Shown here one piece after another: positions 1-64,000 of a DNA stretch of 64,000 nt. Numbering within the stretch: the stretch's first letter is position 1; the number at the start of each line of letters is the position of its first letter. The notes below the pieces were generated by a model that was not told the origin of the DNA, made no database searches, and worked only from the letters and a program-made list of their open reading frames with translations. A program made the translations under genes and the position numbers. The DNA comes from Beroe forskalii (Eukaryota > Ctenophora > Nuda > Beroida > Beroidae): contig WFMF01000327.1 in the NCBI GenBank assembly GCA_011033025.1, positions 62,001 to 126,000 on the forward strand, given 5' to 3'.

Positions 1-183
1 GTGAGTAAACAAAACTGCAGGCATTTCGAGGACGTTTTTCGTTTTGGTGCAAGTGAAACATTTATATCGTGAGAATCGGTCCAAAATAGCCCATAATCGT
101 ACAACCAGTATATCATTTATTGAATGCCGCCTCTGTTAACCCCTGCCGCTTCTGTTAATAATAACCCCTCTTATCGCATGCAG

Positions 184-746
184 GTGAGGACTGCAGTTCC
201 GAGATACAGCGACACGTAGCCTTCTCTTTGGTGGATGCCACTGGTGTGACGACTACTGGTAGTGGGCGGGGCCTCCTGGTGGCAACCACTGTTATGATGA
301 AGGGAACTGTGTGTGACGACCAGGTGAACTCACCGATCAGAGTAGTGGATTTATTACATTTGTCTTAGCCAAACGGAACTGTATTAAATAAATTAGCGCC
401 TTCTCACTTTGAGGAGACTTGTGATTATGCACAAGGAGTTTCACAGCTCCTCAAACAATACTCCATAATAACTACAACCTCTGCTAACCCATTCAAACAC
501 AAACTCCTGTCACCACGTCCCTCACTGCCTCCCTCCCCCAGTTTACGGACATGGCAGCTAATGCTATCTGCAAGGAAATGGGTTTCTCCTGCGCCAACTC
601 CTGGACAATAGGCGTGGGATGGGGTGAGGACTTGGGACTGCCCATATCTCTCGATAACGTCGCTTGTCGGGGGCCCAATTGGGCGGAGTGCGACTTTGAG
701 CTGTCGCACAACTGTGGGCACAACGAGGACGTGGTCTTGTCTTGCG
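184..746 (+). CDS. SRCR domain 1 (exons 184-323 and 542-746)
   Basis: The first exon reads a conserved Cys, then FSLVDATG, GRGLLVA and GTVCDD. The second continues with AICKEMGFSCANSW, LDNVAC and HNCGHNEDVVLSC. This is the scavenger receptor cysteine-rich fold. The usual GRVEV strand is replaced by a G-x-GLLVA strand, which recurs in every SRCR unit of this gene. The module starts and ends in phase 1. Confidence 0.9.
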
Positions 747-3700
747 GTAAGTTCAAACATATTGCTTTAGACTTTTCCCTTAAGCTGCTACACTGATAGA
801 AGGAAATTCCAGGAGTAATGAGAGATAGCCTGATTTTACAGAATTGGAGTCACTGGCCACATCTATGATAGTTTCAATAATGAAATCATTAATAATGTTC
901 ATCAGTTTCACGTCGCTATTTTACTGAGTTTCTTCCCAGCGGATACCTGTCTGGACGGACACGGGTTGAACATTAAACTGGTGGATAATGCTGGAGATCG
1001 CTCACGGACCAACACCGGACTGGTCATAATCTCGTCTGCAAACGATGACATTGTGAGTTGATTAAGAGTGCCCTGTTGTTAAATTTGTCATTTAAAACTT
1101 CAATATTAATGACCATTAATTGGGTTCATTGTTATTTGCGTAATACATGAAATCAGGAAGACGCGTTGTTCAATTTGCCACCCATTTCTCAAAGTCCCAT
1201 CAAATTCCCCCCTCCCTTGACTTCCCCCTCACACTCCCGATTTCCAGTCTGGGACAGTCTGCAGCGACAACTTCACGCTTTCCGACGGAGAAGTGTTCTG
1301 CAAGTCCATCGGGTACTCGTGTGCCCTGAAGGTGTCGAGTGCGGAGAAGGAAGGGACCACCCCCTGGCCTCTCCAGGAGACCTACTCTATCGCTATGACT
1401 GAGGTGGCGTGCAGGGAGGGGAGCAGTAATGTCACAGATTGTGCACACACCCTCTCACACAACTGTACACACAGTCGGGACCTCTACTTGACATGCGGTA
1501 CGTAAAGGGAGGATAAGGATAGGTAGGTAGGTATGTATAACGTCTTACTAACGTTTTGAAACGTTCTGTTGACTGCCCTTTTTATGAAATTGCGTCCGGA
1601 ACAAATATTACAAATCTGAGAAAATGTAATTCCTTATTCGGGATCAGGTGGGGAGCGGAATATAGCCAGGGTGGGCGTGGCTATCCAGAGCGACGACTTC
1701 GACAACGCCCAGGCTTGGTTAGCAATCGACGGGAACAGAGATGGAAAATGGTCCAGGTGACAATAATTCACAAATCTAATTGGCAATATTCTAAATTGTA
1801 GTCAGATTAAATTTCGTTGAAAGTAAAACCAGAGTTTTGAACATTGCTTAAATTTGACACCCTTTGGTCAAACCTCAGTTCCAACTCAGACCATAATAGT
1901 ATATCAAGCAATAAACTGCATCTGTTATTCAGTGAAACACTATTTCAGTGGTTCTGTAACTCACACAGAATCTACCGGAAATTCTGCCCGATGGATGCTG
2001 AAATGGGAACGACCTATGGCAATAGAGAAGATAAGGATATACAACAGAGTCGATTGTTGTCAGGTAGATTTGGTTGCTTAGCAACATTTGGTTACTAAGC
2101 AAGAATTATTGTAGATAATAGGCATGTATTTGATAGGAAGTATGAGGTTGCTAGGCAACATTTGGTTGCTAGGCAGCATGTTGTTGCTAGGCATTACCAG
2201 GCAGCTTGAGTCTCCAACCAGACATGACAATCCACCACAGGAGAGATTGGTCGGTGCTCGGGTGTATGTTAACGGAACTAAGATGATCAGCGCTACCATC
2301 ACAGAACAGTCAATCACTGACAACGTATACGAGCTTAAGATGGTTGGAATGCGTGCATCGGAGTTTTTCATTGTAGGTTCCCCTGGTAACTCCCTCAGTT
2401 TGGCGGAGGTGGAGGTATTCGGACCGTACAATGACAGTGGTAAGTCATGTGAAATCCTCACTCATTTCATATAATAAACTAGCAGGCCCGATGGGCCTGC
2501 TAATACATAGTTCAATCGGCGGCGCTACGTTGGGCCGGCTAGATAATACAGGACCAAATAATAAGCTCTCAAAATTTTTATGAAGGAGCAAAATTTACTA
2601 TTATTCGTTGGTAACTTTTATTAATGCTAGACCCTGCAAGTTTTGATTATTATAATTTGCTCTTGTATGATATAGTTCAATCTGAAAATTAAAACCGAGT
2701 ATCGTATTCATACTGAACGTTGAATTAAAGCATTGATTCACGCCAAAATCGCAATGTGCTTATGCCCAAATTAGATTCTATTTGATGTTGCTTTTGTTCA
2801 ATCTTAGATTGCTCTAAATTCACATTTTTCTGTTACCATCAACTCAGCATCAATTTAAATTGACCGACGTCTGTCTCAGATTTATGAAGAGATGCTATCA
2901 GAAACAGCCTCCACGATGCCAGCCATAAGGTCGTCCTCTGTCTTCAGATCTTGAATTTCAAACGAAAAACAGTAAACACGCCGTTCTTTTAAACGTTAAA
3001 ATGCAGCAGTCAACAACGTATCAGGAAGCACTCGCAAAGAACTGATCATAATCTGCACGTGCAGAATACGTGTATCCATAGCAACGGTACCATTATGCGC
3101 ATCTTAGCCTTCGTTTCTCTTGATATTTTCTTGGCAAGCTCAAATTTAAACTGTGCGCCCGCACAGACATTATTCACGTGCTCTTACGAAATTATATATA
3201 AGATCAATTAAAGATCGTACACAAATTGCTCAGAAGACAATTCCTCAAATTGGTCTGATGTCCTAAGTTTCGAAACAGCACCCAGTTTCCCCGCTTAGCT
3301 TCACCGCGCAGGATCGTACCCCCTGACAAAATAACCCCAATTCTCCCCACACAGGATCGTGCCCTCTAACGTTCTCCCTCCTGTCTGAGGATGGAACCCC
3401 CGCCACCAGCGGTTCAGGCCTGCTCCTGGTCAACCGACAGCGGTACCAAGGCAACTCATCAGGGACGGTGTGCAACGGCCGCTTCAACCAGAACTCAGCC
3501 GACGTTATCTGTGCCGGTATGGGCTTCTCATGCGCAACCTTCTGGACTGGGAATGCCAGGTGAGGCTTACATCCTCTCATTTACTGGAGTTAGAAGGAAC
3601 AACATAACAACTAACAAGTTAACAATATTGGATTCCAATAGTTCACCTGCCCCAATCAACTAATTAACTACTCCAATTTGCTCTCCCCAATTAACTCTCC

Positions 3701-6700
3701 CCAATTAACTCCCTCTCCGATCAACTCTCTCCAATTAACTCTCTCCAATTAACTCTCCACAATTCACTCTCTCCAATTAACCCTCTCAAATTAACCCTCT
3801 CCCCCTGTGAAGGTGGGACATACAGGAGGAGATTCCAGCCCTGGTGGACGACATCTCCTGTCCTTCTAACGAAGCAGCCTTCTCTCAGTGTACCTACTCT
3901 GATACCCTCTCCAATGGCTTCTGCATGCATTCAGAGGACCTTTTCCTCAACTGCGGTAAGTTGGGGATGACACCAAATCCACGCAAATATCTTATCTGCG
4001 ATAAGTAGCTGACGATGATAATCACATGATTTACGAAAGCAAAATTGTTATCAGTATCTGGATTGCAATTGACAATTATCGTGAGTAATGTCACACTCAT
4101 TTCTAGGTGAATCCTGCACCAACGCCTCCATTGGATACGAGTTTAAGCTCGTTGATAGGGATGGGAACCGTGCTAAGAAAGAAGGTCTTCTGATTGCTGA
4201 GGCAAAAGCTGGTTCTGGGGTAGGTTATTAATAGGGATGTAATTGTCAAGTTATCCTATTTTAGCAAGAATTTTAGATTGGATATTCTTGTTTTGAATGA
4301 TCTATATAATCCCCCTCTTAGATCTTGATCCACCCACCCTCTATCTTACATTTCTTACATTTTCACCAGCAAGAAGTGCCTGGTACCGTATGTGACGATG
4401 GTTTCAACATGACCTCAGCTACTGTTATCTGCAGAGAAATGAACTTTGCTTGCGCACGAGGTTACTATCCAGTATCCAACGATCCAGTTGATTTGTAATA
4501 TAATCTCGATTCTCGCCTTTCAAATTCTTCGAAATCCCTCAATTCTTCAAAGGAATATTCTTCACTTTCCGTAGATCAATAAAATATTACATCCTTTGCC
4601 AGTAAAGAAGTAACCCTTTCCAACCTTTTCCAGGATGGTACAAGAAGCAGTGGACGGAGCTGCAGGTCACGTACCACATTGTGCTGGACGAGGTGAAGTG
4701 TGGAGATGAGAGCATGAGCTTCAACGAGTGTAGTTACAAGAGGATGGGGACCAACTGTGCGCACTCAGAGGACGTCTTCCTCATGTGTGGTAAGTGGAGA
4801 TAGCCTTCTTCCTAGCAAACGACCGGTTACCATTTCTCAATAAATCTGGTTTCGGTTGGCTAAAAACGCCCGGTTAACAGCACAACCGGTATTTCGGTTC
4901 AGTTAACCGTTCGTTGCCTACTTCAGTACGTCTTCCTCATGTGTGATAAGTGGAGCTAGCCTTCCTTCGATAAGATTCTTGAAGAGGGCCAAGACATGCC
5001 ACGATAGTATACCAGCTGTGGGGATTTCCAGGGCATAGACTTTTACAAATCAGCCAGAATTTGAAGTATGTGACTTTTCCTACTTTATTCTTAACACTCT
5101 GCCCCTCAGACGACGAATGTTCCCCTGTCGAGTTTACCTTTTCTCTGAAGGATGCCACTTCTGGGGTTGATGTCACTTCCTCTGGTAAAGGACTCCTCAT
5201 CGCCTCGCACAACGATTCGGACACGGTGAGTGGTTCTATCAGATATATGAGAGATCGGAGTTTGGCGACCTCACTTCCGTTTATTCCCATTCATTCACCT
5301 TCGGGACTCCTTAAACGCATGTATCCCATTCGACATATTTCCATCTTGTTAAATTTCCTACTACTTTTCTTACTCACAACCTTCTGTTTCTACATCAACT
5401 CTGCCACACCCTCGACCCTCATTTCTCTCTCACTTCAGGAAGGCACTGTGTGTGACGACATGTTCACCCTCCCCACTGCGACCCTCATCTGTCAGACCAT
5501 GGGCTACACCTGTGCGAGGGACTGGTTCGTGTCCCGGCCTGCTACAGAACTCCAGTCCTCCATGGACATTGTTCTGGATAACGTGGACTGTCCGGTGAAC
5601 GCTACTCAGTTCGGGAACTGCTCCTTCGAGATGGGGCACAACTGCCATCACTCCGAGGATGTCATGCTCACCTGCAGTGAGTAGAGTATCTTTCAGATCT
5701 AAATATTTCAATATCATCAAGTCATACTTTCGATCTTTATACTTTCACGTGCAGTGAGTAGAGTCCTGAGAAATAAACCCACGGCATTCATGAACTCAGT
5801 ATTTAAATACTTAAATATCAGCTGATACCTTCGATTTCTTTTCTCACGTTCGGTATTTTAGACACTTTTACGATGGGCCAAGCCTTATTGACTCCTAACG
5901 AGTCCTGTTCAGCTTATTTCATCATCCACCTCTAACAATGAATGTATCTCCAGAGCACACGATAGCAGAGTGCGAGAGGAAGGATACTTTTAATTTCCTG
6001 CTGGTAGATGAGAATCTGGAGGATACCACTGTCACCGGGTCAGGACTTCTCATGGCCAGGAGAGAGGAGGACGACTCGGTAAATCTTATTCTAATTCAGT
6101 TATTAGTGACGAAATCGGTAAAATTTGCTTTGATTTTAAGCAAATCATGACTAACAATTACTGGGCAACCTGTTCTTATCGAAGATTTGTAACCTGCTGA
6201 CATCCCCCATTTTATCCTCAGACCGGTACAGTTTGTGATGACAAGTTCAACTCCACGTCAGCGGATATCATTTGCAAAGAACTCGGTTTCAACTGCGCAA
6301 CCACCTGGTATTCCAGCGTAGAGTATGTAAGTATGAAAGTGTTAGCATTTCAGTTATTTCTAACAATACCTACCAATCAAGCGTTCGCAATAAAATATTA
6401 ATTATCTGTGCTTATCACAGAGTCACTGAGATTTGAGGGAAAGATATATTCCATGATCAAATTGCAGTACTGTACCATAACTTATCATACTTTACATTTA
6501 GTCAGAGAAGTATATGATTATCTGACTATGAAACTCCGACCATGATTCTCCTCTCCTCATGACTTGACTCCTCCCTTTATCAGGGACAGAACGCCAACCT
6601 ATCCATCATCCTGGACAACATAGCGTGCAATGAGGAAGCTGAGTCCTTCACAGACTGCTCGTACAATAACAACCACGACTGTAGTCATAACGAGGACGTG

Positions 6701-8892
6701 CACTTGCTCTGTCGTGAGTAGTCTCCTCTTGACTGTAGTTTCCTCTCCTGTTTTGTTTATAAATTAGTATTTTATTCTGCTGATTGAACGTGATTATGTC
6801 AGCTATATTATTCTTCTCTGCTATATTATTTTATGGACGAAGGAAACCCTCTTTCAATCCAATATTAACCATGACTGGAGAAGCAATCCCCACCATGATT
6901 GTAGATGCAATCCTCACCCTACTCCTCCCAGAGAACGAGTGCAGAGGCCGGCCTTTCTCCTTCTTCCTGGTGGATAAGAACGGGCACCAGACGACCACCG
7001 GAGAGGGGTTACTCCTTGTCAGCATCATGAAGTCCGGACAGGTACGGGATTGCAAGTTCTAAGATACGTTAAACTGCGTTTCATTTGTACACAAGGGGCA
7101 AATTTGTTAGCAGATTAGCTATCAGCCATCCTATCTTTTATCGTTTACCTTTATCCTTTATCCTTATCCCTCACAGTTTACTCTCTTCGCTCTTTCTCCA
7201 CTCCCTCTTATCTCCACTCTGATCCTTGGATTATAAAATTGATATTCAGTGTTTGTTTGATGATTGTCATATACCTGGATACACCTTTATAGATAAGACT
7301 TTGAATTATACACCGTTCAATTCAGGGCACGTCTGGGGGCACGGTGTGTGGTGACGGTTTTAACGATAACGCTGCTGCTGTTATCTGCAAGCAGATGGGG
7401 CACGACCATGCTGTGTCCTGGAGACAAGACAACGCCAAGGGAATACAGGTACCGTCTTGTGTTCTTCCTCCAGAAATACAGTGTCAGCAGGATGAAATAT
7501 ACAATCTATTTAGCCAGTTTCTTCATTACAGCTTATCATCATGACTCCTTTCCCCTTCTTTACCCTCCCCTTCAGCTTTTCAGATGATCTACCACCCCCC
7601 CCTGAATCTTGTTCTCTCTCCCAACCCTTTCCTTTTCAGATGATATACTTCCTTCTCAACTCTTAACACTCCCCTTTACAGATGATCTACTCCCCCTCCT
7701 GAACTCTGTTCCCTCTCCTAACCCTATTTCAGATGATCTACTCCCCTCTCCTGAATCTTGTTCTCTCTCCTAACCCTCCCTATTTCAGATGATCTACTCC
7801 CCCCTCCTCAACTCCGTGTCCTGTGTCTCTGCTGACCAGCAGTTCAGTTCGTGTGACTACTCCCTCAACTACACGTGTACCACTGATGTGTATCTCCAGT
7901 GTGAACGCACCACTTACTCCCAGTTCATGTGTCCACCAGGCTCCCACTACTCAGCCTCCACTGCAACCTGTGAACCCTGCCCAGCTAACTCCTACAAGAC
8001 CCTCTACGACGCTTCGCAGTGCGAGGCGTGCACCACGGGCACGTTTAGTGGGGTGGGTGGCACAAGCTGTGTGCAGTGCCCGGGTGACGCCCACGTGGTG
8101 GGCGGGGACTGTCTGTGTGCGCCCGGCACGTACCTGGACTATGTGAACGGGGCGTGTGCGAAGTGCCCTGCGAACACCTTCAGCTCTAAGCACAGTGGGG
8201 GGTGTGAACCCTGTCCAAGTGGGAGTGTGTCAGGGGCGGGGGCTGTGGTGTGCCTGTGTGGGCCGGGGGAGGCGTGGGGTGAGGAGGAGTGTGTGGCCTG
8301 CCCCTCAGGGGCTGTCAGTGGGGCAGCCAGCAACACCTGCTCAGCGTGCCCTGAGGGCGTGCCCCCCACCAAAGACAAAGGGGCGTGTCTGTGTGGCACT
8401 GGCTACTTCTGGGATAATTCCACCTGCTCACCCTGCCCTGCAGGAGAGTTCACAGACTCTGTAGGGTCGTTGTCCTGCCGACCTTGTCCGGACTTCACCT
8501 TCTCCCGCGCGGGCGCGTCTTCCTGCGCGGCGTGCAGCGAGGGGGAGGCGTGGCAGGAGGGGGCGTGTAAGGCGTGCTCCTCTGGTTACTATGGCGACGG
8601 TGTGAAGTGCATCTCGGTGTCTGATCCTAAGTTCGCGGAGGCCATAAAAGCAGTGCGCGCTAAGAGTAACTCGTGGATGTGGCCTGTGGTGCTCCTAGTC
8701 GTACTGGGCGTGGTCTGTGTAGTGCTGATAGTGAAACTTGTAAAGTACCGCAACAAGGTGAAGACTCTGCAGCGAATACCCTACGGTATGGACATTGTGG
8801 AGGGCGATGACGAGTTTGTGGTCATGTCATACGAACCCAGGGTGGTGGAGTCTTCCGCAGACAATGTCCCCTTATTCCCGGCTTCGGACTGA
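184..8892 (+). CDS. Multi-SRCR / fucolectin-type / GCC2-GCC3 single-pass receptor, 5' partial
   Basis: This is the 3' part of a type I membrane receptor whose upstream exons lie before the window; base 1 begins with GTGAGT, a splice donor. Exons I assign: 184-323, 542-746, 940-1052, 1248-1497, 1648-1756, 1949-2063, 2241-2439, 3355-3559, 3813-3955, 4107-4219, 4370-4460, 4634-4789, 5110-5225, 5439-5676, 5954-6078, 6222-6326, 6584-6713, 6932-7041, 7326-7448, 7789-8892 (stop TGA). All junctions keep frame with GT-AG ends, although the donor at 4461 is a weak GTTACT. The order is SRCR x2, fucolectin-type F5/8C, SRCR x5, cysteine-rich GCC2/GCC3-like repeats, membrane segment, tail of about 50 residues. 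SRCR receptors bind polyanionic or microbial ligands or act in adhesion; recognition or cell-cell adhesion is inferred here. Nothing indicates a pseudogene. Confidence 0.93.
940..1497 (+). CDS. SRCR domain 2 (exons 940-1052 and 1248-1497)
   Basis: It has the same two-exon structure as domain 1: a short phase 1-0 exon with IKLVDNAG and TGLVIIS, then an exon with SGTVCSDNF, VFCKSIGYSCA, VACREGS and LSHNCTHSRDLYLTC. The loop between GYSCA and the next Cys is longer than in domain 1. Cysteine spacing otherwise matches the neighbours. Confidence 0.9.
1648..2439 (+). CDS. Fucolectin-type F5/8C (FTP-like) domain (3 exons)
   Basis: The exons are 1648-1756, 1949-2063 and 2241-2439. They read NIARVGVAIQS, AWLAIDGNRDGKWS, SVTHTES, IRIYNRVDCCQ, ERLVGARVYVNG and LAEVEVFG. 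This matches the fucolectin/tachylectin-4/pentraxin-1 variant of the discoidin domain, in which the paired Cys (DCC) and AxDGNRDG motif are typical. The module is flanked by phase-1 introns like the SRCR units, so it could have been shuffled in. Family members bind fucose and often use Ca2+; binding here is inferred. Confidence 0.85.
3355..3955 (+). CDS. SRCR domain 3 (exons 3355-3559 and 3813-3955)
   Basis: Here the strand exon and the GTVCNGRF exon are fused into one (3355-3559), and the intron lies after FSCATFW instead. The second exon carries VDDISCPSN, FSQCTYSD and SEDLFLNC. The final helix region lacks the usual HNCxH and reads GFCMH. A 915-bp intron (2440-3354) with no recognised gene precedes it. 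Confidence 0.88.
4107..4789 (+). CDS. SRCR domain 4 (exons 4107-4219, 4370-4460, 4634-4789)
   Basis: Three exons encode KLVDRDGN, GTVCDDGFNMTSATVICRE, FACARG|WYKKQW, LDEVKCGDE and NCAHSEDVFLMC. The 4461 donor is GTTACT, weaker than the others, but joining 4460 to 4634 restores both frame and the aligned CARGW motif. Confidence 0.85.
4925..4965 (+). repeat. Local duplication of the end of SRCR exon 4634-4789
   Basis: The intron holds a second copy of the exon end plus splice donor, about 155 bp after the first. It covers GTCTTCCTCATGTGTG and the bases after it. In the copy the donor GTAAGT is changed to ATAAGT, so it should not be used. Confidence 0.7.
5110..5676 (+). CDS. SRCR domain 5 (exons 5110-5225 and 5439-5676)
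   Basis: Two exons read FSLKDATSG, GKGLLIAS, GTVCDDMFTLPTATLIC, GYTCARDW, LDNVDCPVN and HNCHHSEDVMLTC. Cysteine spacing equals domain 1. The intron between them is open for part of its length, so it can be mistaken for one long reading frame. Confidence 0.9.
5954..6713 (+). CDS. SRCR domain 6 (exons 5954-6078, 6222-6326, 6584-6713)
   Basis: Three exons encode FNFLLVDENL, SGLLMARR, GTVCDDKFNSTSADIICKE, FNCATTWY, LDNIACNEE and HDCSHNEDVHLLC. The extra intron falls after the central Trp region, near the intron in domain 4 but in phase 0. Confidence 0.9.
6932..7902 (+). CDS. SRCR domain 7 (exons 6932-7041, 7326-7448 and start of 7789-8892)
   Basis: The reading runs FFLVDKNGHQ, GEGLLLVS, GTVCGDGFNDNAAAVICKQ, SVSCVSADQQ, SSCDYSLNYTC and DVYLQC. 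The last exon opens with ATGATCTAC, directly after CAG at 7786-7788. The ATG is an internal Met codon, not the gene start. Five copies of this exon start sit in the preceding intron. Confidence 0.88.
7584..7788 (+). repeat. Tandem copies of the last-exon 3' splice site
   Basis: The polypyrimidine tract, AG and first bases of the last exon (AG|ATGAT.TAC) occur at 7584, 7640, 7682, 7733 and finally 7789, the copy that is used. Spacing is 56, 42, 51 and 56 bases. Splicing to the copies at 7584, 7682 or 7733 meets a TGA within about 20 codons; only the last copy gives the long open exon. Confidence 0.85.
7903..8892 (+). CDS. GCC2/GCC3-like Cys repeats, membrane segment and cytoplasmic tail
   Basis: The last exon continues with about seven cysteine repeats of the ephrin-receptor-like (GCC2_GCC3) type. 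They have the pattern C-PG, C..CP.....F......C..C, for example CPANTFSSKHSGGCEPCPSG. A strongly hydrophobic stretch, PVVLLVVLGVVCVVLIV, follows near bases 8680-8730. Basic KYRNKVK comes next, in keeping with an outside-to-inside orientation. The tail of about 50 residues is acidic with isolated tyrosines (MSYEP, PYGMD) and has no catalytic domain, so signalling would need partners. The stop is TGA at 8890-8892. Confidence 0.9.
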   Translation, partial: ERTTYSQFMCPPGSHYSASTATCEPCPANSYKTLYDASQCEACTTGTFSGVGGTSCVQCPGDAHVVGGDCLCAPGTYLDYVNGACAKCPANTFSSKHSGGCEPCPSGSVSGAGAVVCLCGPGEAWGEEECVACPSGAVSGAASNTCSACPEGVPPTKDKGACLCGTGYFWDNSTCSPCPAGEFTDSVGSLSCRPCPDFTFSRAGASSCAACSEGEAWQEGACKACSSGYYGDGVKCISVSDPKFAEAIKAVRAKSNSWMWPVVLLVVLGVVCVVLIVKLVKYRNKVKTLQRIPYGMDIVEGDDEFVVMSYEPRVVESSADNVPLFPASD

Positions 8893-9493
8893 GAAGGCGG
8901 GGCATTTAGTGGGGTTACATTAATTTATAGATTTACTGATTGTTTTGATGCTTTATTAGGAATCAGAATGGAGATGTGGATATCATTATACCCGATACTA
9001 TTGCATATTGCACACAGGGGAGTAGCCGGGAGAGAGATCTTGTAGCCAAGTAAATATTAATAAGACATTCGAAAGGTTTTGGACCCTCACTGTCCCCTTT
9101 CCAAAAACCTGGCTACGCCTCTGGATTCACAATGTCACCGATTCCTAAATATGCTGCTCAATTGATACAGACTCCTTAGCTGGGATCCACAGCGTTGATG
9201 ACATCGACCCTCGATTATAAACGAACGATGAAACTTACAGATGAATGAACGTAATTCGTTGATATTTTTACTATCATGATGTACAGTAATTATTTTCATA
9301 CGATTCATGTACTTTGTATTTTTATCAGTTTCTGAGTTTTAATTTCTTGTTTTCGATTTGAATGGCGAATGAAAAGTACGCTTTTATTGATTTAGTAACT
9401 AATTTTAATGATGATTATTGTTAGACCTATGGATTTAAATTTGTTACTTTGCTAATTTTTTACAATTTGTATAATGTTTCATAATGTGATTTT

Positions 9494-9546
9494 TTATCTT
9501 CCCCCTCTGGCCTTTTTGTCTTACAAAAGGCATTGAGGGAGGGTTA
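9494..9546. repeat. Dispersed short hairpin repeat, copy 1
   Basis: An imperfect inverted repeat. CCCTC and GCCTTTTTGT on the left pair with ACAAAAGGC and GAGGG on the right. Related hairpins occur at 18283-18332 and 20083-20131. Confidence 0.6.
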
Positions 9547-9630
9547 CAAATGGACAAGTTTTGACTTTCCCGAGAAATTTGTACAGACTTTTAGTAAAAT
9601 ACTACTTTGACTGTTGTAACGATGATAGCT

Positions 9631-9636
9631 AATAAA
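9631..9636 (+). terminator. Candidate poly(A) signal AATAAA of the receptor gene
   Basis: It is the first canonical AATAAA downstream of the stop codon on the same strand. It is unsupported by transcript data, and a variant signal nearer the stop is possible. Confidence 0.4.
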
Positions 9637-9940
9637 CGAACAGAATGTCATTTTCATGTGCACATGCGAGCGCGTCATAAATTTAATTTAAATCATGATT
9701 GCCGCGCGTGTGAAGTTCACTTTTTGAAATTTTGACTAATTGCAAGCGTTGTTGGGTCTAGCTCGAGGGAGGGAAATGAAACGCCCACTTTAGAGGCAAT
9801 GGGCGAAATTCTTGTTAGGATTGTGAATATTTTCTGATCAAACTAGTTTTCTTTGCTTATGAATACTGATTTATACGTTGATTAAATTTGATTAAATATG
9901 AATCAATCCAGAGACTGAATTTTCGAGAAGCTGTTGATTA

Positions 9941-10700
9941 ATTGCTGATACAAGAAGAAACTAAAATGAGTTGTCTTTTCACACCATAGCGTATCACTTA
10001 CAATCACGTGACCGTCACGTGACCGCAATTATCCCGCTCCAGCCCAAGCCCTATCACGTGACTAGCACGTCGCAGCGTTCGTATCAGGTAAAACATGTGG
10101 AGTGCGTGTCACGTGATCGAATTTGTCATTCGATACGCTACGCAGCACTGATCGCATTCCGGGTGCAATGTTATTGTATGACACACCTAGCATGTAGGGA
10201 GGCACATGTAAAGCTATGTACATTATATACTGATTTTGATACACTATGATATAGGAATGTGGGTGTAATGTTATCCTACACGCAGCTTTTACCGCATGAA
10301 TAAGAGTTTCTCTGCAGCCAGGGTTTACGGAAACAGCTTTGCAACAGGGTACATTAATAATATACAAATACAATATACATTGAGCACAGTTTACATTGAA
10401 AGTTTCTCAGCCAGGGTTTACGGAAACAGTTTGCCGCAAGTGTACAATATATAGTATTTTCACGTATTTTTATTTCATTTTATTAACGTATAATATCCCC
10501 TTTTTTAGAAGTAAACAGGGGACTGTTTCCGGAATCAAAAGCTTTTAACCCTGCCAAGGTGGTCAGTAGCCCACAGTTACTTCTGTAATGTACTAAAGAT
10601 GTTCTATGTTTAAAACTGCCTCTTCTTGCGTATAGGTACATTCAATACAGTTCACAATGAATGCAATTTACATAAAAAGATTTAACACAGTGTACATTAT
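9941..10700 (-). mobile_element. Dispersed element copy A (inverted, interrupted)
   Basis: The reverse complement of 9941-10451 matches the right part of the copies at 12321-13161 and 36050-36891 almost base for base. Homology resumes at 10635 after a 183-bp insertion and fades near 10700. The element ends with ATTGCTGATACAAG and carries four CACGTG sites. A 103-codon frame is identical in all three copies, but an overlapping opposite frame is too. This points to recent copying rather than coding. No terminal inverted repeat or target duplication was found. Confidence 0.8.
10452..10634. mobile_element. 183-bp insertion inside copy A with TATA target duplication
   Basis: Copies B and C are continuous across this point, whereas copy A has 183 extra bases flanked by TATA at 10448-10451 and 10631-10634. 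No clear terminal inverted repeat is seen, so the class is unknown. Confidence 0.55.
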
Positions 10701-11639
10701 AAAAAATAATGTCCGTGAGGATTAAATGAAAGCAAACTATCCTTATTACAGAAAATCTAATATTCATAAGTCATGAGTTTTGAACGGATAATTATTATGG
10801 CATACTAAGTCGATTTTAACAGTTGATTGAACCTCCCAAAGGTCTATGTGTAATCTAAAAATTATATGGCATAATCCGTGCAAATTTCATGATTTATGAA
10901 TATTGTTCTCATAAGTCTAAAAGTAGAACACATATGGGACAAGATTTAACCTTTATTATTCACCATAAAGGTGGTGGGGTTATACCGGTTGAGTAAAACG
11001 TGTTATTTGCAGCTTTTTGTCGTTTTACCCCACCCTTTTTAGTATTATTACACACTTTTACCATGTTACTCCACTCTTACACCGTGTTATTTGTCATTAT
11101 TATGGTGTTATTCCACACTTGAGCCAAATTAATGAGCTGGCACACTGTTTACTTGACTGATCAGTTTCTACTTTCTATGGATCATTGCTCTACACTAAAT
11201 TAGTGATACGATAGAACGTTCTTTTCTGCTGAAAACTGTGCAAAATGCTAAAAAGAAAGCCTTTTAAGGCTTGAAGCTTTGTAAACTTGGTGAACGTTAC
11301 ACAACTCATAAGTGTGAAGTAACAGCATGTATTCAACTCAGCCTTCGGCTTCGGTGAATAATGTGATTTACGCCCACTCGTTTCGTTCTTGGCATAGGTA
11401 TTTATGTTGTTATTACACACTTTTGAGGTGTGGATTTGGAAATATTCTTCGAGGCGAAGCCGAGTGGAATATGGGAAATGCACACCAATATTACGAGCAA
11501 AAGCTACGATTCTGCTCCGTAAACTGGGTTTCTAACTCAACGAACGGGCCGTGATTCAAATAAATCATGTAACTTACTTATTCGTTGTGTAACTCTATAT
11601 TATTGCACTGCAAGAAATAGGATTATGCATTGTTTGAAG
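10701..11639. other. Gene-free stretch with degenerate repeats
   Basis: No gene is seen. 10970-11120 has repeated short words around TTTTACCCCAC and TTACACACTTT. 11335-11480 contains CTTCGGCTTCGG and GAGGCGAAGCCGAGTGGAA, which resemble the hairpin MITEs at 27676 and 32499. Confidence 0.5.
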
Positions 11640-12323
11640 TTATTTCTTCTTGAATTTGTTTCTGATCCTGATCACAGCGGGCTGCTGTGGCTCTTCTGAA
11701 CTTGGCCCAGGGTCTGTGTAGGCAGTAGATGGTCCTGGGGCATCAGCAGAACAAGAGGAGGTGGAGGGGTGTGGGGTGAATGGAGACTTGAATGACTTGT
11801 TGGGATTCCCTTTCGGTGCCATGAATAAGAGTTTACGTTTAGATCTTGGCTGAGGTGTTGTTGTGGGAAGTCTGAATGGAGAGGATAGAGGAGAGGAGTC
11901 AGGTGCCTTCACTTCATCCCGCGATGATTCTCCTAATGCCACAGCCAATGGTGAGCCATGACTTCTTTGCGCTTTCGGAGCCTTGTGTTTCCCCTTAGAG
12001 GATTGGATGACTTTGGAACTCGACGGACCAGGTTTGTTCTTAGTGTCTTTCCTGAGTTGCAAGATATTGAGTAATGGACTTAGTTCAATATCCTGCTGCT
12101 CTTTTGTCAGGGTGTAGGGAGGAGACTGGACAGTTGTTGTTGAGATGGTTACACTTTGACTCGCCGTCGGAAGGTATTTGTCCAGGGCTTTTTTCAGTTC
12201 TACCTTTTTTTTCTCTTCATGCCTAACGTTGATCGTTTCAGGATCCTGTGCGGCAGGGTCCTTTCGTTTCAGGTACTCAGTCTGCTTGATCACGCAGCGG
12301 TCTTCGTGCCTTAAACAAATTTA
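11640..12323 (-). CDS. Basic Ser/Pro-rich exon, unrecognised
   Basis: The minus-strand frame is open from a stop at 12321-12323 to TAA at 11640. It starts at a possible acceptor (TTTAAG) near 12310; no ATG lies at the front, so this is more likely a last exon than a whole gene. The first part (CLRHEDRCVIKQTEYLKRKD, then a KKKVELKKALDKY helix) is charged. The rest is rich in Ser, Pro, Lys and Arg, with SKRKL and KFKKK at the end, as in disordered nuclear proteins. I do not recognise the family. Dispersed element copy B begins where the frame ends, so the upstream exons may have been cut off by it. Confidence 0.45.
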
Positions 12324-13161
12324 ACGATAGTCAAATTGAAACCGAACTGCATATTGAGGCTACGCTGAGCCTACACATCCACAACACTGTAGACACGGAA
12401 CAAGAGAAATGGGGCACAATGGCAAGAACTTGGGGAGTTGGGAGATATTACGCATCACATGTGGACATGGCACGTCTCATGTAACGTTTCTTCTTTGCGT
12501 CCATAATTTCCACATACATATATTTTTTAATGTAGGTACATTGTGTATAATTTACTTTTTACATTGTCTTAAATGTAAGTGGTTTTCAATGTACATTGTA
12601 CTGTTTATAGTGTAAATTGCGTTCATTGTGAACTGTATTGAATGTACCTATATTGTACACTTGCTGCAAACTATTTCCGTAAACCCTGGCTGAGAAACTT
12701 TCAATGTAAACTGTGCTCAATGTATATTGTATTTGTATATTATTAATGTACCCTGTTGCAAAGCTGTTTCCGTAAACCCTGGCTGCAGAGAAACTCTTAT
12801 TCATGCGGTAAAAGCTGCGTGTAGGATAACATTACACCCACATTCCTATATTATAGTGTATCAAAATCAGTATATAATGTACATAGCTTTACATGTGCCT
12901 CCCTACATGCTAGGTGTGTCATACAATAACATTGCACCCGGAATGCGATCAGTGCTGCGTAGCGTATCGAATGACAAATTCGATCACGTGACACGCACTC
13001 CACATGTTTTACCTGATACGAACGCTGCGACGTGCTAGTCACGTGATAGGGCTTGGGCTGGAGCGGGATAATTGCGGTCACGTGACGGTCACGTGATTGT
13101 AAGTGATACGCTATGGTGTGAAAAGACAACTCATTTTAGTTTCTTCTTGTATCAGCAATTG
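12321..13161 (+). mobile_element. Dispersed element copy B (about 841 bp)
   Basis: It is near-identical to 36050-36891 from TTAACGATAGTC to TATCAGCAATT, and inverted relative to copy A. It includes the tandem words TGTACATTG and CCGTAAACCCTGGCTG, and a GC-richer end with four CACGTG sites. It is non-coding as far as I can see. Confidence 0.85.
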
Positions 13162-13366
13162 TTCTGTTCAAAACATCTTCCTATCTTCTAATATTTCAAA
13201 ACTTTAAACACTTTCTTTTATTTCTCAAACAATTTGTTGAAATTATGATGATACAAACTTGTGCACAATCAGACTATCTAGTATCTATTGTGTAGTCCAC
13301 AGACATAACAAACCCTTAGACAATATTGTCATGGAGGCACTGTGGTCTTATTACCGCCCTGGCCAG

Positions 13367-14222
13367 CCTCTTAAAAACCCCATTTTTGGCCTAAAAATGG
13401 ACTTCTTTGTCTATAATTGTCCACAACGACCAAAAATAAGGCTGAAAACTGCTTTTTCCCATGTGACTGCCTTCCAGGGAGTGTACTAGAACCAAATAAT
13501 GATGCATTTATACACAGAGTTTTCCCCAAGTCCAATTGTGTCAGAGTATTTTCTGAATTTTGATCAGTATCTCGGGGGGGGGTCCTCCCACTTAAGTTAC
13601 TAGTAAACTCATGGAATTTTGTAGGTCTGTACAGTTTGATCCAACTAAGAAAATGCTGCTTTCAGAATCTTGAATTTTGGCCATTTTCACGATTTACAGC
13701 CTCTTAAAACCCCCATTTTTGGCCTAAAATGGATTTCTTTGTTTATAATTGTCCACAAGGACCAAAAATAAGGCTGAAAACTGCTTCTTCCCATGTGACT
13801 GCCTTCCGGGGAGTGTACTTGAACCAAATAATGATGCACTTATACACAAAGTTTTCTCCATGTCCAATTGTGTCAGAGTATTTTCTGAATTTTGATCAAT
13901 ATCTCGGGGGGGGGGGTCCTCCTACTAAAGTTACTAGTTAACTCATGAAATTTTGCAGGTCAGTTCAGTTTGATCCAACTAAGAAAATGCTGCTTTCAGA
14001 ATTTTGAATTTCGGCCATTTTCACGATTTACAGCCTCTTAAAAACCCCATTTTTGGCCTAAAAATGGACTTCTTTGTCAATAATAGTCCACAAGGACCAA
14101 AAATAAGGCTGAAAACTGCTTTTTCTCATGTGACTGCCTTCCAGGGAGTGTACTAGAACCAAATAATGATGCATTTATACACAGAGTTTTCCCCAAGTCC
14201 AATTATGTCAGAGTATTTTCTG
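13367..14222 (+). repeat. 333-bp tandem repeat, about 2.6 units
   Basis: Units start at 13367, 13700 and 14034 with CCTCTTAAAA. The third is cut off at about 14222, where the 49-bp satellite begins. Each unit contains a G-run of 8-10 bases after ATCTCG. Short open frames repeated in each unit are shadows. Confidence 0.93.
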
Positions 14223-15460
14223 AGACAAACAATCCGAGTTACTTGCTTCATGGCAGGGGTAGCTTAGCCAGACAAACAATCCGAGTTACTTGCTTCATGG
14301 CAACAGGGTAGCTTAGCCAGACAAACAACCGAGTTACTGCTTCATGGCAACAGGGTAGCTTAGCCAGACAAACAACTGAGTTACTTGCTTCATGGCAACA
14401 GGGTAGCTTAGCCAGACAAACAATCCGAGTTAAGTGCTTCATGGCAACAGGGAAGCTTAGCCAGACAAACAATCCGAGTTACTTGCTTCATGGCAACAGT
14501 GTAGTAGCCAGACAAACAATCCGAGTTACTTGCTTCATGGCAACAGGGTAGCTTAGCCAGACAAACAATCCGAGTTAGTGCTTCATGGCAACAGGGTAGC
14601 TTAGCCAGACAAACAATCCGAGTTAAGTGCTTCATGGCAACAGGTAGCTTAGCCAGACAAACAATCCGAGTTAAGTGCTTCATGGCAACAGGGTAGCTTA
14701 GCCAGACAAACAATCCGAGTTACTTGCTTCATGGCAACAGGGTAGCTTAGCCAGACAAACAATCCGAGTTAAGTGCTTCATGGCAACAGGGTAGCTTAGC
14801 CAGACAAACAATCCGAGTTACTTGCTTCATGGCAACAGGGTAGCTTAGCCAGACAAACAATCCGAGTTAAGTGCTTCATGGCAACAGGGTAGCTTAGCCA
14901 GACAAACAATCCGAGTTAAGTGCTTCATGGCAACAGGGTAGCTTAGCCAGACAAACAATCCGAGTTAAGTGCTTCATGGCAACAGGGTAGCTTAGCCAGA
15001 CAAACAATCCGAGTTACTTGCTTCATGGCAACAGGGTAGCTTAGCCAGACAAACAATCCGAGTTACTTGCTTCATGGCAACAGGGTAGCTTAACAAACAA
15101 TCCGAGTTAAGTGCTTCATGGCAACAGGGTAGCTTAGCCAGACAAACAATCCGAGTTACTTGCTTCATGGCAACAGGGTAGCTTAGCCAGACAAACAATC
15201 CGAGTTAAGTGCTTCATGGCAACAGGGTAGCTTAGCCAGACAAACAATCCGAGTTACTTGCTTCATGGCAACAGGGTAGCTTAGCCAGACAAACAATCCG
15301 AGTTAAGTGCTTCATGGCAACAGGGTAGCTTAGCCAGACAAACAATCCGAGTTAAGTGCTTCATGGCAACAGGGTAGCTTAGCCAGACAAACAATCCGAG
15401 TTAAGTGCTTCATGGCAACAGAGTAGCTTAGCCAGACAAATAACTTTGCTTCATCACAGC
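14222..15460 (+). repeat. 49-bp satellite, left block (about 25 units)
   Basis: The unit starts AGACAAACAATCCGAGTTA and continues through CTTCATGGCAACAGGGTAGC. Two common variants differ at GTTACTTGC versus GTTAAGTGC. The units are contiguous with no spacers. The array continues at 16729 after a retrotransposon fragment. Confidence 0.97.
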
Positions 15461-15549
15461 AAAAGTCGCGTCATACAGACAAACAATCCGAGTTTGCTCT
15501 CCCATGTAGCTTAGGTAGTTTTGCTTTCCAGCCTAGTCATACATTGTAG

Positions 15550-16728
15550 CTGAACTCCATATTGATGTCATTGGGTACTTTGTTGTTAAGGAGTTTCCAC
15601 ATGTATTGTGATGAATCTCTCACGTCTTCTTTGAAGTGATTGTAATCCAACAAGGACTTGTAACCGTGCCCAGTAACTCATGTCCTTTAGGCCACAGATG
15701 TGCCTTGTGAAGAAGCGTTGTACATCCTCTATAGCTTTGGTGTCCCCCAGCTTGTGGGGGTGACAAACAATCCGAGGTATTGCTTGCATCGAATGAGAGA
15801 TTTCCACAGTGTTAGCATCACCGGTGTACTTCGGTCTCTAAATACCAAGAGCCCATCCTGCCAGTTTTCTAGCTCCAGCAACCATCGAGTTTATGTGGGT
15901 GGACCAATGATAGTTGGAAGACAGTACAAAACTCCCAAGTCCTTCACAACATCCTTGGAATCAAGGCTAAAAACCTGGAGTTAAGTGGTTGAACGTGCTA
16001 AATGGTAGTTCGTCCAGCCAATTGGGTCTCCCTGCTCGTAACACAGGTACTCAAACTTACCCTCAAACAAGACCATATTGTTTTGTATCGACCAGTCCAC
16101 AACCTTGTTGAGATCGCTTTGTAGGAGGGTCATTTCAGTCTCCTGGGTGATCAAACAATCCGTCGAGTATCGTCAGCAAAACAGGGAGGATGCAAAGACA
16201 AACAACTTCTTCAAGGTCATTCACGTCAAGGAGGAAAAGCAAGGGCCCAGAACAGTCCCCTGTGGTACTCCAACTGGGTAACATCTTCAAACAACAGAGT
16301 GTTGACCATCAACAGTTACAATCTGTCTCCTGCCTGAAAGAAAGTCCTTGATCCATTGGTAGAGGCGACCTCCTATGCCATAAAACAACCGGAGCTTCTT
16401 CAGAAGTAAACGGTGATCGACAACCCAGTCAAACGCTTTGGAGAAATCCAGGTAAATCACGTCTGTTTCTATACCCATGGTCATGTTCCGGACTATGTTG
16501 TCGTAGTGGCTAGAAGGTGGGTGAGGCAGCTGCATACCTCGGAATCCATGTTGTTTCTTGGATATCAGGGAGACCAGGGTAGTCAACCAGCCAAACAACC
16601 CGTTCAAACACCTTTATGATGTGTGACAAGGGAAAGCTGGGCGATAGTTTTGAGGTCAGCTTTACTATCTTTTTTGTGGATAGGAGTTATAAATTGCTCT
16701 TTGAGCATGCTGGGTATTTTCCCGTTGG
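15550..16728 (-). pseudogene. Non-LTR retrotransposon reverse transcriptase, decayed
   Basis: Read on the minus strand the motifs come in the right order: ITPIHKKDSKADLK (about 16690), KKQHGFR, DVIYLDFSKAFD (about 16470), GGRLYQWIKDFLSGRRQ, VPQGTVLGP, FADDT (about 16175), LQSDLNKVVDWSIQNN (about 16120), then a C-terminal part with HKLGDTKAIEDVQRFF and LQSLQRRRERF (about 15610-15760). This is a CR1/L2/Jockey-like reverse transcriptase. Several frameshifts separate the motifs, and the endonuclease part is missing. It sits between two blocks of the same satellite, so it inserted there or was captured by it. Satellite-like words are scattered inside it. Confidence 0.9.
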
Positions 16729-18265
16729 CAATCCGAGTTAAATGCTTCATGGCAACAGAGTAGCTTAGCCAGACAAACAATCCGAGTTACTTGCTACATG
16801 GCAACAGGGTAGCTTAGCCAGACAAACAATCCGAGTTAAGTGCTTCATGGCAACAGGGTAGCTTAGCCAGACAAACAATCCGAGTTAAGTGCTACATGGC
16901 AACAGAGTAGCTTAGCCAGACAAACAATCCGAGTTAAGTGCTTCATGGCAACAGGGTAGCTTAGCCAGACAAACAATCCGAGTTACTTGCTTCATGGCAA
17001 CAGGGTAGCTTAGCCAGACAAACAATCCGAGTTACTTGCTTCATGGCAACAGGGTAGCTTAGCCAGACAAACAATCCGAGTTACTTGCTTCATGGCAACA
17101 GAGTATCTTAGCCAGACAAACAACTGAGTTACTTGCTTCATGGCAACAGGGTAGCTTAGCCAGACAAACAATCCGAGTTAAGTGCTTCATGGCAACAGGG
17201 TAGCTTAGCCAGACAAACAATCCGAGTTACTTGCTTCATGGCAACAGGGTAGCTTAGCCAGACAAACAATCCGAGTTAAGTGCTTCATGGCAACAGGGTA
17301 GCTTAGCCAGACAAACAATCCGAGTTACGTGCTTCATGGCAACAGAGTAGCTTAGCCAGACAAACAATCCGAGTTACTTGCTTCATGGCAACAGTGTAGC
17401 TTAGCCAGACAAACAATCCGAGTTAAGTGCTACATGGCAACAGAGTAGCTTAGCCAGACAAACAATCCGAGTTAAGTGCTTAATGGCAACAGAGTAGCTT
17501 AGCCAGACAAACAATCCGAGTTACTTGCTTCATGGCAACAGAGTATCTTAGCCAGACAAACAATCCGAGTTACTTGCTTCATGGCAACAGGGTAGCTTAG
17601 CCAGACAAACAATCCGAGTTACGTGCTTCATGGCAACAGAGTAGCTTAGCCAGACAAACAATCCGAGTTACTTGCTTCATGGCAACAGTGTAGCTTAGCC
17701 AGACAAACAATCCGAGTTAAGTGCTACATGGCAACAGAGTATCTTCGCCAGACAAACAATCCGAGTTACTTGCTTCATGGCAACAGAGTATCTTAGCCAG
17801 ACAAACAATCCGAGTTACTTGCTTCATGGCAACAGAGTAGCTTAGCCAGACAAACAATCCGAGGTAAGTGCTTCATGGCAACAGGGTAGCTATGCCAGAC
17901 AAACAATCCGAGTTACTTGCTTCATGGCAACAGGGTAGCTTAGCCAGACAAACAATCCGAGTTACTTGCTTCATGGCAACAGGGTAGCTTAGCCAGACAA
18001 ACAATCCGAGTTAAGTGCTTCATGGCAACAGGGTAGCTTAGCCAGACAAACAATCCGAATTAAGTGCTTCATGGCAACAGAGTAGCTTAGCCAGACAAAC
18101 AATCCGAGTTACTTGCTTCATGGCAACAGGGTAGCTTAGCCAGACAAACAATCCGAGTTAAGTGCTTCATGGCAACAGAGTAGCTTAGCCAGACAAACAA
18201 TCCGAGTTACTTGCTTCATGGCAACAGAGTAGCTTAGCCAGACAAACAGTCCGAGTTACGTGCTA
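16729..18265 (+). repeat. 49-bp satellite, right block (about 31 units)
   Basis: Same unit as 14222-15460, starting from GGCAATCCGAGTTA at the reverse transcriptase boundary. Variants include CTACATGGC for CTTCATGGC and AGTATCTTAGCC, which are more common in this block than in the left one. Confidence 0.97.
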
Positions 18266-18767
18266 CATGGCACAATCTCTGCCATCCCTCCTATTTGCTT
18301 TTTTGTTTTACAAAAAGGCCAATGGGGTTGGAAAAAATTTAGTCTCATTGAAAAATTTAGTTTTATTGAAGGTTGTAAAATATTTCATGCTAATCATCAC
18401 CAAATAGATATGCGAAAGTTCTTCAAAAAGGCTATGGCTAGCATTGAAGACGACGATATTCAACGGCACAAACCAGCCCTGACCGGGCTTAAGCGAGTCC
18501 TTGAAGATAGCTTTCACCACTTTTTTCAACAAGCTTCAACACTGGAATTGGGATAGCCTCAGTTCAGCAGTTGTTGAGCGCCTGGGACTATGTCAAAAAA
18601 GGACAGGCTTCATATACCATGGATTTTCGAAGATGTTCATCTATTTCACGAATTGTGTAGTTAATTTCATAGCTCAAATAATTTCCTCTGATAACAAAAT
18701 AAAATTTGCCATGATAAACGTAGCATAGTCTGCAAAAACATGGATACTGTAATGATGTGTACATGAA
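18266..18767. other. Unassigned DNA with hairpin repeat copy 2 (18283-18332)
   Basis: The hairpin TTTTTTGTTTTACAAAAAGG resembles 9494-9546. The rest has a 98-codon plus-strand frame that begins inside the satellite and resembles no family, so I do not call it a gene. Confidence 0.5.
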
Positions 18768-19799
18768 GATTGCTGCACTATATAGTGACACCGCACTATA
18801 TAGTGACAAGCTTTTTAGTGCCAAAATACCCCAGTCACTATATAGTGCGTAAAACACTTTACAGTGTCAGCGCACTATATAGTGACATGTTCTTCCCAAT
18901 AATAGCCTACGTCGGTGTATCACATTGTTTGCCCTTTACTGGTCTACTTATTGAAGTGAACGACCCCCTTAGGTCCTAATTAAGTCTACTGTGAGCTGTA
19001 AGCATGGTATCGTGAGTTATAAAGTCAATTTAAGAGAAGAGCCTGGGCAGAAGTCCATAACCAGGTCAACGCAAATAGTACTGCAAATAGTATTGCCCTT
19101 AATCGTTCTTAACATGTCGTGAGACTTCTATGTAGTGAACAGGGAGGGGCCATCTTGAAGGTTCCGTCAATCATAAGGTGACGAGCAGTACAAATAACAT
19201 AGTGGGATATGTTAACGAATTTTTGCAGGATAAATGCATTTACTGACCAGACCGCTGTAGATTAGGCTATTGAGAAAGCGATACTTTGCCTGGGGGATGA
19301 ACCCCCATTTATGCTATGTTCACTAAGGAGATAACTAAGGAGATCAGCGGAGTGAAGCCATAACGAGATACGTAACACGATGTGGACAAGTGCGGTAAAT
19401 GTAGTGCAGTTATGGGAGAACCTTTTGCATGTTTTTCGGGACCAAATGCAGAGTGATAGCATGAGATCTACCACAGTTCGATGAGACACCATAATCATAA
19501 TCACTATTCGAATGTTATTGCATGTTGTGAGAGAACAATTTCAATAGGTGACAACGTGTACCCTATCACTTGCATAGGATCCGGATGCAATGTGATCCAC
19601 CGAGATGCTGTTCCGTCAATGAGGCCATGTCACTATATAGTGCGCTTTCCCTTTAAGGTGATTCGGGACACTCAACAACATATTACGGTCTACTTTTTGT
19701 CACTAAACAGTGCGTAAAACACTGTATAGTGTCAGCGCACTATACAGTGACATGGTGTCACTGTATTGTGCGGTGTCACTAGTATATAGTGCGATTACC
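18768..19799 (+). mobile_element. Non-autonomous DNA transposon, CACTATATAGTG family, copy 1
   Basis: It starts GATTGCTGCACTATATAG and ends with CTAGTATATAGTGCGATTACC. Both ends carry several copies of the palindrome CACTATATAGTG. It is flanked by GTACATGAA (18759-18767) and GTACGTGAA (19800-19808), a 9-bp target duplication with one mismatch. It aligns along its length with 30390-31432. A 9-bp duplication is typical of Mutator-like elements; that assignment is an inference. No intact transposase is present. Confidence 0.88.
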
Positions 19800-20926
19800 G
19801 TACGTGAAAACTTGATAAGTGAGGGAACTTACTAATTAGGTGATATTTAAGTAATTAATATAATAGTATTAAGTAATATTAAGTAATATAACAAACGTTG
19901 TTCATAATTGGACAGGTTGTCCTCGGCCGCAGAGAGCATGTCCTTTAAAGCTTCCTTCTCCTCGTGCAATGATCGGACATTGTCCTTTGTCTTCTCCAGC
20001 TTCACTTCACATGCCTGAACAAACAAGGCTTACCTACTTATCTGGGCACTCAATCGACTTTTAGATATTATATATTTTTCCTGATCCCAATCGCGTTTTT
20101 GTTTCACAAAAAGGCATTGAGAATAGGTCAGCAGAGATCGTGTATTTTAGGGGTTGTGTGTATACTACCTTTACGCGTACTGTTAAATCTGAAATAGGTG
20201 CTGCGCGCGACCGTGTGTCGTGGTGGTGGTGGTGGTGGTGGTGGTTGGTACATTTTCATGCATCTAACTGCTCCTTTATAATATCACTCGTATCAGAGTA
20301 GTGGCATCCTTTACATTGTGGGCTACAGCTAGCTAACAGCGTTGTAGGTATTTGAGTCCAATGCTCTGTTCATTCTGATGTTGAAATTAATTCTTTTTCA
20401 AAAATTCTACAATTCTTTAATCATTAAATCGAGACAATATCGATTTTCACGGAATTAATCAAATATTTGATTGGATTTCAATCACACAGTAATTTGGCCT
20501 TCTTTATTAAGGGGGGGGGGGGTTCACCCCTCACATTTTGGAGAACACGAATTTGAGATATGAGTTGGCCAGGATGGCCAGGGCGTGTACCAACATTTTG
20601 ACGGTGGTCTTGAGTCCATAGGTCCAATATTGCCCATGTGAGGCCTCGGTGCAAAAATGGCGTCCAAAAATCGAAATTTTTCCTGATGGAGAAAGAGCTT
20701 AGCTTTTGGTTGCATTCGATTCGTCTCGACGAGCTGATCATTTTAGTGTATTTGTTTGTCAAAATCGGATGAAAAATGGCCAAGTTATGCCCATGCGAAG
20801 CACGCGTGCCAAAGTGGCAGTCGGCCTATTTTGGGCCTTAAGATGGCCATTTTGGCCACATTTTTGGAGATATGAGCTTCAAACTTGTTTTGCCCATCAT
20901 TTAGGTCAAAATTGATGGGCAAATCA
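19800..20926. other. Gene-free stretch with a (GTG)n run and hairpin copy 3
   Basis: 20083-20131 is the third hairpin repeat (CGTTTTTGTTTCACAAAAAG). 20222-20246 is a GTG microsatellite. 20511-20921 is an unclassified repeat-like segment with a G-run at 20511 and phrases such as GAGATATGAG that recur in the element at 42.4 kb. No gene is seen. Confidence 0.5.
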
Positions 20927-23517
20927 CGCTGTGTTCTATTGCAATTATATGACATATTCTAACGCTGTGTTCTATTGCAATTATATGACATATTCTAACA
21001 CTGTGTTCTATTGCAATTATATGACATATTCTAACGCTGTGTTCTATTGCAATTATATGACATATTCTAACACTGTGTTCTATTGCAATTATATGACATA
21101 TTCTAACACTGTGTTCTATTGCAATTATATGACATATTCTAACGCTGTGTTCTATTGCAATTATATGACATATTCTAACGCTGTGTTCTATTCCAATTAT
21201 ATGACATATTCTAACGCTGTGTTCTATTGCAATTATATGACATATTCTAACGCTGTGTTCTATTGCAATTATATGACATATTCTAACGCTGTGTTCTATT
21301 GCAATTATATGACATATTCTAACGCTGTGTTCTATTGCAATTATATGACATATTCTAACGCTGTGTTCTATTGCAATTATATGACATATTCTAACGCTGT
21401 GTTCTATTGCAATTATATGACATATTCTAACGCTGTGTTCTATTGCAATTATATGACACATAACACTGTGTTCTATTGCAATTATATATATTCTAACGCT
21501 GTGTTCTATTATTATATGACATATTCTAACGCTGTGTTCTATTGCAATTATATGACATATTCTAACGCTGTGTTCTATTGCAATTATATGACATATTCTA
21601 ACGCTGTGTTCTATTGCAATTATATGACATATTCTAACACTGTGTTCTATTGCAATTATATGACATATTCTAACGCTGTGTTCTATTGCAATTATATGAC
21701 ATATTCTAACGCTGTGTTCTATTGCAATTATATGACATATTCTAACGCTGTGTTCTATTGCAATTATATGACATATTCTAACGCTGTGTTCTATTGCAAT
21801 TATATGACATATTCTAACGCTGTGTTCTATTGCAATTCTGACATATTCTGTGTGTTCTATTGCAATTATATGACATATTCTAACGCTGTGTTCTATTGCA
21901 ATTATATGACATATTCTAACGCTGTGTTCTATTGCAATTATATGACATATTCTAACGCTGTGTTCTATTGCAATTATATGACATATTCTAACGCTGTGTT
22001 CTATTGCAATTATATGACATATTCTAACGCTGTGTTCTATTGCAATTATATGACATATTCTAACGCTGTGTTCTATTGCAATTATATGACATATTCTAAC
22101 GCTGTGTTCTATTGCAATTATGACATATTCTAACGCTGTGTTCTATTGCAATGACATATTCTAACGCTGTATTGCAATTATATGACATATTGCAATTATA
22201 TGGCATATTCTAACGCTGTGTTCTATTGCAATTATATGACATATTCTAACACTGTGTTCTATTGCAATTATGTGACATATTCTAACGCTGTGTTCTATTG
22301 CAATTATATGACATATTCTAACGCTGTGTTCTGTTATATGACATATTCTAACGCTGTGTTCTATTGCAATTATATGACATATTCTAACGCTGTGTTCTAT
22401 TGCAATTATATGACATATTCTAACGCTGTGTTCTATTGCAATTATATGACATATTCTAACACTGTGTTCTATTGCAATTATATGACATATTCTAACGCTG
22501 TGTTCTATTGCAATTATATGACATATTCTAACGCTGTGTTCTATTGCAATTATATGACATATTCTAACACTGTGTTCTATTGCAATTATATGACATATTC
22601 TAACGCTGTGTTCTATTGCAATTATATGACATATTCTAACACTGTGTTCTATTGCAATTATATGACATATTCTAACGCTGTGTTCTATTGCAATTATATG
22701 ACATATTCTAACACTGTGTTCTATTGCAATTATATGACATATTCTAACGCTGTGTTCTATTGCAATTATATGACATATTCTAACACTGTGTTCTATTGCA
22801 ATTATATGACATATTCTAACGCTGTGTTCTATTGCAATTATATGACATATTCTAACGCTGTGTTCTATTGCAATTATATGACATATTCTAACACTGTGTT
22901 CTATTGCAATTATATGACATATTCTAACGCTGTGTTCTATATTGCAATTATATGACATATTCTAACACTGTGTTCTATTGCAATTATATGACATATTCTA
23001 ACGCTGTGTTCTATTGCAATTATATGACATATTCTAACGCTGTGTTCTATTGCAATTATATGACATATTCTAACGCTGTGTTCTATTGCAATTATATGAC
23101 ATATTCTAACACTGTGTTCTATTGCAATTATATGACATATTCTAACGTTGTGTTATATTGCAATTATATGGCATATTCTAACGCTGTGTTCTATTGCAAT
23201 TATATGACATATTCTAACACTGTGTTCTATTGCAATTATATGACATATTCTAACGCTGTGTTCTATTGCAATTATATGACATATTCTAACGCTGTGTTCT
23301 ATTGCAATTATATGACATATTCTAACGCTGTGTTCTATTGCAATTATATGACATATTCTAACGCTGTGTTCTATTGCAATTATATGACATATTCTAACGC
23401 TGTGTTCTATTGCAATTATATGACATATTCTAACACTGTGTTCTATTGCAATTATATGACATATTCTAACGCTGTGTTCTATATTACAATTATGTACATA
23501 TTCTAACACTGTGTTCT
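20927..23517 (+). repeat. 36-bp satellite (about 70 units)
   Basis: The unit is CTGTGTTCTATTGCAATT followed by ATATGACATATTCTAACG, with a frequent G/A change in the last base. Because 36 is divisible by three and the unit lacks stops, long frames appear on both strands (repeating FYCNYMTYSNAV on plus, IIAIEHSVRICH on minus). I treat these as artefacts. Length changes are seen at about 21460-21510, 21836, 22110-22190, 22330, 22940 and 23480. Confidence 0.97.
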
Positions 23518-23940
23518 TTACCCTTTGTACCGGGGTTTTCGTGCCTTAAAAAAATTTAAATTTAAAATTTATCCAATTTTAAATTTTGTGGCTTGAGGAT
23601 AATATGAACATTAAAATAAAGTTTATAAACTATATTTTTTATGTGATGAACTCTAATAGCAATGCGTAGGTACTGACATATTACAGCCCTATTTGATGAA
23701 ATTTAATAAAAACGCATTAGATTCGTAATCAGCTGATTTTTAGTAAGTCAAATAGGTATTATAATGCCAGGAAATTATGGGAATCTACCTCTGCAAATCA
23801 TTGGCTGAAGAGAAAGTTCTTGAACACCAAGGACACTTCTTTTTACTGGGGCATTCAGCCAAATGTCTGAAAAGTTGTAAAATTATAGGTGTTTATTTTC
23901 AGCACCGGTATTACCTTCGGTTGCTGTAAGACATGACCTC
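23518..23940. other. AT-rich DNA, nothing recognised
   Basis: Between the 36-bp satellite and the telomere-like block I see no gene, repeat or signal that I can name. Confidence 0.4.
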
Positions 23941-23950
23941 TTCTCTATGT

Positions 23951-24068
23951 AATTAGGGTTTGGGTAAGGGTTAGGGTTTGGGTTTGGGTAAGGGTTTGGG
24001 TTAGGGTTTGGGTTAGGGTTTGGGTTAGCGTTACTGTTTGGGTTAGGGTTTGCGTTAGGTTTGGGCGA
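23951..24068 (+). repeat. Degenerate telomere-like repeat (TTAGGG/TTTGGG)
   Basis: Alternating GGGTTAGGGTTTGGG and GGGTAAGGG words run for about 115 bases. The orientation is TTAGGG on plus. Confidence 0.85.
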
Positions 24069-24071
24069 AAG

Positions 24072-24550
24072 GCTTACCAGTTCGCTTACGGTTTGGGTTG
24101 GTGAACAATCGTTCGATGCGAACTAGTTTGGCAGTTTGCAGTGGAATTTTTATAGTTGATGAAGTTCGCCGCGAACTAGTTCGCCGCGAACTTAGAAAAA
24201 ACTAGTTCGTGGCGAACTAGTTCGCGGCGAACTAGTCCGCCGCGAACTTGTTCGCCACAACTAGTTCTGTAGCGAATGATTGTTCGCCGGCGAACAACGT
24301 TCCGCCAACCAAAATTTTAAGTTCGCTGCGAACTAGTTCGCGGCGAACTAGTTCGCCAGTTTGCGGCGAACTCCGCGCGGTTCGCCTGAGTTCGCTCGAG
24401 CCTGCCCGGAGTTCGCGAACGTCTGGCGAACTTTCGGCGAACTTCAGCGGAGTTCGCCAAGGAAAAAATTGGCGAACTGTTCGGCGAACGTTGGCGAACT
24501 CGCGCGGAGTTCGCGCGGGTTCGCCTGAGTTCGCCTGGCTCCGCGCGGAA
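24072..24550. repeat. Cluster of GTTCGC/GCGAAC palindromes
   Basis: GTTCGC and GCGAAC occur roughly thirty times in 480 bases, often paired as GCGAACTAGTTCGC or TTCGCGGCGAA. CG content is much higher than in the flanks. The 112-codon frame here comes from the repeats. It could be a highly palindromic MITE or the end of a larger element. Confidence 0.75.
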
Positions 24551-24625
24551 CCAAAGTTCTTATTATGCCTTATTTTGAGTAATTGAGTATGCTATGCCTA
24601 TAATTGTAATTAAGCTTTGAATGTC

Positions 24626-25909
24626 TTACTGAGTCTTGCGACGAGAAGATTTATAGATCTTGCAACAGGTGGGGCAGGTGAATCCGACATCACGGTGTTT
24701 TCTCTTGTGGGCATCAACCTGAAAAACACAGTCTTTTTAATCGCTCATAAAATAATTTGAGATCTTAAAAACAATGCTAAGCTTGTACCTATTTTTGGGA
24801 ATTAAATTGCAGAATATCTTACCGAATTTTTTGGTCCCGTATAATCGCATCCAGGATGGTCACATTTCACTTCTGAAATGATGATTGATACACTGAGTTT
24901 AAAACTGGATTTAATTTCACAACACAAAATGGTTAACTTTATTTATTTTCAAATAGCCAAAAAATCGAGTTGATTTATGTAGGTAATAACAGATGCAGAT
25001 CCATACATCAGGATTAACGATATGTAGGTAATAACTAATATTATTATTTTTGCTCGTTGATCGATGGCAACACGTCAAAGATGTAAGCGAAAAGGGTTAT
25101 CTAAAATATAGAATATAATTACGGGCATCCATAAAGGACGTCCGCAATGAGGGGGAGAGAGGAGTCTAGAATGGCCCAAATTTTGAGGACGTCCTTCATT
25201 GAATATCTAACTTAGTACAACTTTACAAGCGCATCTAGCACTTTTTGGAGTAAGTTTTGAGTTGAGGGTAGCCGTTAGGCCAAGGGCTGTTTATAAAGAA
25301 CTTAGAAGATTTAAGGATGAGAAGGAGAGGGCGGGATGCACGACATCTCACGACACATTATTTTTCTGTACTGGCAGTTGGAAATAGCCATAACCCTAAC
25401 AGTACGCAATGCCTTATCTTTGAAGTTGAACCGGGCCCAAATCCATAACCTAACCGTTTCTTTAAACTACAATAAAATTACGAGGCAAAGTGTCGGTAGA
25501 TTACTGACTAAACTTTAGACTGCTACCTTATTATCCTCGTGAATCTATAGGGCAATATAAGTAGTGCCCCAATAATGATGTTATATTTATGTGACTGGAA
25601 TATAGGTTTTAATCTCACCTTTTGAAGAAGGGCAGTTGCTGTGCTCCTTCAGTCCTCGTTCAGACCCGAAAGCTTTCTTACACTGATCTGAAGAATGCGT
25701 AGTATCGTGACGCTCGTTAGCAATTTATAAGCAGTAAGTACTCGTCATGTAGGCATATGTCTCAACAATGCTTAAATGCTTACGTGTCTGTATACTTACG
25801 TACCACAGAAATATTGCGGCTTTTGATGGGCCTGATACATGTGCATGTTGAAGTACCTTTGTCCTCCCCAAATTCGCAATCCACATTCTTTACAAACAGA
25901 GTCGGCCAT
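24626..25909 (-). CDS. Small C2H2 zinc-finger protein, 4 exons, 105 aa
   Basis: Exons in transcription order: 25909-25804, 25687-25619, 24872-24823, 24718-24626 (stop TAA). All have GT-AG ends and phases that fit (1, 1, 0). The protein starts MADSVCKECG. Finger 1 is C6-x2-C9-x13-H23-x4-H28. Finger 2 (FCDQCKKAFGSERGLKEH) is split by an intron at its first Cys and ends H-x2-C. Finger 3 is C62-x4-C67-x11-H79-x3-H83, followed by a half finger (FTCPTCCKIYKSS). DNA or RNA binding is inferred. It lies 300 bases downstream of the transposase gene on the same strand, so it could be a third transposon gene, or a host gene. Each exon is under 110 bases. Confidence 0.75.
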
Positions 25910-26209
25910 TGTTTATCACTGCACTTTCTAGCTACCTATAACAGATTTACGTGTTACGTACGTGTAATAATCAAGTTGATAAAGTTGTAATCCATGAAAT
26001 GCGATTTGCAGAAGCTGACCAGATTTCTATCTATTATTAATTTTATTTCTCGTACATACTGTATTGCAATGCTTTGAAAAACAATCAATAATCATGATGA
26101 TATTGAAGCATTATTTTATTATTGATAAATTAGTATAGGTATTTAAATTGCTTCAGGTGTCTTCAAGTTCATCACAATACAATTAAAGTGCATGTAACTA
26201 AGTTTATCA
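25910..26209. other. Spacer between zinc-finger and transposase genes
   Basis: AT-rich. TTTATT at about 26112 is AATAAA on the minus strand and could end the transposase transcript. Nothing else is seen. Confidence 0.4.
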
Positions 26210-28643
26210 TCAATCTGTGACTGCATTTTGGTCATTCAGATGTGAGGGTCCAGGTTGGTCACTTCCTGTTGCCCTCATCTTAGGCCGCATCTCTTTGAGG
26301 TGAGCTGGTTGTAAGTTGGTCAAGAAGCCGCAGACGTGTAAAAAGTGGGTTGCCCAATACATCATTTTTTGGGGCTTTTCCGCGAGACATCTCCAATCTT
26401 TCAGGTGACTTATGACCCGCTCAACATGAACCCTAACTCTGCTAAGCTTCCTGATAGTTTCACATTCCTCCTTCGTAAATTGCTGTTTTCCTCTCAGACC
26501 CGGAGGCATGTTCACAGTCACTCCTGCGGCCATAAAATTCGTCAAATGTTCTCATTCAGATAATTTTACTTATCAAGAGCGTGAGCAAATGCTGTGTCAT
26601 TTAAGATCTTTCAAAAAAAAATTCAAATGCAATGCTTCCTTTAAATTGTCTCCATTTTCCAAAAATTTTTCCGGATGCTCCGCTCCCCACTCCCCAGCCC
26701 CCACCAGATGCTGATCTGGCCCTGGAATCCGCTGGGTGTTAAATGCTGTCTTACTTGCCAACAACCCCCCCCCCACTTTCCCAGCCAAGATCAACCAATG
26801 ATATGCTAATAATATACACCTCTAGCTTTAACTATGATATATGCCATATATAGCCATATTTTAATATTTTATCTTTTACCTGGTGGACATAGATCCTGTA
26901 TCAGAAATCCCTTATCTACGAGAATTCCATCCCCCGCAGTGAGCTGTTTTAACACGCCACACTTAGTCACCACTTCTTTGTCGGAAACACTTCCCGGGTA
27001 AGGATCAGACAAATATACTATCGCACAGTTTGGTGAAATCCCAAGTAGTACCTTCTTCGTGTGTCTACCTTTAAAATAAGGTGACGAGCTCAATATGTAT
27101 CTAACTATCTAAATTTGAAATTACATTTTACGTTTTGGGTCGGCAAAATTTAAAATTGACCGATGCTGAATATCTGCAGAATGATTTCAAATCGTACTAG
27201 ACTTTTAGATCTTGATCTCGTAAGTCGTGACTGCTTTATCTTTATTGGTTTGATTAACATTGAGAATTCAGTATTTGTTTGATAGGCATTATATTACTCA
27301 CTCTTATAGTTGCTGTAAAAGAGAGCCTGTTCCAAAATCCCGTCAGGTTTCGCAACTTCAATCTGAAATAATCCATATTATTATATTTTGAAAAACTATT
27401 ATTGACTGCTGAAAAATACGTTTAAAATTAACTGTGACATGAATTGTTAGCCTTCACAATATTTTCAGAAAATTTTCACCTCAAAACAATCAAGAATCAC
27501 GCGTATATTCTGGAACTCTTTGAAAGAGTCCGGTAGAAATTCTTTTGTCTTTGCTTGCGAAGGTATCTTGTTGTAGGATTCGAGCATCATTAGACACTCG
27601 TATATCAGTAACAACCACGACTGCCAAATATTTGCCACTGTCTCATCACTTATCTGCAAATAAGGCATAAGCTATATTAGCCAATTTTGAGGGTACTTGT
27701 AGGCGTGCAATAATAAGTAATATTGCACTCCTCACATTGGCTAATACACTAAGAGCATGGCAAATGGTCATGACGCTAATAAAATTATTGCACTCGGCTT
27801 CGCCTCGTGCAATAATTTGGTATTGTCGCACTCGGCCTGCTCCTCGTGCGACAATACAAATTATTGCACTCGGCTACGCCTCGTGCAATAATTTCTATTA
27901 GCGCATTCCCAGCCATGCTCTAAGCGTATAATATTTCATCCTAATTCTTATAACCATTGAAGGTGAAAAGCCGAAAAATTATAGATTTATAACAACTTTT
28001 CTGTTCCAAACGAAAATCTTTTCTCATTTATCAAGGGATAAATACCAGTCTTAATTTACCACACTTACATCGAAAATGTATCCTATGACATTGTTCGCTA
28101 ATCCTTTTCTCAACTTGAACAATGTTATAAACAGTTGGTCTAGGTATGAAATCTTTGACGGCCGCCACCCTTTAACATAATCAAGTCGCTCAAATTTATC
28201 TGTGCTATCTTCAAGCCATTTTAGAAGAGCAAATATAACTCGTGAGTTGCTCATCCCAGTGAGTGATAAGACCTGAATAATTCATTATTTTCATATTATT
28301 TCATTTTTATATCATTCACTGTTAATGGAAGCGACTCAAATTCAAACACTACTCAGCAAAACTTGATATAGATAGTCCTTATAACTTCATTACATAGTCT
28401 GTGCTGAAAGAATATATTCAGAACTGTACTAACCAGATTATCATTGTTTGATATATTCTCCATTGTTAAACGTGGGCTTCGGCTGTACTTGAGAGTTCTC
28501 ACTTCTACCTGGGACTCGTTTAACTTCTTTTGTAAGTCCCTGACCTCTTGCTGCAACTGACTGTTTTGCTGTTGAAGGCGTTTATTCTCCTCTTCCAACG
28601 CGCGTATCCTCTCCAAGCATACTGTCAACTGACTTCCATCCAT
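26210..28643 (-). CDS. DDE transposase (DDE_Tnp_4; Harbinger/ISL2EU-like), 6 exons, 383 aa
   Basis: Exons in order: 28643-28434, 28272-28069, 27653-27480, 27362-27302, 27068-26880, 26523-26210 (stop TGA). Frames join at every junction. The first ATG follows an in-frame stop. Residues 10-52 form a coiled coil (leucine/glutamine rich, EEENKRLQQQNSQLQQE). Next comes the helical domain typical of this family (MSNSRVIFALLKWLED, LFKLRKGLANNVIGYIFD, ETVANIWQSW). The catalytic core shows D193 (VILDCFE), conserved SDKEV at 245-249, D268 (LVDKGF) and E314 (VHVERV), so the DDE triad is complete. It should cut and join its own transposon ends. It follows the SWIM-YqaJ gene by 363 bases on the same strand. 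A MITE sits in intron 2. It looks intact. Confidence 0.93.
27676..27932 (+). mobile_element. Hairpin-rich MITE, copy 1 (transposase intron 2)
   Basis: It is built from consecutive hairpins: ATTAGCCAAT with ATTGGCTAAT, AGAGCATGGC with GCCATGCTCT, and TTATTGCACTCGGCTTCG with its complement. It matches 32499-32680 in reverse orientation, but has about 75 extra bases from duplication of the inner hairpin (GTCGCACTCGGCC variant). Confidence 0.85.
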
Positions 28644-29006
28644 TTTCTACAATAAGAAGTGACAGTGCTACAGTGGTGGCATGAGTACTCGAGCAGTATT
28701 TTTGACACAGAATATCTAAAATCAAGCGGAAGGAATGAGTTTGACAAAATACTACTAAAATGTAGCTCACACCTGTGATTACGATGAAAATTACCCCACA
28801 TTAAAATGTAGTCGTTAAATAAATTTACTGATACTCTGATAAAAATACTGGTTATTTCATACAAATAAAATTTAAAGTAGATATATAACTTATTTTCTAG
28901 GAAAAAAGAGGTCAGTCCGACCAGAGTTAGTTTTTAAGCTTATTTGGTCCAAGATCCAAATTCAGCATGATTAACAGATTCATTGGGTCATATATTTGGG
29001 CCTACC

Positions 29007-32000
29007 CTAAGTCAATTGTTTCAATACTGGAAGGATGCATCCGATATAAAAACTCTTCAATATTCTGAGTTTGTGTGACCATGATTCATTCCTTGACACC
29101 CTAATAGTGAACGCAGGAGGCTGTGGCGTCCATATGTAAAGGAATCCCATGTCACGTTGTGTGGCGTAAATCTGGCCTTGGATCTGAAATTAATTAATGG
29201 AATTGGCAATTATAGAAGCCCGGAAATAGGGGAGACATTAATTCTCCCCCCTTTCCCGGGATCACGTAAGATAACAGCAACACCCGTATCGAGGCATGGG
29301 ATCACCTCTTGCCCAATTAAGTATGGGTGGGCCCGAATTAGCTAAGGGAGCCCAAGTTAGTATGGGGGAGCCAAAGTTAGTATGGGGGAGTCCGAGTTAG
29401 TATGGGAGAGCCCAAGTTAGTATGGGGGAGCCAAATTTAGTATGGGGGAGTCCGAGTTAGTATGGGAGAGCCCAAGTTAGTATGGGGGAGCCAAAGTTAG
29501 TACGGGGGAGTCCGTTGTGTGGCGTAAATCTGGCCTTGGATCTGAAATTAATTAATGGAATTGGCAATTATAGAAGCCTGGAAATAGGGGAGACATTAAT
29601 TCTCCCCCCTTTCCCGGGATCACGTAAGATAACAGCAACACCCGTATCGAGGCATGGGATCACCTCTTGCCCAATTAAGTATGGGTGGGCCTGAATTAGC
29701 TAAGGGAGCCCAAGTTAGTATGGGGAGCCAAAGTTAGTATGGGGGAGTCCGAGTTAGTATGGGAGAGCCCAAGTTAGTATGGGGGAGCCAAAGTTAGTAT
29801 GGGGGAGTCCGAGTTAGTATGGGAGAGCCCAAGTTAGTATGGGGGAGCCAAAGTTAGTACGGGGGAGTCCGAGTTAGTATGGGGGAGTCCGAGTTAGAAT
29901 GGGGGAGCCCAAGTTAGTATGGGTGAACAGGAGCCCAAGCTAATGTAGTAATGTGAAGCCCAGGATAAGGTGGAGCCAGGTATGGTAGAGCTTAAAGGGT
30001 GAGCCTGGTAGGTGCGAGCCCCTGTATCGGGGTTATGCCTGTATTGGGTTTAGCTTGGTATGGTGAAGACTGAAGCCCGGCAATGAAGTAAGTCTGGGAT
30101 GAGCGAGATAGATACCGTGTATAAATTGGGAGATTACCTGATCGTAGTATGGTGATGATTCCTTTAGGATAGGCGTATTTCTATCGATATACGTAATGTG
30201 CTTGTAACACTTGAGATTGTAGGGGAATTTTGTGACAGTCTTCAACTCCTTTTCTGCTTCAGCTGCCAACGAACTTTTTCTCAGTGCATAAGGGCATTTG
30301 ATTTCTACGACAGCGTCACCCTGTCGTATTGGCATATTTTATCTATCACTTTGCATTTACAACATTTTGTGAAAAGTTATATTTCGAGTGATTGCCGCAC
30401 TATATAGTGACACCGCACTATATAGTGACAAGCTTTTCAGTGCCAAAATACCCCAGTCACTATATAGTGCGTAAAAACACTTTATAGTGTCAGCGCACTA
30501 TATAGTGACATGTTCTCTCCAATAATAGCCTACATTTGAGTATCACATTGCATGCCTTTATTGGCCTACTTATTAAAGGCAACGACCCCATTAGGTCTTA
30601 TGTCTACCGTGAGCTGTAAGCATGGTATCGTGAGTTATAAAGTCGATTGAAGAGAAGAGCCCGGCCAGAAGTCCACGACCAGGTCAACGCAACTAGGTCA
30701 ACGCACTGGGACCACCATCTGATCTACGGCTACCCCTGGATATCAAACATGATCGAAGTTCGAAACGACGGAAGTTCGAGTTGTTTGAGCTTCCGTCGTT
30801 AAAACTTTCGTTAGATCACCTGTGTACGCAAGGCCAAGGGGAGGGAGGGAGGCAGGAGGAGGAAAAAGTGGAGGAGGAGAGTCAGATGTCCCTAGCCATC
30901 AGTGTTGAGGATGCTCTGAATGTGCTGGAAGGTTGTCTGTATATTAGGCATTTTGAGAATGCGATACTTTGCCTCGGGGGTGAACCTCCCATGTACACAG
31001 AAACTAGCCGTAACGAGATTCTTAACACGATTTGGACTGATCAAGTGCGGTAAGGCAGTTATGAGAGAACCTTTTGCATGTTGTTTGGGACCAGTGTGAT
31101 AGCATGAGATCTACCACAGTACGATGAGACACCATAATCACTCTCCGAATGTAATGTAATTGCATGTGGTGCGATATATAACGTGTACCCTATCACTTGC
31201 AGTTGCATAGGATGCAATGTGATCCACCGAGATGCCGTGCCGTTAATGAGGCCATGTCACTATATAGTGCGCTTTGCCACTTTCCCTTCAAGGTGATTCA
31301 GGACACTCAATAACATATTATGGTCTACTTTTTGTCACTAAATAGTGCGTAAAAACACTTTATAGTGTCAGCGCACTATACAGTGACATGGTGTCACTAT
31401 ATAGTGCGGTGTCACTATATAGTGCGATTACCATTTCGAGTTTGATAAGTTGATATGACTTTCAAAACGTTTCATAATGAGAAATTTTATCGGGGATATT
31501 AGTTCAACTTCTGAATTTCCAATATTAGAAAGCATTAAACGACTTACTGCCTCTGTCAACCCATCTGGTGTTGCTCCCAAATATCCATCTGGAAACAAAA
31601 AAAGCCCTGAATCAAGCACCCTAATAGTGTGCTCCTTGGAGAAGTCTTCAAGTGCCCTCTTTTCGTGGTCTCTCCCCCACTGACGTGCCCCCATCGATTC
31701 TACGAGAAGTAAAACAAGGTTTCAATTATTATTATACTAATATATAATACGTATTAGGTATACGCTATATTCAAAAAAAAACTACTAGAATAAACCGAAG
31801 TCTATATCAAGGTATCTAATATTAGATTATCCCTCAGTTTCATGTTACAATAAAAATGCACCTGGCTTCATTAATGAATATTCGTGAGTAACTCAAACCT
31901 GCGTTTGCTACGTCTGAAGAGGAAATCAAATTTTTGATAGTTCCACAAACTTCATTTCTCTCAGCGGCTTCAACGCATTTCTTGAGCTGGAAAGACTTAA

Positions 32001-34822
32001 ATTAAAGTTTAAATATCTAAATATTAATCATTTGTTTACTTCCCTGCCGAATAATTCAACCCTGTGAAAAGACAATTAGTTTCAAAAACAAATTTATATC
32101 GCAGTATTATAAAATCCAATAATTATAAGGGATATACGAATGAAACGATAATTTCTTACGGTTGAGGGCAGGTAGTGCAACACGGTGTTGAAATTTGACG
32201 ATGTCAATCTGAGTGACTTCAAACGACAGAATAGGGGATTGTTGAACTGGCCGATTGTGTCTTTGCTCAGCTGTTCATTCCGTGACGTGTCGTACTTCAT
32301 TGCTTTACGGAATTCATCTCCATTCAAATGAATGTACTTAGATAACAGCAAATCGTCCCATGGTGTTGCAATTGTTGCTGGTTCTTGAGCGGTGATGAAA
32401 TGTAGTGCAGCCCCAGGTTCTGCAATTTTCAAACTGAAATATTGTTCCGCATTTAATCTCAAAAGTCTTCAATAAATAATATATTTAAAATACGATGCAT
32501 TATACGCTTAGAGCATGGCTGGGAATGCGCTAATAGAAATTATTGCACGAGGCGAAGCCGAGTGCAATAATTCTATTAGCGTCATGACCATTTGTCATGC
32601 TCTAAGTGTATTAGCCAATGTGAGGAGTGCAATATTACAAATTATTGCTCGCCTGCAAGTACCCTAAAAATTGGCTAATTGCAATTACAGCACCCTTTGC
32701 CTGTCCACAAGAGTAGCAGGACTGTAGCAACGAGACGCCAAACTACTTAGTTTAGACTTTATAACTACACACTAGAAGTTAATAACCTTGATTCCAATGT
32801 ACCTAATAGTTATCCGAAAAATTGCAGTGCAAAGTTCTATCATCTATTTTTCCCTGTTTAGAGGATTACCTGTTAGCAAATGTTGCAAACGCTTCATTGG
32901 TTCTCATCTTGATTGGGCCAGTCTCCTCGTCGTTATGAGATAAACAACTATGGGTGTTGTGATATAATCAAACTATCAAAATAACGGCGAAAAAAGCCTT
33001 TCATGTTATAATACTCTCCGAGCGCTCTAGCAAATTTACACCCTCTCACTTTGAGAGCTAGTGACGAACTATCTTGTGCAGCCAAATTTCTCGGCTCCAT
33101 TGGTTCGATACTTCGCCTCGTCGGTGGTCGCTCAGCTCTCAAAGTGAGAAAATATTAATTTGTTATAGCAGAGATTAAGATTACTAACTTAAAAATAAAA
33201 AATTAATATGGTTGAAAAACATTGTTTATTGTCTTACGCATATTATATGGTTTAAAAACAAAATCCAGAAAATGAAGATGCAAATAATACTATCCGCTTA
33301 GCAACAATCGTTATTAATACCTTGCCAGGGGTCTTTTTCGAAGTACATACTCATTCACTGGTTTAAATTCTTTCAATTTTGCTGATTTCGGACGAGCCAT
33401 CCAGGACTGTGGTTCTAAAGAATAAAGAAACTTGGTTAAATTTTACCTACTAGATTAATCAAGCAATTGAATCCCTCATTGACAATGGCGATAAGTTGTC
33501 CACATTCCACAATGAATTCATTATCTCATTATTGGCAATTACAAAATCATTGATCGAAGATTGATCCAAATTATCAGCATTGATGGATCCACAATCGCAA
33601 GTTCTTGCAAATTGTCGCCTATATATGTCTGACGGTCGCCAATGGCAGTCGTGAGCCATTATCGTCAGGGAGTGAGTGAAATTGTCGACATTGTATCATT
33701 CACAATGAATATTGGATATGTTGCCGCAAATATTTAATGAACCGTCGTTGTCGACAAAAGATGATTGCGGTGGCATATTTTGAAATAAAATTAATAACAC
33801 TTTTACTATGAAATTAAAAAATAGAAAATCTTACCACTCGTTTTTGAAAGATTGTCCATGGCGTATAAGAAAAGAGCGCCAATATGATGACATGGCTTCT
33901 CCCCTGGACCAACGGGGCACTCACATGTCCTTTCCAGGATCGATTCCATTTTCTTGTTCAGCTTGATCTAGGTAGCAAGGCAGTTTACTCCACGACAGTT
34001 TACCCCGTCACAGGGTAAACTGTCACCCACCCTTTAGCTAGGCATAAGGATTGTGCAAGACTGTTAATAGGTTAATGTTATTATCGACACGGGGTGTCAC
34101 ACAATAAGAAAATTTGAAAATATGTATAATTGATCATTCAATATTGAATAATAAAATCTAAAAAAGCAGCATTGAGAGCAGTACTGAGTTTTAGATACCT
34201 TTACTCTGTAAGCTTTATCTTTCATACTGGCTTGTACTAGTCCCTCAAGTGTCATGTCTCTAAAGGTAAACTGAAGTACATGCCCTGATTCCGATGCCTG
34301 AAAGGCAGTCCATTTAATTATATAATGGCCAATGTTAAATCGCAATCCCAGTCTGCTCAAGCGTAAAAAACTAGAATGGGAGTCCGACATTTCACCTTGA
34401 CCTACGAAAATTCACCTCACGGCACTTCATCTCTCTGCCCTTACTCCAACCATAACCCTAACCTTACCCAAAGCATTCACTCTAACCTTGCCCTAACCCT
34501 AACCCAGAACCTAACTCTAATCTTAGATAGTTGGAGGTCAAATATTACTTATGGGATAAAGTGTCGTGAGGTGAATTGTCGTAGGTGAAATTTCCGGTCC
34601 CCCTGACCCAGACCCTCACCACAGTCGTTAGTTGGAAAGTTCATTCCCAATCTAAGTATCTAAAAAAATATAAAATAGTACAAACTACAATATAACTAAC
34701 TAACTACTAGAAGGTACCTGATATGACTTTTTAAGATATTTCACATTGTCTTGAAAAGTAGTGGTAAACAGGGCCCCCAACTTCGATTTAACACTACCCT
34801 CAGTCTGATCATCTCCTGACAT
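29007..34822 (-). CDS. SWIM zinc finger plus YqaJ-type nuclease, 10 exons, about 509 aa
   Basis: Exons in order: 34822-34718, 34659-34199 (with a 211-bp MITE inside), 33967-33835, 33414-33321, 32947-32870, 32433-32160, 31986-31899, 31699-31548, 30320-30138, 29183-29007 (stop TAG). Without the MITE all phases fit. Residues 105-117 read QASMKDKAYRVK. The SWIM finger is C132-x-C134-x8-C143-x-H145. The link region has FNNPLFCRLKSLRLTSSNF. The YqaJ core (PD-(D/E)xK fold) keeps E352 (GRDHE), D385 (GATPDG), E396-I-K398 (VVEIKCPY), Y449 and Q453/Q455. It should be a 5'-3' exonuclease or recombinase-like nuclease. As I recall, ISL2EU transposons pair such a protein with a transposase. The alternative is a host gene family. 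Confidence 0.88.
29157..29935 (+). repeat. 357-bp tandem duplication plus GTTAGTATGGGGGAG array
   Basis: GTTGTGTGGCGTAAATCTGG starts at 29157 and again at 29514. Each copy is followed by an array of about 20-bp units (AAGTTAGTATGGGGGAGCC and variants) to about 29935. The duplicated segment includes the first 27 bases of the last exon of the SWIM-YqaJ gene and its splice acceptor. Confidence 0.93.
29936..30137. other. Rest of YqaJ intron 9
   Basis: A decaying edge of the GTTAGTATGG array (GAGCCCAAGCT, GAAGCCC words). Nothing else. Confidence 0.4.
30390..31432 (+). mobile_element. Non-autonomous DNA transposon, CACTATATAGTG family, copy 2
   Basis: It is flanked by a perfect 9-bp direct repeat, ATTTCGAGT, at 30381-30389 and 31433-31441. 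It starts GATTGCCGCACTATATAG and ends TATAGTGCGATTACC. It aligns with 18768-19799 throughout. A 90-codon plus-strand frame (30781-31053, containing EEEKVEEESQ and LEGCLYIRHFENAILCLGG) is partly recognisable in copy 1 in broken form. It may be a transposase relic or captured exon. The element sits in intron 8 of the SWIM-YqaJ gene. Confidence 0.92.
32499..32680 (-). mobile_element. Hairpin-rich MITE, copy 2 (YqaJ intron 5)
   Basis: Reverse orientation of 27676-27932, without its inner duplication. TTATTGCACGAGGCGAAGCC and its complement form the central hairpin. It lies in an intron, so the gene is not interrupted. Confidence 0.85.
33054..33149. mobile_element. 96-bp hairpin MITE (YqaJ intron 4)
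   Basis: Arms TCTCACTTTGAGAGCT and AGCTCTCAAAGTGAGA are perfect complements around a 64-bp centre. A minus-strand frame across it is a shadow. Confidence 0.75.
34386..34596. mobile_element. 211-bp MITE inserted in YqaJ exon 2
   Basis: The ends are inverted repeats: ACATTTCACCTTGACCTACG on the left against CGTAGGTGAAATTTCCG on the right, and CACCTCACGGCACTT against AAGTGTCGTGAGGTG. GTCC flanks both sides (34382-34385, 34597-34600). The centre holds CCCTAACC telomere-like words. Removing the element and one GTCC restores an open frame across the exon. Confidence 0.82.
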
Positions 34823-34839
34823 GGCGATATAACCTGCGC

Positions 34840-35310
34840 TGTGCAATTTTGCTCAATTGAAGCTTAACAGATTGATTGAATAATAAATTTTCAATCCCAT
34901 ACGATACATTTAAGATGATCGTTTGCTCTAAGTTGAGCCCAGTTGTGCTCATTTGCACCCAGTTGCGCTCAGATAAACCAAAATCTACTTTAGTACACTC
35001 AAACTGAACAAAATTGAACGCAATTGAACGCAGTAATGAGCGTTTGAGGGCAAACTGAGCGCAATTAATGGTAAATAAAATTAAATTCTGCACAAATGAT
35101 CGCAAATGAACGCCAAATAGAAAAAAGCCGACTTAGCGGATAGCCCGATAGACATGTTTTGCGCCCAGTAAACTGAGTGCAAATATGCAAATGGACGCAA
35201 TATAAGATATTTTGCACCCATTTGCGCGTAGCCTAATTCTGGTTCTAAGCGAGTAAGCGTAAATGAGCGCAAATTCGTCCAATTGACCGCACGTCCCATT
35301 GAGCTCAACT
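34840..35310. promoter_or_regulatory. Array of TGAGCGCAA/TTGCGCTCA-like words upstream of the YqaJ gene
   Basis: About fourteen loose copies of a 10-base word (TTGAACGCAA, TGAGCGCAAT, TTGCGCTCAG, ATGGACGCAA, TTGCACCCA) occur in both orientations within 470 bases just 5' of the start codon. Such arrays are typical of transposase-binding subterminal repeats or promoter sites; the role is inferred. Confidence 0.5.
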
Positions 35311-36049
35311 ATCATCTTACCTCACTTTTCCTATCTAGTGTAAAGATAAATTAATTAACTACTGAATAAGTTGAACTTTTGGAAACATTTACGTAACTAA
35401 CACGTATAATTAATTAAAAGTATAATGTTTACATACAGATTAATAAAAAACGATGAAATTTAATTTTTAAGACAAGAACTACAGCTAACGTACGTTAAAG
35501 GGACAAAACAGAAAATGAAAGATTGTTCTATGGTAATACAGTAGGTAAACAGTAAAGCAGTAATACACACAGTATCCCGATGTACGCACGTACATGCTAA
35601 TTAGGTATTGGGTCTATCACTACTGCTACTTTTATTGAACAAACATTCCAATTCTCTTAGGTCACTGAGTTTACCGCTAAATTTGTACTTCTGTGCGAGA
35701 TGACGGTATTTTCCCCATTTAAGAAATTTCATTATTCGACATAAAGAACTGAAAACTAATCGACACAAACAAACGTAAAAAAGTAAAAAGAAGGATAAAC
35801 TGAAGCTATGGAATTATGAATACTGTATGGTTAAATTGACTTGAAACTCTATCCAATTCATGTAGTGGATACAAGCTAATTGTATTAACACTTGAATAAT
35901 AATCTTCCGGTGGAAGATTATTATTATTAATATTATAACAGGCAAATAGTAATACACCAGCAACATCAATTAATGATCGATAACTTGTTAACAACTCATA
36001 GTAATATACGTTATGCAGTTACGAACAATACAGCATAAAATTGAAACGA
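35311..36049. other. AT-rich DNA, no gene recognised
   Basis: There is one small perfect hairpin at about 35895-35929 (AATAATCTTCC with GGAAGATTATT). If the transposon has an upstream terminal repeat it could lie here, but I could not identify one. Confidence 0.4.
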
Positions 36050-36891
36050 TTAACGATAGTCAAATTGAAACCGAACTGCATATTGAGGCTACGCTGAGCC
36101 TACACATCCACAACACTGTAGACACGGAACAAGAGAAATGGGGCACAATGGCAAGAACTTGGGGAGTTGGGAGATATTACGCATCACATGTGGACATGTG
36201 GCACGTCTCATGTAACGTTTCTTCTTTGCGTCCATAATTTCCACATACATATATTTTTAATGTAGGTACATTGTGTATAATTTACTTTTTTACATTGTCT
36301 TAAATGTAAGTGGTTTTCAATGTACATTGTACTGTTTATAGTGTAAATTGCGTTCATTGTGAACTGTATTGAATGTACCTATATTGTACACTTGCTGCAA
36401 ACTATTTCCGTAAACCCTGGCTGAGAAACTTTCAATGTAAACTGTGCTCAATGTATATTGTATTTGTATATTATTAATGTACCCTGTTGCAAAGCTGTTT
36501 CCGTAAACCCTGGCTGCAGAGAAACTCTTATTCATGCGGTAAAAGCTGCGTGTAGGATAACATTACACCCACATTCCTATATTATAGTGTATCAAAATCA
36601 GTATATAATGTACATAGCTTTACATGTGCCTCCCTACATGCTAGGTGTGTCATACAATAACATTGCACCCGGAATGCGATCAGTGCTGCGTAGCGTATCG
36701 AATGACAAATTCGATCACGTGACACGCACTCCACATGTTTTACCTGATACGAACGCTGCGACGTGCTAGTCACGTGATAGGGCTTGGGCTGGAGCGGGAT
36801 AATTGCGGTCACGTGACGGTCACGTGATTGTAAGTGATACGCTATGGTGTGAAAAGACAACTCATTTTAGTTTCTTCTTGTATCAGCAATT
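36050..36891 (+). mobile_element. Dispersed element copy C (about 842 bp)
   Basis: It matches 12321-13161 over the full length with only a few differences, from TTAACGATAGTC to TATCAGCAATT. The flanks differ from those of copy B, which fixes both ends. It carries four CACGTG sites near its right end. Confidence 0.88.
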
Positions 36892-38298
36892 CTGGGATCC
36901 ACTGGGATTAGAAAAACATTCTAATCTCATTAAAGTTACTGTTATGCTTCAGTACCGTTCAGTATTTTGTCTCCAGACCGGCTCAGTACACGATCATTAT
37001 CCGCGCCATGTAGACTGTATAGAGAGTATAGAGATAGTAATCTTATATGTAAGTATGATATGGTGTAATCGACAATCGTGTTATCAATATCTAAATGAAC
37101 TGGCTAGATATGATTCTATAATTAGTTGTGACTTCAATTTTGAGATACAATCATATACCTCATGACTCATCGAAATGCTTTGAAATATTCCGACAAGAGT
37201 AGTTATTGGTCGTGTAACAGAGTGGAGTGCCGAAGGCACGACACGATGTTACACGACCAATAACGCTCTTATTTTTCGCTATGGAGATAAGAGGGATCGA
37301 TTGCCGTCAAAAAAGTTGACCTAAATGCATGCATTCATGCATTTTCATTCACGTGACTTTGTGCACCAATCGCAGCCCGCTACGGGCCTCCCCTGACCCT
37401 GTCTCGTGGCATTATAGCTTCTACTAGTGACTTTAATGCTGCTGCATTACTGGCTGATATCTCTGCCACGTCAGTGCCACGTGCTACGCATAATTCACTC
37501 TAGAACACGTGACCCGGTCAGGTTGAATGGAGGAAAAATATGGGAACGGCGAAGAAACGGAGGAGAAAATACGAGAATTATGGAACGGCAATCTCAGGAG
37601 GATCAGCCGCGGTATTTGTAATTGATAGGAAGTAAATGCAGTCACTTCGAAATTTTTACGGATTGTGCTTGTTTTCTCATTTGCTGTTGACTTATCAGTT
37701 TCTGCTCCGCAGTTCACAGATAGTATCAATCATATGCGCTCAAGTACATAAATCGTATGTTGGAAATAACATGCTAATTACTAAAAAGGCAGTACCCGTG
37801 TCACGCACAATCCATTTGTCTAATGTCTATTGTAGCATTTCTGTAATCTACACCATTCGCAACGCCTATGATCGTATTCATGAATGAATGAAGTTCCAAT
37901 TATTACGGCATAGGATTAGGAATTGGGCTTTTTTAAAAGAAATCATTACGTGATTACTTAATTTCAATACGTTTTTCATAACCCGCCGACGAAAAATTCT
38001 TACTAAGTTACTATACCGTTTTGAGATTCTCCTATGACGCAACTATGCTCTTTCCCACTCGTGTGGCATCCAGAATATTCATATTGGCCCTTATCCAAGT
38101 TATTTTACTCCATAGGTAATAGATATCATCATGATTCACGTACATGGGTGCAGCAACTTCTTTGAAATGAGCTCATTATCAGGTATCAAAGTAGCAAGCT
38201 AATTACATACGACCGCCATTTTTTCGTGCGTGGATATTTGTAACTTTGCTATAGTAAGTTGGGAATCAGATTATACTGCAGGGGCAGGTCAAGTCATA
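36892..38298. other. Gene-free stretch with a hairpin at 37195-37270
   Basis: No gene is seen. The hairpin has arms TTATTGGTCGTGTAAC and GTTACACGACCAATAA, extended outward by AAGAG and CTCTT. Confidence 0.5.
37195..37270. repeat. 76-bp hairpin element
   Basis: A perfect 16-bp inverted repeat, plus imperfect extension, around a centre that is itself a small hairpin (GTGCCGAAGGCAC). Confidence 0.75.
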
Positions 38299-38395
38299 GT
38301 CACGTGACAGGGTCACGTGACCCAGTCACGTGGTAGTAGCCTACCAGAAGGTTCGTCACGTGGTCACCACGTGACCACTAGGTGGCTACCACATG
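38299..38395. promoter_or_regulatory. Cluster of five CACGTG E-boxes
   Basis: Five CACGTG sites lie in about 90 bases: GTCACGTGAC, GTCACGTGAC, GTCACGTGGT, GTCACGTGGT and CCACGTGACC. It lies just outside the 3.67-kb DNA element. bHLH-ZIP factors (MITF/TFE, Myc/Max, USF) bind this word; a role here is unproven. Confidence 0.5.
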
Positions 38396-38432
38396 ACAGG
38401 CACGGCCAACAGAGCGAAAAATAAGGCTACAT

Positions 38433-41400
38433 AAGCCCCCTTCCAGCAGGCGCACCTGCGGATCTAATTCGGCAGGATTTGCCTTGAAGACAAATATCGC
38501 ATTTTGAGGCACTGATTTGAATCCATATCAATCCTGCGAAAAAGATGGCCGATCCTGCTTAATCCAGTTCACTAAATTACATAATTATATTAAGTCTTGT
38601 TGATGAATACTGCGAATTGTGGTCAAATCCTGCGCCGTCCCACCACCGACAGAGGCATGATTATACCATTTCGGCAGGTTTCTCCTCCAAAATTCAAATT
38701 CAATTTTCGCGGGTTGCTGGTCAAAAGCGCAGGATTTAGGACTAAAATTCTGGAAGTTCTGGAGATTTGATTAAGGCAGTCGAATTGTTCCGCAGGATTA
38801 TTGATTAACTTGAGGTGTAAACTAATTGCATTTACACCAATTTTCTGTAGCACTATCATATGTTTATATGTACATTCTTACATTCCCTTACACACAATAT
38901 TTTGTGCACACCACGAACTTTGCTCTCTTGTTGTAGACTTTGCTTCGCAGACACATAAAATGTGAAAATTTAGAAATTTGAATGACATTTAATCGTCATT
39001 CACAAATTGTCATTTGCGAGTGACAAATGGAAAATGACAAATAGAAAAATGGCAAATTACAGCAATTAGTCCCCAAAAACCAGAAAAGTGTGGCTAAAAC
39101 CGGCGATTGTCACCAAAACAGGGAGAATGTCAACAAAAAATTAGCCGACACCTGGCCAAAAAAATAAAAACCTCATATTTAAACGGATTTTCTGTGAATG
39201 CTGCATATCTTCAGTAGGTGAGTTATCGCACTTTCATTGCAATTGTATGCTATAATACCTACACGGGCTTAACGCTCCTCTGAAAGCAGGTCAGTAGGTA
39301 GGTATAAGGTACTCATCGAGCTGATAATCATACAATCATGTTTTTAAATCCTAACAAGGTCCTCCTCACGAAGTGCACCCGGGTGGGTTCCAGCAGAACG
39401 CTCCACTTCGAGGGTTGCCATCGCATTCCGAAAGGGATGGTGATGGTCTGTGGATTTTGCACTAAAAAGGTTCTGAACGAGAAACTGCAAGCGGCTTAAA
39501 CGAAACACTTGTTTCAACACACGCAACTAAACCCTCTCATGAGAACTAATGATATGGTTATCACGCCTGCACTCTTTTACAACAACAAGACAGCAGACAG
39601 CTTGTTAATTTGATTAATGAATCACATTTAACACATACTATGAGATCACCATCAGCAAAACAATTATGCAGTTCCGACTTCCGCTTCCAGTTCAGTTTAG
39701 GAAGTTGTTTGTCGCTTTATGTTGCCGTACGATGTATGACCCATTGACCCACTGCCGCCAGCTGTGAAGTGCCGATTGTCAGGAGGGTCTGGGCTCTGGC
39801 AACGGCTAACAAATTTCATGCTAAACCTCATGGTAATTATTGGAGGGTTACAGGGCTACTCTGTGCATTGCAATGAAAGTGTGGATTGTTGAACATTCAA
39901 AAGTTACGTGTATTGGACGCACAATGAAACATTGTGTAACGATTACTGAATTACTGATTAGATGTTCAAACCTCACCTTGGTGAAGAATCGGTCAGACAA
40001 CATGGAATGGCCCTTCAACAATCATAGTTGAAATCGTCAAATATATTATGACCAAATGTGACATGACTTCCTCGATACCTACTTATTAATAACCCTTTAA
40101 ATAGGTAGTGTTCGTGGAGACAAGTTGAGTCGAGTCGGAGTCAAGTCGAGTCAAGTCGAGTCACCCGAGTCAAGTCGAGTCAAGTCGAGTAAAGTCGAGT
40201 CAAGTCGAGTCAAGTCGAGTCAAGTCGAGTCAAGTCGAGTCAAGTCGAGTCAAGTCGATTTAAGTCGAGTCAAGTCGAGTCAAGTCGAGTCAAGTCGAGT
40301 CAAGTCGAGTCAAATCGAGTCAAATCGAGTCAAGTCGAGTCAAGTCGAGTAAAGTCGAGTCAAGTCGAGTCAAGTCGAGTCAAGTCGATTTAAGTCGAGT
40401 CAAGTCGAGTCAAGTCGATTTAAGTCGAGTCAAGTCGAGTCAAGTCGAGTCAAGTCGAGTCAAATCGAGTCAAATCGAGTCAAGCGAGTCAAGTCGAATC
40501 AAGTCGAGTCAAGTCGAGTCAAGTCGAGTCAAGTCGAGTCAAGTCGAGTCAAGTCAAGTCAAGTCAAGTCGAGTCAAGTCGAGTCAAGTCGAGTCAAGTC
40601 GAGTCAAGTCGAGTCAAGTCGAGTCAAGTCGAGTCAAGTCGAGTCGAGTCAAGTCGAGTCAAGTCGAGTCAAGTCGAGTCAAGTCGAGTCAAGTCGAGTC
40701 AAGTCGAGTCAAGTCGAGTCAATTCGAGTCAAGTCGAGTCAAGTCGAGTCAAGTCGAGTCAAGTCGAGTCAAGTCGAGTCAAGTCGAGTCAAGTCGAGTC
40801 AAGTCGAGTCAAGTCGAGTCAAGTCGAGTCAAGTCGAGTCAAGTCGAGTCAAGTCGAGTCAAGTCGAGTCAAGTCGAGTCAAGTCGAGTCCAGTCGAGTC
40901 CAGTCGAGTCAAGTCGAGTCAAGTCGAGCCAAGTCGAGTCAAGTCGATCAAGTCGAGTAAAGTCGAGTCAAGTCGAGTCGTCGAGCCAAGTCAAGTCAAG
41001 TCGAGTCAAGTCGAGCCGTCGAGTCAACGAGTCGTCGTCAAGTCGAGTCAAGTCGAGTCAAGTCGAGCCGTCGAGTCAAGTCGTCGAGTCAAGTCGAGCC
41101 AAGTTGAGTCAAGTCGAGTCAAGCTTGCCGATTCAAGTCGAGTCAAGTCGAGTCAAGTCGAGTCGTCGAGCTGTCGAGTCAAGTCGAGTCAAGCCGAGTC
41201 AAGTCGAGTCAAGTCGAGTCAAGTCGAGTCAAGTCGAGTCAAGTCGAGTCAAGTCGAGTCAAATCGAGTCAAGTCGAGTCAAGTCGAGTCAAGTCGAGTC
41301 GTTGAGTCAAGTCGAGTCAAGTCGAGTCAAGTCGAGTCAAGTCGGAGTCAAGTCGAGTCAAGTCGAGTCAAGTCGAGTCAAGTTTTCAATACACACTCTT

Positions 41401-42099
41401 AGTGTTTTCTTATAAACTGGCAACTTCTGTCATTTTGGGATTTTCTGCCGGTTTTTGAGTAGTTTTTGATGGCTTACTGCCTTTTTGACGAATTTTTGCC
41501 GGTTCTTGGAAGTGTCTTGGCAGATTTTTGTCGTTTTTAGAGTAAAAGCCGGGGTTAGTTCCCACAATAGAATAGCTACAGTGACGGATATAAATGACAA
41601 ATATTCTAATTTTTCTTTACATTATTCCTATTGTCCTATATTTCCTTACCAGAGTTTGAGAAAACTCAAAAACAGAAAAACCTGCGAATCTAGGAGAGAT
41701 TTCAGCCGATAGAGATGTTTATACTGCCAAATTACTGAATAAATTTGCTTAGTAGAAGGCTTAGGTAGATAGTTAGAGTCAAATCCTGCCAATTAAGGTT
41801 TGAAACAGCTATAATGTAGTTACTACTAATCAAATCATGCTTCAGATGAAGACGTCCAAATTTAGCAGAGAATCCTGCGAAATTACTGGACATCGCGTTG
41901 TTGAGGGCATGCTTTGAGCCAATTTGGCAGGATTAGTGGATAAATAATTACAATCAAATCCTGCCAAATCGGTGAATTATACTGCGAACAATCCTGCCTT
42001 AATTAGATCACCTGGCAGGCACGATAAATTGGCAGGATTCATTCAAATTAGGCGGAATTTAACATTAAATCGGCAGGGGCACCTGCTGGAAGGGGGCTT
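38433..42099. mobile_element. 3.67-kb DNA element with ACAT target duplication
   Basis: The ends are AAGCCCCCTTCCAGCAGG and CCTGCTGGAAGGGGGCTT, flanked by ACAT at 38429-38432 and 42100-42103. Both subterminal regions contain seven or eight copies of AATCCTGCC or its complement (left to about 38815, right from about 41790). The centre is filled by a 10-bp satellite. No transposase is seen. A 53-codon plus frame at 39338-39499 (with CGFC near its end) is too short to call. Confidence 0.85.
40128..41393 (+). repeat. 10-bp satellite CAAGTCGAGT (about 125 units)
   Basis: Near-uniform repeats of CAAGTCGAGT with scattered variants (AAATCGAGT, GATTTAAGT) and, from about 40975 to 41180, disordered GTCGTCGAG pieces. 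It lies inside the 38433-42099 element. SSRVKSSQVE frames are artefacts. Confidence 0.97.
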
Positions 42100-42745
42100 A
42101 CATATATTGCGGTTTTTACTGCACTTACTCACAAATGAGTAAGTGATATTCGCCATGACCTTGGAACACCACCCTTTTTCGAAGAATTCCCTATGAGTAA
42201 CTGCAATGTGAGTAACTGCATTTCTGAATTTTGGAGCACGACCACCACGTGAGTAAGTGGGCATAAGGTCTATGCACTTACTCACTGGTATCCCCCGGTC
42301 TCACGACAAGTTTTGATCGATTTAAAGGGTAGTACTATATGTGTAGAGTCGTGTTCTACACGCGTTTTATATCATGTGTCTGTTATGACACAACATTATA
42401 ATGTAAATCTATGCGACCTTTGCTTTTGCGTTACAAAAATGTGCATATCTCCGAGGTTTTTTCTTTTTTTGAGCAAACTTGATGAAACTTTCAGGATATT
42501 TAGAGCTAGATAAGAGCAACATCTCAGTGAGACGATTCATTTTTGAGCTCCAGAAGCGGAGTTATGACCGAAAAACCAGTTATTAAGCGGTAACTTTAAA
42601 ACAAAACCACGGTTTATTTGTCATATCTCAATTTCTGAAGGTCAAAAATGTTAGCTACTCCAGGATTATATTGGTCATATCTTGCCCGTAATATCCTGAA
42701 AATTTGATCAAAATTGCTCAAAAAACGGCTGAGTTATGCGCTTTT

Positions 42746-43790
42746 TATGTCCGTATTACCCAACATTCAAGGTCGTCTTTAAACAAAATTTAAAGCCGAG
42801 GTGGGCTTTAAATGAATTTAAAGACGAGTTCGTATTCCCCAACAACAACATAAAGGTGACCTTTAAATTTAAAGGTGACCTTTAAAGGTGACCTTTAAAC
42901 GGTATTAGCCAACAAATTTAAAGACGAGGTCAGCTTTAAATTCGGTAAAGGTCACCTTTAAATCGTAAAAATTTAAAGCTGACCTCGGAGCTACTTTAAA
43001 TTTAAAGGTCACCTTTAAATCCTCTTTTACGTTGTAATTTGCCTTATGTTTGCAGAATACCTATTGAATATTGATAGATCCCTGCAGTTTCTGGTGCTTA
43101 CCCATTGAAGAAAAATGCACATGAATTAGGGGAAATTATTTTGAATTCTCGAATGAAATTTAAATTTTAACAATTATTAAAGAATTGGCGGCTGCTGGTG
43201 TGCCGACTTCCCTCAGAAGAAAACCTCCAGTATTCCGAGAGTCCGATTAATTTGGCTTGACTGTAGACATAAACTATGTCTAGTAACACCAACAAATGAA
43301 ATGGTATATCGGAATGGTATATCAACTAAAATTCGATAGTTAGCTTTTACAGCTTCGCCGAGAGCTTGATTCGTTTGATGCTTTCAGACTTGCCTCGTAT
43401 CGTATTTACAATACTGTGGCATGCGAAGCTGAAGTCTGGATGATTTCATTATTTATCACCATGATTTCAGTCGCCTATCCGATACTCCGTAAACTGATAC
43501 TCATGCATAGGAAGTAAATTTCCCATGAACTCAGAAGTGTGGGTGAAGAGGTCATAAAACCGGTCAAACCGGTTTTTTGATCATTTAAAGACGACCTTCG
43601 TTGGGGAATACCAAATAAGAGTCGATTTAAAGGTGACCTTTACGTAAAATTTTGGTGGACTTTAAATTTAAAGTCGGCCTTAAATTTGTTGGGTAATACC
43701 TCAAATTTTTAAATTCCCAATTTTTTAAAGGTCGCCTTTAAATTTAAAGACGAGCTCGTCTTTAAAGGTCATGTTGGGTAATACGGACAT
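42746..43790. mobile_element. Nested inverted-repeat element rich in AGGTGACCT
   Basis: Ends ATGTCCGTATTACCCAACAT and ATGTTGGGTAATACGGACAT are perfect complements. Inside each end are many copies of AAAGGTGACCTTTAAA and TTTAAAGACGAGGTC. The centre (about 43030-43560) is unrelated AT-rich DNA. Confidence 0.82.
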
Positions 43791-44000
43791 GAGTTATGTG
43801 TAAACAAGCATTACCATGCATTACCATATAAGGTAATGTGTGCTTGTTGTGTACAGGGTGTGTCATGTGTACACCGTTCGACTACTATAGTACTTTAGAA
43901 GCTCAGACTCACCGCAGAAGTTTTAGTACTGGCTCAGCTTCGCTTCGCCTCGCACTCTAAATAATTTAAATGTCTCCAGCTTCGCTGTCGACATTTAAAT

Positions 44001-44034
44001 ATTATAAAGCCCTGCTCGCGCAGGGCTTTATAAT
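44001..44034. repeat. Perfect 34-bp hairpin
   Basis: ATTATAAAGCCCTGC and GCAGGGCTTTATAAT are separated by four bases. It lies between the inner and outer ends of the nested element, next to a second hairpin, ATTTAAATGTC/GACATTTAAAT. Confidence 0.8.
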
Positions 44035-44175
44035 GTCTGCGTGTTCGTCTTACGCTTCTAAAGTACATTTAAAGTTGTGCCGTAACAGACACATGATATA
44101 AAACGCGTGTAGAACACGACTCTACACATATAGTACTACCCTTTAAATCGATCAAAACTTGTCGTGAGACTACTA

Positions 44176-44771
44176 TAAAGACTATCACGTGACCTAGAAG
44201 GGAGGGGACAGAGTTGGCAAAAAAGTTATATTCTGGAACCAGCTTCTTATAAAGACTATCACGTGACCTAGAAGGGAGGGGGACAGAGTTGCCAAAAAAG
44301 TTATATTCTGGAACCAGCTTCTTATAAAGACTATCACGTGACCTAGAAGGGAGGGGACAGAGTTGGCAAAAAAGTTATATTCTGGAACCAGCTTGAGAAT
44401 AAAGAGAACGACAAAGTAAGATGTCAGAAATTTCATAACGAAATAATGACACTAAGTTACAAAGCAACGTTTCAATATGATCAACATACCATGCTAAGGG
44501 TGGAACCAGCTTCTTATAAAGACTATCACGTGACCTAGAAGGGAGGGACAGAGTTGGCAAAAAAGTTATATTCTGGAACCAGCTTCTTATAAAGACTATC
44601 ACGTGACCTAGAAGGGAGGAGGACGGAGTTGGCAAAAAAGTTATATTCTGGAACCAGCTTCTTATAAAGACTATCACGTGACCTAGAAGGGAGGGGACAG
44701 AGTTGGCAAAAAAGTTATATTCTGGAACCAGCTTCTTATAAAGACTATCACGTGACCTAGAAGGGAGGGGG
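44176..44771 (+). repeat. 74-bp tandem repeat, cluster 1
   Basis: The unit runs GAACCAGCTTCTTATAAAGA, CTATCACGTGACCTAGAAGG, then a G/A-rich part and GCAAAAAAGTTATATTCTG. Seven units are split by about 110 bases of other DNA (44395-44505). Each unit carries one CACGTG. Frames with FIRSWFQNITFL are artefacts. Confidence 0.95.
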
Positions 44772-46320
44772 GGGGATCATCTTTTTTTTGTATAATTGTC
44801 CAAAGTGTACCTTGTTTTTTGGAGTTGGACAAAAAATCATTGGACAAAAAAATACAAAAAAATACAAAAAAATGAGGAAGAACTTCTACCATTCAGGCAT
44901 CTATGTTTGTACGATTTTGCATTCCTCAATCAACAATATTAAGAATGTAGATCGTCTCCGATTGCATTCCACGTATTGCTTTGATTAGCAGACTATAATG
45001 TGACCACGACGGAACTGTTTCATCCGTTCTATGATCATGATTATTATTTGATTTTTTATGTTTCATGGAGAGAGGAAATCACCGAAGTTGCAAATTAAAT
45101 TTACCGGGAAATTGAGTCTTGTCAAAACAACGTTCAGGTCTGATGAATATCGTTGCGCGATGTTTTCTTTTTACTGTCTATGTTATTGTTTGTTTGGCTG
45201 TCTCTCCCTCTCCCTCTGGCACCATACTTTTTGATTTTAGAATTTGTCTTGTAATGGAATACATTGTATGTTTTATGTTCCCATCTGCTTTTGTCTTTAT
45301 AGGTACTCCACAACATTAAATGAGTAAGATATTCAGTGCATATATCATCCTACAATATTGTGGAACAAAGGTCTAGTTAACTGCAATTCACGAATATTTG
45401 ATGTAGTTGAAACTTGGATATTTTCTGCTGCTAAGAATGGTTTCGGTTCTGGTTTTAAAATCAAACTGATAATCTCGAATTGATCGTATTTCGAGGAAAA
45501 TGTTCGATTGATAACACTATGCCGTGTATACTGTCGATAGTATAATTACACATATAAATATTCATTTTCAAACATTCCCTGTTCTCCGTATGTTTTGCCT
45601 TTCTATTAATTAACAATTTAATAGATGGTTCTTTATTAGATTGAGAAATATCGGGTTTCCATTGTTTTAAATTACATCCGTATTAGGCCATACAGAAATT
45701 ATAACGTTATGATAGTTCCATCTATTTTAAGATTTTTTTTTTTCAATTTAAAAGGTCGCCATTGCTCTGCAGGTTTCCGAGCAAACTTAGATTAAGGGAA
45801 CAAAAACTAGTTCAATGAAAGAGTTGTAAATTTATTATCTTTTTTATTACTCCTTATTACCAATTGCAATACTGCACTAGTTAATTTTTATACTCCTTTG
45901 CCCTTTCACTGATAAGAACTGGTTGCAGTGAAGTTCAGTTTCTCCTAAGATGTCCTTATAAACGGTTCTACAGGTTATGCTGTACTCTAATGACTTAATG
46001 AGTATATTTTAATATAATATAATTAGGTACTATATTTCTCACAAGTTGTTGTGCCATTAGATGCATAGTTTTCACCATCTGTTGTAAAATTTGTCAACTT
46101 TGTTTTTGGAACAATTCAATTTAAAAATCACGAACCTAAAGATATGTCACAATATTTTGTCACACTTATATATATGTCCATACAAAGAAAACAATTTTTT
46201 GTATTTTTTTGTATTTTTTTGTATTTTTTTGTCCAAAGTGTACCCTATTTTCAAAAGTTGGACAAAAAATGGTTGGACAAAAAAATACAAAAAAATACAA
46301 AAAAAAGATGATCCCCCCCC
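44772..46320. mobile_element. 1.55-kb DNA element inserted in the 74-bp repeat
   Basis: The ends are a G-run followed by ATCATCTTTTTTTTGTA, and TACAAAAAAAAGATGAT followed by a C-run. The next 100 bases inside each end are long A/T hairpins (TTGTATTTTTTTGTCCAA and its complement). AGGGGG flanks both sides (44766-44771, 46321-46326). The paralogous array at 48873-49330 lacks the element. The interior (44.9-46.1 kb) has no recognised coding sequence. Confidence 0.88.
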
Positions 46321-46785
46321 AGGGGGACAGAGTTGCCAAAAAAGTTATAGTGGTTAGTAGTAGTGTACAGTGGTTAGTAGATAAAAATATTCTGGAACCA
46401 GCTTCTTATAAAGACTATCACGTGACCTAGAAGGGAGGGAAGGAGGGAGGACAGAGTTGGCAAAAAAGTTATATTCTGGAACCAGCTTCTTATAAAGACT
46501 ATCACGTGACCTAGAAGGGAGGGAAGGAGGGAGGACAGAGTTGGCAAAAAAGTTATATTCTGGAACCAGCTTCTTATAAAGACTATCACGTGACCTAGAA
46601 GGGAGGGGGACAGAGTTGCCAAAAAAGTTATATTCTGGAACCAGCTTCTTATAAAGACTATCACGTGACCTAGAAGGGAGGGGGACAGAGTTGCCAAAAA
46701 AGTTATATTCTGGAACCAGCTTCTTATAAAGACTATCACGTGACCTAGAAGGGAGGGGGACAGAGTTGGCAAAAAAGTTATACAT
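46321..46785 (+). repeat. 74-bp tandem repeat, cluster 2
   Basis: About five units, starting with a variant that contains GTGGTTAGTAGTAGTGTACA. Two units have an expanded GGGAGGGAAGGAGGGAGGA segment. It ends at a sharp boundary near 46785. Confidence 0.95.
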
Positions 46786-47986
46786 ATGGAATGGTTTCAC
46801 CTTCTATATGTGCGGCCTCCGGGGTGTAGGTTTCTTGGGCTTGGAGGCCGAAAAATCGTGTGTGGTACACTTTGTGCTGCACAATCACCCTTGCCCAACT
46901 GATGACCCATGTTAGCCCTAGAGCACTAACGTTCACTTTCAGGCCTTAAATTATTATTAAAAATCATATAATCCTTTTAAGCATGATTTACTGGAATGAT
47001 ATTACATAAATACATATGATTTAACCTTGCATGGTTACACGTATAATCGTTCATTTTTCATTGCCTTTTGTAACCCTGAGATATGGACTGATCGGACTAC
47101 AGCACTTCTGTACTGTAGTTCATAGATTAAAATATGTCTGGGCAGTGAGTGTGCTCGTGGAGGCTTGATAGGCTCCCTTGACACGATACCTGTCGACAGT
47201 AATACGTCATGGGTGAGAGTCAGGTCATCTCCTAGCTTTAATTAGGTTAATTAGGTTAATTAGGAAATTGATATATTTTTACCGCATAATTCAGCTAGCA
47301 CCATAGCTGTCCTGGCTACCACCTGCGGCGACAGAAATGCTTGTGCGTGATCACCATATCTCGAACCCCTTTCTATGATTCAGGCTAGTTGGCGACTACC
47401 TTAGTACAGGAAATTAAGAACTCCGAAAATTAAGAAGGCACAATATTACGCAGCACCAAATTAGGCATTTTTTGTGACCCCAGTGCTTAATTTTATGCTA
47501 CTTAATTTAATGCTTTCTTAATTTCCTGCATCTAATTGATTCGAGTTAAATTTAGGCAGTAAGAATGAGACCATTTTCATTTAAGTAAAGTAACAAAAGT
47601 AAATATTAATGATCCATTGGGCTTCTTAAGTTCTTAATCACATATTTGAATGTTTGAGAACGGATCTATAGTAGCTTGTCTACGGATCTATAGTAGCTAG
47701 ATTCCTACACTCCCGAATCACTCTGAGAATACCAGCTCCCTTCCACCCATTGATTATTATCTCCCTTCCTTCTTCTGTTTTAAAGAAACCATAAGACTTG
47801 GAGATTGCTCGTGCGTGTAAGGGGCAAGGGCTTGAGCTTACTTAAGTGTGTGTCTACTTTAGCATCTGCAATATTCATGGTAGGATTGACAACGTGATTT
47901 CTGCAAGAGAACTTGAAAAACATGTCGAAAATTCCTTTCGCTCAAAAAGATTGAATTTTATTTTATTAATCATACTATCCTAAATC
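46786..47986. other. Gene-free stretch with a small MITE
   Basis: 47407-47528 has inverted ends CAGGAAATTAAGAA and TTCTTAATTTCCTG, a 122-bp MITE. I see no gene. Confidence 0.5.
47407..47528. mobile_element. 122-bp MITE
   Basis: Inverted ends CAGGAAATTAAGAA/TTCTTAATTTCCTG, with further inner inverted pieces (AAAATTAAG, CTTAATTTT). The target duplication is unclear. Confidence 0.65.
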
Positions 47987-48148
47987 GTAATTCACCCTGC
48001 CTGTAGTCAGTAGTCACACATACAAACTCGGTGATCTGAAAATGAGCGGGGCGAGCGGGGCTTGAAGGTTGTGGGTTCAAGCCCCGCTCGCCCCGCTCAT
48101 TTTCAGATCACCGAGTTTGTATGTGTGACTACAGGCAGGGTGAATTAC
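47987..48148. repeat. 162-bp near-perfect palindrome with 9-base spacer
   Basis: The left arm is 47987-48066 and the right arm 48076-48148. The arms match throughout except for a 7-base GTAGTCA repeat in the left one. The spacer is GGTTGTGGG. The spacer and right arm together read GTGGGTTCAAGCCCCGC, like the T-arm/B-box of a tRNA or tRNA-derived SINE. Confidence 0.92.
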
Positions 48149-48208
48149 AAATAAAACCAAGCATTGGCATGTAATTTGCATAGGTATCATGTAGTTAATA
48201 GTGTAGTA

Positions 48209-48788
48209 CAGGGTGGTTAAAAAGTCTGGACCCCCCCTCTCCAGCCAAAACGGTGAAAGATACAGACTTGTCCTTTTGAACATATTTAGTATCATCAATT
48301 TTGAGTAGAAAAAAGTTGTCAAAGAAAAGAAATAATCAAAAGAAATTATGAAGGAGCAATTTTACAAAACTTGTATTTTTGGGCCTCTCAGTCGCTTATT
48401 TTCTCCCAAGTCACTGTTAGACTCAGCAAACTTGTCTTGAACCAACTTAATTTTGTTTGTATAGTCATTTTGAATCAATTTTGCCACTTTTGTCAACGAT
48501 CAAATAGTGTATAAATGCTTTAAATCAATGATAAACCCTCATAATATCACAAAATATTAGATATCATTGATTAATTGTAAAATTTTGTATATTTACGTGA
48601 TAATTTAGCTCACGAAAGTGTCGTCTTAATGCTCCTTCATAAAATCCGACAAAAATGATTTAGAAAATCCAAAATGACTTTTTTCTACTCACAATTGATA
48701 GTACTAATTATGTTCAAAAGGACAAGTCCGTATCTTTTACCTACTGTTTTGGCTGGAGAGGGGGGGTCCAGACTTATTACCCACCCTG
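48209..48788. mobile_element. 580-bp Tc1/mariner-type MITE with long inverted ends
   Basis: It starts CAGGGTGGTTAAAAAGTC and ends CCACCCTG, with TA on each side. The terminal inverted repeats extend about 110 bases, including GACTTGTCCTTTTGAACATA and its mirror. CAGGGTG ends at TA are typical of Tc1/mariner elements. No transposase is encoded. Confidence 0.88.
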
Positions 48789-48872
48789 TACACTCTACAT
48801 GCAGGTTATCTCGTTGAACGAGAAAGGTATATGTACCAAGAGTGCCATATATAGAATTAAATCTGATATCCT

Positions 48873-49330
48873 AAATCAACATACCATGCTAAGGGTGGAA
48901 CCAGCTTCTTATAAAGACTATCACGTGACCTAGAAGGGAGGGGACAGAGTTGGCAAAAAAGTTATATTCTGGAACCAGCTTCTTATAAAGACTATCACGT
49001 GACCTAGAAGGGAGGAGGACGGAGTTGGCAAAAAAGTTATATTCTGGAACCAGCTTCTTATAAAGACTATCACGTGACCTAGAAGGGAGGGGACAGAGTT
49101 GGCAAAAAAGTTATATTCTGGAACCAGCTTCTTATAAAGACTATCACGTGACCTAGAAGGGAGGGGGACAGAGTTGCCAAAAAAGTTATAGTGGTTAGTA
49201 GTAGTGTACAGTGGTTAGTAGATAAAAATATTCTGGAACCAGCTTCTTATAAAGACTATCACGTGACCTAGAAGGGAGGGAGGACAGAGTTGGCAAAAAA
49301 GTTATATTCTGGAACCAGCTTCTCCATAAT
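48873..49330 (+). repeat. 74-bp tandem repeat, cluster 3 (paralogue of clusters 1 and 2)
   Basis: It starts with ATCAACATACCATGCTAAGG, as at about 44480, and repeats the same order of variant units, including AGGAGGACGGAG and the GTGGTTAGTAGTAG unit. It corresponds to 44480-44771 joined to about 46321-46460. Confidence 0.93.
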
Positions 49331-50776
49331 GATCATCACGTGGTATGGCTGCACCCCTGTCACGTGATGGCAAAACAGTTAAATTCTGGACCTAACTTCT
49401 CCCAAATCTGGCAAATAAGCTACGAAAATGGCATTTAGGATAACGTTTGCTGAGTGGGGGTACTATATATAGGACAATGAGAGAATATGGGTTAATATGT
49501 AATAGTATTTACCCCAAGGATTTAGAAATAGTGATGACCAATCACCAATGAGAGCAATATGACCACTACCTTTTTGGACTTAGACATAAGTGTTAACAAT
49601 GGACACTTTGACACTAAACAGTAAACTGTATGATAAAAGACGAGATTTCTCATTTCAAGTTCAATGTAGTTAGTTTACCTAACCTTAGGTCTAACATACC
49701 TAAGAAACAAGCATAATATGGTACCTATATTTAATAAGGGTGAACTATTTAGAATATGCAAATCATCGTCCAATAGTATTGTATTTATTAATGATGTCAA
49801 GCTGTTAGTTAATAAACTAATTAATCAAAAGTTTGAGAAGAACAAATTGTACAATACACTCAAGAGTTTCATACAGTGTAAGCCTGGCACAACTACAATG
49901 TTAATGAGTTTATGTGATCAACTGGGTGGTGGCTAGTGTTTCTAGTTCCTATTTCGTTGTTCGCTGGAACTTATCGTTGTTTTGTCTTTGCCTGATACCT
50001 ACTTAGACTTCGCTGTATGTTTCGATTGAATGCCAGGTTACCCGTCCCTTTTGAGGATTATTTTGGCATGAAATCGTGCACAGACCATGTGTCCGTTTTG
50101 AGGGATTGAGACCAAAAAATAAATCAATTTTCGAAAAAATTACTCAAAGGGGACAAAATGTCCCCTTTGAGCGATTTTCATTTTTTCTTAAAAAAATATC
50201 ACTCAATTGGGACATATCCTCACGTTTAGTCTACATTTTCATTTTTTTAAGTTTTTTCTAAAGTTTTTGGAATTCCTCAAAAGTACCACACCTTTTTCCT
50301 CAAAAATGACATGTCCGATTTGAGCGATTATCATTTTCAGGTATCCCTCAAAGCGGACAATATGTCCTGAAAGAGTGATTTTGTCAAATTTGCCAACGAA
50401 ATTCCTCATTTGGGACATGTTGTCCACATTGAGTGATACAATGTTCTTTGCTGGTGGCACAAGGTGGCACTAGGTGGCACTTGGCCAATAATTTCCTCAA
50501 AACGGACAATATTCTCAAAAAGCATAGAAAATCATCAAAAAGGACAAGAAATTCGTCAAAAGTGACAAAAAATTCTTCAAAACGGACTCTAGCTCATAGT
50601 ATACACTGACATTGTGGCTTAAGCCACCAAAATGTGGCTTCAGCCGGTTGCTATTTAGTCGATAAATTCCTCAAAATAGACATTGTGCACAAAAATAACA
50701 AATCCATCATTCAGGACATTAAATTCTTAAAAGGGACGTGAAATTCATTTATTTTTTGTCTGATGCTGGGGTTTAA
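49331..50776. other. Gene-free stretch; motif family TCAAAANGGACA from about 50045
   Basis: Two more CACGTG sites follow the array (about 49336 and 49361). From 50045 to 50760, words such as CTCAAAACGGACA, CTCAAAGGGGACA and TCAAAAAGGACA recur many times. The same blocks are embedded in the telomere-like array to the right. No gene is seen. Confidence 0.6.
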
Positions 50777-53700
50777 GCAACCAACCCTAACCACTAACCC
50801 TATCCACTAACCCTAACCACTAACTCTAACCCTAACCCTAACCCTAACCACTAACCCTAACCAAAACCCTAACCACTAACCCTCACCACTAACTTGACCA
50901 CTAACCCTAGCCACTAACCCTTACACTAACCCTAACCACTAACCCTGACCACTAACCCTAATCCAACCACTAACCCTAACCATTAACCATAACCTTAACC
51001 ACTTGTCTACTTACCTTAACCACTAACCCCAACCCTAACCCTAACCCTAACCCTAACCCTAACCACTAACCACTAACCCTAACTATAAACCCTACTCACT
51101 AACCCTAATCCTGCCCAGTTGAGAATTCCCATTGGAAAAATCAATGCTCTATGGGAATAATCAATGTGAATTGAGAATTCCCATAGGATATTTCAATATG
51201 CATTGATTTTTGCCACTTTTAAATGTGATATCACATTCAAAATACTTGGGAATGCGATATTGCACTCCAAACACTTGGGAATATGATACCACACTCCAAA
51301 CACTTGTCCCAAAGTCCCAATTGAGTGATATATTTTTTTTTAAATGAAAATCGCTCAAAAGGGACATTTTGTCCCCTTTGAGTAATTTTTCCGAAAATTG
51401 ATTTATTTTTTGGTCTCAATCACTCAAAACGGACACATAGTGCGTGAACATTTACATGCCAAACCCTAACCCTAACCACTAACCCTTACCCCAACCCTAA
51501 CCACTAACCCTGACCACTAACCCTAACCCAACCACTAACCCTAACCATTAACCATAACCTTAAGCACTAACATTAATCACTAACCCTAATTTTGTCCCCT
51601 TTGAGTAATTTTTCCGAAAATTGATTTATTTTTTGGTCTCAATCACTCAAAACGGACACATAGTGCGTGAACATTTACATGCCAAACCCTAACCCTAACC
51701 ACTAACCCTTACCCCAAACCTAACCACTAACCCTGACCACTAACCCTAACCCTTACCCTTACCCTTACCCTAATCACTAACCTTAACCCTAACCACTAAC
51801 CCTAACCCTAACCCTAACCACTAACCCTTACCCTTACCCTTACCCTTACCCTTACCCTTACCCTTACCCTAATCACTAACCTTAACCCTAACCACTAACC
51901 CTAACCCTAACCACTAACCCTAACCCTAACCATATCCCTAATCCCTAACCTTAACCCTAAACCTGACCCTAACCACTAACCCTAAACCTAACCACTAACC
52001 CTAACAACTAACTCTTAGCCTTACCCTAACCGCTAACCTTAACCCTAACCACTAACCCTAACCACTAACCTAACCACTAACCCTAACCCTAACCACTAAC
52101 CACTAACCCTAACCACTAACCGTAACCACTAACTCTAACCCTAACCCTAACCCTAACCCTAACCACTAACCCTAACCAAAACCCTAACCACTAACCCTCA
52201 CCACTAACTTGACCACTAACCCTAACCACTAACCCTGACCACTAACCCTAATCCAACCACTAACCCTAACCATTAACCATAACCTTAAGCACTAACATTA
52301 ATCACTAACCCTAATTTTGTCCCCTTTGAGTAATTTTTCCGAAAATTGATTTATTTTTTGGTCTCAATCACTCAAAACGGACACGGGACACATAGTGCGT
52401 GAACATTTACATGCCAAACCCTAACCCTAACCACTAACCCTTACCCCAAAACTAACCACTAACCCTGACCACTAACCCTAACCCTAACCACTAACCCTAA
52501 CCACTAACCCTAACCACCCTAACCCTAACCTTAACCACTAACCCTAACCACTAACCCTAACCACTAACCCTAACCACTAACCCTAACCACTAACCCTAAC
52601 CACTAACCCTATCCCTAATCCTTAACCGTAACCCTCAACCTGAACCTAACCACTAACCCTAAACCTAACCACTAAACCTAACCACTAGCCCTTACCCTTA
52701 CCCTTACCCTTACCCTAACCCTAACCACTAACCCTAACCAAAACCCTAACCACTAACCCTCACCACTAACTGACCTACTAACCTGCCCTAACCTGACCAC
52801 TAACCCTAATCCAACCACTAACCCTAACCATTAACCATAACCTTAACCACTTGTCTAACATTAACCACTAACCCCAACCCTAACCCTTACCCTAACCCTA
52901 ACCCTAACCACTAACCCTAACTATAAACCCTACTCACTAACCCTAATCCTGCCCAGTTGAGAATTCCCATTGGAAAAATCAATGCTTTATGGGAATAATC
53001 AATGTGAATTGAGAATTCCCATAGGATATTTCAATATGCATTGATTTTGCCACTTTTTAAATGTGATATCACATTCAAAATACTTGGGAATGCGATATTG
53101 CACTCCAAACACTTGGGAATATAATACCACACTCCAAACACTTGTCCCAAAGTCCCAATTCAATTGAGTGGCTAGGTTGATATTCAAGTTAGTGGTGAGG
53201 GTTAGTGGTTAGGGTTTTGGTTAGGGTTAGTGGTTAGGGGTTAAGGTTAGTGGTTAGGGTTAAGGGTTAGTGATTAGGGTTGAGGTAAGGGGTTAGGGGT
53301 AAGGGTTAGTGGTTTAGGGTTAGTGGTTAGGGTTAGGGGTTAGTGGTTGGGGTTAGTGGGTTACGGTTAGGGTTACGGTTAGGGTTAGGGTTAGGGTTAT
53401 ATTAGGGTTAGTGGTTAGGTTAGTGGTTAGGGTTAGTGGTTAAGGTTAGGGTTAGGGTTAGTGGTTAGGGTTGGTGGTTAGGCTAGGTTAGGTCAGGGTT
53501 AGTGGTTAGGTGGGGTAATAGTGGTTAGGGTTAGGGTTTGGCATGTAAATGTTCACGCACTATGTGTCCGTTTTGAGTGATTGAGACCAAAAAATAAATC
53601 AATTTTCGGAAAAATTACTCAAAGGGGACAAAATTAGGGTTAGTGATTAATGTTAGTGCTTAAGGTTAGGGTTAGTGGTTAGGGTGGTCCGGGGGTTGTG

Positions 53701-54115
53701 GTCAGGGTTAGGTCAGGGTTAGTGGTTGATGGTTAGGGTTAGGAGGGTTAGTGGTTAGGGTTAGGGGTGGTTAGGGTGAGGGTTAGTGGTTAGGGTTTTG
53801 GGTTAGGTTAGTGGTTACAGTTAAGGTTAGGTGGGTTAGGGAAGGTTTAGAGTTAGGGTTAGGGTTAGGGTAAGGGTTAGTTAGGTTAGTGGTTAGGGTT
53901 TAGGGGTTGTTACAGGTTAGTGGTTAGGGGATTAGTGGTAGTGGTAGGGGTTAGGGTTGGGGTTGGAGTTAGGGTTAAGGTTAGTTAGGACTTGGTTACA
54001 AGGGTAAGTGGTTAGGGTTAGGTTAGTGGTTAGGGTTAGGGTTAGTGGTTGGGGTAGTGGCTAGGGCTGGGGTAAGGGTTAGTGGTTAGGGTTAGGGTTT
54101 GGCATGTAAATGTTC
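50777..54115. repeat. Degenerate interstitial telomere-like array with strand switch
   Basis: 50777-52950 is CCCTAACC/ACTAACCCTAACC on plus; about 53172-54100 is GGTTAGTGGTTAGGG. Blocks of a non-telomeric repeat interrupt it (51113-51462, 51594-51682, 52314-52417, 52950-53170, 53550-53635) and are inverted in the right half. The right half is visibly noisier. Confidence 0.93.
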
Positions 54116-55813
54116 ACGCACTATGTGATTGTTTTGAGTGATTGAGACCAAAAATAAATCAGGTTAAATTATCGTTAAGTGGTCTAATGTCCTTTTGAGT
54201 TAGTGGTTAAAAAATATATCACTCAATTGGGACTTTGGGACAAGTGTTTGAGTGTGGTATCATATTCCCAAGTGTTTGGAGTGCAATATGTTTCACACTA
54301 TTTGAATGTTTGACATTTAAAAGACCAAAAAAATGCATCAAATTCCGGGGAATTTCACTCACATTGATTAATTCCTTACAGGATTTCATTTTTCTTATGG
54401 GATATATCACTCAAATTTGGGATTTGGGACAGTGTTTGGGTTTATCATATTAGTGGTTAAGTTAGTTTGGGTTAGTATCGCATTCTCAAAAGTGGTTAAA
54501 TGTGATATCACATTTAAAAGGGTTATTAGCAAAAATCAATGCATTGAGAACGGATGAATTCTCAATTCATGGGGATTCCCAAAAGAGGATTGATTTTTCA
54601 CTAAATTTAAAAATTTGCTGGATGGTTATGAGTAATTTTCAATGAGTTAGAGATAGGAATAAAGGTTAGGGTTAAATTTTTTTTTTTATTGGGTAAGAAA
54701 CAAGTTTGAAAAATGGTTGGAAGAATTGCTTGGGCCTATTAATAATTGAAACGGATGACCATATAGGGATGACCAAAACAGTACGTCGGATGAGTTTTAA
54801 ATTTAATATAGCGTTCCATCTTAATTTCAATTAGTGGGACCTTATTAAAACAATAAACAGCTCTCGAGTACGTTGATGAAGGATGACCAGGAAAGATATA
54901 GGTAAGTACGAACAGTAATAAACGCGTATATAATATGACTTATTAAAAGAATAAACAGCACAAAATACTACCAGGAATGTGATTACCATATTTTCTACTG
55001 TGATCTATGTAAGTGATACTTTTTGGGGGTCTGGGGTGAGATTTTGCGATTCTCACCTCCGTAAAGCCAAAAATCATAATATATTAACGTTGGCAAGTTA
55101 ATTAGATTTGATTATAATGTATCTCTATGATTTTGGTCATCCTTGAGCTCTCGAGCGCAAAGGCAGATCATGATATACGCTCCAGAATAAATAGGTAGTC
55201 GCAATGATGCCATTAACATTGTGTGCGCTGTCAATTTGAAAAAAAGCCCATTTTCGCGTGAACAAAAACAAGTTTTGAGGATCATTATGAATGACATTGC
55301 ATATTTTCATGTTATGATTGAATTTCCAGGATACGCTATCGTCCGCTGAGCTGACTGGAAGGCGCGGTCTTTTCCTCACAGCGCGCAGCAACGAAACGTG
55401 CCACCGACATGATTAATCGTAAATATTGTAGAATTTAGGCAGCCTTGAGATGTGGACCGGCCTAGCTGCCATCCAAAAAGGTCTGAACCAATATCATATA
55501 GACTAGCTCGCTGTTCAGTATAATATGTGGTCCAGTATAATATGTGGTCCAGTATAATATGTGGTCCAGTTAAGATTGGGGACAGGGTAGGCTTTTGGTT
55601 AGGGTAAAGCACACAATGCACACCGATACATATACCATATCGGCACTTGATCAACCGACAAAATGCACAATAAAGCCGATTAAAGTGGGGCCGGTTAACT
55701 TAAAATATAGATTCACAAAAATGTTAACACGGGGTTTGCCAGATGCAATTCCCACAATAAATTCACACAGTGCAAGTACAATGCAAGTACAGTGCAAGTA
55801 CAGTGCAAATTAC
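54116..55813. other. Gene-free stretch
   Basis: To about 54620 it holds decayed pieces of the repeat block seen in the telomere-like array (AATTGGGACTTTGGGACAAG). 55516-55571 has three copies of an 18-bp unit (GTATAATATGTGGTCCA). Weak open frames on the minus strand at 55112-55391 show no recognisable domain. Confidence 0.5.
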
Positions 55814-56017
55814 CTGGTTTCCTGAATCTGAGGTGCTCAGGGAGGGGAGGAACGTGCTTGATGAAGTAGTAGGGGTCCTGCCAATCCGCCAGACAGTCGT
55901 CTGTCGGGTTGTCATATCCCGCCAACATGTCCATGTCACACTTAGACTTGTACTGCCGTTCCAGGGTGTCACATGCCTCACAGATCGGATACATCGGAGA
56001 TAAAACCTCGTCTATAT
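55814..56017 (-). CDS. Orphan cysteine-containing exon, unrecognised
   Basis: A minus-strand exon with a good acceptor (CCCCCACCCAG at 56018-56028) and donor (CCAG|GTAATT at 55813). It is 204 bases long and in phase 1 at both ends. It reads YPICEACDTLERQYKSKCDM, then DDCLADWQDPYYFIKH and PPLPEHLRFRKP. Codon use and composition look coding, unlike the surroundings. I do not recognise the family. No partner exon was found on either side, so it could be a fragment, a captured exon, or part of a gene with long introns. Confidence 0.45.
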
Positions 56018-56743
56018 CTGGGTGGGGGTGTGTGGCTAATTGGGAGGTGTGGCAAAGTGAGGGTGTGTGGCTAAGTGGATTGAATTGTATATGTTTTCTT
56101 CACTTCCAAACAGGTGGGGCTGAATTGAATGGGTTTTCTTGCTGATATAACTTGTTCAAATTGAGGATATCAAACGACAATAGATTTTCACGATGTGGGT
56201 GCTAATACGCTTTTTCAAATTCAGATTGAACTGAATTCCACTTTAACCAAAAAAACAAAATGTAGTGATGATATAATAACTGGGGCGATGGCAACAGCGA
56301 TTATGTATGTGTTCCAAAAGCATTGTCAGTTCGTCCAGCAGAACCTGAAATTAAGTTTTTTTCGATATGCGAAAAATACTCTTAATGCATGATGGAGAGA
56401 GGTGATTATGTTGCGAAATTACAACTTACAATACAAGCAATACATCGCAGGTTTTAAAGTATTTAACACGCTTGGAGCCTCTATGGATGTGTGCTCCCAT
56501 GATCATCCTATCAATGTAACTGAGTAACTAGAGCGTATTATAAAGACGATCTAGTAGGTACACCACTGACTGACGCTGGTATAAAAACATTTCTAGCTCA
56601 GTTATCCTCGACTATCATACCACGGTGTGGTTTTAGCTGTCCACGAACACACTTACATAGTTAAAAGTCTTTATGGTTACTCTATCAACGTCCACGAAAG
56701 CATGAGAGTATGAATTCATTCTTGTTTTCACTCCTATTATAAT

Positions 56744-56848
56744 AGGCTATCTGTACACCACAATACCGTTCATATTGATGAGTTCATAATCGAAGGAAAT
56801 TCTACGATTATGTACTCATCTATATGAACGGTGGTTTACAGATAGCCT
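56744..56848. mobile_element. 105-bp hairpin MITE
   Basis: AGGCTATCTGTACACCAC, ACCGTTCATAT and GATGAGTTCATAATCG on the left are mirrored on the right by CGATTATGTACTCATC, ATATGAACGGT and GTTTACAGATAGCCT. Confidence 0.75.
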
Positions 56849-58450
56849 CCACCCCCAATTTACTAATTTAGGGGTGTATAATAACACTAACGTATTTGGA
56901 GTTGAGTGTTATGGATGCTCGTTTCACTGGATGTTGACTTCTCATCATCGTCCCTATCTCGTGAGAAGAGAGTGAGGACCGGAGAGAGGATAGAACCGAG
57001 GAAAGATCCTCGTTTCTCTGTCACAGGGGAGCCAGGAGGCGAGCTCGTGATGACTGAAAAATAGGGTTTCCGGGTCTCAGAATCCTTCTTTTTACACTAC
57101 CAAAAACATCAAATCAGAACGAAAGTCATACGTAGCGTGGTCAAAACAGCTTTAAACTGCCTAAAGGGCGAGTTACGAGCGTTCAAAATGTGTTGGGTTG
57201 AGTGATAACGAAGGATCAAAATAAGGATAAAGGATCACTGCTGTATTATCTAATTCTATCACCTATAATTGATTAACTCCCAAACTTCTATCATGGTTCT
57301 TATTTCCACATTATACTCCAGATTTGTATATACTCACAAGGGTGCTCATCATAGTCGGAAGATAGCTTCACTTTCTTCGCGGGACTCTCGTCGCTCTCAG
57401 CCTGCAATATTGAGTAAGGATCACGTGAGAAGAGGAGTGTATTATTATCTTGATCCTTAGTGGAGTTAGTATATTAAAGAACATCGAGTGGAGAGTGGAC
57501 TGATATCAACCCGAGAACTATGATAAGTTCATCTGTTTAAGTTCATCGCATACCAACATTGAGTACATTTATCATTCCACATTCACGTATAATAAGCAGT
57601 GGAGACCAAATAACCAAGCAAGTCACGATCAAGTGCCCGCTTATCAATAAAGAAATCCAGAAAAATGAAGGAGGGGTGTTTTTGATGTTTCATAGCACCA
57701 GACTCATAGCTCTTGACTTGACTTGCTCCATATTAGCTCCAGAAAACGTCATATAAGAATTCAGTTATCATCATTCGAGAACACTTATCTTAGGTACCAT
57801 AGAATTTAGATATATTAGTCTATTCCAGATACAGCTGAGTCGCATAGGATTTTAAACGATTTCTAAACGGCGATTGTTGACATTGACAACTCTCTACAGA
57901 TTGTATGCCTTATTGATAATATGGTGCACTGTGAAGGTCTAAGCGAAATGGCAGAAATTCTTACCAAATTCGAATAGGCAGTTTGATTTTCACAACTTGA
58001 TCCTATGCGTCTCTACCAAGATAACACTGAATCGCATATCACGATATTGCTAGAGATGAAAATATGAAACAAAGTATTTAAAATCCACAAATAATTGACA
58101 GCCTTAAAAACAGTAAATATATTCAGAGTATGTTTGATAGCAGACTACACATTGATAGAAAAATCTATTATATCATTTTGCACATGCACTGGCTAGAAAC
58201 TTACCATAGCGGGTCATGATACCATAGCTACTGTGTGGAAATACAGTTATTTCTCAAACCAGCGATTCTATTTAGCACTTAAAATCCACATTAATTCTTA
58301 TCACTAGTGTATAAGCAGCTTAAGAATAAGAAACTTGCATGGACTTAGGTGCATGGTTTGATGATCAATGAAGACGGTTGTCGATTATGGCATTATGCCA
58401 CTTTTTCGCATCAAAATTCACTTACATGAATGATCTTATTGTTTCTTATC

Positions 58451-59122
58451 TAACCGGCCCTTAGGGACTTTAGTAACTGAGAGATTTTTGTCCAAAAGGC
58501 TGGTTAAACTGTTTAAGGTTAAATTTAGAGACCAGTTAATTTAAGTCAAATGAAACTCCTATAACTTGGCTTATATAGAGTTGAAGTTACTTGGACGTCA
58601 TTATAAAACACAAATATCGACCAAAATCATGATATTAGGATCACTGTTTAGGATCACTGCTTAAACCGGTGCAAAGTAGAGCGATGATCTTAATGATCTC
58701 ACCCCAAATTATTGTAATTGAAATTATTGTAATTGTAATTATTAATTCCGTAATAACTTAGTTTCTTTCATGATTGAATTTATAGATAATTTGAATTTAT
58801 AAGATGTATATTTAGTTTTAGTGTAGACTTAGCATTGTACTTGTATTGTAGTTTAGCTCTTGACATTTTATTGACATAAAGTTGATAATTTTGTATTTTA
58901 ACCAATTTATAATTTTGTAGCTAAGGATGTAACCACGAAGTATGCACTACAAAATTGTGTGTTTTACTGACTAACCAACCCCATAATCATCATGATATTA
59001 GACCGGTTGATGGGTTTGAGGTAATTTACTGAGTATAAATTGACTCTAGTGGTTATTTTTAGCAAATGATCCTTGTTTTAGCAAATGACAATTGTTTAAA
59101 ATTTTGCTCAAGGGGCCGGTTA
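58451..59122. mobile_element. Possible MITE with TAACCGGCCC ends
   Basis: TAACCGGCCCTTAG at the left and AAGGGGCCGGTTA at the right are near-complementary. GGCTGGTTAAA-type words recur inside. No target duplication was resolved. Confidence 0.35.
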
Positions 59123-60139
59123 AAATGGTTTGAAAATGGTTCATTTTTCGTCCGTAGGTCCGGTTGAAAAGGCCAGTTTAAAAAAGGCCAATAAAGTGAA
59201 TGAATTCAGTCCCCTATGGTAGATGAAAATTGAACATCGTTGTGATGTAAGTTTTTAGTTTTGTAAATACTGAATAGTGACTTGAAGATGAGAAAATTAT
59301 TTAAATCAATGAACACACAATTACAAAGTTATCATATATAATTCTTTTTGATATAATATAATGATTTATGTTAGATATATTTTGTATTGATATATAAATA
59401 TATATTATATATAGATTTTACTATAGTGGCTGCTAATCAATGCACTGTTTGCACGCAGTTTTACACAATTTTGCTAGTAGTTTTAGCAAATGCTGCATAT
59501 TTGTCCCATAACACGGTTCAAATAGAGCGCGGCCATGACCGCGCTTCTCTCGGACACACGGTACAAATGTCAAGCGTCTTACAGCGAGTGTGTGTAATAC
59601 GATACGATAATTGGTTGAGTGTCACCTGGATTACTGCCAATTGTCAAGTATTGCCGCTCTCGCACGGAGTGTTGTAGAGATTAGTGAAATGTACTTCGCA
59701 AAAAACATGTACAAAACTGACATATGAGCTTGGGCGGGAAGTGAGAATTTGGGAATAAAATACAAAATCGTCGAATCGAAAGCCTTTAAATGATTTCATT
59801 TCATATGATTGGAAGTATGATTGATTATTTAGGGTAAAATGGTTATATTTCAGCGCTATACAATCAAGAGGCATATCTGGGGCATGATATCTGAGGCATA
59901 ATCCAAGGAACAATAATTTAGAAATGAAGAAATTTATGACCTTTAATTCTAGAATGGGGGCTTCTCCGCTTTCAGGAAGTCAGGATGTGGTACTGATCAT
60001 TCCAAGTGAATATTGAATTTCTTTTAAGTTATTAATTGAGTTGTTTATTAATTAATTGAACGACGCTCTGAAATGTTGAAAATGTAGAACCGATTTTTTA
60101 AATTGTACCAACAGCTCCTGGGAGGTCAATTCTAACAAA

Positions 60140-60808
60140 CTCAAACGTGTCTAAATCCACGAACTGACACCTGTAAGTCACAACACTGTGCCACGAAGAA
60201 CTGACACCGGTTCGTGACAACACTGCGCTATGACGAACTGAGGAACTGACACCTGTTCGTCATAACACTGTGCTATGAATAACTGACACCGTTTCGTCAC
60301 AACACTGTGCTTTGACGAACTGATTTCTGTTCGTCACAACACTTTGATATGACAAAATGGCACCTGTTCGTTACAGCAGCGTGCTATCGCAAACTGACAC
60401 CTGTTTGTCGTAACACTTTGCTATGACGAACTGTCACCAATTCATCACAGCACTGTGATATGACGAACTGACACTGTTCGTCACAACACTGTGATAAATC
60501 GAACTGACACCTGTTCGTCACAACACTTTGATATGACAAAATGACACCTGTTCGTTACAGCAGCGTGCTATCGCAAACTGACACCTGTTTGTCGTAACAC
60601 TGTGCTATGACGAACTGTCACCAATTCATCACAGCACTGTGCTATGACGAACTGTCACCAATTCATCACAGCACTGTGATATGACGAACTGTCACCTGTT
60701 CGTCACAGCACTGTGCTGAGAGGAGCTGACTTCTGGTCGTCACAACATTGTGTTATGACGACTTGACACATGCTCGTCACAGCACTGTGTTTTGACGAAC
60801 TGACTTCT
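60140..60808 (+). repeat. 37-bp repeat with GACGAAC/GTTCGTC palindrome, left block
   Basis: The unit is GAACTGACACCTGTTCGTCA then CAACACTGTGCTATGAC, quite diverged between copies. GACGAAC and GTTCGTC are complementary inside each unit, so each can fold. It resumes at 62458. Confidence 0.93.
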
Positions 60809-61102
60809 AGGGAGCGAGTTTAAGACAATAAATGATACGATGAACTTTAAAATCAGGAGCTTTCGATGAAAATCATGTAATTATCGTCGACAGCTGAAAT
60901 GGAAGGTGAGAGAGTGCTTATAATTGATATGAGTGGGGTCAGGGTGTGGGGGACGGGATAATCAAATACAATATCACTAAATTACAATAACAAGAACGGT
61001 GTCAGTAGTTAGGGAAGTGGATTCCTGAGTCTGTGGGTTTGAAGGTAGCGGAAATTCTAGGGAGAATAGGATTCCAGAGAGGACTGCACTTTAGGGCGCT
61101 GT

Positions 61103-62457
61103 TTAGGGTAGGTTTCTCGTTGAGGGGCAGCCTGTTCTGTCAGGTCGAGGTGAGCGGGAGGGGAGGACTTTGAGGATGTGGATGTCGTTCCAGGCGAAGT
61201 TGTATCCGGTGGTGATGGATTGAAGAGCGGGAGCAGACTTCACTCTGTCTGTGGTGTCGTCAACTGCGTTGTTCAGTCTGTAGCATCTCTCGTATTCCTT
61301 CATTATGTCAAGGAGAGGTCGGTAAGTCTGTCCATTGTACTTGGTGGGGCATTCGAGGCAGCTGATCTCGTAGATACTAGATGGTGTTGGGGGTCTGGGA
61401 GGAGGGAGGTGTAGTCTTCGTCTTGGTGAGGAGGTTTCGGAGGGACTAGGGAGGTGTTGGAGGAGAAGGTTACGTCGATGTCGTGTTGGTTGAGGATCTT
61501 CTTGATGGGCTTGAGAGGGAGGGATGGAAGGGGAGGAAGGTCTTCAAGGAGGGTCGTGGTTTGATGTCTCTGTTGAAGGCAGCAAGACATTGGTGGGTGG
61601 AGGGTTTGTTGAACTTCTGGGAGACTTCTGTCATGATGGATGAGATGCGGGAAGGAGGGAATCCGTTCTGCACGAGGGTGTGTCGCACTGTCTGGAGTTC
61701 TGCGTCGAGGTGTTGAGGGGAGCAGAGGTTGTGGGCTCGTCTGGTGAGGGACCTGACGACAATGTCTTTGGAGGAGGTCGTCGTGCAGGAGTCGTAGCGG
61801 ATGTAGAGGTTGGTGTGGGTGAGTTTCCTGTAGACCGAGGTGGACTTGTCGGGAGGATGAGGACGTCGAGGAAGGGGATGGTTCCGTAGGGAGAGGGGTG
61901 TTCCAGGGTGAAGGTGAGGTCGTCAGTGAGGAAGTTGATGAAGATGAGGAAGGAGTCTTCGTGTTGTCTGTCTCTGAAGGAGCCAAAGCCGTCGTCAACG
62001 AAGTGCCATCAGGAGTGAGGGGGTCAGGGGAGGCTGGGAGGGCGAGGTCTCCGACTTCTGGTACCCGGATTTCTGCTAGCTGCACTGTCAGGGGAGAACC
62101 CATGGGGCCGCCATCATCTTGCGAGTAGAAGGAGCCGTTGAACTCGAGACACAAGGGGATAAGGGTGCTGATCACTGATGGTGGAGAAGGAGAGGTCAGG
62201 GGGAGGAGAGAGGGGTTCTGCTCGAAGGAGATGGCTGACTTCATGGCAAGGTGCATGTCGCAGGAGGTGTAGATGGACTGGACGTCGAGGGAGGAGTGGA
62301 AGGAGTTGAGGGATGCTTGGAATCTGGACCAGAAGTCGAGGGAGTCCTTGAGACGGAGATGGTTCTGCGTCAGGGGCTTCAGGATGTGCGAGAGAGTTTT
62401 GTGGGGAGCCTCGAGAGGGGTCGTGTAGAAGGAGACCACAGGACGGATGGGGGCTCC
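61103..62457 (-). pseudogene. Penelope-like element: reverse transcriptase plus GIY-YIG nuclease, decayed
   Basis: Minus-strand motifs in order: GAPIRPVVSFY, SSLDVQSIYTSCDM, LEFNGSFYSQDDGGPMGSPL (to about 62090), then in another frame HFVDDGFGSF (about 61990) and PFLDVLI, then in a third frame VYRKLTHTNLYIRYDS and LVQNGFPPSRI (about 61690). It ends with YEISCLECPTKYNGQTYRPL (about 61310-61370), the GIY-YIG nuclease core, and a stop near 61103. At least two frameshifts separate these, so the long 402-codon frame over 61303-62511 is not a real protein. The N-terminal part is missing, because the reading starts directly from the 37-bp repeat. Confidence 0.88.
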
Positions 62458-63115
62458 TGACTTCCGTTCGTCACAACACCGTGCTATGATGAACTGACTT
62501 CTGTTCGTCACAACACTGCAATATGACGAACTGACACCTGTTCGTCACAACACTGTTTTATGACAAATTGACGCTTGTTCGTCACAACACAGTGATATGA
62601 CGAACTGACACCTGTTCGTCATAACACTGTGTTATGATGAACTGACACTTGTTCGTCACAACACTGCGTTATGACGAATCGACTTCTGTTCGACAAAGCA
62701 CTGTGTTATGACGAACTGACCCTTGTTTGTCACAGCACTGTGTTATGACGAACTGACTTCTGAATTCTGTTCATCTCAACACTGCGTTATGAAAAATGAA
62801 ACCCGTTCGTCACAGCAACGTTCTATCCCAAACTGACACCTGTTCGTCACAATACTGTGTTGTGATGAACTGACTCCTGTTCATCACAATTCTGTGCTAT
62901 GACAACCTGAAACTTGTTCGTTGCAACACTGTGCTATGATGAGCTGACACCTGTTCATCACAACACCATGCTATGACAAACTGAAACCTGTTCCTCAAAA
63001 CAGAGTTATATTACAAACTAACACCTGTTCGTCAAACATTGTGTTATGCGGAACTGACACCTGTTTGTCATAATACTGTGCTATGACGAACAGACACATG
63101 TTCATAACAGGCTGC
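62458..63115 (+). repeat. 37-bp repeat, right block
   Basis: Same unit as 60140-60808, with more point changes. The Penelope-like element lies between the two blocks in one orientation. The join to it at 62457 is abrupt. Confidence 0.93.
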
Positions 63116-64000
63116 TTGTTGCTCTGTAACAGAGGTTGAGAAAATTGTTCAAAATCTCAGAAATAACAAAAATTGTTGTTTCATCTACCAAATTTTAAAT
63201 ACTTGCAGATCAATCAGTAATGGTTGCAACTGGACATCAAAACGTCACTCCCATCAGAACATTGTAACTACCCATATTTTCTGAACCTCAATCAATAGCC
63301 TTTTACTTGTTACACCAATACAATGGGTAGATGAAGCTATTTCATTTAAGGAAAAACTACCAACATTGTTTACAGAATGTGTGAAATAGGATAGTGCACT
63401 GTAGAAAACTGTAATAGGGGCAAAATTAGAGCAAAATTAGAGCAAAAATAGAAATATATATACCTATAATTAGAATGCAAAATGGTACAAACTGCCATGC
63501 ACCAGAAAGAGTGCATGAATGTTGTTCAAAATTTCAAAACTAAAGATGGAATTGATCTAGTGCATTCATTTCATTAAATAACAGAATATGGATGATTATC
63601 TTTGGGATACAAATACAGTCATATGGATGAAGTGAAGAATAATTCCTGAATGTAACAAAATAAATGGCAAAACTTACACTGAACCAAGATGATATTCTTC
63701 TCAATCTATTCATTGCAATGTATCCAATCTAAGACATTTGCCTCAAGGAAGATATGGATTAGAAATTCAGATTGTTCATCAACAAAAAATAGGGGGTGTT
63801 ACAGAGGTGTCGCCACATTTGGGCCAAAAATTTTGGCAAAAATATGCATAAAATGGGCTCAAAAATTTTGGGAGGTCTAAATCAAAAATCCAGATCCATT
63901 TGTTTCTGAGAAATTTAGTTTTCTCAATTCAATTCTAACTGATGCATGCATACAAATTAAAACACAAGGTTAATTGTCTTTACTTTAAGTTTCATGGGTA
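63116..64000. other. Window end, nothing recognised
   Basis: AT-rich DNA without a gene, clear repeat or signal. Confidence 0.4.

Follow-up and report, generated by a model that had tools for sequence, protein, structure and literature searches.

We analyzed a 64,000-nt stretch of a Beroe forskalii contig (hereafter the window), on whose minus strand three multi-exon genes were predicted in the order nuclease, transposase and zinc-finger gene (Table 1). All three had been proposed in a sequence-only reading of the same DNA, and the gaps it gave between them proved exact, with 363 bp separating nuclease and transposase (29006–28644) and a further 300 bp (26209–25910) preceding the zinc-finger gene, which starts at 25909. 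The introns of the predicted genes have GT–AG sites and keep a single frame, although this phase agreement is partly by construction because we set the exon borders manually so as to preserve the frame. Independent support for the models comes from a second large copy of the locus (C547), in which the exons and their GT/AG sites are found again. This holds for five of five transposase introns and, in the nine nuclease introns, for all eight donors and all eight acceptors that could be mapped (the mapping of nuclease exon 6 in C547 was incomplete). An Rfam scan of the window at the gathering threshold gave no match.

Table 1. Coordinates of the predicted genes and transposon copies in the window.
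Feature	Position	Strand	Description
Copy A	9943..13157	.	3,215-bp deletion derivative: left end, last zinc-finger exon and right end; junction ∼12321
Copy A left TIR	9943..10451	+	Starts TGCTGATACAAGAAG after A/AT (9940–9942)
Copy A right end	12321..13157	-	Matches 36050–36888, with a 2-bp length difference
Copy B	23537..36888	-	Large copy; transposase and nuclease genes open; left end missing
Copy B right TIR	36380..36888	-	Ends CTTGTATCAGCA, then AT/T (36889–36891)
DDE transposase gene	26210..28643	-	6 exons, 383 aa; Pfam DDE_Tnp_4 and HTH_Tnp_4; exon 1 end set by C547
Transposase exons	28643–28434, 28272–28069, 27653–27480, 27362–27302, 27068–26880, 26523–26210	-	Predicted
SWIM-YqaJ nuclease gene	29007..34822	-	10 exons, 470 aa; Pfam YqaJ and SWIM
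Nuclease exons 1–5	34822–34718, 34297–34199, 33967–33838, 33414–33321, 32947–32870	-	Predicted
Nuclease exons 6–10	32466–32160, 31986–31899, 31699–31548, 30320–30138, 29183–29007	-	Predicted
Zinc-finger gene exons 1–4	25909–25804, 25687–25619, 24872–24823, 24718–24630	-	From splice phases; all four conserved in C547
Zinc-finger gene exon 5	23789..23866	-	C2H2-type finger HLAECPSKKKCPWCSRTFSSANDLQ; conserved in C547
Zinc-finger gene last exon, in copy A	11640..12309	-	222 codons and stop

A Pfam scan of the nuclease and of a 358-aa transposase model returned four domains, all exceeding the curated cut-offs: DDE_Tnp_4 (1.2e-37) and HTH_Tnp_4 (3e-11) in the transposase, and YqaJ (1.1e-7) and SWIM (1.8e-4) in the nuclease. 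The 358-aa model, whose exon 1 ends at 28509, turned out to be too short, as C547 has no GT at this position and the longer exon fits. With exon 1 at 28643–28434, the catalytic residues proposed for the transposase, D193/D268/E314, are numbered exactly. Pfam detected no THAP domain in the transposase, in nine ORFs between or beyond the genes or in one ORF at 24235–24591. Similarly, an unspliced THAP-like C2CH pattern, which a THAP domain split by an intron could escape, was absent from the six frames of both large copies. No Myb/SANT domain matched any of the three proteins, and one scan of viral_contigs revealed no relatives of the transposase. Elsewhere in the genome, transposase-like exons with 35–54% identity are found on C170, C247, C800, C614, C469, C358 and C500 and look like other families.

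In the nuclease, the residues proposed as E352, D385 and E396-x-K398 are present, but their numbers are 39 lower in our model (E313, D346 and E357-x-K359). When the protein was aligned to lambda exonuclease, its wG..E, PDGL and vEiKCP motifs were in register, at an E of only 0.16, and its match to TIGR03033 (1.5e-5) falls under that model's cut-off. A longer N-terminus is unsupported because coding conservation with C547 does not extend into the sequence immediately before exon 1. For an alternative exon at 34659 no frame-keeping donor was found, and exon 1 joins position 34297 in phase. Scanning the whole genome with PF09588 yielded no match, presumably because a six-frame domain search misses exons this short; the exons were located with protein queries.

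The zinc-finger gene extends further than the end at 24626 that had been assigned to it. The stop at this position sits in a splice donor (CTCA/GTAAGA), and beyond it the gene continues with an exon at 23866–23789 and then a large last exon, the sole surviving window copy of which (12309–11640) lies in the separate short copy A. The C547 counterpart of this last exon (607322–608079) has the same frame and splice acceptor, with 166 of 222 amino acids identical.

The span first given for the whole block, 24626–35310, was likewise too small. Its right end lies at 36888, and the nearest left end, at 9943, belongs to copy A. A 512-bp terminal inverted repeat (TIR) arm at 9940–10451 pairs with 36380–36891 with three mismatches, and the same arm is also an inverted repeat of 12649–13160, copy A's own right end. 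Over 605 bp, copy A (12556–13160) is identical to copy B (36287–36891). Ends with GCTGATACAAG occur in the window at 9944 and, reversed, at 13146 and 36877, and at no other position. Copy B breaks off a few bases inside the last zinc-finger exon (exon start ∼23537), beside a 36-bp minisatellite. For the family as a whole, the termini read A/AT/TGCTGATAC...GTATCAGCA/AT/T. We also considered TCACGTGA, present four times per TIR, as a binding site. The window contains 34 occurrences of this octamer compared to 0.78 expected, and it cannot be tied to the transposon because most of them are in other repeats.

The genome search scores best candidates, and the copy counts given here are what it showed. 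The C547 element (604899–622217) measures 17,319 bp, of which ∼2 kb is an insertion into the right repeat. Both of its ends are present, its TIR is at least 332 bp long, and its three genes follow the same order as in the window. Both facing termini are present in eight copies (C547, two on C1, C980, C55, C159, C371 and copy A in the window). Apart from C547, the seven two-ended copies and one with a damaged end are 2.4–5.5 kb long, and six of these eight contain gene remnants. An intact copy was not seen, since the window copy lacks the left end and the last zinc-finger exon, and the C547 nuclease is broken by an in-frame TGA in the SWIM exon and by an exon 6 start that we could not join in phase. 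The sequence-only reading had named two findings that would speak against a transposon, a transposase lacking the YqaJ gene and a YqaJ gene at a host locus without transposon ends, and neither was found. Among the best candidates, the YqaJ gene adjoins the transposase gene in two of two cases (window and C547); in C547 it lies between paired transposon ends, and the window copy retains its right end and has lost its left one. The zinc-finger gene, as had been suspected, travels with the other two in both large copies, a co-occurrence with n = 2 because only two copies carry the transposase.

Directly outside GCTGATAC, AATT was found at 25 out of 28 ends, or at 24 out of 26 ends and 18 out of 20 distinct flanks when the head-to-head pair L105 was left out. 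The three departing ends have TATT, ATAT and ATTT. Flanks differ among most ends examined, and C predominates as the next base outward of AATT (12 of 21 flanks). The anticipated terminal repeats are present, as is an AT target within AATT, with AT on both sides of the element; the anticipated 2-bp duplication is one of two readings, as the occupied sequence fits both an AT duplication and a duplication-free insertion at AA/TT. Three C592 sites share their flank with seven occupied ends and carry a single AATT and no element; a right-hand junction matching this empty site was looked for and not found.

In pairwise comparison of the window with C547, dN/dS was 0.115 for the transposase (dS 0.51; 0.105 and 318/350 without 25 exon 1 codons), 0.154 for the nuclease (dS 0.51), and 0.318 (dS 0.51) and 0.240 (dS 0.64) for exons 1–5 and the last exon of the zinc-finger gene, respectively. 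These values indicate purifying selection on all three proteins, which may have acted in ancestors of both copies. Taken together, we are confident that the three genes very probably form the coding part of a cut-and-paste PHIS DNA transposon that is ISL2EU-like by anatomy and carries a third gene.

Heavy intron loads and long gene spans are host-like, and could point to host genes or a domesticated locus that came to lie between unrelated repeats by chance. However, the same three genes in the same order are bounded by the same kind of termini at a second place, the flanks differ at most ends, and the short derivatives carry parts of the same genes. We consider this explanation very improbable and reject it because of the paired ends in C547. 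Even less credible, to the point of being negligible, is a Kolobok-type element with a lambda-exonuclease-like nuclease (KolobokE), which is contradicted by the transposase family (DDE_Tnp_4 and HTH_Tnp_4) and by the target site, AATT rather than TTAA; the nuclease here is also a separate gene. As for the arrangement in the window, the breakpoints of copies A and B nearly coincide at the start of the last zinc-finger exon, as if a single element at 9943–36888 had been split by a later 11-kb insertion. This is rather unlikely, given that A is bounded by two facing ends of its own, each with AATT, that its right end has its own flank and that the two exon starts do not match in sequence where they overlap.

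A stronger contender, albeit still an unlikely one, is that the zinc-finger gene is a host gene picked up by a two-gene ISL2EU element (transposase and YqaJ), a passenger without a role in transposition. Published ISL2EU elements have two ORFs (PMC9179366 and excerpts of PMC4482050), and the zinc-finger gene is less constrained than both enzymes (dN/dS of 0.32 and 0.24 versus 0.12 and 0.15). Nevertheless, it is still under purifying selection, with a dS similar to that of the enzymes. It also seems to be a long-standing component of the family because diverged copies on C269 and C281 adjoin related end sequence.

In the three-gene transposon that we favor, the DDE transposase would cut at the ends and insert at AATT, resulting in a 2-bp AT duplication. 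The zinc-finger protein could bind the ends or recruit the transposase, supplying fingers where the transposase has no THAP domain. The SWIM-YqaJ protein, a probable relative of lambda exonuclease with its predicted metal and lysine residues in place, might resect DNA ends and in this way steer excision-gap repair or re-insertion, and gap repair that halts early would give rise to short derivatives such as copy A. More tentatively, and as a possibility rather than an expectation, the zinc-finger protein may be a third obligatory component that took over end recognition from the THAP domain of ordinary ISL2EU transposases, creating a split three-protein machine (cutter, end binder and resecting exonuclease) that persisted as the family diversified in this genome. 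With its ends and target defined and all three of its proteins under selection, a three-gene element of this kind is a concrete system for testing which proteins are needed. It bears on why ISL2EU transposons carry a YqaJ exonuclease (Han et al.), and could show whether DNA recognition can shift from a transposase domain to a separate gene.

The pairing of a DDE transposase with a YqaJ protein, given in the sequence-only reading as typical of ISL2EU, agrees with excerpts of Han et al. 2015 (PMC4482050), which place ISL2EU as a group within the PHIS superfamily. According to the same excerpts, most autonomous members have two ORFs and are ∼4.8 kb long on average, with TIRs of 6–259 bp that usually, but not obligatorily, start with GG. 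Most ISL2EU transposases have a THAP domain (HTH or THAP according to PMC9179366). Our element shares with this group the DDE transposase with an HTH, the separate YqaJ-domain protein, the AT within AATT at the ends and long TIRs (512 bp in the window and at least 332 bp in C547, compared to the 6–259 bp reported). It differs in its third, zinc-finger gene, in that a THAP domain was not found, in TIRs starting with TG (TGCTGATAC) and in its length of 17.3 kb. A check of three papers (PMC4482050, PMC9179366 and PMC12730594) for the word SWIM gave no occurrence, and no three-gene ISL2EU element was among the best-ranked matches listed for open-licence PMC texts. PIF/Harbinger elements likewise encode a related DDE transposase and, separately, a second protein, whereas their Myb/SANT protein and TWA duplications were not found here, the target being AATT. 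KolobokE is similar in carrying a lambda-exonuclease-like nuclease, yet belongs to another transposase superfamily and targets TTAA (excerpts of PMC9587614). Finally, Spy, also of PHIS, shares the AT-rich palindromic target and the HTH and DDE transposase, but has one ORF and an AAATTT target, in contrast to the three genes and the mostly C base outside AATT of the element described here.

The family has terminal inverted repeats, represented in the window by 9940-10451 (copy A) and 36380-36891 (copy B), which match over 512 bp with 3 mismatches. Searching the 216-Mb source assembly, in which the window is C389:62001-126000, with this repeat gave at least 48 matches, the best 40 of 85 candidates being scored, and the 71-bp end of a sister subfamily gave 35; both facing termini were present in eight copies. 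Ends were read from 26 short genomic end pieces and from the window: in two pieces (C55 left and C350 right) the terminus was not seen, the remaining 24 yielded 25 ends and the window added 3. Directly outside GCTGATAC, AATT was found in 25 of these 28 ends, the exceptions being TATT (left end of C547, the contig with the second large copy), ATAT (C371 left) and ATTT (locus L105). Counted by distinct 10-bp flank, AATT was present in 19 of 21, or in 18 of 20 without L105, whose flank occurs with both ATTT and AATT and was hence left out of the latter count. Positions beyond AATT showed no clear base preference apart from C at -1 (12/21). One repeat flank was common to ten places, seven with an element end and three, on C592, without; the latter read ...CATTAT AATT CTATTATTG, so on that side AATT is part of the target. 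A search allowing up to 2 mismatches did not find the junction at the other end of this empty site, which leaves the site only half proven. At L105 (C469:1204740-1204870), two family termini stand head to head, only a few bases apart, as would follow from insertion of one copy at the terminus of a second. In the window (e.g. at 10004-10116, 38300-38320 and 44185-49367), 34 sites of the palindrome TCACGTGA stand against 0.78 expected; each terminal repeat has four, and others lie in unrelated tandem repeats.

The window carries a short copy (A) and a large one (B), and further copies lie elsewhere in the assembly (Table). The two sides of the copy A junction at ~12321 have TTAA in common, and its final 605 bp (12556-13160) are identical to the final 605 bp of copy B. 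The break of copy B adjoins a 36-bp minisatellite (20926-23517). Judged from search matches alone, C159 and C371 have both termini and no gene match in the genome searches. Diverged zinc-finger exons with end-like sequence were found on C269 and C281, with no transposase or nuclease within the 3-4 kb examined.

Table. Copies of the element and zinc-finger exons
Feature	Position	Content
Copy A	window 9943-13157	3.2-kb derivative in which the last zinc-finger exon lies between a left and a right end
Copy B	window ~23537 to 36888	no left end of its own
Third copy of element end	window 12649-13160	
Zinc-finger exon 5	window 23866-23789	
Zinc-finger last exon	window 12309-11640	sole place in window
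C547 element ends	604899 and 622217	
Short copy holding remnants of genes	C350	99% match to window 33026-36321, plus inverted right end
Short copy	C1:1417397-1421637	nuclease exons 1-2, last zinc-finger exon
Short copies	C1:1511439-1513895, C55, C980	parts of last zinc-finger exon

On C547, the zinc-finger gene, transposase and nuclease recur between the two element ends, in the same order and orientation as in the window. The terminal inverted repeat of this copy matches over 243 bp at 99.6% and 89 bp at 100%, its right side being broken by ~2 kb. Because an in-frame TGA interrupts the SWIM exon of its nuclease and the start of nuclease exon 6, by hand reading, is out of phase, the copy is probably no longer autonomous.

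Gene models were built by hand from splice sites, giving 10 exons for the nuclease and 6 for the transposase, all with GT-AG introns and consistent phases; since frame helped in picking exon borders, the stronger support is the recurrence of exons and splice sites in the C547 copy. The gap lengths of the sequence-only reading (363 bp between nuclease and transposase, 300 bp to the zinc-finger gene) agree with these models. Its transposase triad D193/D268/E314 is upheld by a donor on C547 at the end of the same exon 1; a shorter exon 1, removing 25 residues from the protein, was dropped as C547 has no donor at that exon end. Its catalytic residues in the nuclease are also ours, numbered 39 lower, and align with lambda exonuclease weakly, at an E-value of only 0.16 in a PDB search. 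DDE_Tnp_4, HTH_Tnp_4, YqaJ and SWIM each exceed the curated Pfam cut-off; the TIGR03033 match of the nuclease (1.5e-5) is below its own. The zinc-finger gene, placed as ending at 24626, is in fact longer, as that stop comes after a splice donor (CTCA|GTAAGA): on C547 it goes on through exon 5 to a final exon of about 240 codons, encoding 371 aa with several C2H2-type fingers and a basic low-complexity tail. The C2H2 Pfam matches are weak, the strongest (8.4e-6) scoring 26.5 bits where the cut-off is 27.

Between the window and C547, exons are alignable and most introns are not; a minority of introns and a stretch of the gap separating transposase and nuclease also align. At a dS of 0.51, dN/dS was 0.115 for the transposase (bootstrap 0.08-0.16; 335/375 aa identical), 0.154 for the nuclease (0.10-0.22; 391/456) and 0.318 for zinc-finger exons 1-5 (0.17-0.56; 91/127), and the last zinc-finger exon, compared between copy A and C547, gave 0.240 (0.16-0.37; 166/222; dS 0.64), pairwise values that may mirror selection in common ancestors of both copies.

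Several other features were observed. Over 213 bp, the beginning of the last nuclease exon and its acceptor are duplicated (29155-29367 and 29513-29725), and use of the decoy acceptor at ~29541 would truncate the protein. Near-identical short elements (143 nt at 94%, 74 nt at 99%) lie inverted in one transposase intron (27676-27932) and one nuclease intron (32499-32679). Nuclease intron 1 holds a short repeat with inverted ends of ~35 bp (34397-34602), relatives of which occur elsewhere on C547 and C1. The searches also matched a separate gene (C252:281061-285599) with, by eye, two tandem YqaJ-like units, 27-43% identical to the window nuclease and belonging to the host or another element, and another DDE transposase family (C170, C247, C800, C614, C469), whose roughly 50% identical exon sits among long short-repeat runs resembling those at 29346-29923 in a nuclease intron. 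ORFs near the element encode SRCR and TNFR/ephrin-receptor-like domains, which would fit an animal source. At 50783-54099, inside the contig, lie long telomere-like arrays of AACCCT/GTTAGG running in opposite directions, and at 60159-63103 ORFs that by eye resemble a reverse transcriptase fragment, flanked by two 37-bp tandem arrays.

The ends, the target, selection and the same gene set on C547 thus support the multi-protein transposon proposed at 24626-35310: the family is real, well delimited and degraded. DDE transposases cut and join DNA, and YqaJ proteins are relatives of lambda exonuclease, which resect DNA 5' to 3'. The zinc-finger protein would bind the ends, the nuclease may process ends or the donor gap, and gap repair stopping early could yield deletion derivatives. 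The family is of moderate interest in that it allows the accessory genes to be tested for their function.

According to Han et al. 2015 (PMC4482050), ISL2EU elements duplicate AT in A|AT|T, usually have GG ends and measure about 4.8 kb; they encode a transposase mostly of DDE, HTH and THAP domains and a YqaJ protein, and these authors call the role of the additional ORF unknown. A teleost paper (PMC9179366) gives ISL2EU with HTH or THAP. Because it resembles ISL2EU in transposase type, YqaJ and target, the present element is called ISL2EU-like, a three-gene variant in this assignment by features; it is set apart from ISL2EU by its gene number, its size, its ends, which are not GG, and the THAP domain, which was not found.
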